Numbered from the stretch's first letter, positions 1 to 39,301 are shown. The stretch: 39,301 nucleotides of DNA from a virus (IMGVR_UViG_3300035698_017222:1-39301); one strand, 5' to 3'. The notes: generated from the sequence alone by a model not told the origin. Translations and numbers: made by a program.

Positions 1-1412
1 ACTTCCCCGATAGTAGCATAAACTTTACGACGCGCTCTACTATGCTTATGCGTAATCCGATGACTACGATCTACAAAATCGTACACCTCGAGATTCTTCT
101 CCTCGTCGATCTTCCTCATCCCTCTACCGGCTCTTTGGATGGCTTTGATAGCCGATTTGCCAGCTGAGACAATGATTACCGTATCGATCTCGGGTACGTC
201 AGCGCCTTCGTCTAGAATCGAAGACGATATCAAAACTCTAGTGATCCGCTTACGAAACCTCTGGATAGCTTCATCTCTAATAGGTCCAGGTGTCTCACCA
301 TAGATGAAATCTACATGATCGTCAAACTCTTGCTGGAGTAGCGCCTCTAAGGCTCGCCCATGCTCAATTCTGCGTATGAGCAGAAGGATTTGAGCATTCT
401 GAGGAACCTTTCGCTTACAAATCTCAACTATAGCTGCATTACGAGCATCGTTGTTTACAATGTGTTGATCATAAATGAAAGCCCAATCTCCACTCCAAAC
501 ACTCTGAGGTGCTTCAGCTGGCAAGTAGTTCACAAAGTAGACTGTTGGTACTTCAAACACGCCAAGCTTAGCACCTTCCTGAGGAGTCATCTGATAGATG
601 ACATCACCTACAGATGCTAGCAAACATAAATCCGTTCCGTCTCTACGGTCTAGAGGAGTAGCACTACATCCGAACCGATAAGGTGCGTGGCACTTCATCA
701 AAGAGTTGTACCATGTATCGCTAGGAACGCGATGACATTCATCTGAGATAACCGTCTTAGCCTCCTTGAGAAGCTTAGCAACCTTCGGTTCGCTCCGCTT
801 ACTATAGAGTGTTTGTATTGTAGCTACTACTACATCACCTGGTTGCCATACACCATCGCCGGCTTTACCAATGATCTTCTTGCGATACTGCATACGTCTA
901 AGGAATCTAGCGTGCGTCTGATCTAACAACTCCCTAGTGTGGGTAAGCCATATCACTGGGTAGAGATCCATCGAAGCTACTAACGAAATCATTATCTCTG
1001 TCTTACCAGAGCCAGGGGGCAACTGAAACAAGCCTCGCTTGCAACTCATACCCTTTAGCACAGCATCCTTCTGGTAATCCCTCAACTCGATGCCTTCAAG
1101 CCCACAAACGTCTAACGGATTCTCAATCTTAGGGTACTCCATATCCTCGTATACAACATCTACCTCAAAACCTTCGTTCTCTATAGCCTCTACTACAATA
1201 ACTAGCAACCCTGTAGGAAAGCGAAGGCTCTTCTTTGTCATCAAGTAATGCTTACCATCCCAGTGATGATTCTTGAAAGCTTGAGAGAAATACGCATCAG
1301 GATCAGTCCAAGAGGCAGCATTCCTTGCAACTTCAGCGATGGCTTTAGCATCGGCTAAGTCTGGTATAAGGAAAGAGTAGATATGATTTACAACGATAAT
1401 GGACGCGGGCAT
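1..1412 (-). CDS. UvsW-like superfamily 2 DNA helicase (C-terminus beyond window)
   Basis: I translated this frame by hand: it is open from an ATG at 1412 to the window edge, about 470 residues. It has a Walker A motif PPGSGKTE near residue 133, a DECH box (SDECHR) near residue 224 and a motif VI QRAGRGMR near residue 427, in the spacing of SF2 helicases of the RAD25/UvsW type. The N-terminal 110 residues (WDGKHYLM, then LRFPTGLL) resemble the substrate-binding domain before the helicase core in T4 UvsW. Such enzymes remodel branched DNA and R-loops during phage recombination and replication. The ATG lies one base after the stop of the 70-residue gene upstream, so the two are co-transcribed. 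The true C-terminus is not visible. The helicase class is secure, the UvsW label less so. Confidence 0.88.
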   Translation of the reverse strand, partial: MPASIIVVNHIYSFLIPDLADAKAIAEVARNAASWTDPDAYFSQAFKNHHWDGKHYLMTKKSLRFPTGLLVIVVEAIENEGFEVDVVYEDMEYPKIENPLDVCGLEGIELRDYQKDAVLKGMSCKRGLFQLPPGSGKTEIMISLVASMDLYPVIWLTHTRELLDQTHARFLRRMQYRKKIIGKAGDGVWQPGDVVVATIQTLYSKRSEPKVAKLLKEAKTVISDECHRVPSDTWYNSLMKCHAPYRFGCSATPLDRRDGTDLCLLASVGDVIYQMTPQEGAKLGVFEVPTVYFVNYLPAEAPQSVWSGDWAFIYDQHIVNNDARNAAIVEICKRKVPQNAQILLLIRRIEHGRALEALLQQEFDDHVDFIYGETPGPIRDEAIQRFRKRITRVLISSSILDEGADVPEIDTVIIVSAGKSAIKAIQRAGRGMRKIDEEKNLEVYDFVDRSHRITHKHSRARRKVYATIGE

Positions 1413-1413
1413 C

Positions 1414-1626
1414 TTACCCTTTCTGACGAGCTCGTGCTATCACTTCCGTGACTAACTCGTGCTTCTTTCCTCGACGAAGATAACCATCTATCACTGGGCG
1501 GAAGAGGTGCACAGAAGATATCTTACCGCCTCTTCCGATATACTGCACTTGAACTATGTCACCAGACTCAACTAACACAAACCCTCTACGCCTGAGCATA
1601 CGAAAGAAAGAGTTGATCTTCTTCAT
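1414..1626 (-). CDS. small basic protein of unknown function, downstream of dCTP deaminase
   Basis: 70 residues, basic, with an N-terminal RMLRRRGF stretch and a short strand-rich core (FVLVESGDIVQVQYIG). No family recognised. Its first 30 or so residues are nearly identical to a second, broken copy at 3554-3739. Both copies follow a deaminase gene and both begin at the same junction, a TAG stop, one C, then ATG. The ribosome site AAGG lies inside the end of the dCTP deaminase gene, so translation is probably coupled. The repeated association with deaminases hints at a role in nucleotide metabolism, but that is inference only. Confidence 0.7.
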   Translation of the reverse strand: MKKINSFFRMLRRRGFVLVESGDIVQVQYIGRGGKISSVHLFRPVIDGYLRRGKKHELVTEVIARARQKG

Positions 1627-1627
1627 G

Positions 1628-2191
1628 CTAAACCTTAGCTAGTGTTATGTCAGTCTGACCTTGATACTTTCCGGTACGATCAGCATACGTAGTTCTACAC
1701 TGATGCTCACTCTCGAAGAACAGAACCTGTGCTAAACCTTCGTTTGCATAAATCTTCGCTGGAAGAGGTGTACTGTTAGAGATCTCCAATACCGCGTACC
1801 CTTGCCACCTTGGTTCAAACGGCGTAACATTCACAATGATACCACAACGAGCGTAAGTAGACTTACCAACACAGATGGTCAACACATTCGCAGGAATGTC
1901 AAACCACTCAACACTCAGTGCTAGAACGAAACTGTTAGGTGGTATCAAACAGACGTCACCTTCGAACTCTATCAACGCTTTCGGATCGAAGTCTTTAGGA
2001 TCGATGATCGATCCGTGTACGTTAGTGAAGATACGAAACTTATTCGACACTCTCATATCATAACCGTAAGAGGAAGTTCCGTAGGAGATAACCTTCTCAC
2101 CACCTACCTCACGTACTTGCTTAGGTTCAAAGGGCTTGATCATACCTCTTCTAGCCATCATCACAATCCAATTATCTGGGCGAATACTCAT
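1628..2191 (-). CDS. dcd: dCTP deaminase
   Basis: 187 residues, close to the length of bacterial Dcd (about 193). It deaminates dCTP to dUTP, feeding dTMP synthesis. The family hallmarks are in order: SYGYDMRV near residue 42, [18 protein letters not shown] near 83-100, [10 protein letters not shown] at 109-118 and GYAVLEISN at 131-139, where Glu136 should be the catalytic glutamate. A good ribosome site (GGAG, 8 nt) precedes the ATG. With the dCMP deaminase at 3741-4286 the phage has two routes to dUMP, a common set in large lytic phages. The fold also includes dUTPases, but the GKSTYAR and LEISN motifs favour the deaminase. Confidence 0.93.
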
Positions 2192-2311
2192 TATCTATCT
2201 CCAGCAACAAATTCTCTTTCTGCAGAAAACCTAGTTCATAAATCATAGGCCGTAGTCGCCACCTTCCTACTCATGTGTTGTTCCTTCTAAAGCAGTACGC
2301 TCCGTATCAGT

Positions 2312-2770
2312 TTACGTAATCGAACCCGTCACATATACATCGGAATTAACCATCAAGAAGTTGCGTGATGCATAATGCACATCTTGATAGACGGCGAACT
2401 CACCAATAGAACCGATCTTCTGAACACCGTCACCGTCCAATCCATTAAACTTCGCTAGGCACTCAAAGGTGTTGCAAACGCTTAAGCTTGCGATGATCCA
2501 ATTACCTTGTCTCCTCTGCGTAGCAGTGAAGATAAAGTTAGAACACTGGGCCAAGGCATCATAGAGGGATTCCTTATGCCAGATCCAAGGTACAGACGCA
2601 ATTGGAGTTCTGTTCCACATTACTGTACCTACAACCTTAGTGGGCTTACAAGAACCGCAAAATCTAGAAAGACATGCATCCGTAGAAGGAACTTCTACAC
2701 TGTTCACTATACCGCCGTACTTGTCTGGTATAAGAACCGGGAAAGGATTTTGATTAGTATAAGAGTACAT
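2312..2770 (-). CDS. chimeric protein: zinc-finger-protein N-terminus fused to a capsid protein fragment
   Basis: 152 residues. Residues 1-48 match the N-terminus of the protein at 33820-34560 (shared NQNPFPV, STD and SRFCG). From about residue 49 it matches the C-terminal part of the major capsid protein (shared WNRTP-ASVPWIWHKESLYDAL, TATQRRQGNW, FLM) and ends in a diverged copy of the capsid tail, YVTGSIT for YLTGSIT. A stretch between FLM and the last residues is missing relative to capsid. By eye, nucleotide identity to 35040-35165 is about three quarters, so this is an old duplication that has stayed open. It has a strong ribosome site (AAGGAAGGAG) and a 1-bp overlap with the gene upstream. 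It may be a truncated minor capsid-like protein or an evolutionary relic. Function unknown. Confidence 0.8.
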   Translation of the reverse strand: MYSYTNQNPFPVLIPDKYGGIVNSVEVPSTDACLSRFCGSCKPTKVVGTVMWNRTPIASVPWIWHKESLYDALAQCSNFIFTATQRRQGNWIIASLSVCNTFECLAKFNGLDGDGVQKIGSIGEFAVYQDVHYASRNFLMVNSDVYVTGSIT

Positions 2771-3321
2771 CAGTTTGCTCCTTCCTTGATTTCTGCCAGA
2801 CGAACACGTTGAGCTACTTTCCTCGCAGCCTCGCCATACACCGCTGCGATCTCCTCCTTACAGAACCAGTTGGCCACCCAGGGGTACAAGAACTTCTCCC
2901 CCTTGTTGGTCTTGACCATTCCGATAATCGGAAATACAATGTGCAGTACCGCAGCGACCATTAGGGTCACGAACCCAATGACAAGAACAAACATGAAGAT
3001 ACTAATAACAGCAACGACGAGGTACACCAGACTCCACATCAATGCCTGTTTGGCATGCAATTTCACCCAAGGCGTAGCAGTGTCCTTCTTCACTAAGTAC
3101 AGAATGAGCGTGCCGATCCAGCCGGTCAATAAAGCTAGAAGGTGTGCGATTAGACTCATCGATTTGTCGTCAGAAGTTGGTTGATAGACCTCTGCCACCG
3201 CTGGCGGATCAGACAATACACTATAACACTCAGAACAAACCACATGATCACCCCAAACATGGGCCTTCGAGGTTAGCGGTATCTCAAGACCACATCTCTT
3301 ACACTTCTCTTCCTTAGCCAT
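2770..3321 (-). CDS. zinc-ribbon plus DUF4870-like membrane protein
   Basis: 183 residues. The N-terminus has two CxxC pairs (CKRCG at 7-11, CSEC at 34-37), a likely zinc ribbon. From about residue 53 it follows the DUF4870 pattern: SMSLIAHLLALLTGWIG, ILYLVKKD, then HAKQALMW, with three hydrophobic segments near residues 55-75, 90-112 and 112-135. A basic helical tail closes the protein. DUF4870 proteins are small membrane proteins of unknown role, common in bacteria and uncommon in phages. It has a clear ribosome site (AGAAGGGAG). It probably sits in the host inner membrane with the zinc ribbon in the cytoplasm, where it could act in membrane takeover, lysis or exclusion. The family call is from motif reading. 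Confidence 0.75.
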   Translation of the reverse strand: MAKEEKCKRCGLEIPLTSKAHVWGDHVVCSECYSVLSDPPAVAEVYQPTSDDKSMSLIAHLLALLTGWIGTLILYLVKKDTATPWVKLHAKQALMWSLVYLVVAVISIFMFVLVIGFVTLMVAAVLHIVFPIIGMVKTNKGEKFLYPWVANWFCKEEIAAVYGEAARKVAQRVRLAEIKEGAN

Positions 3322-3383
3322 TTCTTACTCCCTTCTGTTTATTGATCCAGCTTCCATACTATCTACCATAAGTGAAACCTATG

Positions 3384-3409
3384 AAAAAATCCCTACCCAA
3401 AGATTTTTT
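3384..3409. terminator. A/T-rich inverted repeat, possible weak terminator
   Basis: An 8-bp inverted repeat, AAAAAATC with GATTTTTT, separated by 10 nt. Read on the minus strand it ends in a T run, but the stem is almost all A/T, so it would be a weak intrinsic terminator at best. Confidence 0.25.
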
Positions 3410-3422
3410 GAATGATCGTACC

Positions 3423-3491
3423 CTAAGGAATCCATATGTTCAAGAGGACACCACTGTAATCTGCAAGCTTTTCAGCCTTCGCTTTGCTCAT
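3423..3491 (-). CDS. possible 22-residue micro-ORF
   Basis: Reads MSKAKAEKLADYSGVLLNIW then two residues and TAG, preceded by a G-rich possible ribosome site (AAGGGGTAAGGG) directly against the ATG. It lies between the broken small gene and the DUF4870-like gene. It may be the stump of a lost gene. There is no independent support. The rest of 3322-3553 shows nothing coding. Confidence 0.2.
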   Translation of the reverse strand: MSKAKAEKLADYSGVLLNIWIP

Positions 3492-3553
3492 CCCTTACCC
3501 CTTTGCTTAGCTGTAACTCCAACTAATTGTACCCACCCTCGTACCCCATACCT

Positions 3554-3739
3554 TCAATGAAAACTTCTCCTCGGTCCCAACCAGAACGCCATAGACGTAA
3601 TGAAACTACACCACCCTTGACCGTGTAATCGAAAATATAGCAGAAGCCCAATATACTGCACTTGAACAATATCACCCGCCTCAACTAACACAAATCCTTT
3701 GCGTCTAAGCATACGAAAGAGTGAGTTGATCTTTTTCAT
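3554..3739 (-). pseudogene. broken second copy of the small protein at 1414-1626
   Basis: From the ATG at 3739 the first 31 residues match the 70-residue protein at 1414-1626 (RMLRRKGFVLVEAGDIVQVQ against RMLRRRGFVLVESGDIVQVQ). Similarity then stops abruptly and the frame ends at 3554 with unlike sequence. Shifting the frame by one base after VQVQYIG restores a protein-like continuation containing VKGGVVSLRLWRSGW, reminiscent of RGGKISSVHLFR in the intact copy, and runs to a stop at 3523. The simplest reading is a one-base indel in a paralogue. It starts one base after the dCMP deaminase stop, just as the intact copy starts after dCTP deaminase. Confidence 0.6.
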
Positions 3740-3740
3740 G

Positions 3741-4286
3741 CTACACTTCAACTCCTGCAAGCTTGAGATCTTCAACAGTATGTATAGTCAGTGACACATT
3801 TCTATCGTGCCACCATTTTAGCAGAGCTACTTTATCATCGTCTACTCCACCTTGATCTACCACGCAGAAGAGACAGATTGGCCGGAGTCTAGCGATAGCA
3901 TTCTTGCACCGAGCACACGGCGTACCAGTCATATACCACTCACAACATAGAAGACTAACTCCTAAGTAAGCGGCATTGATGATAGCGTTTATCTCAGAGT
4001 GAATGGTGCGAACACAATGTTCCTCAGTCTTGCTATAGAACTTTTGCTGAGGGTGATCAAAGGTCTGTCCTATTGAACTTGTCAAGCGACGTGTCTCAAC
4101 TATATCATGCCCAACTTCATCACACTGTGGTTCACCTGGTGCAGAACCGTTGTAGCCAGTCACTATTGGTATCCCCTCTCTAGCCACAACACACCCCCCT
4201 TTGAAACGATCACAAGTGCCTCTTCTGCTCGCCGCGAAAGCTAGATTCCACAAATACAGATCGCTGCTGAGTCGGGTGGTACTCAC
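3741..4286 (-). CDS. dCMP deaminase
   Basis: 181 residues of the zinc-dependent cytidine/deoxycytidylate deaminase superfamily. The zinc signature is HSE at 96-98 (ligand His96, proton-shuttling Glu98) plus TGTPCARC at 120-127 (Cys124, Cys127). The N-terminal half has the usual RGTC, VTGYNGSAPGEPQC core. It converts dCMP to dUMP for thymidylate synthesis and complements the dCTP deaminase at 1628-2191. The start is GTG, chosen because AAAGGAG lies 8 nt upstream and translation begins with STTRLSSD. Phage enzymes of this type are often regulated by dCTP and dTTP; no regulatory domain can be distinguished here. Confidence 0.92.
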   Translation of the reverse strand: MSTTRLSSDLYLWNLAFAASRRGTCDRFKGGCVVAREGIPIVTGYNGSAPGEPQCDEVGHDIVETRRLTSSIGQTFDHPQQKFYSKTEEHCVRTIHSEINAIINAAYLGVSLLCCEWYMTGTPCARCKNAIARLRPICLFCVVDQGGVDDDKVALLKWWHDRNVSLTIHTVEDLKLAGVEV

Positions 4287-4291
4287 TTCAC

Positions 4292-4834
4292 TTACTCCTT
4301 TTTCTGTTGTGTTGGCTTCACTTCTAAATAGAAATCTAAGAGATTGGAAAGGGTGTCATAAGTCTGGTTAAACAACAGATCCCACTCTTCCTGGGAAAGG
4401 TCTTCAGAAGGTTTATCATAACGCATAGCACAGGCAATTGACATCAAAGGTTTCATTGCCTCATCAAATTGTGCCATCACCCAATCTTCCCATTCCTTCT
4501 GTTCCTTCATCTCGTTCAAATCGTACCTCACAGAACACTGCTGTTTGAGATCACACTTCTCACACTTTTGGAGGCTTCCGTACTGATGGGCGAAGCACTC
4601 TGTCAGACCTCGTTCCTCAGCCCGCCTATGTACTTCTTCCTCCCGTTCAGCAACCATCTTGTGCAACTTGCAACCCATCTCACATTGTTGCCTAAAATCA
4701 CATTCCTTGCAACGCTGGAAGTTTTCGTACCTATAGGTGAAACATTCTGTTAGACCTTGTGCCACAACTTGCTTATGTATTTCCTCTTTACGCAGTTCGA
4801 TTTCCTCTTCACTCAGTTCTAGTTCTTCACACAT
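4292..4834 (-). CDS. Cys-rich protein with a tandem-duplicated zinc-like motif
   Basis: 180 residues, highly charged. A unit of about 45 residues occurs twice: GLTECFTYRYENFQRCKECD then QQCEMGC, and GLTECFAHQYGSLQKCEKCD then QQCSVRY. Each unit gives a C-x(11)-CxxC-x(5)-C pattern suited to one metal ion, although the last Cys differs between copies. The linker and flanks are glutamate-rich helix (EEEVHRRAEERG). The C-terminal 70 residues are acidic and helical with no recognised motif. The start at 4834 overlaps the stop of the next gene upstream by one base and has a GGGAG ribosome site. A nucleic-acid or protein adaptor is plausible, but no function can be assigned. Confidence 0.7.
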   Translation of the reverse strand: MCEELELSEEEIELRKEEIHKQVVAQGLTECFTYRYENFQRCKECDFRQQCEMGCKLHKMVAEREEEVHRRAEERGLTECFAHQYGSLQKCEKCDLKQQCSVRYDLNEMKEQKEWEDWVMAQFDEAMKPLMSIACAMRYDKPSEDLSQEEWDLLFNQTYDTLSNLLDFYLEVKPTQQKKE

Positions 4835-5016
4835 TATCTATCTCCCGCGGCTTCTATATTATCAACGCCTTGTTTCTGCCCATCTGAGATATGCTCATTC
4901 TCTTGTGCCTGGTCGTGTACGCTATTGAGAAACACACTAGCCCAATCATACTTGCGACTATCAAGCATCTCCTCAATCTTGACTACGTAGTCCTCCCATT
5001 CGCATGTTTGGCACAT
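4834..5016 (-). CDS. small acidic protein, unknown
   Basis: About 60 residues beginning MCQTCEWEDY. An in-frame TTG one codon earlier (5019) is also possible, but the ATG at 5016 has better spacing from AAAGGA. It has one CxxC near the N-terminus and a charged helical body with no recognised family. It is the first gene after the structured interval 5020-5456 and overlaps the next gene by one base. Confidence 0.55.
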   Translation of the reverse strand: MCQTCEWEDYVVKIEEMLDSRKYDWASVFLNSVHDQAQENEHISDGQKQGVDNIEAAGDR

Positions 5017-5019
5017 CAA

Positions 5020-5456
5020 GTGTTCCTTTCTGACGGTCCGTGAGTGGTCTTTTCATCCACTATTCGGTTTTCAGGTTACTCGCAGTTGTCTCACCTAAGC
5101 GTTAGCTATCAATGGCAACGTTTCATTCAACCGCCAACCCTTCATCTGCTTAGCTGCTTGTCGCAGCTGCCACGGACACTAAAATCGAGAGAGTTATCCC
5201 GCGCGGGAGGGTTGCCTAAGGAGCTTAAGGTTAACCGTACACCCATCCTAGCGGCCCGTTTTCGCTGCACCGAAGTGCTGCGCGGGATAACTCAGTTCAA
5301 AGAGCGTTACTGGTTGGGTTCCAACCAACAATGATTCTCTATATGAGACGAGGAGACTAATCTCATCCCGGGTTGTGAGCCTCCGCATGAAATGCTTTCC
5401 TTTGACCTACTCACAATTCACCTACTAGCTCACTAAGCAGTAGAGCTCATAAAGTT
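5020..5456 (-). ncRNA. candidate structured RNA interval (no protein gene)
   Basis: 437 nt without a credible gene but unusually dense in stems. They include a perfect 14-bp inverted repeat GAGTTATCCCGCGC (5191-5204 with 5280-5293) enclosing a GCAC-TTCG-GTGC hairpin at 5267-5278 on the minus strand; TGGTTGG/CCAACCA (5311-5327); ATGAGA/TCTCAT (5343-5366); TTGTGAG/CTCACAA (5373-5379 with 5410-5416) enclosing GCAT-GAA-ATGC; AGCTC/GAGCT (5427-5447); AGCTGC/GCAGCT (5152-5168); AGTGG/CCACT (5043-5061). The cUUCGg tetraloop forms only if the minus strand is transcribed, which fits the operon direction. I do not recognise an RNA family. A plus-strand 96-codon frame here has no coding character. Confidence 0.5.
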
Positions 5457-5729
5457 CTAAAAGTACTGGTCTATCCCAGACTGTGTTAGGCCACCTGACC
5501 CTAAGGGCATATGGTCACACTTATACGCAATGTGACCATCAGCGTGCACGTGGTTGCGCATCTGCTCTGATCCGTTCTGCAAAGTAGCCAACTGGAATTG
5601 CATCCTTTTGACTTCAGCTCGCATCCTCTCTACCTTCTGCTCTAGAGTAATTTCACTCCAGCTCACCGGCCGGCAGAGTTGCTTAGCAGTGTCGTCTGGT
5701 TGTTGAGGTACCGCTTGTTCTTCTGGCAT
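5457..5729 (-). CDS. small coiled-coil protein, unknown
   Basis: 90 residues. A Pro/Gln-rich N-terminus is followed by a predicted coiled coil around residues 28-55 (LEQKVERMRAEVKRMQFQLA). The C-terminus contains HVHADGHIAYKC, a His/Cys-rich patch that could bind metal. A strong ribosome site (AAAGGAG) supports it. It lies between the two structured non-coding intervals. No family recognised. Confidence 0.65.
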   Translation of the reverse strand: MPEEQAVPQQPDDTAKQLCRPVSWSEITLEQKVERMRAEVKRMQFQLATLQNGSEQMRNHVHADGHIAYKCDHMPLGSGGLTQSGIDQYF

Positions 5730-5873
5730 CTGTTTGTTCTCCTTTCTAAGAGAGCGCTCTGCAGACGTAGCCTATTTCAATCTACATATTCCAGCAGGTC
5801 GTAGTCCAAGGTTTACCACGTGGGTTTCCTCTTAGCTCATTGCTGCTGCAGAGCTTCTTCCGTTGGGCCAACA

Positions 5874-6050
5874 CTAGATGCCGGGCTGTCCCGTCGCAGC
5901 TGGATCGGGGGCATCAGGCGGTGCTACGGGTGCCGGAGGTGCCTCGGACGGTGCTACGACTGGAACGGGCGGTGCTACGGGGGCAGCGGGGGCAGCGGGT
6001 TCTGCCTGGGGCTCGGCTTGCGGTTGGTCCTGACCTTGATCTTCGCACAT
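5874..6050 (-). CDS. 58-residue Pro/Ala-rich protein
   Basis: Reads from an ATG at 6050 to TAG at 5874. It begins MCEDQGQDQPQ and continues as a low-complexity chain of VAPP, APPAP and PAAP blocks ending in GQPGI. AGAAGGGAG is well placed upstream. The local G/C richness comes from the Pro and Ala codons and differs sharply from the neighbours. It is probably an extended flexible or linker-like peptide. Similar Val/Pro/Ala linkers occur inside the zinc-finger protein at 33820-34560. Function unknown. The 5730-5873 stretch downstream has only short palindromes (for example AGAGCGCTCT). Confidence 0.6.
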   Translation of the reverse strand: MCEDQGQDQPQAEPQAEPAAPAAPVAPPVPVVAPSEAPPAPVAPPDAPDPAATGQPGI

Positions 6051-6228
6051 AGTTGTGCTCCCTTCTTGGAAAAAAGTGAAACGAAACAGTAAACGTTCAA
6101 CGAAGTCCGGCAGCTGGAGTCAAACCACCTAGAGGAACAAATGCAGCAATCAATCGCCAGGGTTGCCATGGCTCTACGAACTTGATCACTACTCCTCTCC
6201 AAAGTCCTGGACCGGCGTGAGTGTCGGT

Positions 6229-6332
6229 GACGGGAGAGGGATTCTAACCCTCAACACAATGCTCTAGAGAACTGTGCTTAACCCTCGACGGATATCCATC
6301 GATTAGCGCTTGTACTATTGAGCGCTCCCGCC
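6229..6332 (-). ncRNA. tRNA-like cloverleaf candidate A (non-canonical)
   Basis: On the minus strand a 7-bp closing stem GGCGGGA/TCCCGTC (one G-U) encloses four hairpins in class II tRNA order: a D-like arm (GCGCT/AGCGC), a central arm TCGAT-GGATATCC-GTCGA, a long arm GCACA/TGTGT, and a T-like arm GAGGG-TTAGAAT-CCCTC placed directly against the closing stem. The closing stem is followed by A, then CCG. It fails as a normal tRNA: about 104 nt, no 7-nt anticodon loop with U33, and the D-loop lacks GG. Confidence 0.35.
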
Positions 6333-6344
6333 ATAGTATTGGTG

Positions 6345-6434
6345 CACGAGGAAGGGCTCGCACCTTCTACATGTTGAACACTGGTACCAAAGTTCAACAG
6401 TTTTCTTATCTGTAAGAGACAATGGTCACTCGTG
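6345..6434 (-). ncRNA. tRNA-like cloverleaf candidate B (non-canonical)
   Basis: On the minus strand CACGAG/CTCGTG closes a three-hairpin junction: TCTTA-CAGA-TAAGA, an 8-bp stem TGTTGAAC/GTTCAACA with a 12-nt loop, and GAAGG-TGCGAGC-CCTTC, a 5-bp stem with a 7-nt loop placed like a T-arm. After the closing stem comes C, then ACCA, as at a tRNA 3' end. The middle arm is too long and no anticodon loop is recognisable, so a functional tRNA is unlikely. Confidence 0.35.
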
Positions 6435-6549
6435 GCAGATTTCAGCCTAACTTGGGCGCCTATAAGCTTACGTCCAACCGTCATCGTCCGCATCATCTCC
6501 AACAGACTCCACCTTATATTGTGGACCCGTACATAAGTTCATAAACCGT

Positions 6550-6582
6550 AGGCGCCCTAGAACCGAAACTAGAGCGCCTTTT
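6550..6582. terminator. hairpin after the DUF932-like gene
   Basis: Outer stem AGGCGC/GCGCCT and inner stem CTAG/CTAG around an 8-nt loop, starting about 10 nt past the stop at 6593. The T run (TTTT, 6579-6582) is on the plus strand side. On the minus strand the hairpin has no U tract and may act more as an RNA-stabilising or processing element. Confidence 0.45.
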
Positions 6583-6592
6583 AGCAGAAGGA

Positions 6593-7597
6593 CTAATTCG
6601 TCTGCTGTGGCAGACACTGGCTACAGCTAGAACATCTCGGCGTGTGATTGGCTACCAACGCCGTCATCACATTGCCCAGAGCTATCTGCGTCTGCTCTGC
6701 CTGCGACATGTCTCTAGCGATCTCCGTCAGCAAGTTGACGTAGTCGAACATAGTTGCATCCTGGGGAATCTCAGGTAGTCGTACCAGCGCTTTGTTGACA
6801 AAGTACTGAGGCAGTCGATGTTGCCGACCCAGCTGCACTAACAACTGTTCTCGGTTACCAACGATCGGCTTGTCATCCAAGGAGATCAAGTTCTCAGTGA
6901 GCTCCCTTGCTTGCGCGTGCTGCGCTTGCACCAGGTTACGGATGGCTGGCTTCAGGTTGATGATCTCCACTGCCTGGAACGCTTCGTACGCTCTCATAGC
7001 GCCATTCGTGCATACTAACCGTAGGTTGTACGCACCTATCTCCAACTGACCGTTCATCTTGATAGCCAATCCTGAACGAACGATGTCACCCTCGTGCTTC
7101 GGTCTCTCGAGCGTATGGTCACCAATGACTCGAAACTTCAGACTACCCTGGTCAACGATAAGTCCCTCGGTTAGACTACCGCCACCTAGCTCATCCGTGA
7201 CGATGTCATAGACTTCGTTCGGATCGATCCACGGCCCTCTGTCCTCCTGCACAGATGAGATGCCGTAGTGACTACCTGAAAGGCGCACACCTTCACCAGC
7301 TCGCTTACGCAGACAGTGTTGAAGGATGCTGTTCAAGAGTTCTTCGTTGCCTTCGAACTCCGGTAGCATGTCAACTGGCACACCCGTGATGCGTTTGAGC
7401 CCGTAGCGATCTAACACTGGGTAGGTGATGTCGTCGGCTTCTCGGCGAAGCCCTACAGTCGTGCCACGCACTTTTGGAATAGGCACAAGTTGCAGCTTGT
7501 GTACGTACGTATCCTCGTGCCAGAAGTTCATCCGGCCGAGTTTCTCCTTGCCTTGATCCAACGTATACAACTTCTTCTTCTTATCAGCCTCTGGCAT
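6593..7597 (-). CDS. DUF932-like phage protein
   Basis: 334 residues. The central part (about 155-235) has GLAIKMNGQLEIGAYNLRLVCTNGAM, which resembles the core of DUF932, a family common on phages and plasmids and of unknown role. The N-terminus is lysine-rich (EADKKKKLY). The C-terminal 20 residues carry a small Cys cluster (CSSCSQC). A strong ribosome site (AAAAGGAG) and a dedicated promoter at 7646-7677 point to a well-expressed, independently transcribed gene. The structured interval 6051-6592 follows it. A DNA-associated role is sometimes suggested by plasmid context for relatives, but nothing here tests that. Confidence 0.6.
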   Translation of the reverse strand: MPEADKKKKLYTLDQGKEKLGRMNFWHEDTYVHKLQLVPIPKVRGTTVGLRREADDITYPVLDRYGLKRITGVPVDMLPEFEGNEELLNSILQHCLRKRAGEGVRLSGSHYGISSVQEDRGPWIDPNEVYDIVTDELGGGSLTEGLIVDQGSLKFRVIGDHTLERPKHEGDIVRSGLAIKMNGQLEIGAYNLRLVCTNGAMRAYEAFQAVEIINLKPAIRNLVQAQHAQARELTENLISLDDKPIVGNREQLLVQLGRQHRLPQYFVNKALVRLPEIPQDATMFDYVNLLTEIARDMSQAEQTQIALGNVMTALVANHTPRCSSCSQCLPQQTN

Positions 7598-7645
7598 TGT
7601 TGCACTCCTTTTCTGCTAAAGATAGAAAATTGTTTGACCCATAGT

Positions 7646-7677
7646 TATATTATATGATACAATCGGACAAACATCAA
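7646..7677 (-). promoter_or_regulatory. promoter with conserved phage motif, upstream of the DUF932-like gene
   Basis: On the minus strand: TTGATG (7677-7672), a 17-nt spacer, then TATAAT (7654-7649), a near-ideal sigma70-type arrangement. Transcription would start about 45 nt before the ATG at 7597. The segment CGATTGTATCATATAATATA (7665-7646) recurs almost unchanged at 11895-11914 and in variant form at 9528-9546. Confidence 0.7.
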
Positions 7678-7705
7678 GAGAAAAAGTTGGTGAAACAAAA
7701 GTTTT

Positions 7706-8134
7706 TCAAGAAGAAAGCTCCCAGCGGAACTGAAACTGATAATCTGTTGACTTTTGCTGCCCTGAGAAGGTAGCCCTAGCGAACAGTTTGCTACCAAAAG
7801 TGAGCAGACCAGCTTCAGTAATTCTAAAACCGTTTCCTTCTGCAGCTAAGAGATAAGCAGTTAGACGAACTAGATAGTTAGCATCTTCATACTCTACTGT
7901 AGCGAACGCCTTGACCGGATTAACTGGCGATTGCAAAGTAGTATCGCCAACTGCAGGAGTTGCTATGCCAGTACCAAACTGCATGTAGCGAAGGTATTTA
8001 GTGAGGCTACCACCAGTAAAGATATCTAACATCTCACCATAGCCTTGGTCAACAACTAAGTTGCTACTACGGATGATGTCTACCACCTGTAGATCGTCTG
8101 CTCTTTGGATTGTCAATTCAACCTGTCCGCGCAT
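7706..8134 (-). CDS. tail-fibre-associated domain protein (paralogue 1)
   Basis: About 142 residues, taking the ATG at 8134. An ATG at 8140 abuts the AAGGAG ribosome site too closely, while 8134 has 6-nt spacing. Motifs in order are SNLVVDQGYGEMLDIF, YMQFGTG-ATPAVGDT, EAGLLTFGSKLFARATFSG and a final FQFRWELS. This is the beta-rich pattern of a small domain often seen in phage tail or fibre proteins. The next gene upstream has the same motif order, so the two are tandem paralogues. They probably act as accessory tail or receptor-binding parts. Confidence in a structural role is moderate. Confidence 0.6.
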   Translation of the reverse strand: MRGQVELTIQRADDLQVVDIIRSSNLVVDQGYGEMLDIFTGGSLTKYLRYMQFGTGIATPAVGDTTLQSPVNPVKAFATVEYEDANYLVRLTAYLLAAEGNGFRITEAGLLTFGSKLFARATFSGQQKSTDYQFQFRWELSS

Positions 8135-8144
8135 AGTCATCTCC

Positions 8145-8642
8145 TTAGGGCCAAGTAAGTGTCCACGTAAGTGTCCACGTGAAGCTGCTACTCTTGATCA
8201 TAGCAGAAAAAGTTTGCCTAGCTACAAGCGCGTTGCTAGTCATCAGTAGGCCACACTCTTGGAAAGTGTTACCATTGCCAGAGCCAGCAGCTAGCGTACC
8301 TTGGAATTGTTTCACCTTATTGGGATCGCTTCCAGTAGGTGTAGCCGCGCTAGTGATAGCTACGTATACTGACCCGGCACCTGGAGCAGTCACACTGACG
8401 TCGCCAACGGCTGGTGCAGTGCCACTAGTACCAAGTTCGAATCTATCCATCTGGTAGGCAGTCCCGGGAAGACCGCTGCCGAGGGCGTGTAGCATATTGA
8501 CTCTGAAGGCACTGACAATTAGGTTAGACATCTCGCGCTTGTCCACCACATTGCCTTTGAGATCTTTGACCTCAATCAATACGTGCCCTTTGACTTTCTC
8601 TAGTTGATCGCTAAGTGGAAGCTTTTGCCGTTGCTTTTTCAT
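8145..8642 (-). CDS. tail-fibre-associated domain protein (paralogue 2)
   Basis: About 165 residues. I prefer the ATG at 8642 because GGAG stands 6 nt before it; an in-frame ATG at 8654 is the alternative. Its motifs parallel the neighbour at 7706-8134: SNLIVSAFR, RFELGTSGTAPAVGD, a Gly/Ser-rich turn, FQECGLLMTSNALVARQTFS. It ends in a repetitive FTWTLTWTLTWP, encoded by a 12-bp tandem repeat (GTAAGTGTCCAC on the plus strand). The start lies inside the 3' end of the glycosyltransferase gene, so translation is coupled. A small tail or fibre component is likely, and it is a possible substrate of the neighbouring modification enzymes (inference). Confidence 0.6.
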   Translation of the reverse strand: MKKQRQKLPLSDQLEKVKGHVLIEVKDLKGNVVDKREMSNLIVSAFRVNMLHALGSGLPGTAYQMDRFELGTSGTAPAVGDVSVTAPGAGSVYVAITSAATPTGSDPNKVKQFQGTLAAGSGNGNTFQECGLLMTSNALVARQTFSAMIKSSSFTWTLTWTLTWP

Positions 8643-9525
8643 CTTTAACTCCATGACGTTGTTTACTATACTCTAAAACTGCTCGCTCCGCTCCGTATCG
8701 CGTAGCTAAACTCTCGAAGAGAGCACAGTCAAAACCATCTACTTTTACTAACTCACCGCTATCGTGTCTCCTATAAGTGCAACGATAGAGCTGTCTATTC
8801 CACTGTGGTGTCCGCTCCATCTGATGAATAGTAGAACTGTTAGGCCCTATACCGAGATGTTGCACCTCATACGGTGGCCATACTCTATCATAATACTTGT
8901 AGCCTACTTGCCTAATTGCTTTGAACTGTGTGTCGGCAAAGCCACCTTTGACCACAGCAAAATGATTACCCGTTTTCAAAGCAACTGCTTTGTGGAAGAG
9001 AACATTAGCTTCGCCAGTGATCTCTAACTCAGCGAATACTTTACCACGCGTTGACAGATGCCCGCGTTGGGAGCATATGCCATGCAGAGTCAACGCACCT
9101 ATCTTAGCGTAATCAGTACTTCGAAGAAACTCGTAGTCGTCGATAGCTTCTTTGATAACTAACGGTGAGACTAAGACATCGTCATCTTTGAAGAACAAGT
9201 AGTCGTACTGATCCTTCTGTAAAAACAGATCCATTGCTCTAAACCGTAGAAGGGCTAGTCGCATAGCTCGATCATGATAAGTCCCTCGAGGTAATGTACT
9301 CTCGACACTGATTATGTTCTCTACGATCGACTCTACGTCGCCAGTGCCAGGATTTCTCACCGCGTTTCTTAGCGGTCGCAGATACTCATGGGTATCAGCA
9401 TCAGTACTACAATCATCCAACACTAAAAGTGAGAAATCCTCCGGCCAGTCCTGTAACAAGAAGTCAGTACATGCTCTAAGCAAGTTGGGTCGGTTATGCG
9501 TAAAGAGTGCTACCAATACTTTCAT
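8611..9525 (-). CDS. GT2-type (GT-A fold) glycosyltransferase
   Basis: 304 residues. The N-terminus VLVALFTHNRPNLLRAC, then LLVLDDCSTD, is the nucleotide-sugar binding start of family 2 transferases. A FKDDDVLV motif near residue 117 supplies the metal-binding DxD. The C-terminal half (KYYDRVWPPYEVQHLGIGPN) would carry acceptor specificity. It transfers a sugar to an unknown acceptor. The lysine-rich tail (KDEKATAKAST) overlaps the next gene. A promoter-like motif at 9528-9546 sits directly against the ATG and there is no good ribosome site, so the message may be leaderless. Lying between tail genes and beside a GT9 enzyme, it may glycosylate a tail protein or modify host surface sugar (inference). 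Confidence 0.82.
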   Translation of the reverse strand: MKVLVALFTHNRPNLLRACTDFLLQDWPEDFSLLVLDDCSTDADTHEYLRPLRNAVRNPGTGDVESIVENIISVESTLPRGTYHDRAMRLALLRFRAMDLFLQKDQYDYLFFKDDDVLVSPLVIKEAIDDYEFLRSTDYAKIGALTLHGICSQRGHLSTRGKVFAELEITGEANVLFHKAVALKTGNHFAVVKGGFADTQFKAIRQVGYKYYDRVWPPYEVQHLGIGPNSSTIHQMERTPQWNRQLYRCTYRRHDSGELVKVDGFDCALFESLATRYGAERAVLEYSKQRHGVKDEKATAKAST

Positions 9526-9527
9526 TA

Positions 9528-9546
9528 TATATTATAGCTCACTATC
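9528..9546 (-). promoter_or_regulatory. third copy of the promoter-like motif, abutting the GT2-type gene
   Basis: Minus strand GATAGTGAGCTATAATATA. It shares GATAGT, a 4-nt gap, then TATAATATA with the copy at 11895-11914. The TATAAT lies only 6 nt before the ATG at 9525, so transcription would start at or near the start codon. It overlaps the 3' end of the GT9 gene. Confidence 0.4.
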
Positions 9547-10482
9547 AACTAAAGCAAAATGCCTCTGAACCGCTTCTGTGATCTCATCGACTGTGATACT
9601 CAGCATCCTTTCACAACCAGTTGTCCGACAAATCTTATTCCAACCCTTCGCAGTATTGTAGTTGCACGCTATCGGACACTTCGTTCCGTGACCTTCTAGA
9701 GTTGAATGCTCTGTGTAAGAAGCATCTGCCGCACCTCCGTCAGTTGGCCCGAAGATTCCTATCGCTGGCGTGTTCACTGCTGCAGCTAGATGGAACAAGA
9801 AGCTATCTACAGTAAGCACTAGATCGCACTGAAACACTGACTCAGCAACCTGCGGCACAGTCTTGCCAACACCTAACTCAACACCATCAGGTACCCGAAA
9901 GCCTGGTAGCACACAATCATAGTAGTAGACTTCGTACTTCTGATCAATCAACTCTTTCAGAACGTCAGTGCACTTATCAAAAGGTAGACACCTAGCTGCA
10001 CACGTTGCTCGAAACTGTACACCAATCCGTCTACGCGGTCTCTCATCAACTGATACTCCATGCTTGAAGTTCCAATGTGGCCGGGCGTTAGCAACGTTAC
10101 TTACGCCAGCTGCCATAGCAAACAGCTGCGATCGGCTAAACTCTAAGCTCGACGGATGGGTACTCTCATATAAGTAACCCGGGCAAAAAAGGTCGATCCA
10201 CTTTGCATCTGGATACTTCGTCAACGGCATAAGGTACGGTACCTTTTCAGGGTCTAACGGATCGTCTCGCCGCCGTCTCACAGGCTGTATATCTCGCAGC
10301 TTACCAAGAGACACCAATTCATCTACTCCGATAAGATGAGAAGCTATCTCAAGGAACTCTGCTGGGAGAAGTGCAACCACTACACTCTCCGGCTGCTCCT
10401 TTTTGAGTCGGTGTGCTGGCGACCCGATGGACGTCAGTATATCGCCCAGGCCACCCGCTTCTCTGACGAGGCAGTAAATCAT
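9532..10482 (-). CDS. GT9-type (heptosyltransferase-like) glycosyltransferase
   Basis: 316 residues of the ADP-heptose:LPS heptosyltransferase type (GT-B fold). The N-terminal glycine loop is AGGLGDILTS (residues 9-18). The C-terminal donor-site signature is DSFLFHLAAAVNTPAIGIFGPTDG near residues 228-251. Several added Cys occur near the C-terminus (KCPIACNYN, ICRTTGCER). Relatives add heptose or related sugars to bacterial surface glycans; in a phage the acceptor could be a virion protein or host LPS. The start at 10482 is required by the family-typical N-terminus and has a GGAG site 9 nt upstream. It lies 134 bp inside the radical SAM gene, an unusually long overlap. Confidence 0.83.
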   Translation of the reverse strand: MIYCLVREAGGLGDILTSIGSPAHRLKKEQPESVVVALLPAEFLEIASHLIGVDELVSLGKLRDIQPVRRRRDDPLDPEKVPYLMPLTKYPDAKWIDLFCPGYLYESTHPSSLEFSRSQLFAMAAGVSNVANARPHWNFKHGVSVDERPRRRIGVQFRATCAARCLPFDKCTDVLKELIDQKYEVYYYDCVLPGFRVPDGVELGVGKTVPQVAESVFQCDLVLTVDSFLFHLAAAVNTPAIGIFGPTDGGAADASYTEHSTLEGHGTKCPIACNYNTAKGWNKICRTTGCERMLSITVDEITEAVQRHFALVDSEL

Positions 10483-11872
10483 TTATAGATACTCCAGCTG
10501 GTTGATTGAGTGCGTCCTGTGCGGGTTTACGCTGCAATGCCTTTGGCATAGGCACTAATGCCTTCAACTCCTCAAGACTCAACTCAGACATAACCCAAGC
10601 CGAGGTATCGAAGAAGATTCTCCTAAGCTTACAAGCCGCGTCAAACGGTACACGTATATCTTTATTCTCGTTCAAGCTTTCTTCTCTACATCCTGAACCA
10701 CACACGTAACGGATAGGGCACTGCATACAACTTTCTCTTAGATAACCTCTATTGTCCTTCCACTTCGCCTGCAGTGCGTCGTCAACGCCACCCTTATGTA
10801 TGTTACCAATGGCGCCAGAAGACTCGCGATGACACGGAAAGATGTCGCCTGAGGAGTTGACCGACAAGTAACCCACACCAGCGCCGCACTCAGTAAAATA
10901 TGGCAACCCCCAAAGGATACGCTCGATGGTCTTCGTGATGTTATGGAACACTGGCCGCTTACCAGCCTTGACTTGAGCTACAAACCAATCACCAACTTCA
11001 GCGTAAGCCTTTCCGAGTTCCTGTATATCTACATCAGTAATGCCATGGCGAGCCTGCGAAGGATCAAAACACATACTCTCAGTTAGGAACGCCGGTTCAA
11101 CTGATACCCAATGAGCAAACCCGCTCTCCACCAGGGTATTGAGAAAAGCCACACTCTTTACTAGAGATGAACCAGTCTCCGGTGTATAGGTAGCTCTAAG
11201 CGTTATTCTAGGCCCTAATCCGGCCTTGTGGAGATGCATAAGTCCGCGCATTACGTCAGAGAAGGTACCCTTACCGTTTTTGTACGTTCTGTTGGTGTTA
11301 TGTACTTCTTCAGGTCCGTCTAGCGAAACTATCACAGTATAGTTATGTTCGCTAAGAAACTTCGCCTTAGCTTCATCTATAGCGGCTGCGTTGGTAGTAA
11401 CGTGAAAGTGCGGTTTCCGAGGGTGAGCCAAACCTTCGAAGTATAACGTCAGTTCCATCATCAACTTCCAATTCAACAACGGTTCGCCGCCGAAGAAGCC
11501 GATAGACGCTTTCTGCAAAGCCTGCTCATCTGGAAACAATAGATGGATGGCTTCCTTAGCTGTTTCCAAAGTGAGCATATCTATGCCTGGATAATACTGC
11601 TGGACCATACAGTACTTGCACGCGAACTGGCAGGCATGGCACGCCTCCATCACAAGGTATGCAGGTTGCGTGAGAGGGTAGTAAGGGAACACAGGTTTGT
11701 ACTTCACACCTTCGTACACAACTTTGACTTCTTCATCATCCATGAGAAACAAAGCGTTTGAGTTAGTATCGAAAGCGAACCTCTTACCCCGCACATCAAA
11801 ATGCATCACATCACAATGGTCAGTAGGTATGATACGATGTTTTGGAGTAGTATCCGCACTAAGTAACTGCAT
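10349..11872 (-). CDS. radical SAM/SPASM peptide-modifying enzyme
   Basis: 507 residues. An N-terminal beta domain (MHFDVRGKRFAFDTNSNALF) precedes the core, as in thioether-forming peptide maturases. The radical SAM cluster motif is C81-x3-C85-x2-C88 in CQFACKYC. GFFGGEPLL follows (the GGE motif). Conserved Cys at FTECGAG and FPCHRE and the SPASM motif CMQCPIRYVCGSGC near residues 381-395 would bind auxiliary iron-sulfur clusters. SPASM enzymes modify Cys or other side chains in peptides. Close likenesses I can name are maturases of six-Cys and CXXX-repeat peptides. The gene has its own promoter (11895-11914) and an AAAGG site, and sits next to tail proteins rich in C-x3-C repeats, the probable substrates (inference). 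The last 45 residues overlap the GT9 gene. Confidence 0.9.
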   Translation of the reverse strand: MQLLSADTTPKHRIIPTDHCDVMHFDVRGKRFAFDTNSNALFLMDDEEVKVVYEGVKYKPVFPYYPLTQPAYLVMEACHACQFACKYCMVQQYYPGIDMLTLETAKEAIHLLFPDEQALQKASIGFFGGEPLLNWKLMMELTLYFEGLAHPRKPHFHVTTNAAAIDEAKAKFLSEHNYTVIVSLDGPEEVHNTNRTYKNGKGTFSDVMRGLMHLHKAGLGPRITLRATYTPETGSSLVKSVAFLNTLVESGFAHWVSVEPAFLTESMCFDPSQARHGITDVDIQELGKAYAEVGDWFVAQVKAGKRPVFHNITKTIERILWGLPYFTECGAGVGYLSVNSSGDIFPCHRESSGAIGNIHKGGVDDALQAKWKDNRGYLRESCMQCPIRYVCGSGCREESLNENKDIRVPFDAACKLRRIFFDTSAWVMSELSLEELKALVPMPKALQRKPAQDALNQPAGVSINDLLPRQRSGWPGRYTDVHRVASTPTQKGAAGECSGCTSPSRVP

Positions 11873-11894
11873 GAAAAACCTTTCTGTTGGTTAC

Positions 11895-11914
11895 TATATT
11901 ATATGATACTATCG
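11895..11914 (-). promoter_or_regulatory. promoter with conserved phage motif, upstream of the radical SAM gene
   Basis: Minus strand CGATAGTATCATATAATATA, differing from the copy at 7646-7665 at one position. The TATAAT (11903-11898) would place the transcript start about 20 nt before the ATG at 11872. No good -35 element is visible at 17 nt, so the extended shared motif itself may be what is recognised, possibly by a phage factor. Confidence 0.6.
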
Positions 11915-11934
11915 AGCAAAGTTGTAACCCAAAA

Positions 11935-12396
11935 TCACCATTTGCGTCTAGGACAATGATAATTCTCATACTTCCACTTCTCTAGCAGCATACAGCCGCA
12001 ACCTTTCTTGAGCTTAGACTCTTTAGTGATACGTATTCCTTGAGTGATAGGTTTACCACACCAAGAGCCAGTTTTATCCACCCTATACAATTCACAAGAT
12101 TTACAAGCAGCTTGCCTGTAGGCAAGTAGCTCCTCACTAACCCGCACCTTTCCGAATGCCCTGCCAATAGCAGCGGAACCAGCTCGTAGAATTTTGCTAC
12201 CTGCTCCGCCACTAGCAACCTTGCGAGGTAGTGGTAAAGGAGTGGTCTTATCAGTGTCTCGCTTCTTGAAGAATGCTTGAATCCACTCTTCGCCATTCTG
12301 CTGACAGTTGGCACAATGATCTCCGTTTGTGTAAGCTGAGAACTTGCTACACCAACCCCATTTTCCCTTAGATGTCAAATGCTTACAACTCATCAT
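11935..12396 (-). CDS. Cys-rich, putative zinc-binding phage protein
   Basis: 153 residues with two Cys clusters. The N-terminal one is CKHL...WGWCSKF...HCANCQQNGEEW. The C-terminal one is ACKSCELYRVDKTGSWCGKP, then GCGCMLLEKWK and a closing CPRRKW. The C-terminal layout (CxxC, C, CGC, C-P-x-x-KW) is one I associate with small phage proteins of unknown function. The middle is a basic, glycine-rich linker. Its ATG overlaps the stop of the large Cys-rich structural gene (TAATG), so the two are translationally coupled. It could be an assembly factor for the tail tip or an iron-sulfur or zinc donor for the enzyme next door; neither can be tested from sequence. Confidence 0.65.
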   Translation of the reverse strand: MMSCKHLTSKGKWGWCSKFSAYTNGDHCANCQQNGEEWIQAFFKKRDTDKTTPLPLPRKVASGGAGSKILRAGSAAIGRAFGKVRVSEELLAYRQAACKSCELYRVDKTGSWCGKPITQGIRITKESKLKKGCGCMLLEKWKYENYHCPRRKW

Positions 12397-14036
12397 TAAC
12401 CTGCAGTAAAAGTAACTGAACCACCTTCAGCACAATCTTCCCAATGATCTGGATCGCCAGCCACACCATCGTGCGTGTGTGCACAATCATTATCGTTATT
12501 CATTGATGGAGGATTATCACAAGAGTATTGTGCAGTTGTATCTGTACCATAAAAAACACTATGAGTATCCTCATCTTGCCGGCAATGCCAATTCAAACCA
12601 GAGATACCAGAGTCGGATTTTCTATGTCTGAAATCAATTATCTTGGCACTAAATATCCAATCAGTTATATTGACTCCACCATCAGAGGCACGTAATCCTA
12701 AAATCCAAAACCACCCACCACAATTTAGATAATCAACTCCCCCACTCATCCCAGTTACAGATATGGCAACATCAGATTTTGTAATAGCAACATTTCCAAC
12801 AGTACCCAAAACTTTATGTATGAGATTGCAAACGTTGTCCGGTGGTTCCGAAGCTATCGGAATTATATTCAAATCTGCCGCTCTTATAGCAGCAATTAAA
12901 TTCACAATTGTGTCTTCTTTAGTTGCACCAATAGTTACAAGAATGTTGTCGTCTACTACAGATCCAGTGTTATCAAACTCGAAAACTACTGCTGGATTGT
13001 CACCATCAGCTATTGTTACAGTATCTTTATCAACCGGTTGGTCAACAAGTGTTACAGTTCCTTTCGCAAATGCGCCTTGTACATCGTGAACGGCGTGATA
13101 CCGACTAGTCCACGAACAGGAATAACGTGCCACCATAACTATTCCAGCAGGATCTTCCATGTCCTCAATTGCTGCGGCTACAATATCTTTACGAGTACAA
13201 CCAGCGCAGGCTGCTAAGCTACCAGTAATTTTTGCTGTCATAGTTGCTGGAGTATCAAGTACACCGGTACCCCAAGACACTATGGATTTACCATGCTCTG
13301 CCCCTTCTGGAATAATCCCGCCAGCACAAACTGAGTCATTCCATATTGTGACTGTTTCGTCAGAACAATACGGACGGTCAGCACCAGTAGCAAGACCGGT
13401 AAACAAAGTGTACGTGCCTGGGCAAATACACGCAGGGATTTGCGGTGGAAAAGATATGTAGGCTCTGATTACCCATTCACCCGTTCCATAAGTTCCGTTG
13501 CCATAGGAAACGCGCAACTGAATCAATAGTGTGTAATCGCAACCGTCCACGGTTTTATTTTCATTATAGTACCAAATACAGTATTTATTTCCTGCAATGT
13601 TACCGCCAAACGCCAAATCAAACTTATCGTTTAATTCTACCGCGGCCCAATTATCCTCGATCCATTGACGGCAAGCATCGCCACCGGGCGCGCAAGCGGT
13701 CACGCCACTAAACGTCACCTCCATTGGCTCAAAATCACCACTACCATCATCTTTCATATTAAATGAAGCATCTTGTAGCCCAGTTATCTCACCAGTATAA
13801 GGATCAACATCAGTTGAATTACACCAACAATCACACCGCTCGCATTCTACGCAGCAATGCTGTACATACCGACAACCGCGTTGCAATTTAGTTGTGTCAG
13901 GGATCGGACAAGGTCCAGGAGACAATAAGTAATAGTAACCATTAGCATCACCAGTACAAGGAGCACCAAATGGTGTGCTTTGATACCTCTTGAAACAAAA
14001 AGAAACAAAATCAGTAAAGGCTGTTCGTACACTCAT
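12396..14036 (-). CDS. large Cys-rich tail tip or fibre protein
   Basis: 546 residues. Near residue 55 there is a dense Cys patch, CRYVQHCCVECERCDCWC. The middle is beta-rich with scattered Cys. At about residues 320-425 there is a module read as TVTLVDQPVDKDTVTIADGD, then VVFEF, IGATKEDTIVNLIAAI and a closing SVTGMSGG, which is common in phage tail fibre and baseplate proteins. The C-terminus (WHCRQDEDTH...CDNPPSMN...CAHTHDG) is Cys/His-rich. It overlaps both neighbours by TAATG junctions, placing it in one unit with the gpI-like proteins. Base composition is more A/T-rich than its neighbours. A receptor-contacting tip protein is likely, but no exact family is recognised. Confidence 0.65.
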   Translation of the reverse strand: MSVRTAFTDFVSFCFKRYQSTPFGAPCTGDANGYYYLLSPGPCPIPDTTKLQRGCRYVQHCCVECERCDCWCNSTDVDPYTGEITGLQDASFNMKDDGSGDFEPMEVTFSGVTACAPGGDACRQWIEDNWAAVELNDKFDLAFGGNIAGNKYCIWYYNENKTVDGCDYTLLIQLRVSYGNGTYGTGEWVIRAYISFPPQIPACICPGTYTLFTGLATGADRPYCSDETVTIWNDSVCAGGIIPEGAEHGKSIVSWGTGVLDTPATMTAKITGSLAACAGCTRKDIVAAAIEDMEDPAGIVMVARYSCSWTSRYHAVHDVQGAFAKGTVTLVDQPVDKDTVTIADGDNPAVVFEFDNTGSVVDDNILVTIGATKEDTIVNLIAAIRAADLNIIPIASEPPDNVCNLIHKVLGTVGNVAITKSDVAISVTGMSGGVDYLNCGGWFWILGLRASDGGVNITDWIFSAKIIDFRHRKSDSGISGLNWHCRQDEDTHSVFYGTDTTAQYSCDNPPSMNNDNDCAHTHDGVAGDPDHWEDCAEGGSVTFTAG

Positions 14037-16495
14037 TAGGTATCACACACAATGGGTTCCATAGACTCGCCGCCTAGGATGCCTCTCTCGGTATAACTTC
14101 CGTCAGCATAATCTACAACCACTCCTACATAACTTCCTACCAGCATAGGATGCCAACGAACACTGGCAGACCTTCTTTCCAAACATTGTATTTTTGTTGG
14201 ACTTCCCCATGTACCACCAGCCGAGTCTATGTATATTCCAGAATAAGTATGCCTGGAAGGTGGGCCATATACTTCACTAACTCCAGTGATTCTACCTGGA
14301 CGTATACCACCGCCAGCGGATTGCAGCGCACTATACAGCGGATCGTCAGTCTCAGCAGTCTCGTTGAGATAGAGAGTCACACCATCTATAGATTGGTAAG
14401 TCTCTAAAAGGGAGTACCGACACTCACGCTCTTTGCAGTAGTAAACAGTAATGACTGCTCCGTTAGGCGGCGGTTGCCTAAACGTAACGGCGAAGTCCAT
14501 AGAAGGGTTGCGATGGTTAACTCTATTGTAAGTGACATCTACATCTGGGTCCACATCACCGTCAAGTCGGCCGTACCAAGTATCGTCATCTACCGGCTCA
14601 AGCATCTCACAAACAAGAGCGGCCTGTTTCTTCTCAGGACGGAAAACAACGATCGGTTGACCATACGTTGCAGTATAGTCGTGGAGAAACGATTGCTTGA
14701 AGTACAAGTGGTGTGTACCACCGTGGTCATCTATGTCGTTGATGTAGTTTACTTCGTAAGCTGACTCATCGTAGATGATTACTTCATCACCTACGTTGAA
14801 CGGGGCGGCATCGTCAACTTCAGCAGAATTCCTACCTTCATCTAGTGAGCCATAGAGGATACCAGTATACTCAGAGAGTTTAGCTTCAATCCGAACACTG
14901 CACGGATGCGGTCTAAAAGAGAGGCTGCCACCTTCGGAATACAAGCCACCCTCACCCCAGTCTGCTAAGAAGTCAGCAGGCATAGTACCGCCAGTCCATA
15001 ACTTGTTGAAGCCGTTGCCTAAGACAGAATGCTCCTCGTAGAATTCTATGCCGCGAACGCAGCGAGACCACAACCAGTCTTCGTTAAGCATATTTAATCT
15101 ATCTTCAGTCGTCTGCCCCAAAGCTGGTACTAAAGTCTCCTCCCAAAAAGAACCATTACCGATGATATCACATTGAAGCACTATCTCTGGGTAAGCAGCC
15201 CATGGGGCTACTGGATCAGCAGCATACTCCGGCGTGATCCACCAAGCATTAGTAAGCGAAGACGTACTACCAGCGACTGGTGTAGGTGGAAAAGTAGATG
15301 CTGGATGAGGGTACCAAACTCGCCCCATCAATTGAACAGGGTCACCATTAGCATCTTCCTCTTCAGCAGGATCAGCCACACCCCAAATCTCTACAGGGTA
15401 GAGGTCAATCTCATTACAACACTCACAAGAAGCTTGACAAGAACCGTATTGACAACTGCCGTGTTGGCAAGCTGCTTCACATGACCACCTACACGCAGGT
15501 ATATCAACTTCTGCGCTAGTCTGACACCAACTCTGACAAACAATCTGGCAAGATAGCATGCAGCTAAGTTCGCAGAAGCCTTGGCAAGCTCCTTCCTCAC
15601 AAGCACTCAAACAAGTAACTATGACGTCAATAGCATCGTCAAGAGGTCCGATAAAGTCGTCCCAGTGCCAACCCTCTTGATACAACTGGCAAGTAGCTTG
15701 ACAAGCTACTTCACAAGCAGCTGCTTCACAGGACGCCTCACAAGCAGATTCGCAAGTTGACTGACAAGCAGATTCGCAAGTTGACAAACAAGGGGAAACG
15801 TTAATAGTCAACTGATCCGTCGGTAAAGCTACCGTATCCTCTAACAGATGATCTCTAAAGTTACGGCGTAGCAAGACATGGATTGGCCGCACGGGTCCGA
15901 TGTACTCTAGAAGCTCTTCACCTTCAGCCGGTGTGAGAAAGACTGGCGAACCATCTACATTATAGTAGAAGTCAAATCTAGCCGATTTGAGAAGATGTGT
16001 GTAATCTAAGTATCGAGAATAGTCACCTAACTCATAAGGGATAGTCTTCCACAGTTCCCAAGCGCCCCGCCAGAAACCATACAACCTTCGGAATTGGAAG
16101 TCCCACGAAGGATGAGTACCCTTGATCCTGTAGAAAGCTACCAAGTTGCGAGTGAACCATCGCTGAAAGTCTACTCCGAGAGATGGTTCTTCACCAACTA
16201 GAGTTCCTAAAGTGGCCGAGAGATAGAGCAAGTATTCTGGATCACAAGCGTCCACATCTAAGATAGACGCTAACCCAGAGATCTCACTTTGAGTAATGCA
16301 AGTCTCTTGCTCGAGGGCGTAGACGATCTTCTTGAGATGACCTTCTACAACCGTAGCATCTTGCTCACCTTGAGCGAGAGCATCCATATAACGGATGATC
16401 AAAGGTAGAAGCGAATACAGATCCAACCCGCATACGCTACCAATCTCAAAGGTCGTCTCGCAACCTATTTCACATGTAGACCCGCAAGTAACCAT
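14036..16495 (-). CDS. P2 gpI-like baseplate/tail protein with C-x3-C arrays (long paralogue)
   Basis: 819 residues. Residues 25-225 match the layout of P2 gpI-type tail proteins (YSLLPLIIRYMDAL, LKKIVYALEQE, DACDPEYLLYLSATLG, AFYRIKGTHPSWDFQ, GPVRPIHVLLR). Cys arrays follow: nine Cys at residues 236-269 and sixteen at 295-360, nearly all four residues apart, plus C4, C8, C12 and C22 at the N-terminus. The remaining 450 residues are beta-rich with no repeats and could form a baseplate-to-fibre adaptor. It is a clear paralogue of 16504-17574. The start at 16495 has AGGA 6 nt upstream. It is the best candidate substrate of the radical SAM enzyme together with its paralogue. Intracellular disulfides or metal binding are alternatives. 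Confidence 0.8.
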   Translation of the reverse strand: MVTCGSTCEIGCETTFEIGSVCGLDLYSLLPLIIRYMDALAQGEQDATVVEGHLKKIVYALEQETCITQSEISGLASILDVDACDPEYLLYLSATLGTLVGEEPSLGVDFQRWFTRNLVAFYRIKGTHPSWDFQFRRLYGFWRGAWELWKTIPYELGDYSRYLDYTHLLKSARFDFYYNVDGSPVFLTPAEGEELLEYIGPVRPIHVLLRRNFRDHLLEDTVALPTDQLTINVSPCLSTCESACQSTCESACEASCEAAACEVACQATCQLYQEGWHWDDFIGPLDDAIDVIVTCLSACEEGACQGFCELSCMLSCQIVCQSWCQTSAEVDIPACRWSCEAACQHGSCQYGSCQASCECCNEIDLYPVEIWGVADPAEEEDANGDPVQLMGRVWYPHPASTFPPTPVAGSTSSLTNAWWITPEYAADPVAPWAAYPEIVLQCDIIGNGSFWEETLVPALGQTTEDRLNMLNEDWLWSRCVRGIEFYEEHSVLGNGFNKLWTGGTMPADFLADWGEGGLYSEGGSLSFRPHPCSVRIEAKLSEYTGILYGSLDEGRNSAEVDDAAPFNVGDEVIIYDESAYEVNYINDIDDHGGTHHLYFKQSFLHDYTATYGQPIVVFRPEKKQAALVCEMLEPVDDDTWYGRLDGDVDPDVDVTYNRVNHRNPSMDFAVTFRQPPPNGAVITVYYCKERECRYSLLETYQSIDGVTLYLNETAETDDPLYSALQSAGGGIRPGRITGVSEVYGPPSRHTYSGIYIDSAGGTWGSPTKIQCLERRSASVRWHPMLVGSYVGVVVDYADGSYTERGILGGESMEPIVCDT
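15416..15613 (-). repeat. C-x3-C array 2 in the long gpI-like protein
   Basis: 66 codons (residues 295-360) encode 16 Cys, mostly in C-x-x-x units such as CELSCMLSCQIVCQSWCQ, with three 5-residue spacings and one 11-residue gap. The array ends in CECC. Confidence 0.9.
15689..15790 (-). repeat. C-x3-C array 1 in the long gpI-like protein
   Basis: 34 codons (residues 236-269) encode nine Cys at spacings 4,4,4,4,4,5,4,4, in units such as CESACQSTCESACEASCE. Part of the DNA is a direct repeat (GCAGATTCGCAAGTTGAC on the plus strand occurs twice), pointing to recent unit duplication. Confidence 0.92.
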
Positions 16496-16503
16496 ACGCT
16501 ATC

Positions 16504-17574
16504 CTAGAATACAACAAACTCAGCTATCACTTGACAAGAACCTTCGCACATTGTCTCACAACCTACTTCACAACTAGTCTCACAACTCAACTCACAACCA
16601 GTCTGGCATAATACTTCACAAGTAAACTCACACGACAACTGACAAGTCAACTGACAAGAAGTGAGACAGCCTGATTCTGCGTAAGTGCCACAGACCGTCT
16701 CGGAATACTCTTGGCACGAAGTCTCACAACCACCGAGGCACTCATACTCTTCTATCGATTGGCAAGATGCCTCACAGTAACCAACGCAAGCGAGGGCAAT
16801 AGTCAAAGTATCAACTAAAGCTACTGGAGCGTCTTCGAAAGCCGCACTAGCGTCTAGACTCACAGAGTCGGTAGGTAAGTCAACTGAGGCCGCTAAATCA
16901 GAATCGATCGGGTCGCCAAATGGGCGCAAGAGTACATGAATTGGACGAACTGGTTCAACTACCTCAATACGCTCTTGCGATGCAGTAATAGATGCACGAG
17001 CGTCTGGATCACCAGGGAGGGTAAAGTCGACTCTGGCAGCACGAAGGCCAGTGTAGTAACCAGGATCGGTAAAGTAATTGTAACGCTCATAGATGATCGA
17101 CTTATACAACTCCCAAGCAGAGTAATCATTGAGCCCTTGTAAACGTAGTAATGCATCCCAAGACTTCTGGAGACCTTTGACCATCCATACTAACACAACT
17201 GACTTCACGACCATGTGCTTCTTAGCATCCGGCCAGTCCAATAAAGTGTTCCAACAGACAGCATTCGCCATCAATGGTAAGACAGCAGATGGACACGCCT
17301 CGGGATTGACTAAATCTACTAGAGCTTCAATCTGCTGTTTCTCTAGCAAACACTCTTGTTCTAAAGCATAGCAAATCTTCTTAAGGATAGACTCTTGAGT
17401 GTCTGTCTCCTCTACTAAACCACTAGCGAGAAGACTTTGCGTCTGCATGATAAGCGGAAACAGATGGTAGAGATCTACTGATTGCGCTAACGCATCTGGT
17501 GGAAAATGTCCAACATGGAAGTGGTATAACGGTACATGACCGACAGGGATATTTCCGAAAGGCCAAGTAGCCAT
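16504..17574 (-). CDS. P2 gpI-like baseplate/tail protein with a 19-Cys array (short paralogue)
   Basis: 356 residues. Residues 28-235 form a gpI-like domain (LYHLFPLIMQTQ, LKKICYALEQE, PEACPSAVLPLMANAV, VKGLQKSWDALL, EPVRPIHVLLRP), with the same motifs in the same order as the 819-residue neighbour. The C-terminal quarter is an extreme repeat: 19 Cys from residue 263 to 347, every interval exactly 4 or 8 residues. The chain ends AEFVVF soon after. P2 gpI-type proteins sit at the baseplate rim and help attach tail fibres, so the array would be on or near the virion surface. It lies upstream of the radical SAM gene in the same direction. No strong ribosome site is visible (GAGAAG only). Confidence 0.8.
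   Translation of the reverse strand: MATWPFGNIPVGHVPLYHFHVGHFPPDALAQSVDLYHLFPLIMQTQSLLASGLVEETDTQESILKKICYALEQECLLEKQQIEALVDLVNPEACPSAVLPLMANAVCWNTLLDWPDAKKHMVVKSVVLVWMVKGLQKSWDALLRLQGLNDYSAWELYKSIIYERYNYFTDPGYYTGLRAARVDFTLPGDPDARASITASQERIEVVEPVRPIHVLLRPFGDPIDSDLAASVDLPTDSVSLDASAAFEDAPVALVDTLTIALACVGYCEASCQSIEEYECLGGCETSCQEYSETVCGTYAESGCLTSCQLTCQLSCEFTCEVLCQTGCELSCETSCEVGCETMCEGSCQVIAEFVVF
16534..16788 (-). repeat. 19-Cys tetrapeptide array (C-x-x-x)
   Basis: 85 codons encode 19 Cys. Fifteen intervals are 4 residues and three are 8, so all Cys share one register. Typical units are CQLT, CQLS, CEFT, CELS, CETS. The residue after Cys is usually Glu or Gln and the one before the next Cys is often Ser, Thr or Gly. 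Confidence 0.95.
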
Positions 17575-17586
17575 TGCTTCTCACAC

Positions 17587-18417
17587 TTATACGATGTTGC
17601 TACTTTCACGATTGCCTAGACTCTGTACAACTACATTAGCAATGACAGTAGTACCATCCCTGCCGTAGACTGACCAAGTTCTAGTCGTCTCATCCCAAAC
17701 AGCGTTACCCATCGAGAATGCTACTAGCACCTCAAGCGCTTTAGCCGCAGTCATTGACACTCCAGTACTGTCGACATCCTCGTCAAACACAGGGGTTCCA
17801 GCAAGGGTTGCATACAGCGCATCAATATAATCGTTGATACTACCTACAGTATGCCCAGCTGGTATCGGAGTATCGAGAGCGATATCAACTTGAGCGTTCA
17901 CTTGCAATTGCGCAGCCGCGGCCAACGTACCAATAGCACCCACTACATTACCGCCAACATTACCAGCTACACTACCGACTGAGCCAACTACGTTACCAGC
18001 GACACTACCAACTGCACCAGTAACACTAACTACCCCGCTAGTACCAGTGTCATCAAGAATTGAATCAACAACCGTATCGATAACGCTCTTGGTTATTTCC
18101 GCAGTTCCATCCCACTCCATAATTCCTGTTTCACCAATGAGGGTGTCATCGTTTCGAACGGGTGGTAAAGCGGCCGCAAGCCAACACTCTACAGAATAGA
18201 CACCGGCAATCATATTAGCATGGTTGGGCCAATCACCTCTATACTGACCAGAATCTGCACCCTGCTCAGTAAGTGTGATATCATAGTTAGCTTGGTTCAA
18301 GTTGACTTGCGCCACAAAGGTCGAAGTTGTCGTCTGCCAGACTAAACCAGCTGCATTATAAATCAAAGCATACAAGTCTTCACCTGAAGCGTATGTAGTT
18401 CGAATCTCATCAGCCAT
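17587..18417 (-). CDS. beta-rich tail/baseplate structural protein with Gly-Asn-Val repeats
   Basis: 276 residues. The N-terminal 100 residues look like an immunoglobulin-type fold (IYNAAGLVWQTTTSTFVAQ, ECWLAA). Residues 130-170 are a low-complexity run built from GSVAGNVVGSVGSVAGNVGG units, a pattern seen in phage fibres and some bacterial surface proteins. The C-terminus has WDETTRTWSVYGRDGTTVI. It is coupled to a micro-ORF just upstream through a TAATG overlap. It lies between the decoration-like protein and the gpI-like pair, so it probably belongs to the baseplate periphery or fibre. No precise family. Confidence 0.6.
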   Translation of the reverse strand: MADEIRTTYASGEDLYALIYNAAGLVWQTTTSTFVAQVNLNQANYDITLTEQGADSGQYRGDWPNHANMIAGVYSVECWLAAALPPVRNDDTLIGETGIMEWDGTAEITKSVIDTVVDSILDDTGTSGVVSVTGAVGSVAGNVVGSVGSVAGNVGGNVVGAIGTLAAAAQLQVNAQVDIALDTPIPAGHTVGSINDYIDALYATLAGTPVFDEDVDSTGVSMTAAKALEVLVAFSMGNAVWDETTRTWSVYGRDGTTVIANVVVQSLGNRESSNIV

Positions 18418-18479
18418 TATAGTAACTCCTCAACCGCAAGTTCTGTAACTTTAGATATAAAATAATCTCCATCCGCCAT
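18417..18479 (-). CDS. 20-residue micro-ORF, possible leader for translational coupling
   Basis: MADGDYFISKVTELAVEELL then TAA. The ATG at 18479 has AAGGA 6 nt upstream. The stop overlaps the next ATG as TAATG, and the coding sequence contains the next gene's ribosome site (GAGGAG). It could be a coupling leader or a true microprotein. Confidence 0.45.
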   Translation of the reverse strand: MADGDYFISKVTELAVEELL

Positions 18480-18482
18480 GAC

Positions 18483-19049
18483 TTATCCTTTTATAGATAA
18501 CATCATTCTTGTGTCTCCAATAAAAGCCTGGCAAGGGGGCATACCTCCACCGTTATCAGTCACTAGAAGGCCTATTTTCAAATCAAAAAGATCTCCAGCA
18601 ACTAAACCAGCTCCAGCAATATCAAAATCCTCATCAGCCCAAACATTAACTGAAAGGGCTTGGGCTACTGTCGTTACCAAGTCACCAGTTGTACCTGTAT
18701 CTTTAGTAGAAACATAAGCCTCCACGTCAATGTTAGCCGAAACAAAAGCAGCATTTATTATAACAGCATGTGCTCTTAATATTATAGCAGAACCAGCTAC
18801 ATAACATTCTGGTAAGACAAATTGTGTTCTTGCATATTCTAATGCGAAACTATTATTACAAGATGTACCAACCAAATTAGGGGAGTTTGCACCAAGAGTT
18901 CCTGTAATCCCAAGATTGCTACCATCACCGGCAGCAGGCAATAAACCAAAATCAGCTCGCTTTCTCCAAGAAGGTATAGGTAGAGTGAAAGGAACCGAGT
19001 CTTCTTGGATTATCCAACTCCGAGGTATACGGGGGACTTTTATATCCAT
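18483..19049 (-). CDS. small beta-rich structural protein, unknown
   Basis: 188 residues, rich in Val, Ala, Gly and Thr, with alternating strands (AIILRAHAVIINAAFVSANI, FDLKIGLLVTDNGG). It resembles virion surface or fibre-tip domains in composition, with no recognised motif. The ribosome site is GGAG, 7 nt from the ATG. It sits directly after baseplate J, so it is probably a baseplate-attached component. Confidence 0.5.
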   Translation of the reverse strand: MDIKVPRIPRSWIIQEDSVPFTLPIPSWRKRADFGLLPAAGDGSNLGITGTLGANSPNLVGTSCNNSFALEYARTQFVLPECYVAGSAIILRAHAVIINAAFVSANIDVEAYVSTKDTGTTGDLVTTVAQALSVNVWADEDFDIAGAGLVAGDLFDLKIGLLVTDNGGGMPPCQAFIGDTRMMLSIKG

Positions 19050-19053
19050 CTCT

Positions 19054-21072
19054 TTACTCCGTTTGAGTAGCTATAGTGTATCTACCCTTCACTGCCAGTT
19101 GCGTCTTGTTGATTGGTATATCCTCACTCGGGGTCTCTAGCTTCTGCATATACGCAGCCCAGAGACTTGTACCATTCGCAGGGGTAGCAGCGAAAGTGAA
19201 GTCAAAGGATCCAGTATCGTAATCGATAATGTTTGCACCTGACGCAAGTACATCTCCCGCAAGATCACCATCACCATCGTCCGTGACTACTTGAGTGCCA
19301 TCTGTGAAAGCAATTCCCTTGAAGCCCGTAAGGGTATCATAAGGTACTGCAGGCGGATAAGTTAGGGCACCTCTCATCCGTGCGGTAGTACCATCGGTCG
19401 TGAGCACTACCTCATTCCTAACGTAATCAATGACGTGCCTGTGTGAAACAGAAATCGAAGCCGCTAGTGCTGGGGCTGCTGCGAAGGTTACACTCACGTC
19501 ACCAGTTTCGTAATCTACTGTACCAGTGCCATCTCTAGTGAGACCACCACTGCCATCGTCAGTGACTACTTGAGTACCATCTGTGATGATGACAGTAAAC
19601 GGTACAATCTCTAACCCTGGCTCAAGCTCAAGTGTAAATGCAAAGAGCATAGTAGCTGCATCACCAGTGTCGACTGTCTCAGAAGTCAAGTAAGAAGCCG
19701 TTAGGTTATTGATAACAGCGTGTTCTACCCCGGTGGTATCTTGTATAGCGTCGTAGATCCTACTGATTCTAACTGCCGCGCCAGGAATAGCATTCGGAGA
19801 AGTAAACAACACATCTAACGCATCACTTACAGAGTCGCTTACTGTAGCAGCCGCGTATAAGCTAGAGATGGTCACAGTAATATCGACGTCAATGTAAACG
19901 CTGTAGCCATCGAGCACTTCAACGTCAGTACAGATGATACGTACTGCACCTTCACCGTTGTTGTTGAAGTAATCTTCAAGTGCTTGCTTTAGTACCGTCG
20001 TTGGCGTAACGATAGCATCAGAAGAGTCTCTAGCCCAAGTGTAGATGTCAACGGTATTCAGCTCAGGAATCTCTTGGCGCAACTTGGCCTTAGCAAAAGC
20101 AAAAGCGCCATACACAGGATCAACAAAAGCAGTAGCCAAAGTATCGAAGTCTTGCTCCGTCACAGCCCTACCATTAGTAGCTACCCATCTGGGAGCCCAG
20201 TACTTAGCGTGTTCGATTGTCTCCCTCTCTTCACCACCACCACCTCTATAGACATCGTTAGCTAACGCTACCTGCACTGAGGTAGAAGGAAAAGCATCTG
20301 TGTTGCCGGTAATAGTCGTGTCGATTCCACTCAAGACGATGTTACCACTTATACCACCACCGACTCTATACGTGACGGCTATGACACTACTTACCGGTGG
20401 TGCCTGTCCGTTGGTACCATCACCAAACTCAATGTAAGCATAATCATCTTCATCGTAAGAAACTGTATAGACCTCGGAAGATGCGCTAGCTAAAACTAAC
20501 GAATCAATAGCTGACCAAGTAGTGCCGCCAACAACTACTGCTACTGAGCCAGCTATCACTTCAGCATCCGTCAATTTATGCTTCTGAAAGTTACTGCCAT
20601 CACCAGTGAAAGAGTCATCGTGCAGCTCACCCTCAACGAAAACAATCTCAGCTGTCAGATCTCCAGCTGGTATGCGCTGCTCTACTAAAGTTCGAAAAGT
20701 GACTCCGCTAGCTGAAGTAACTGTAGTGCTTACTGGGATCAAGATATCAGTCGCCTGCAAAGCTGGTAGTATAGCAGTACACGTTACAGAAGCACTTGTA
20801 GCAGTGCGCAACTGATAACCGATCAGCTTGCAGAGATTAACTATCGATAGTCTATCTCTAGCTGTAGGCAAGAAGCTTTCGTTTGCTTGGTAGTCGAGGT
20901 AGTAGCTTAGAATATCATACACGTAAGCTACTAACTCAAGCCAAGCTACACCCATATTCGACTCGTAGAAGTCCCGCCAAGTATTCGGAAACTTAGCTTG
21001 TATGTGCGATTTTAGCGCAAGCTTGATCGAATCGAAGTCCCGGTTAGTATAATCTATCTTTGGCGCAGCCAT
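19054..21072 (-). CDS. baseplate J-like (wedge) protein
   Basis: 672 residues. The N-terminus DYTNRDFDSIKLALKSHIQA, then WLELVAYVYDILSYYLDYQA and LCKLIGYQL, is the typical start of J/gp6-like baseplate wedge proteins. The central GRAVTEQDFDTLA and C-terminal VYIDVDITVTI segments fit the family core. Two copies of a module, DGTQVVTDDG followed by a DYxTG turn and a TFAA strand, occur near residues 480-550 and 590-655, and a third copy is inside the major capsid protein. J-like proteins form the wedge ring of contractile tails. It is preceded by AGGAG and followed at short spacing by periphery proteins. Confidence 0.9.
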   Translation of the reverse strand: MAAPKIDYTNRDFDSIKLALKSHIQAKFPNTWRDFYESNMGVAWLELVAYVYDILSYYLDYQANESFLPTARDRLSIVNLCKLIGYQLRTATSASVTCTAILPALQATDILIPVSTTVTSASGVTFRTLVEQRIPAGDLTAEIVFVEGELHDDSFTGDGSNFQKHKLTDAEVIAGSVAVVVGGTTWSAIDSLVLASASSEVYTVSYDEDDYAYIEFGDGTNGQAPPVSSVIAVTYRVGGGISGNIVLSGIDTTITGNTDAFPSTSVQVALANDVYRGGGGEERETIEHAKYWAPRWVATNGRAVTEQDFDTLATAFVDPVYGAFAFAKAKLRQEIPELNTVDIYTWARDSSDAIVTPTTVLKQALEDYFNNNGEGAVRIICTDVEVLDGYSVYIDVDITVTISSLYAAATVSDSVSDALDVLFTSPNAIPGAAVRISRIYDAIQDTTGVEHAVINNLTASYLTSETVDTGDAATMLFAFTLELEPGLEIVPFTVIITDGTQVVTDDGSGGLTRDGTGTVDYETGDVSVTFAAAPALAASISVSHRHVIDYVRNEVVLTTDGTTARMRGALTYPPAVPYDTLTGFKGIAFTDGTQVVTDDGDGDLAGDVLASGANIIDYDTGSFDFTFAATPANGTSLWAAYMQKLETPSEDIPINKTQLAVKGRYTIATQTE

Positions 21073-21082
21073 TCAACTACTC

Positions 21083-21481
21083 CTACAGTAATCTAATTCC
21101 AGTATCGGTTACCTGTAACTGTAACACTTGCAAATTCTTCGACAACGGATCGTTTAGGTTCTTCCATACAATTTTGAGTAGAAGAGAATGATCATCCGGT
21201 CGTTCCGCTTGAAAGTCAACAAGTTCGACGCGATCGTCCCATCGTCGTAACGCTTCTCTAACTGAGTTGCCTATCAGGCCAGCCAATACATTATCATTCG
21301 GTTCAAAAACTGATCCTGGTAAATTGCTACCAAATTCAGGCAGCATAACTCTTTCACCCAATCCAGTCAACACTATAAAGATAACGCTAGAACGAAGGAT
21401 AGCGTCATCATCTTTAGGTTCAATGAAACTAGAGACACTTGGGCCCCATGGTAAAGCTACACCCTTATATGTATTGCTCAT
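21083..21481 (-). CDS. gp25-like baseplate protein
   Basis: 132 residues of the GPW/gp25 family. The conserved LTGLGERVMLPEFGS (residues 39-53) is followed by a helical NSVREALRRWDDRVEL and a strand pair. These proteins nucleate sheath assembly on the baseplate. The ATG overlaps the stop of the spike gene by 4 bp (ATGA), as expected in a tightly coupled baseplate operon. Confidence 0.93.
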   Translation of the reverse strand: MSNTYKGVALPWGPSVSSFIEPKDDDAILRSSVIFIVLTGLGERVMLPEFGSNLPGSVFEPNDNVLAGLIGNSVREALRRWDDRVELVDFQAERPDDHSLLLKIVWKNLNDPLSKNLQVLQLQVTDTGIRLL

Positions 21482-22295
21482 GCGTCAGCATCCTCATCGA
21501 TCCAGTGATCTTCAAATCCTGTTACTTTCAGGCTTGCCATTGTAGCCCGCTCAGTAGCGCTAATGGTTAGGACATCAGCAATGATATTCAATCGCCTCGC
21601 TAGAATCGTCGTCGAAGAATTCGATGGGCTAGATTCATTCGGCACTATCTCAATCGACTGATAAGTTCTATCGTCTATCTCATCCTCCGGATCAGTATCA
21701 GGGTGGCCACTTTGAAGCTTAATACTACCCAGACTAGCTACTACCTCTACATCACCCTCGCTAGCAGTTACCTCTACATCACCCTTAGCAGCAGTTACCT
21801 CTATGTTGGCAGTTTCGGAGGTAACTTCGATCTTGCCAGAGCGATTGATTCGGATGAAAGTGTTGTCTTTCTTAGAGACGAATTCAATGCTATGGTTTTT
21901 TTGGATCCGGATCCACATTCCGTCCGGGCCGGTGGAATCCCTAATAATGAACGTGTTCGGGTATCCAACTTTAGCTTCATCGCCCATCTCCGGGTTTGCA
22001 TCTTTCACACCATACCAACCACCTAGATAAACTGGGCACTCTGGATCGCCATGTTCAAAAGCCACTCAAACAGAAGCACCGATAGGTGGAATAGCAACAA
22101 CTCCAAACGGCACACCGCCTACTCTACCACAACCCAAGGAAAGCATGGTTCCGCCCATGGTAACTCTTCATCAGTAATCTGCTGACCATAGATCTGCGGA
22201 ACGTATACTTTGACCAAACCGCGGTATGGATACTGAGTGGTAGTATCATCATTTACCTTGACTATCCCGCGATATAAACCTAGAAACTCACGCAT
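21478..22295 (-). pseudogene. gpV/gp5-like baseplate spike, interrupted by a frameshift and an in-frame TGA
   Basis: From the ATG at 22295 (TAATG overlap with the hub gene) the frame reads REFLGLYRGIVKVNDD and so on to EELPWAEPCFPW, then ends at TAG. Shifting by one base at the GGG run (22135-22133) gives GCGRVGGVPFGVVAIPPIGAS, the continuation expected of the OB-fold spike domain. Next comes a TGA (22068-22066) where VWVAFEHGDP is expected, so TGA stands at a Trp position. After it the frame runs 195 residues: GGWYG, then the triple-strand repeats IEVTSETANIEVTAAKGDVEV of the spike stem. The two lesions are 65 bases apart. The product should pierce the host envelope. Sequencing error, true decay or unusual expression are possible. 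Confidence 0.8.
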
Positions 22296-23395
22296 TAGTA
22301 ATACGTTCTCCGTTCCAACAGCAATGTAGTATCAGAATCTTTAGGGCGTACACGTTGACGTATCCCATAGATCAACCAATCGCCCGAAGCCCAGTAGTCT
22401 TCGCCACGTTGATCTTTAACTGCAAGATTCACCAGTCCGCCAACTTTCGCGTCTGTTATAACCGGAAACGTTATAGATGTCCGGAATAGACCTTTCGAAG
22501 CTCTACTCCAAGCTGCTGTGCTACACTGCTCTAGCTCTTTTTGAGTAGCATCGCCAGATAGCAATATCTTCGAGGGAAACTTCGGCACAGTTAAACTCTG
22601 CTTAGCTAACTTACTTGTAGATACGGTATCCTCGTTAGCATCGAAGAGAAGCAATTCTTTCTTCCGCCAATCAAAACCGCGCACCTCGTTGTACAAACTA
22701 TCCGCTACATTTTGCGAAGACCGACGGTAAGAGACGTCTAAAGTTGCAACATTGTAACCAGGATTATTCAGAGGTGTCGGAGCTACAAAAGGGCCTAACT
22801 TCTTACGAGTTCTTTTCAATCTCTTCAAAGTAGAGAAGACTACTGTATCGCCATTGTCAATGAAGAATTTATAATCCGCTTCCCCAGATGCGTTGACGGC
22901 GTTGGGGAGAAGAACCTGGCTTATAAATTGAGCATCTGGTAAACTGCACTGTCGAAAAGAAAACTTACCAGCTGTCTCCTCTAATTCGCTATCCATATCA
23001 TGCTCATCAGCCAGCTCTTTGACCATATCGGAAATGGCCATATCTATAAAAGTTAGTTTGCTAATCCGCTCACTCAAGCGAAAACCAGCACATGTACCTT
23101 GAATTAACAATTCTACTGCGTCGAGACTCAATCTATACTCAACATCAGAACAGAGAATCTTTCGCCAATCGCACCACTCAACCTTACCTGCTTCTCCTTG
23201 AGTACCCCATTGTATCTGTGCGTCATATGGTTCGGGACTAGTAACTATTTTTTCCCATCTCTTCCAATCCGGGGAGACAACTTTTAGCATGAATACTGCA
23301 GAACCCGTAAGCTTCTCTTCATACAAGAAAAACGTACTATCCGTAATGACATTCATGTCTTCACCATCAAACGTCATTTGTAAAAGTTCGCTCAT
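22295..23395 (-). CDS. baseplate hub protein (gp27/gpD-like)
   Basis: 366 residues. Layout and context match the hub family (late control protein D, T4 gp27): an N-terminal beta domain, a central SERISKLTFIDMAISDMVKELADEH with FRQCSLPDAQFISQVLLPNA, and a C-terminal GGLVNLAVKDQR then WLIYGIRQRV. It forms the ring joining tube and spike. It overlaps the LysM gene by 4 bp upstream and the spike gene by 1 bp downstream. No unusual features. Confidence 0.82.
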   Translation of the reverse strand: MSELLQMTFDGEDMNVITDSTFFLYEEKLTGSAVFMLKVVSPDWKRWEKIVTSPEPYDAQIQWGTQGEAGKVEWCDWRKILCSDVEYRLSLDAVELLIQGTCAGFRLSERISKLTFIDMAISDMVKELADEHDMDSELEETAGKFSFRQCSLPDAQFISQVLLPNAVNASGEADYKFFIDNGDTVVFSTLKRLKRTRKKLGPFVAPTPLNNPGYNVATLDVSYRRSSQNVADSLYNEVRGFDWRKKELLLFDANEDTVSTSKLAKQSLTVPKFPSKILLSGDATQKELEQCSTAAWSRASKGLFRTSITFPVITDAKVGGLVNLAVKDQRGEDYWASGDWLIYGIRQRVRPKDSDTTLLLERRTYY

Positions 23396-23688
23396 GCCAT
23401 AAAAGCTTGCGTAATAGCTTCCTCAGTAGGTATAACTAATACAGTACCCACAGGTATATCTAAGAGTGGATTGCCAATGTTGTTGACTAAGGCGATGACC
23501 CACCAGTAAGTCACGTCAGCATAGACCTGGTATGCAATACGATCAAGCCTCTTTTGATCCGCGGCAGTGACTACGTAAGTACTTGCGCCAGTTAAATCGA
23601 TATCAGGTTGAACCCACAAACCCCTGCGTTGAGTACCAGGGCTAACGAGGTCGTCTACACATTCGGCTGTTAATTTATATCTATCCAT
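23392..23688 (-). CDS. LysM-type baseplate protein (gpX/gp53-like)
   Basis: 98 residues. The C-terminal half is a LysM-like motif: YVVTAADQKRLDRIAYQVYAD, WWVIALVNNIGNPL, IPVGTVLVIPT. In contractile tails this domain anchors the hub region (gpX in P2, gp53 in T4). The stop overlaps the hub start by 4 bp. Confidence 0.85.
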   Translation of the reverse strand: MDRYKLTAECVDDLVSPGTQRRGLWVQPDIDLTGASTYVVTAADQKRLDRIAYQVYADVTYWWVIALVNNIGNPLLDIPVGTVLVIPTEEAITQAFMA

Positions 23689-23693
23689 TATAC

Positions 23694-24236
23694 CTAACCT
23701 GCAAGTTGTTGATCAAAACGCCACTGGCGCTTCGGGTGGCGGTCAGATTTAACGCCTTCACCAGTATAAGGCGAGTAAGTAGGCGTCATAGACAACGTTA
23801 TCTTCGCATGCATAGACTCACCAGTAGAAAGCTCATATGGATGCATCCACTGCTCCTTGATGTGTGTGATGAAGGCCGAACACCGGAACCAAGCATAGCC
23901 ACTAGTACCAAGGACACTTACCGAGACTGCATCAAGTCTAGCCTTTCCAGCAACACCACCTGGTAGAGCCATATTACGGAGTTGCTCGGCAACTTCTCGT
24001 AACTCCTTCGCGGTTTGCATCTGCGCCTGCATACCAGCCGCCAAATCTAACTCAATATCAAAGTCATCTACCTTACCATTTCGCCATTCATGAACAAGTG
24101 GGTGCGTCGAGCGGCCGCCACTGCTTGCTTTGATTTCGTTAGTGTAGCCAGTAGAGAAACCATCCTGTAGCGGAAAGACTAGTTGAGTCGGTCCTTGCAT
24201 CAAATACAACATTACTGCATCAATCAGGTCATTCAT
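23694..24236 (-). CDS. tail/baseplate protein after the tape measure, possible tube initiator
   Basis: 180 residues. It has an N-terminal segment LVFPLQDGFSTGYTNEI, then a helix (AAGMQAQMQTAKELREVAEQL) and a C-terminal beta region (WFRCSAFITHIKEQWMHPY, MHAKITLSMTPTYSPY). Its place between tape measure and LysM protein matches tail-tube initiator or cap proteins of contractile systems (T4 gp48/gp54 role). The assignment is from position and secondary structure only. It overlaps the tape measure stop by 4 bp. Confidence 0.55.
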   Translation of the reverse strand: MNDLIDAVMLYLMQGPTQLVFPLQDGFSTGYTNEIKASSGGRSTHPLVHEWRNGKVDDFDIELDLAAGMQAQMQTAKELREVAEQLRNMALPGGVAGKARLDAVSVSVLGTSGYAWFRCSAFITHIKEQWMHPYELSTGESMHAKITLSMTPTYSPYTGEGVKSDRHPKRQWRFDQQLAG

Positions 24237-26272
24237 GCTATCACACTCCGGGACTGATGTTCCTCGAAGGTTGCCAACTTAGCTACTCGCCAGTCTACGT
24301 CACGCCAGTCATCAGGGTTGAGACGATTGGAAGCTAACCCAGCTACTACAGCTTCAGCTCCCTTTCTATTACCTTCAGCTACTGCATCAATCATGTCTGC
24401 TTTGTCTAACTGAGCAGATCTTGTTGCACTAGCAAACCTCTCCTGCAAGAGTTCGCTAGTCCCGCCTAAACTAACATCATCTTCTTTTCCCCCGGCGGGT
24501 GCCGGGGCGGGTTGCGGTGGTAAGCCGTAGGTAGCTTGGTAAGGTAGTCCCGTATAAGTAGGTGCGAACACAATAACCTCGTCTACCTCTTTTTCATCAC
24601 CCTTGAGCCAACCCATGAAGGGTAGATTCGATATGTAGTCGATGACCTTCTGCACAAAGCTAAACAGAAACTCTACTATCGTTACAATCTTCTCTACAAC
24701 AACAACAATAAGGTTAAGACCAAAAGTGATGAGTCTAACAATCTTCTCTATCACTACTCCCAAGATACCAGCTAAAACTACGAGTATCACACCTAGTATT
24801 CTCAACAACACTACCGTTATCTTCAATGACGGTTGAATAAGTCGCCAGAGAAGTTGACCTAACTCTACTAAAGCATCCCACAACGGAGCAAACGCAGCTG
24901 CAACGTCACGCCAAACTTCAATCATACCCTCAAACAAACTACCATACATCGCCTTGATCTCATCCCAAAAGTACCAGATTGCGACAGCCGCGGCAATGAC
25001 AGCAACAACAATAGCTGCTAACCATCCTACAGAAATACCTAAAGCCGTTGCAATAGCCACTGCTGCCACTTTGATACCAGCTAGTACGCTGCCCAAACCT
25101 GCCCAACCAGCTATAGTGCTTCCTATACGAGCTGCCAATGCTGCTGCGGCTGCGCTATGAGCTACTGTAGCAGCTTTTGTTGCTAGAGCTGCCGAAAACA
25201 TAGCTACTGTCATAGCAATAAGCTGTCTAATAAGTTGGAGACCAGCTATTGTAGCAGTGATCAAACTAGCAACGACTTTGACAAGCAACCCAAAAGCCCA
25301 TATTATTGTATGAGCTGACACTAGTATCAAAGCAGGGACGAGAAGCTTACCGAGTAGATTACCAAATCTATGCATAGCCGGCTCTAAACGGTTAACTAAA
25401 ATGTTAGCTACTTCCATCATAGAATTTGCAAGAGGATACAGCACGTCAGAAAACTCTTCGAAAACAGGGATAAGCAGTATACTCAACACGTCGAACACCG
25501 CTACAAAAGGATCGATTAAAGCTTCTAACAGATCTTCTGCCATACGTGCGAGAGGAGATAGTAGTTTTGAAGCTATAGAAAATAGCACTGTGAGAGGTCT
25601 TAGTGCCACAAAAGCAGATTTAACACCGCCTGTGAGAGCGTCAAGGACGTCGCTCAGCATACCAATAGGCTTAGTCATAGATGCCGCGGCTGCAGCAACT
25701 TGGGAAGAACCAGCCGCAGCTGCAGCGTTTGCACCGGCACTACTAACACTTCCTTCGCTTCTTTCCTCACCCATAACTTCGCTCAAACCTTCAACGGCTG
25801 CAGCTATGATCTGTTGAAGTGGTATACCTTCTCTAGCGACGGCGACGACACGTCTGAGCAATGCATGCAAATCTGTAGCAGTAAGCACACGTGCACTTAT
25901 GCGACGAAGAAGCTCAACAACCATAGACTCCTCTCCAAAGTAAGTCTCAAAAGCAATGTTGAGTTGTGACATAAATCCACGGTCACCTCCCGGTGAGACT
26001 CCAGCGTCAACGGGTGGTGGTTCAGGGGGTGCTCCAACACCACCGGCAGTTGCACCAACAGATGGAAATTCCGGAGAGATTCCAGCGCCACCTAAGGGCG
26101 CACCAGATGGAGTTACAAGACCGCTGAAGGGCGGACCTTGGAAATTCTGAGTACTCTGTGAGACTTGATCAAGCGACTTACGCAAGTTTTCAGCCATGGA
26201 TTGTACAGGCCCGCTTACGTCATCTTGGAACGAAGCAATCCACTTCAACACTTGTTCAGTAGGACCGGGCAT
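24233..26272 (-). CDS. tape measure protein
   Basis: 679 residues. The N-terminus is helical, followed by a Pro/Gly-rich spacer (about 45-95). The centre is long and alanine-rich with several strongly hydrophobic stretches around residues 305-430 and 490-540 (WLAAIVVAVIAAAVAIWYFW, VVLLRILGVILVVLAGILGV), as expected of a tape measure that later inserts into the host membrane. By simple proportion the length suggests a tail of roughly 100 nm. The order tube, chaperone, tape measure, baseplate is conserved. Confidence 0.88.
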   Translation of the reverse strand: MPGPTEQVLKWIASFQDDVSGPVQSMAENLRKSLDQVSQSTQNFQGPPFSGLVTPSGAPLGGAGISPEFPSVGATAGGVGAPPEPPPVDAGVSPGGDRGFMSQLNIAFETYFGEESMVVELLRRISARVLTATDLHALLRRVVAVAREGIPLQQIIAAAVEGLSEVMGEERSEGSVSSAGANAAAAAGSSQVAAAAASMTKPIGMLSDVLDALTGGVKSAFVALRPLTVLFSIASKLLSPLARMAEDLLEALIDPFVAVFDVLSILLIPVFEEFSDVLYPLANSMMEVANILVNRLEPAMHRFGNLLGKLLVPALILVSAHTIIWAFGLLVKVVASLITATIAGLQLIRQLIAMTVAMFSAALATKAATVAHSAAAAALAARIGSTIAGWAGLGSVLAGIKVAAVAIATALGISVGWLAAIVVAVIAAAVAIWYFWDEIKAMYGSLFEGMIEVWRDVAAAFAPLWDALVELGQLLWRLIQPSLKITVVLLRILGVILVVLAGILGVVIEKIVRLITFGLNLIVVVVEKIVTIVEFLFSFVQKVIDYISNLPFMGWLKGDEKEVDEVIVFAPTYTGLPYQATYGLPPQPAPAPAGGKEDDVSLGGTSELLQERFASATRSAQLDKADMIDAVAEGNRKGAEAVVAGLASNRLNPDDWRDVDWRVAKLATFEEHQSRSVIA

Positions 26273-26284
26273 ACTGATAATCTC

Positions 26285-26521
26285 CTAACCCTGTACTACC
26301 TTCGGTTTCCACCATTTATCAAACTGCTGCTCACTATAGCACTTTCTACATACGCGCTTACCATCAACTAAGTAAACCGGCTCACCGATATTCTCGTGAC
26401 CAGCCGGCATATAGATGCGACTACGCCCGCAAACTTGGCAGCGAGCAACTATCTCGTCTCTAGAACCTGGCCAGAATGCCGACGTTATAAATCTTTGCAA
26501 AAAGCTATGAGGTCGTGCCAT
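26285..26521 (-). CDS. small zinc-ribbon protein
   Basis: 78 residues with CQVCG (28-32) and CRKC (57-60) separated by 24 residues, a treble-clef-like zinc site, followed by FDKWWKPK. It lies between the tail chaperone extension and the tape measure gene. A role in tail assembly is likely by position only. Ribosome site AAGGTGATGGG. Confidence 0.6.
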   Translation of the reverse strand: MARPHSFLQRFITSAFWPGSRDEIVARCQVCGRSRIYMPAGHENIGEPVYLVDGKRVCRKCYSEQQFDKWWKPKVVQG

Positions 26522-26525
26522 CCCA

Positions 26526-26774
26526 TCACCTTCTAGGTATCATTCTTGCCCCAGGTGAGCTAGGTGGCTTAGCCGCTTGTTTCTGCTCATCTAGTAAATC
26601 TCTTACGATCTCTAACAACTTCTGTCTATCACGAGCGGACATTCTTTCTGACTCACTAATCGACACCTTCCCGTGTATAGCCAGAAGCACCTGTTCCTTC
26701 AGAATGCTTGTGTAAACCTCGGTTAGTTTAGCGTTATCCTTGGTTCGGAATAACGCTAGGGCGAAAAAACTCAA
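26526..26774 (-). CDS. tail assembly chaperone extension, probably made by frameshift
   Basis: 82 residues if read from TTG at 26774, mainly helical (LTEVYTSILKEQVLLAIHG, DRQKLLEIVRDLLDEQ). It has no ribosome site and a weak start codon, and it overlaps the end of the gp26-like gene by 41 bp in another frame. The overlap holds a six-T run. This matches the G/GT organisation in which the second frame is expressed as a C-terminal extension of the chaperone before the tape measure gene. The frame relation is +1 (or -2), not the common -1. Confidence 0.55.
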   Translation of the reverse strand: MSFFALALFRTKDNAKLTEVYTSILKEQVLLAIHGKVSISESERMSARDRQKLLEIVRDLLDEQKQAAKPPSSPGARMIPRR

Positions 26775-27519
26775 TGGTGAAAGGCATCAACTGCTCAATT
26801 GCGCTACCACATGACTGGCACTCAGTTTCGATAACCAAGTGGACACCACAATCGCACTCTTCAATCTTGCGCCGCATCGCTAATGAGTCACCACCAACCA
26901 TACTCTCAACGAATCGCACCGCAGCTGGCATCTCTACTTCTTCATCATCTATGGAGATAATATGCTTAGCCAGCCGGTAGATGTACCCAGCGTCACCAGT
27001 AGCGTCTACCTTACCTTTGTTGATAGAGAAAGCAGACTTCTGACGGATTGCTCGTTGCACCTCTTGTTCATCTTTAACTCTAAGAAGCCGAAGGCCAAGC
27101 TTTTTCTTAGAAAGAGGCAGCTCAACGTAAAAGGGTTCAGCATCTTCCAATGTCAAAACACGCATGTTCAATCCCTCAGGCAGAGTGACAGAATACATTG
27201 ATGTGTCTTGACATCGTGAGCATACTAAACTAAACCGATAATCTGCCCCGTAGGTCATTGATCGAAGCTCAAGCAACAGATACATATGGTCAGCTACCAA
27301 CATGTCCTCTAACGGGACTGTATCTGTCTTGAGGCATCTCTTCACGACAGTATGGAGTAATTCTCTGCGATCTGCTCTAGCTGATAGCAGAAGCTTCTCT
27401 TCCTTAGTTGTCATGGGTGCTAGTTCTACCCAACCTTCAGGCAAAGCATCCCCATAAGGGATACCTCTACTAGGGAGTTGCACCCTCTTAGCTACTGCAA
27501 AAGTGTCGTTCTCAGCCAT
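26734..27519 (-). CDS. T4 baseplate/gp26-type tail assembly protein (probable chaperone)
   Basis: 261 residues. The pattern TTKEEKLLLSARADRRELLHTVVKRCL, then MYLLLELRSMTYG, LVCSRCQD and LEDAEPFYVELPL, matches the family of T4 baseplate proteins that includes gp26. A C-terminal zinc-like site (CDCG, then CQSCG) follows. In T4-type tails these proteins sit between tube and tape measure genes and act in hub or tape-measure assembly. The strong ribosome site is AAAGGAG. The 3' end holds the candidate frameshift site. Confidence 0.72.
   Translation of the reverse strand: MAENDTFAVAKRVQLPSRGIPYGDALPEGWVELAPMTTKEEKLLLSARADRRELLHTVVKRCLKTDTVPLEDMLVADHMYLLLELRSMTYGADYRFSLVCSRCQDTSMYSVTLPEGLNMRVLTLEDAEPFYVELPLSKKKLGLRLLRVKDEQEVQRAIRQKSAFSINKGKVDATGDAGYIYRLAKHIISIDDEEVEMPAAVRFVESMVGGDSLAMRRKIEECDCGVHLVIETECQSCGSAIEQLMPFTIEFFRPSVIPNQG
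26764..26770 (-). promoter_or_regulatory. candidate frameshift site (GTTTTTT, then C)
   Basis: On the minus strand the gp26-like frame reads GAG TTT TTT CGC. A slip of +1 moves the Phe tRNA from TTT to TTC and enters the 82-residue frame (FFALALFRTK). A -2 slip leads to the same frame. A typical -1 heptamer is absent. Confidence 0.4.
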
Positions 27520-27559
27520 AAGTATTCTCCTTTCTTAGGCTAGACTACAACCAAAACCA

Positions 27560-28111
27560 CTAAGCCGCGTCTGTTGAGGTACCAGAGGGCTCTATCGGAT
27601 CCTCTGCTACCCAGTCAACTGCGAGAGCCATAGTGATTTCCACTTGCTCGGCCGAGGACATATCACCATCGCCCATATCAAAGCCTGTGGGCCATATACC
27701 GTATAAGTGCCACGTGCGTATCGAAGCGTCGCTACCATCAGGCGCAAATAGTTGTACGAAGCCCTCTTTCTTATAGTCTCTAGCGAGACCAATTCTTCCG
27801 TTGGTTGGATTGAAGACCATTCTGCGCCAACGTAGTAAGACACGGGCAGTACTCTTATCTACATAATCCTTGAGTACTAAGTTGACATCTTCGTAGGTGG
27901 TTCGTCCAGCTACTTTCCGCTCCTCATTCATAAACGGAACTTTGATGACTTCAGTGGATTCCTTATGGATCGGGAACTTACTCAACGAAGTCTGGAAGAC
28001 ACCCAAGTCCATACCGTCGACGTGGATGGTAAGCAAAAAGTTATTCCTGCGTTGCGGCTCATACGCACCTTGAGCTTCTGCGATCATATCGGCTGAAACG
28101 TTCACTGGCAT
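27560..28111 (-). CDS. tail tube protein (gp19-like)
   Basis: 183 residues. EPQRRNNFLLTIHVDGMDLG at the N-terminus, then FMNEERKVAGRTTYEDVNLVLKDYV and a C-terminal EQVEITMALAVDWV, follow the gp19 tube family of contractile tails. It is placed directly after the sheath gene. Strong ribosome site (AAGGAGGA), fitting a protein needed in many copies. Confidence 0.92.
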   Translation of the reverse strand: MPVNVSADMIAEAQGAYEPQRRNNFLLTIHVDGMDLGVFQTSLSKFPIHKESTEVIKVPFMNEERKVAGRTTYEDVNLVLKDYVDKSTARVLLRWRRMVFNPTNGRIGLARDYKKEGFVQLFAPDGSDASIRTWHLYGIWPTGFDMGDGDMSSAEQVEITMALAVDWVAEDPIEPSGTSTDAA

Positions 28112-28140
28112 GATTATCCTCCTTACGGAAACGGACTCTT

Positions 28141-29685
28141 CTAGCTACCTAAAAACTCTGAAAAATTAGCACCTGACGGCAGTAACACGAACTGGACAGT
28201 AATGATCTCAGCCGTCTTAGTCGGCTGCAGTAAGATCTTACCAACCATCTCATTACGGTTGATCGTAACTGAGGTGTTAGTAGTATCATCGCAGATGACA
28301 CGGAAATCGTACAGACCCCTTTGTGACTTTATCGAGCGGCAAATTGGGCTAACCAAAAGTACGAAACGGCTCCAAGTGATACTATCATTCGGCTCAAAGA
28401 CTAGATATCTAACAGAAGTTGCAATGACTTTCTCTAGATAAATCATCATTCGGCGTACGTTGATTCTATCTAGAGCAGTCGGAGCTCTTTGTAGGGTACG
28501 CTGACCCCAGATAGTATAGCCCTGACTTTGGTAGTTACAGATCGGATTGAGCGCATTACCGTAACCGTACATGAAGTCTCTCTCACCTTGAGTAGCTGAA
28601 TGCTCAACGTCTAACACATCTGAGAGCATTGCACGATTCAAACCTGCCGGAGCAATCCACGGATCCCTAGTGGAATCAGTGTAAGCTATCGCGCCAGCGA
28701 CATGACCCTCTGGTGAGATCCAGATGTCAGAGTCACTATATCCATCGTACACCTGCACCCACGGATAGTAACAAGCTGCATAACTAGAATTCAGAGCTGC
28801 GGTTGGTTCGTCTACACCACCGCCAGATCCGTTATGCCAATCAACAGCTTGCTGTACTGTCTTACCATACGGTGTAGCGATAAGGGCAATACAATCAGCA
28901 CGGGTCTCACAAAGGGTAATCAAAGCTGCAATAATTGTAGCTTCTGACCTACCCGGCACTGCAACGATGTTGACATCAACGTCTTCTACGTTTGCGAAGA
29001 TCTGCAAACCAGTCGGTGGTACTGAAGGCGGTGCGCCAACTGCACCGATAACGTCAGAGTCATCTGCAGGTGCACCGTCAAGTCCACCAGAGAAGGTGTG
29101 AGTACCAGCAAGCAATGTAGCCTGAGCTGGTGTATCTGTTACCGTGATGTAATCACTCACACCGTTGAGACGAGTCTCAACGTAGTTGCTGTTAGCTACA
29201 TTAGCAGTGCCTAACAGTACATTGTTCCAAGTCTCTACTGGGTAAACAACGTCATTCACTGTTTCACGAACGACGATGTTGTAGGAACCAGCGATGGTGC
29301 CTGCAGAGACTACTACGCTCACATAATTAGCCCAAGTGCCTGGCGAGGTAGGCGTAACCGTGAGGGAAGCAGTTGCGTCGGCGGCGTTGTTGATAGAGAT
29401 ATCATCTGCTGTCGTGTAGTAGTTACCAACTCTGACGAAGAGCAGTTGGCGACCCTTTCGCAGATAACGAACTGCAGCAAAAAGGCCATAGTGGATAGTA
29501 CTATTGAAATACGGCCTGCCGAAAGTAGCGACAAGTGAAGCCTCATCAGTTATCAACGTAGCTTCATTTATCGGACCTTTGCTAGCAGTACCTACCACTC
29601 CAAAGACTGAAGTAGCTAATTGTGGAGCGTAAAGCGAGAAATCTAGCTCGGAAACATACGCCCCTGGAGAAACTTGCACACTCAT
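28141..29685 (-). CDS. tail sheath protein
   Basis: 514 residues. The N-terminus VSPGAYVSELDFS, then GVVGTASKGPINEATLITD, is the classic sheath start. The C-terminal domain (RINVRRMMIYLEKVI, FVLLVSPICRSI, VGKILLQPTKTAEIITVQFVL) is the conserved handshake region. The middle is a variable outer domain. Contraction of this protein drives the tube through the host envelope. Confidence 0.96.
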   Translation of the reverse strand: MSVQVSPGAYVSELDFSLYAPQLATSVFGVVGTASKGPINEATLITDEASLVATFGRPYFNSTIHYGLFAAVRYLRKGRQLLFVRVGNYYTTADDISINNAADATASLTVTPTSPGTWANYVSVVVSAGTIAGSYNIVVRETVNDVVYPVETWNNVLLGTANVANSNYVETRLNGVSDYITVTDTPAQATLLAGTHTFSGGLDGAPADDSDVIGAVGAPPSVPPTGLQIFANVEDVDVNIVAVPGRSEATIIAALITLCETRADCIALIATPYGKTVQQAVDWHNGSGGGVDEPTAALNSSYAACYYPWVQVYDGYSDSDIWISPEGHVAGAIAYTDSTRDPWIAPAGLNRAMLSDVLDVEHSATQGERDFMYGYGNALNPICNYQSQGYTIWGQRTLQRAPTALDRINVRRMMIYLEKVIATSVRYLVFEPNDSITWSRFVLLVSPICRSIKSQRGLYDFRVICDDTTNTSVTINRNEMVGKILLQPTKTAEIITVQFVLLPSGANFSEFLGS

Positions 29686-29712
29686 CGTTCACACTCCTAT
29701 AAAGAGGTTCGG

Positions 29713-30432
29713 TTACACTCTTCCATCTTCGTTCACAACCACTGTCCCTAACAGAGCATCCTCTGTCTCGAGATCATCAGATTCATAGATCTCAGTAGTA
29801 ACAGTTTCAACTATACCGTAACGTGTGGCAGCTCTAGTCACCCAACCATTGACGATGACAGTAGCCACTTCTCTCATCCGACGTTGCTTCTCTGGCTCAA
29901 TGATAGCACTTGGCTTAGTGATCCCGTCAAGTTGAGTCAATACAATCCTAGTACCCATTGGAAAACTATGCTCTACTGATATGTACTTCTCCATAGCATG
30001 ATTGAAGAGAAACAAGAACTGAATCTCCAAATCTTGCAGTTCTAACAAGTTCCTTGCCCAGAAGTTGATCTGATAGGTCAATCGCACAGGTATAGGCCAA
30101 GGGTAAGAGTACACTCCAGAAAGTTCACCATCTGTATACTCATAGTGAGAACGCCTATTCCAAGCTCTGCTAAATCTCTTAGGATCAATCTGTGTAGCTA
30201 TCCTATCAACGGAAATGAAAGCCAACGGAAAAACATTCTGGGCTGAATCAGTACTCCTGTTACGAAGCTTACGTTCTACTTGGGCCAGCGCTCTCTCTGG
30301 AGTAGCCCATACGTGTAGCACTGGACGATCACCAACCCCGGGTGGATAAGTGAGCACATGAACCAGCTGGTCTGCTACAGACTTATCATAATCCTTATAT
30401 ACTTGGGGTTTAGTATAAGACGACACAGTCAT
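29713..30432 (-). CDS. tail completion/sheath terminator-like protein (gp15-like)
   Basis: 239 residues. The centre YPWPIPVRLTYQINFWARNL, then ELQDLEIQFLFLFNHAM, is the fold pattern of tail terminator proteins such as T4 gp15, which cap the tube and sheath and join tail to head. It lies just upstream of the sheath gene in the transcript. The C-terminus is acidic. Assignment rests on pattern and place. Confidence 0.65.
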   Translation of the reverse strand: MTVSSYTKPQVYKDYDKSVADQLVHVLTYPPGVGDRPVLHVWATPERALAQVERKLRNRSTDSAQNVFPLAFISVDRIATQIDPKRFSRAWNRRSHYEYTDGELSGVYSYPWPIPVRLTYQINFWARNLLELQDLEIQFLFLFNHAMEKYISVEHSFPMGTRIVLTQLDGITKPSAIIEPEKQRRMREVATVIVNGWVTRAATRYGIVETVTTEIYESDDLETEDALLGTVVVNEDGRV

Positions 30433-30821
30433 TAGACACCCTGATACAAAGAGAAGCCTGGGTTACTACTAGCAGCCTCTTCGACACACATACTATTGCT
30501 AGTGAGCAAATTCTCAACTAACTCATCCGCATTGATACCTGCACGACTCTGAGTACTTTCAACAGCCTGCAACCAATCTTCAAGCTTGCGACGTAGCTTA
30601 CGCAATACTACCGCACCACAGTTAGCTTCCTCTAACTCCTTCAACTCGGCAATCACACCCACTAGCGATTCATGAGCGCTAGCGAGAGTAGTAAAACAAG
30701 TGAGCTTACGAAGACGCTCACCGATAGATCTCTTAGGGTAGCTAGCCGAGAAAGCAAAATCTTTAGCCGTTGCTTGGAAGCTTTGATTGATACCCTGCAA
30801 TGTCAGCTCACGTAAGCTCAT
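30432..30821 (-). CDS. unknown helical protein in the head-tail joining module
   Basis: 129 residues, mostly helical (GVIAELKELEEANCGAVVLRKLRRKLEDWL). It overlaps the upstream gene by 14 bp and the downstream one by 1 bp, so it is part of one translational chain. No family recognised. A neck or connector role is likely by position. Confidence 0.55.
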   Translation of the reverse strand: MSLRELTLQGINQSFQATAKDFAFSASYPKRSIGERLRKLTCFTTLASAHESLVGVIAELKELEEANCGAVVLRKLRRKLEDWLQAVESTQSRAGINADELVENLLTSNSMCVEEAASSNPGFSLYQGV

Positions 30822-31257
30822 TCATTATCTCTCGTGCCATCTTCGGCAATACGTCTTGAGTAAAGCTATACCAAGCTGTTCGCATATGTGCTACGGGTGA
30901 TACGCCATCTTCAGAACCAAACTCCAACAGCGTTGGTAAGTTAGACGGAAACCCGTTAGCTATCAACTTATCGCTACTCACAGTAAGTTCCGCACCCTCG
31001 TTAGTAGCGCTCACTTCAAAGCAAGACTGATACCTTTCTAATACTACGTTCAAGTTAGTAAATACTGGATAGCGAGTGCGTACCCGTTGTGAGACAGACA
31101 ATTCCCGCCAGTGCTTAGCTAACTCTTCACGAAGCATCCTTTCTAAGATTCTTACAGAACGTTCACAAACAGCAGCCAAAGACTGGCTTACTGCAGTTTC
31201 TGTTAACGGTGCTAATAAGTTCGGACCAGAGGAAGAAAAACTGATTGCAATAGGCAT
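30808..31257 (-). CDS. HK97 gp10-like head-tail joining protein (tentative)
   Basis: 149 residues. Helical N-terminus (ERSVRILERMLREELAKHW), then a C-terminal LPTLLEFGSEDGVSPVAHMRTAW reminiscent of the LLEFGT...PFLRPA signature of HK97 gp10-type tail completion proteins. The ribosome site is weak. A possible promoter at 31320-31325 lies 63 nt upstream. Confidence 0.5.
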   Translation of the reverse strand: MPIAISFSSSGPNLLAPLTETAVSQSLAAVCERSVRILERMLREELAKHWRELSVSQRVRTRYPVFTNLNVVLERYQSCFEVSATNEGAELTVSSDKLIANGFPSNLPTLLEFGSEDGVSPVAHMRTAWYSFTQDVLPKMAREIMNELT

Positions 31258-31319
31258 GTACTTACTCTTGCAGAACTTACTCAGAACCGTGGGTTGCTCA
31301 ACGGCGACCCTTACTGTTT

Positions 31320-31335
31320 ATTATACTATCTAACT
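31320..31335 (-). promoter_or_regulatory. possible promoter, variant of the phage motif
   Basis: Minus strand AGATAGTATAATAAAC with TATAAT at 31325-31320. It shares GATAGTAT with the better copies but lacks the conserved CATATAATATA spacing and a clear -35. It lies in the 95-bp gap before the gene ending at 30808. Confidence 0.3.
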
Positions 31336-31352
31336 CTACACATCAGGTCGAC

Positions 31353-31883
31353 TCACATAGTCTCCTCACTAGTTTCGCATCCGCTAGCGCAGGAAGTTTG
31401 ATACTCAGTAGACTCTCTTCTAAGCTTCTCTGCACTAGCAAAAAAGAATATGGGGGTATCGGTATTTCCCAAGGTCCTGCCTATCTTCCAGGTTAATATC
31501 TCATACTCTGTATTATGTGTATGCAGAAAGCGATCCCCGACCTTAGCTAGCAATACTACCTCTTTAGACGTAGAATCCTGGGTGGCTAGACCAACTTCTA
31601 TCAAGTTAGGAACTGAAACTTGCAGGATGACGTCTCTGAGTTCTTCAATACCAAATACTGTGAGAGGGTATGCCTGCTCGGCTGGCAACACGAATGCTCT
31701 AAGCATTACAGGACTGCCGAAGGTCTTATCTACATCTACAATCTCATCATGTACATCATCTACATAATTCTCGTCCAACTCAAGCACTTTGTAGGCTACT
31801 TGCGGGAAGAATCTATCGCACCAATTCTTTGTTAGCAAGTACGCATGTGATACGTCTTCAAGATGTACGTAATTAGTGTCCAT
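31353..31883 (-). CDS. unknown head-tail joining module protein
   Basis: 176 residues. Acidic N-terminal half (LDENYVDDVHDEIVDVDKTFG), a beta-rich centre (RDVILQVSVPNLIEVG, EVVLLAKVGDRFLHTHN, EILTWKIGRT) and a short Cys-bearing tail (CASGCETSEETM). No family recognised. The HTHNTEYEILTW part resembles virion completion proteins in style only. The ATG overlaps the upstream stop. Confidence 0.5.
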   Translation of the reverse strand: MDTNYVHLEDVSHAYLLTKNWCDRFFPQVAYKVLELDENYVDDVHDEIVDVDKTFGSPVMLRAFVLPAEQAYPLTVFGIEELRDVILQVSVPNLIEVGLATQDSTSKEVVLLAKVGDRFLHTHNTEYEILTWKIGRTLGNTDTPIFFFASAEKLRRESTEYQTSCASGCETSEETM

Positions 31884-32872
31884 TATCCTATAATACTCAC
31901 GCCGTACTCAACCGCAGCTGCATAGTCGCCAGTAGTTGAAGTCCGGAGATGATCAGCCGCAGCTAGAAAAGCTTGATACTGATCATCTAGATTCATAAGT
32001 CTTCTAAATTCAGGATCATCCACCATCCACATAGCTAACTCTTCATATGCACCATCTACTTCAGGGACATTCCATTCATCTTGAAGACGCTGCAACAACG
32101 TCTGTATAGCGTCAATGCGGGCATCATCCATTGTGTAATCATCTATAGGCGTGTCATCGGCATTACTACCGAAGTCTGCATCGCCGAAGTCGTCCTGCTC
32201 AGTACGTACTCGCTTCTTCTCCTTTTTCTTCTTACGACGAGCACCAATCGGAGTTGCACCAAGTGGAACAGCGTAAGCTCCTACTGATCCGCTTCCAGTC
32301 ATCTCACCTACTAGTTCGTCTATAGCCTCATCCGAGATGCTCTCAAACTCTACTGGATAGCGAGAAGTGTATCGTCTCGGGCGTGGTGCTACAACTCGGA
32401 TGCGATCTACTACAAACATTTTCACCGTCTGTGCATTCTCGTCATGCGCGAACAAAACGGGGACTAATCTAGGTGGGTTGTCGTAGCCATCAACATGGAT
32501 AGAACGCATACGTAAAGAAAGTGGGTTCACGGTACGATACACAGGCTGACCCGTGGTGACCTTAGGGCGATAACGAATGCGAATCTTCTGCCGGTTGGCT
32601 GCAGCTTGCGCTATGTAGTCCACCATCTCTTTAGTGTCGTTATCTAGATCTTGATAAGGGCCAGCAGAGATACCTACGGCGGAGGGAGGTGGGGCGGCTA
32701 CTTCTTGAAGAAGACTATCAACTATAGTATCAGTAGCTCCGTCAATCCAATGTGAGGGTTTTAACTGCTGAAAATAGACGAGCTTCTGCTTCATACTCGA
32801 TGGCAAATCTAACACATCGAAGATAGAACCGGAACGATCGTAATGGGTAGTATACTCTTCACTGCTTAACAT
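31883..32872 (-). CDS. protein with WYL-like domain and acidic C-terminus
   Basis: 329 residues. Around residues 83-165 the pattern IAQAAANRQKIRIRYRPK, YRTVNPLSLRMRS, RLVPVLFAHD and MFVVDRIRVVAP resembles a WYL domain, a ligand-sensing fold usually found in transcription or defence regulators. A basic patch (RRKKKKEKKRVR) near 213-225 and an acidic helical region follow. It sits among neck genes, so it may be a virion protein that reuses the fold, or a regulator carried in the structural operon. The start has no clear ribosome site and overlaps the previous gene by 14 bp. Confidence 0.5.
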   Translation of the reverse strand: MLSSEEYTTHYDRSGSIFDVLDLPSSMKQKLVYFQQLKPSHWIDGATDTIVDSLLQEVAAPPPSAVGISAGPYQDLDNDTKEMVDYIAQAAANRQKIRIRYRPKVTTGQPVYRTVNPLSLRMRSIHVDGYDNPPRLVPVLFAHDENAQTVKMFVVDRIRVVAPRPRRYTSRYPVEFESISDEAIDELVGEMTGSGSVGAYAVPLGATPIGARRKKKKEKKRVRTEQDDFGDADFGSNADDTPIDDYTMDDARIDAIQTLLQRLQDEWNVPEVDGAYEELAMWMVDDPEFRRLMNLDDQYQAFLAAADHLRTSTTGDYAAAVEYGVSIIG

Positions 32873-33059
32873 TACATAATCTAATATGAAAACCTTTACA
32901 ATGTTGTGGACGATCTTCGCCTAGCCACACACAGCTAGCAGAAGGTCGCTTTGAATGGCAGCAAACAAAACTGCCGCCTATTGTGTGAATATGTGAACAG
33001 CACATCCATGCACTCTCGCCATACGGACAGGTCGAGTAGCTTGACGGTTCGTTCTTCAT
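32859..33059 (-). CDS. small Cys-rich protein
   Basis: 66 residues with eight Cys (TCPYGESAWMCCSH, FVCCHSKRPSASC, PQHCKGFHIRLC) and several His, so zinc binding is likely. GAGG lies about 10 nt before the ATG. No family recognised. Being short, it could be missed in other annotations. Confidence 0.5.
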   Translation of the reverse strand: MKNEPSSYSTCPYGESAWMCCSHIHTIGGSFVCCHSKRPSASCVWLGEDRPQHCKGFHIRLCNVKQ

Positions 33060-33087
33060 TGAAAAGTAACCTCAATGCTGACATCCC

Positions 33088-33807
33088 TTATCCCCACATA
33101 GGTAAGTAGCGAGCACGGCAACGTTTCTTCAATGACAATTCAATCTTATCTAAATCAGCTCGCGACTCAGCTGCGAGTTTATCTGCATCCGTCGTTAGAT
33201 TACCACCGGGCACTGGCAAAGTTGCAGAGAACTTACCCCTAACGTTAGCCAATCGCTCTTTAGTGTAAGCCAAAGCTGTTGTGATAAACTCAGCTTGTTC
33301 CCTATTGCGCCTACCTGCACTAAGGACACCCTCAAAGGTAAAATCCCGCGCAAGCGCGTAAAAGATGTCATAAGGGCCTGAAACACAATCTACGAAAAGC
33401 TGACCGTTGGTTTCGTCATAGTACCAATCTGCCTCTGTACCTCGTACACGTTGGTACATCTCATAGATACTTCTCATTAGGTACCACTCGCCGACTGGTA
33501 AGCTAGGGTAGACCATTCGATACATAACTTCAAAGATGTTCATGCGTGCAGCAGATCTATAACTCGCTGGGCGAAGTAACCTGACAAAATACACACCGTT
33601 GACGCCAGCAGGTAAGTCGATCACTACACTATCAGTCTGTTCCGTAAGCAAAACTGACTGTACAGTCATCATATAACGATTGAAGAGACGAGTAGCATCA
33701 TCAATCGCATCATTGATTTGATCATCCGTAACCTCAAGACGTACAGTTGGTCCGCCCAATCGACGCTTGAGGTAATCTCGAGTTTCTACTAATGAAGTTA
33801 TAGCCAT
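33088..33807 (-). CDS. neck/head completion protein
   Basis: About 239 residues starting at the ATG at 33807, which has GAGAGG 5 nt upstream; a GTG at 33813 is possible. The N-terminus YLKRRLGGPTVRLEVTDDQI then AIDDATRLFNRYM is typical of neck and connector proteins in T4-like and jumbo phages. The rest is mixed alpha/beta with a lysine-rich end (LSLKKRCRARYLPMWG). It would seal the portal vertex before tail docking. Confidence 0.65.
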   Translation of the reverse strand: MAITSLVETRDYLKRRLGGPTVRLEVTDDQINDAIDDATRLFNRYMMTVQSVLLTEQTDSVVIDLPAGVNGVYFVRLLRPASYRSAARMNIFEVMYRMVYPSLPVGEWYLMRSIYEMYQRVRGTEADWYYDETNGQLFVDCVSGPYDIFYALARDFTFEGVLSAGRRNREQAEFITTALAYTKERLANVRGKFSATLPVPGGNLTTDADKLAAESRADLDKIELSLKKRCRARYLPMWG

Positions 33808-33819
33808 ATGCACCTCTCA

Positions 33820-34560
33820 TCATGAAGATGGATGCTCTTTTGCGATATGCTGGTCTAGATGGTATTTTGCACTAGATTTATACTGCCTATCACAGTGAGG
33901 GCATTGCAGCGGTGTGCCAGTCTCTTCTGTCATTCCAGTAGAAGGTGGTGAAGCTTCAGCTACTTCAACAGGAGCGGCTACTTCAACAGGAGCGGCTACT
34001 TCAACAGGAGCGGCTACTTCAACAGGAGCAGCTACTTCAACAGGAGCAGCTACTACTCCAACAGGCGGAGCTACTTCAACAGTTGGTGCAACCTGTGGTA
34101 GTGGCCTTCCATGCAACTTTTGTTGCTGCAGTTTCTGTTGAGTAGTGACATCAATAGGCATCTTATGGTAAGTGCGTATGTGATTGTCGAAAGCAATCTT
34201 CGAGCCGGTGCGGAACATATCACAATGACAACAGTGATAGATGCCCGCTTTCTTAACATAATCGTGTGTGACTTCATCAGCTGCACCTTGCAGCTCAGAT
34301 AGCAAAGGTGGAGCAACTGGTGTACGTTGCTGTGCTTTACTGATGACTGGTGTGCGTGCTTGTGCGGCATGAGAGGGTGTAAGAGGCCGAGGTTTGGAAG
34401 GGTCAACTGACACAGGCACTCGCGTCAAGTTGCGTGGGCCACAAAAACGGCTAAACCAAGGATCCGTTGAACCGTGGCCAGGTGCGAATGTCACTTGATG
34501 GCCCTGCTTACCAGAGACCATCACGGGGAAGGGATTCTGATTGACGTAACGGTACTGCAT
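33820..34560 (-). CDS. C2H2 zinc-finger protein with repetitive linker
   Basis: 246 residues. Residues 1-48 (YVNQNPFPVMVSGKQG, STDPWFSRFCG) match the chimeric gene at 2312-2770. Two C2H2-type fingers are visible: YHCCHCDMF then HIRTYH near residue 108, and LQCPHCDRQY then HIAKEH near the C-terminus. Between them lies a Val-Pro-Glu-Ala linker made by an 18-bp DNA repeat. It directly follows the capsid gene, past a terminator, with its own AAAGGAG site. It could be a capsid-binding or DNA-binding head component. C2H2 fingers of this classical spacing are uncommon in phages. Confidence 0.78.
   Translation of the reverse strand: MQYRYVNQNPFPVMVSGKQGHQVTFAPGHGSTDPWFSRFCGPRNLTRVPVSVDPSKPRPLTPSHAAQARTPVISKAQQRTPVAPPLLSELQGAADEVTHDYVKKAGIYHCCHCDMFRTGSKIAFDNHIRTYHKMPIDVTTQQKLQQQKLHGRPLPQVAPTVEVAPPVGVVAAPVEVAAPVEVAAPVEVAAPVEVAAPVEVAEASPPSTGMTEETGTPLQCPHCDRQYKSSAKYHLDQHIAKEHPSS
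33959..34048 (-). repeat. five tandem 18-bp units in the zinc-finger gene
   Basis: Plus-strand unit GCTACTTCAACAGGAGCG, five copies (the last two end in A), encoding PVEVAA repeats. Length variation among relatives is likely. Confidence 0.95.
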
Positions 34561-34578
34561 GATCTAATGCTCCTTTCT

Positions 34579-34631
34579 AAAAAGCAAAGTGCTCGCAAGG
34601 ATGCCTCTCTCGAGGTGTGCTAGCGAGCACT
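34579..34631 (-). terminator. intrinsic terminator after the capsid gene
   Basis: A 9-bp stem AGTGCTCGC/GCGAGCACT (34588-34596 with 34623-34631) enclosing an inner CCTC/GAGG hairpin. On the minus strand it is followed by TTTGCTTTTT. It should separate the very high expression of capsid protein from downstream genes, with read-through possible. Confidence 0.75.
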
Positions 34632-34633
34632 AA

Positions 34634-34665
34634 ACTGCTGTCACACTTTAGACCCTAGCAGCAGT
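34634..34665 (-). terminator. second hairpin directly after the capsid stop
   Basis: 7-bp stem ACTGCTG/CAGCAGT with an 18-nt loop, 8 nt after the capsid stop and just before the terminator. It has no U tract of its own, so it may protect the 3' end of the capsid message. Confidence 0.5.
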
Positions 34666-34672
34666 CACCCTA

Positions 34673-36115
34673 TTACGGAGTGAAAGCTCCACCAGTCTGG
34701 GTGATCGACCCCGTAAGGTACATATTAGCATTGACGACCTTCAAACCTGCACGTTGGGCCATACCCTTACGTGAGATGAAGTCTTCAAGCATAATAGTCG
34801 GGGTGGTGTAGAGACCCAGATAGGGCGCGAAGATGTAACCCGTATCAAGGAACGAGTTACCCTTGTAGCCCATCAGGAATTCATCAGCAGGGTACGCAGG
34901 ATCCTTATACACTGTGAACTCACCGATAGTACCGATCTTCCGAATACCTGCAGTACCAGAAGCGGCATCGCTACCGGAACTTTGGAACTTCGCCAAGGTC
35001 TCAATGACGTTGCAAACGCCTACGCTTGCGACGAGCCAATTACCTTGCCTCCGTTGTGTGGCCGTGAAGATGGTATTGGAACCCTGTACGAGAGCATCGT
35101 AGAGAGATTCTTTATGCCAGATCCAAGGAACACTCGCGGGCGGAGTTCGGTTCCAGTTGACAACACCAGCAGCAGCAATCTGCCGGATATGACGAACGAT
35201 CTTGTAGTTGATCTCTTTGGCTAACTCGTTAGCCATGAAAGCAACTAACTCAACCTCGGCGTCGATGCCGTGGTAAGCTTTCAGGTCCTGCTGAGCTTCA
35301 AGCGACCAACGAGCTGCTAGCTTCTGCTCTCTGGCAGTAACCGGAGAGGAGGTTAGCAAGAGGTCAACTTCCGGAACGTCCGTGTTGGCCTCCATATCAT
35401 ACTCGTAATCGACCGTCACAGCCTGACCGTTAGCTACTGCAGCAGCGAACGTAAGGTTGTACGCACCGGTTGCGTAGTTGACCGTGTTTATGCCAGCGGC
35501 GATGTTACCAACGAGGACACCATTGCCGTCATCAGAAACAAACTGAGTACCATCACTGAAACGGATAGTACCAGCGCGAAGGGGGAGGTGAGCTAGCGTA
35601 CCAATGTAGTTAGCAATGGCGCCAGTTCCTGTTCCAGCCGCTTCTGCCTCCACTACTTCGTCAGTGTAGTGGAATTGCTGACCCGGACCCGATCGAGCGT
35701 CGAACATCCGACCACCGCGGTTGATGTTGCCCTTCTGGGTCCCGTAAAGGACATCGAAGTAAAAGACTAACCCAGTTGGCGCAGTCAACGGGTGTACCGT
35801 CACGAGTTCTGCAGCTACTAAGTTAGCGTACACGGCTCGCAGGATCGGAAAGACAAACTTCTCAAAGCTACCCACCTGGAGCATACGAGTGGTCTCATCA
35901 AGACCTCTCATCCACTTCAGGGTGTTTTCCATCAGAGTAGCTATGACTGCACGAGTCTCGCGTTGCTCTGGAGGAATACCTTCAAGAAAATTCACTTTCT
36001 TAGAACCTGAGAAACCACGGATTTGGGAACCCGGCATTGTCGACCACCGTTCTGCGAGAACGGTGCCTCGGGCCAACTGCTCATTCAGCAGATGTTTTGA
36101 GTTTTCCTGATCCAC
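34673..36115 (-). CDS. major capsid protein (T4 gp23-like, HK97 fold)
   Basis: 480 residues. The N-terminal helix region, then SFEKFVFPILRAVYANLVAAELVTVHPLTAPTGLVFYFDVLYGTQKG, is the hallmark of gp23-type capsid proteins. An inserted module near 181-245 (FSDGTQFVSDDGNG to TGAYNLTFAA) is shared with baseplate J. The C-terminal half includes NELAKEINYKIVRHIRQIA and GYIFAPYLGLYTTPTI. The start is GTG at 36115: an in-frame stop lies just upstream and GGAG is 7 nt before it; a nearby ATG is in another frame. N-terminal processing by the gp21-like protease is likely. Twin hairpins follow the stop. Confidence 0.95.
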   Translation of the reverse strand: MDQENSKHLLNEQLARGTVLAERWSTMPGSQIRGFSGSKKVNFLEGIPPEQRETRAVIATLMENTLKWMRGLDETTRMLQVGSFEKFVFPILRAVYANLVAAELVTVHPLTAPTGLVFYFDVLYGTQKGNINRGGRMFDARSGPGQQFHYTDEVVEAEAAGTGTGAIANYIGTLAHLPLRAGTIRFSDGTQFVSDDGNGVLVGNIAAGINTVNYATGAYNLTFAAAVANGQAVTVDYEYDMEANTDVPEVDLLLTSSPVTAREQKLAARWSLEAQQDLKAYHGIDAEVELVAFMANELAKEINYKIVRHIRQIAAAGVVNWNRTPPASVPWIWHKESLYDALVQGSNTIFTATQRRQGNWLVASVGVCNVIETLAKFQSSGSDAASGTAGIRKIGTIGEFTVYKDPAYPADEFLMGYKGNSFLDTGYIFAPYLGLYTTPTIMLEDFISRKGMAQRAGLKVVNANMYLTGSITQTGGAFTP

Positions 36116-36168
36116 GATTCATCTCCAATAATATGACATTGACAAAACAAAACAGCGTATATAAGAAG

Positions 36169-37647
36169 CTACACACGGCTTTCACCGAGGCGCTGCGCCA
36201 CTCCGCCCATGAGCGGATGAGACGGAACTGCCTCCTGTACCACTTCCTTCTTAGCCTTTTCTGCAGGGTTGTGAACCTCAGTGATAACATCGTCTGCAGG
36301 TTTGGCTGGGGTAGTTTGTACAGTACCGGCCTCTCGTAGCAATTCAACACTCTTCGTGACCTCATCGACAGTCTTGCACTCCATAAGTTTGCCCTTTGTC
36401 TTAGCCAACTCAGGTGCTTCGGCAATAGCTGCTTCAACAAAGTCTCGGATGCGCGACTTCTTGCACCTCTGGGCTAGTCCGTGAGCTAACTCTACAGCCA
36501 CGTCGCAACGCTTTTGTAGCGCTTCGTGTAACTTCTTCTCTTGGCGGCAACGCTTTTGTAGCGCTTCGTGTAACTTCTTCTCTTGGCGGCAACGCTTGAG
36601 AAGTTTGTCAGCCATTGATGCAGCAAGTTTATACTTGCGCATCAACTTGCTGTCTTGAACAACCAGCGCAGTGGGTTTAGCAGCTAGCTCCTCTGGAGCC
36701 AGCTGAGCTTGGGCTTCAGCCCTAAGGGCACGATCGGCAAGGCACTCCATGAGCTTAGCAATAGCAGTAGATTGCATTCTACGTCTCCTAGTTAGTTGGG
36801 AACGACTATCAGTTTGTTTTGGTAGTGCAAGTTTAGGATGCACTTTTTTCTCTATAACAGTTGTAAGCTGCTTTGATTGGCTATCGACGAGTTTCTTGAG
36901 AGCGTCGGCTTCCTTAGCTGGGTACTTGCTAGTACCGTCAGCCAACACTTGGCTAGCTGAAAGCAAACGATCTTGGAACTCTACAAGTGGCGTCACCTCC
37001 ATTGCGTTGGCTTTCTCCACTATATCGTGAGCCTGTTTGACTATCTCGCGAACGTCTACACCTTCGCTAGCAGACGTAAGTTGTACTGGTTCCGGCGTAG
37101 CTTCTGTCACCGATGGTGCGTAAACGAAGTCCCACGTGTCGACTTCGTAGTTATCCTGTACTATATCTACCCCTTCAGCATCCTTAACAACATCCCCTCT
37201 CCCGCGGGAGGAGATACCAACTGGGATACCACAAGTGTAAAGCTCTTGCAATATCTGGCCCATACCCGTGTTGAGTACCATTGCCGAGCCACAAACGTAG
37301 TTGCCTGCAGCCACTCCGTACTTATTGCTCTCACTCAGCTCTTCTTGCCACACGTTCTCTACCAAGTGAGAGACTCTACCCAAATGAGTAACACCACTCT
37401 CAGGGTGCTCTAACTCGCCCAACACTGAACGGCCCTTTAGGCGAGACATAAACGCTGCCTGCTCAGCTAAGTTCTTATTCCAAACAGAAGCTGGGTATCT
37501 ACGGTTGTTCTCATTCTTAGCGTCTATCTTTTGGAAGACACCTTCGACGCGGAGTCTTTTGCTAGCACCCTCGCCAATCCACTCAGTTATCGGCGTCTTA
37601 GTGACGATAGGGGCATTAGTTTCTGCCAAAACTCTAGCGGTGACCAT
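36169..37647 (-). CDS. prohead core protease (gp21-like) with scaffold-like C-terminus
   Basis: 492 residues, about twice the length of T4 gp21. Residues 30-190 are the protease: LRVEGVFQKIDAKNENNRRYP, GELEHPES with His81, and GIPVGISSRGRG with Ser146 or Ser147 as nucleophile. From about 230 it becomes a long charged, helical region rich in Lys, Glu and Ala, with a perfect 14-residue duplication, resembling a gp22-type scaffold. No separate scaffold gene is seen nearby, so protease and scaffold may be one polypeptide that degrades itself. GGAGG lies upstream. The gene overlaps the one before it by 61 bp. Confidence 0.86.
   Translation of the reverse strand: MVTARVLAETNAPIVTKTPITEWIGEGASKRLRVEGVFQKIDAKNENNRRYPASVWNKNLAEQAAFMSRLKGRSVLGELEHPESGVTHLGRVSHLVENVWQEELSESNKYGVAAGNYVCGSAMVLNTGMGQILQELYTCGIPVGISSRGRGDVVKDAEGVDIVQDNYEVDTWDFVYAPSVTEATPEPVQLTSASEGVDVREIVKQAHDIVEKANAMEVTPLVEFQDRLLSASQVLADGTSKYPAKEADALKKLVDSQSKQLTTVIEKKVHPKLALPKQTDSRSQLTRRRRMQSTAIAKLMECLADRALRAEAQAQLAPEELAAKPTALVVQDSKLMRKYKLAASMADKLLKRCRQEKKLHEALQKRCRQEKKLHEALQKRCDVAVELAHGLAQRCKKSRIRDFVEAAIAEAPELAKTKGKLMECKTVDEVTKSVELLREAGTVQTTPAKPADDVITEVHNPAEKAKKEVVQEAVPSHPLMGGVAQRLGESRV
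36506..36589 (-). repeat. perfect 42-bp tandem duplication in the scaffold region
   Basis: Two identical 42-bp copies (36506-36547, 36548-36589), each encoding 14 residues around RQEKKLHEALQKRC. Being perfect, it is recent. It lengthens the coiled region by two turns of heptad pattern. Confidence 0.97.
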
Positions 37648-37988
37648 TTGGTACTACCTCCAGTTCCTACAAGTACTGTGGGTACTCTCAACTTTCTTCC
37701 CGGGAAGACTTCGTCGACAGCAGCCCTAGACACGATCAAAGCTTCATCAGTTGTGACGTTGTAGTGGACAGCATAGAAGTTCCATACCATAGTCACAACA
37801 TGCCACGGATCGCTACAACCTAACATTCCTAGATACATTTCAGTATCTGCCGGAGTGAGTTTGTAACTCTGCTTGTCCGGCATATGAACAATCACACAAG
37901 TCGCTCTTGGCCGGCGTGATAGAACTACTTCTTGCGGCGCTGGCTCAACCGGCGGGAATCTAAGGACTTTCGATTTAGTTGTTGCCAA
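37587..37988 (-). CDS. unknown protein upstream of the prohead protease
   Basis: 133 residues from a TTG start at 37988, supported by GGAG 8 nt upstream and only 2 bases after the previous stop. Mixed alpha/beta (ATCVIVHMPDKQSYKLTPADTEMYLGML, DPWHVVTMVWNFYAV). No family recognised. The place before the protease suggests a head assembly role. Confidence 0.6.
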   Translation of the reverse strand: MATTKSKVLRFPPVEPAPQEVVLSRRPRATCVIVHMPDKQSYKLTPADTEMYLGMLGCSDPWHVVTMVWNFYAVHYNVTTDEALIVSRAAVDEVFPGRKLRVPTVLVGTGGSTKWSPLEFWQKLMPLSSLRRR

Positions 37989-37990
37989 TA

Positions 37991-38674
37991 CTACTGCTCC
38001 GCCATAAAGTCAAAGAGCTCCGGCGCTACATGCGGAAACAGCAACTGCAACCAACTCTTGTAAGAGCTGCTACCTTCTAGGAGAGTAACCTCCTGCATGA
38101 GAGCGGAAGCATCTACTTTACCACCTTCTTGCACAATCTTAGACTCACTGTTGAGTTCCATCTTATTGTAGAACTCTAACAAGAAGAGCGAGACTAACAA
38201 TGGATCAACGAGGCCTTCTTCTTTCGCCAATACATTGTAAGTCTGCAACACATTCTCAACACCCTTGAATTGCTCTTCATCCAAACCCGGAATGAGAAGC
38301 ACTTGACCTTCAAGAAGCTTCCAAACGATCGAGTGCCCACTATCTTTGAGTTGCTGCAAGAGAGCTGGTCTTTGCTCATTAGGCACCTCTTCGATAGAGA
38401 AGACGCAATCCTTCTGGTCAGCTATCTCATCGGCCGCGGCTGCAGCTTCGACGATCAAACGGATCGGCCAACCACTCAAGGCCATGTCCTCTTTAGCAAG
38501 ACCTAGGCGCTTCATCACGATGCTCATGACGTAGTCCCAGCCGCCCTTGCCGTTTTCTTTGATCCTGCCGTACTTGCCTTTGACAGATTCTTTGGCTTGG
38601 TCCCAATAGCGTTCAGCTGTTGCTAAGGACACACCAGCACGCTTGGCTAATGATTTCAGTGTTTTAGAAGGCAT
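37991..38674 (-). CDS. unknown head-module protein with HTH-like N-terminus
   Basis: 227 residues. The N-terminus KTLKSLAKRAGVSLATAERYWDQAKE has the look of a short helix-turn-helix or phage-typical SLAK...W domain seen in portal-adjacent proteins. The rest is helical and acidic (DEIADQKDCVFSIEEVPNEQ, LLIPGLDEEQFKGVENVLQTY). It lies between decoration-like and protease genes. Function unknown. Confidence 0.55.
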   Translation of the reverse strand: MPSKTLKSLAKRAGVSLATAERYWDQAKESVKGKYGRIKENGKGGWDYVMSIVMKRLGLAKEDMALSGWPIRLIVEAAAAADEIADQKDCVFSIEEVPNEQRPALLQQLKDSGHSIVWKLLEGQVLLIPGLDEEQFKGVENVLQTYNVLAKEEGLVDPLLVSLFLLEFYNKMELNSESKIVQEGGKVDASALMQEVTLLEGSSSYKSWLQLLFPHVAPELFDFMAEQ

Positions 38675-38688
38675 ACTCTTGGTCTCCG

Positions 38689-39135
38689 TTAGGCGTTGAT
38701 CGGAGCGCGTGAAGTGCTCTCAAACTTTCCTTCGACGTCAACTTGGCCACCAGCACCAGTGTTGACACTTATAACTTGGACAAACTGATTGCCCCCACGT
38801 ACCACGAAGTCTAACACACCCTCAGCACCAGGCTGGAGCGTCAGAGAGGCTACTCCAGCAGCAGCTCCTTGGCCGACGCAAGTAGCATATGTAGCTACAC
38901 CACCTGCGACAGATTCTTGTGCACGGATAGTCAAGACGCCAACTTTAGCAGCTGGTGCAGGATCAGAGTAGCCAGCAAGCAATGCGTTGTCTGGTACTCC
39001 TTTGTTACGGGCACGCAAACTAAAACGCCGGTTGCCAGCGTCACCTTCAATCTGGAACGGACCAAAAAGAACAGTGTTTGCACTACCACCCGCTGGGCCA
39101 GTAGTGGCACGCATTTCTTCACCGATTACGATCAT
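38689..39135 (-). CDS. capsid decoration-like structural protein
   Basis: 148 residues, small, beta-rich and Gly/Ala/Val-rich (NTVLFGPFQIEGDAGNRRFSLRAR, FVQVISVNTGAGGQVDVEGKF). The composition and place in the head module suggest a decoration or stabilising protein. A strong AAGGAG site points to high expression. No family signature. Confidence 0.5.
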   Translation of the reverse strand: MIVIGEEMRATTGPAGGSANTVLFGPFQIEGDAGNRRFSLRARNKGVPDNALLAGYSDPAPAAKVGVLTIRAQESVAGGVATYATCVGQGAAAGVASLTLQPGAEGVLDFVVRGGNQFVQVISVNTGAGGQVDVEGKFESTSRAPINA

Positions 39136-39148
39136 TATTAGCTACTCC

Positions 39149-39301
39149 TTAGTACGAAACATCAGACTCAGGACCACGTGGCGGATGTTGTACAAGATCT
39201 ACACTAACACCAACGCTTCCGCTTCCGACGTTGCCATCGTCAGCAACACCAACAGGAGTAGCTGGAGTGTTAGTAAATCGTACATACCGTCGTGTCGTTT
39301 C
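39149..39301 (-). CDS. C-terminal end of a structural protein (start beyond window)
   Basis: An open frame enters from the window edge and ends at TAA (39149-39151). About 50 residues are visible: RRYVRFTNTPATPVGVADDG, a Gly/Ser-rich turn, VSVDLVQHPP and the end GPESDVSY. Beta-type composition like the decoration-like neighbour. Too little to name. Confidence 0.5.
   Translation of the reverse strand, partial: ETTRRYVRFTNTPATPVGVADDGNVGSGSVGVSVDLVQHPPRGPESDVSY

Follow-up and report, generated by a model that had tools for sequence, protein, structure and literature searches.

Among the closest described systems, PapB joins Cys to Asp or Glu, with 0–6 residues between them (PMC9413430), and the substrate Cys is bound at an auxiliary cluster of the enzyme (PMC10470005). 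In another example, QhpD makes three thioethers between Cys and Asp or Glu within a protein subunit (PMC7876137). The locus described here places an enzyme with radical SAM and SPASM motifs in a phage tail region, where it is tightly, and in other phages repeatedly, linked to genes for proteins with arrays of cysteines.

Organization of the locus

The window (the whole stretch of DNA that was analysed) is a viral record, 39,301 bases long. All of its genes lie on the minus strand, where they include a contractile-tail gene order. The features of the locus are as follows.

10349–11872, minus strand: radical SAM/SPASM enzyme, putative maturase, 507 aa (Pfam, NCBIfam, motifs, 17 relatives, AlphaFold model)
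11609–11632, 11480–11491 and 10688–10729, minus strand: enzyme motif sites, respectively CX3CX2C, GGEP and SPASM CxxC-x5-CxxxC
16504–17574, minus strand: gpI-like baseplate protein 1, 356 aa, with a C-terminal Cys array (array statistics, TIGR01634, model core, aligned gpI-like relatives)
16534–16668, 16714–16740 and 16762–16788: Cys runs of gpI-like baseplate protein 1
14036–16495, minus strand: gpI-like baseplate protein 2, 819 aa, with a central Cys array (array statistics, homologues)
15728–15790, 15689–15715, 15524–15586 and 15467–15493: central Cys runs of gpI-like baseplate protein 2
16460–16486: small N-terminal Cys run of gpI-like baseplate protein 2
19054–21072, minus strand: baseplate J/wedge protein, marker of the tail locus (phrog_219, E 4e-44)
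9532–10482, minus strand: GT9-family glycosyltransferase, probable accessory (Pfam PF01075, E 5e-11; homologues in 16 related loci)
8611–9525, minus strand: GT2-like glycosyltransferase, probable accessory (Pfam PF00535, E 5e-6; homologues in 14 related loci)
12396–14036, minus strand: Cys-rich protein (27 Cys) between the array proteins and the enzyme, membership uncertain
11935–12396, minus strand: Cys-rich protein of 153 aa before the enzyme, membership uncertain (weak phrog_13558 match)

In the window, the genes with the C-x3 arrays lie upstream of the enzyme, at distances of 2.2 and 4.6 kb; in relatives the array is mostly adjacent to it. As a preliminary description of this DNA had reported, the enzyme and array genes run in the same direction. 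The protein at 12396–14036, put forward there as a Cys-rich tip protein, does contain 27 Cys but has no C-x3-C runs, and it has zero homologues in related loci or near the arrays of relatives. The protein at 11935–12396 also has zero homologues in related loci. A promoter belonging to the enzyme gene itself had been claimed as well, and this could not be upheld: the promoter scan found 14 promoter-like sites against 13.8 expected by chance, which is no excess.

Around the relatives of the window a recurrent order is found, namely J, gpI array, gpI array, enzyme, GT9, GT2 and two small proteins, and the positions of GT9 just downstream of the enzyme and of GT2 downstream of GT9 are conserved in the window's clade. 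Glyco_transf_9 was considered as a general partner of arrays and rejected, being present in only 3 of 21 array records; glycosylation would thus be at most a local addition.

Cysteine arrays in gpI-like tail proteins

The numbers of arrayed Cys given earlier for the two gpI-like proteins, 19 and 25, are exact. The protein at 16504–17574 has exactly 19 in its C-terminal 101 residues, and that at 14036–16495 has 25 in residues 231–370. Their C-x3-C regularity is far above that of shuffled sequences, with 15 and 16 CxxxC pairs, respectively, against means of 3.3 and 4.2 and maxima of 10 and 11 in 20,000 shuffles. At the DNA level, a nine-Cys C-x3-C pattern occurs four times in the window and in none of 100 shuffles. 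The Cys codons of the arrays are a mixture of TGT and TGC and tandem repeats are short and weak, so the regularity lies at the level of the protein, which points to selection on the protein and not to a young DNA repeat. Glu or Gln directly follows 34 of the 44 array Cys in the two proteins, with an array consensus of C-[E/Q]-[T/S/V]-[G/S/A/T]. In a set of 67 array proteins encoded at related loci, the first spacer position is Glu in 46% and Gln in 36%, and the later positions are Thr/Ser/Val and then Gly/Ser/Ala/Thr.

Several comparisons are consistent with a baseplate identity for these proteins. The protein at 16504–17574 matches TIGR01634 (tail_P2_I) with E 7e-5 and a score of 22.7, below the cut-off of 30.05, and the PF09684 (gpI) match in the window likewise stays below its cut-off (17.3 versus 20.6). 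In relatives, TIGR02242 is matched by 12 array proteins and PF09684 by 9 (E <= 0.01). The gpI-like core of the 16504–17574 protein, modelled with a pLDDT of ∼75, gives weak but consistent matches to baseplate chains of phi812, Mu, pyocin R2, and others, and the layout of the 14036–16495 protein is shared by homologues at loci L404, L396, L394 and L414. The array part of the structure model is unreliable (pLDDT mostly < 60), and helical structure matches were set aside as hits to a common arrangement. A search for a comparison set of gpI proteins without arrays returned only array-bearing relatives plus one truncated locus.

A radical SAM enzyme with a SPASM domain

All the motifs attributed to the enzyme in the preliminary description were confirmed: CX3CX2C at residue 81 (CQFACKYC), GGEP at 128, and the SPASM CxxC-x5-CxxxC at residue 382 (CMQCPIRYVCGSGC). 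The Pfam Radical_SAM model (PF04055) is matched at 59.7 bits, passing the cut-off of 29.5, and the SPASM model (PF13186) at 20.2 bits (E 7.5e-4), just under the cut-off of 21.5. Across 17 relatives the cluster cysteines, including those of CX3CX2C, are invariant or nearly so, and this extends to the SPASM cysteines for two auxiliary clusters (C329, C347, C382, C385, C391, C395, and C414). In relative L391 two inteins lie within the SPASM region of the enzyme, each of which, as read from the sequence, stops just ahead of a cluster Cys.

The AlphaFold model of the enzyme (pLDDT 82) has the predicted fold of a thioether-forming SPASM enzyme, and its top PDB matches are the CteB structures 5WHY and 5WGG (TM 0.66–0.67 / 0.77–0.78). 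CteB is also the closest solved protein by sequence (E 6e-39). The N-terminal beta region of the enzyme, which may be part of a peptide-recognition (RRE-like) domain, aligns with CteB residues 9–33 and is missing from several relatives. The NCBIfam ranking places PapB, a Nif11 maturase, the SCIFF maturase, and QhpD first, each far under its cut-off: 183.8 bits versus 340 for PapB (NF047865, E 5e-54), 170.1 versus 425 for the SCIFF maturase (TIGR03974), and 164.1 versus 453 for QhpD (TIGR03906). No curated NCBIfam subfamily cut-off was reached by the enzyme. Thus, of the kinship proposed earlier with the six-Cys (SCIFF) and CXXX-repeat families, the first part stands to the extent that the SCIFF maturase is among the closest models; the score for the CXXX-repeat radical SAM maturase (TIGR04115) is 57.9 bits against a cut-off of 350.

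Linkage of enzyme and array in other phages

Searches with single sequences found one relative of the window's enzyme and none of its gpI protein, so alignments were needed. An alignment of the enzymes recovered 80 viral loci, 78 of which were analysed. An ORF with a C-x3-C-x3-C-x3-C array is present in 37 of these 78, always on the strand of the enzyme, and a Cys-dense ORF (8 or more Cys per 40 residues, at most 6 kb from the enzyme) is present in 55. Cys-dense ORFs make up 69 of 732 on the same strand versus 0 of 161 on the opposite strand; tail genes tend to share direction, so this bias is not decisive by itself. Where the enzyme is at least 32% identical to that of the window, nearly all loci have arrays, and in the window's clade neither an array without the enzyme nor the reverse was found where the DNA sufficed.

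Arrays were not found at 18 labelled enzyme loci, several of them ended by contig ends, and for three array-negative loci the array is present elsewhere in the record, outside the fetched stretch. The DNA upstream of the enzyme extends for just 1.2 kb at L412 and 0.3 kb at L413; L412 has long exact stretches in common with the array-bearing L433, and the half of this phage that carries the array is represented by L561. At L428 the array is short and C-terminal. Other Cys patterns are found beside the enzyme at some loci, such as CxxC rows at L435 and CxC-N rows at L445, L451, L453, and L482. Four loci that were read from gut ‘phage’ records with similar enzymes have no arrays, and these enzymes are probably host maturases. 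The enzymes of array phages are diverse (21–50% identity), so that a single chemistry for all of them is not assured. Their clades may go with the flavour of the array (15 tree changes against a shuffle mean of 19.7, with 1 of 500 shuffles as low), a result that is suggestive only, because the enzyme tree is poorly resolved.

The linkage can also be followed from array to enzyme. Millions of virus fragments in IMG/VR were scanned with a DNA pattern of five consecutive C[E/Q]xx units, which was adopted because matches of a generic nine-Cys pattern over viral contigs, since rejected, were mostly antisense or low-complexity repeats. Records were kept when the array lay inside a convincing ORF; these ORFs were picked by eye and chosen before any enzyme search, and L032 alone was taken from the broader nine-Cys scan. 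A radical SAM match is present in 17 of 22 array records (15 over the cut-off), which are not fully independent, compared with 1 of 50 controls, which were drawn from these scans as records with an antisense or low-complexity pattern and are a background sample, not a matched one (Fisher p = 3e-11). Leaving out L032, the count is 16 of 21. This test and the 55 of 78 loci found in the reverse direction bear out the co-occurrence proposed for related phages. In most array records the enzyme and array ORFs share a strand and touch or lie within ∼1.5 kb of each other, and in G002 one array is flanked by several radical SAM ORFs. Four of the five non-matching records are fragmentary (7.9 to 17 kb), with the arrays of three reaching the contig end, and in the remaining one a divergent CX3CX2C ORF lies 0.9 kb upstream.

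Two backbones allow array-bearing and array-less loci to be compared. In the array protein of L477 the array forms the N-terminal part and is combined with Ig-like repeats. Its homologues in phages nd12 and nd4 and in two Faecalibacterium phages, Mushu and Brigit, have no array. In those fully read, another domain occupies the N terminus and the gene directly upstream encodes a reverse transcriptase. A radical SAM gene was found in none of six complete array-less isolate genomes of this fibre family. A scan with the fibre backbone gave 48 loci. In all three with an array, the gene directly upstream is that of the enzyme and a reverse transcriptase is absent, whereas the enzyme is present in 0 of 45 without an array, 20 of which have a DGR-type reverse transcriptase at that place. 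Since the query had itself been built with the three array-bearing records, the new evidence here is the count of 0 in 45. With the baseplate J protein as query, 80 loci were recovered, and arrays are present in all eight close relatives (47–57% identity), with J preceding the array proteins in each. The fetched stretch contains the enzyme in four of these eight and is cut by contig ends in three others; at L564 the enzyme of the contig lies further on (L419). No enzyme was found in the 72 array-less J loci. Two marine-type loci have irregular Cys-rich proteins in the tail region and no enzyme within the fetched stretch.

A proposed maturation of tail proteins

By their linkage, the enzyme and the array are close to established as one functional unit. 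The enzyme very likely modifies the array, its presumed substrate, and by analogy it likely makes thioethers. We consider it probable that it is a phage protein maturase that acts on the adjacent gpI-like arrays, with thioether cross-links as the probable product. Thioethers are the leading chemistry because of the kinship with PapB, CteB, and QhpD in models, structures, and papers, and it is on this analogy that the residues thought to be joined, and the ‘oxidation-proof scaffold’ suggested earlier, would rest.

In the proposed mechanism, the enzyme would act on the Cys arrays of both gpI-like proteins before or during tail assembly. A 5'-deoxyadenosyl radical would be generated at the CX3CX2C cluster, as in the nearest characterised relatives, while the substrate Cys would be held at the SPASM auxiliary cluster. 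The Cys sulfur would then be joined to a nearby carbon with the loss of 2 Da per link. The likeliest acceptor would be the conserved Glu/Gln after the Cys or a neighbouring Thr/Ser; given the frequent Gln, it cannot be just a carboxylate in every repeat, and since PapB needs a carboxylate, Gln arrays would need another acceptor. In an exposed region of the tail, free or disulfide Cys would thereby give way to small rings arranged in a chain, a product that in the window's clade may be further decorated by the two glycosyltransferases. The modification may serve tail stability or host contact.

The same Glu/Gln alternation leaves some room for arrays that are modified otherwise, by epimerisation, C–C or C–O cross-linking, or methylation of Glu/Gln or Ser/Thr, with the Cys serving for metal binding or disulfides. 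SPASM enzymes perform several chemistries and the best models come from different families, all below their cut-offs. We nevertheless regard this as unlikely: thioether formation is common to all of the nearest models and structures (PapB, SCIFF/CteB, QhpD), and no other feature of the arrays is as regular as Cys. It is more doubtful still, to the point of being quite improbable, that the arrays are metal or disulfide modules and the enzyme targets a glycan or another small protein, linked to them only through a shared exchangeable tail cassette. The glycosyltransferases adjoining the enzyme in the window's clade and the enzyme-less stretches of the two marine-type loci would fit such a role, but most array records have the enzyme without a glycosyltransferase, and the enzyme follows the array though the rest of the virion protein and the neighbourhood change. 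Finally, a host-derived metabolic or defence gene (a sulfatase maturase, viperin-like, or RiPP enzyme) lying near the tail by chance is scarcely credible, for although radical SAM genes are known in other phage contexts and the array-less gut ‘phage’ records have similar enzymes, the two-way co-occurrence and the conserved order J–gpI–gpI–enzyme–GT9–GT2 argue against it.

The pairing of maturase and array in many unrelated phages points to an apparently undescribed chemical hardening or shaping of tails. A broader proposal, which we see as evenly balanced, is that radical SAM/SPASM enzymes and Cys-array modules form widespread exchangeable virion cassettes, with enzyme clades matching Cys spacings, and that they occupy the place in the fibre that DGR-diversified receptor-binding domains take elsewhere. 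This would be a general type of virion maturation, so far undescribed, with cross-linked peptide arrays making up the tip that contacts the host. A stiff receptor-contacting tip is considered here, besides stability outside the cell, because the array exchanges with DGR modules. If the proposal is correct, RiPP-type radical chemistry belongs to the assembly of virus particles, with a phage enzyme rewiring its own tail proteins; there would be a large natural stock of cross-linking enzymes that take big folded substrates, and a new type of exchangeable tail-tip module alongside lectins and DGR domains. Full-text literature searches, in which subscription papers were mostly uncovered and which are therefore weak evidence, found no phage tail proteins matured in this way.

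Comparison with known systems

To our knowledge, the targets of CXXX-repeat systems have not been described as phage tail proteins. These systems (TIGR04115, with targets TIGR04114/04117) resemble the present locus in that the enzyme adjoins a C-x-x-x repeat protein, and single array proteins match the target models weakly. CteB, the SCIFF maturase (5WGG, 5WHY), is the closest structure by sequence and fold, with an alignment that takes in an N-terminal beta region, whereas SCIFF is a small six-Cys clostridial peptide. PapB, a ranthipeptide maturase, is likewise a radical SAM enzyme with a SPASM domain, and its substrate, a Cys/acidic-repeat peptide, is encoded beside it (PMC9413430, PMC10470005). 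PapA is, however, a short peptide with CX3D, while the putative target here is a tail protein of several hundred residues with C-[E/Q] repeats. QhpD is a SPASM enzyme that installs thioethers in QhpC, which is part of an actual protein complex (PMC7876137), although this complex is a periplasmic dehydrogenase, and QhpC has a cleaved leader and is not a virion protein. The DGR fibres of Faecalibacterium phages share the Ig-like backbone of the array-bearing fibres, and in both cases the module at the N terminus is exchangeable and is directly preceded by a gene for an enzyme. In the DGR fibres this module is a variable domain paired with a reverse transcriptase, and in the array-bearing fibres it is a Cys array paired with a radical SAM enzyme.

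Cysteine arrays and radical SAM enzymes in related loci

Ahead of the array, the N-terminal regions of the array proteins from seven viral loci (L393, L402, L438, L442, L448, L452 and L462) have a leader-like motif in common, (I/L)P-x-(F/Y)L, which is possibly a recognition sequence. Cysteine arrays of types other than C-x3-C, comprising CxxC rows and CxC-N rows, adjoin related radical SAM enzymes in four loci:

L435:8749-9843
L445:16963-18825
L453:7189-8040
L482:7611-8830

A CxxC row is also present at the start of the L435 enzyme itself, and in L386 (8132-13981) a single short array protein is surrounded by four radical SAM genes. The enzyme of L391 (10169-12706, minus strand) contains two inteins (PF14890, two stretches), each ending immediately before a cysteine of the SPASM cluster.

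Irregular Cys-rich tail-region proteins of the CGVCGG type occur in the marine-type loci L582 (10056-12796) and L587 (12008-17338), with no radical SAM enzyme within the fetched stretch of either, so a high Cys content is not by itself a predictor of the enzyme.

Possible module exchange and a possible gene copy

In L506, L507 and L508 the Ig-like fibre backbone is accompanied by a Cys array and a radical SAM enzyme. The same backbone is found in L509-L518 and L524-L529, but with a different N-terminal domain and a reverse transcriptase of the diversity-generating retroelement type, as if cassettes had been exchanged.

Part of the window's 34673-36115 protein, close to its C-terminus (WIWHKESLYDAL...TATQRRQGNW), recurs in a 152 aa ORF (2312-2770) whose start resembles the 33820-34560 protein. 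This ORF looks like a truncated, shuffled copy.

An isolated phage

Achromobacter phage 2-1 (L495), an isolated phage, encodes:

5643-7082, phrog_1802 radical SAM gene, located behind the tail hub
7791-9146, tail-fibre-like protein, with CNCDCNCSC followed directly by a Hint domain
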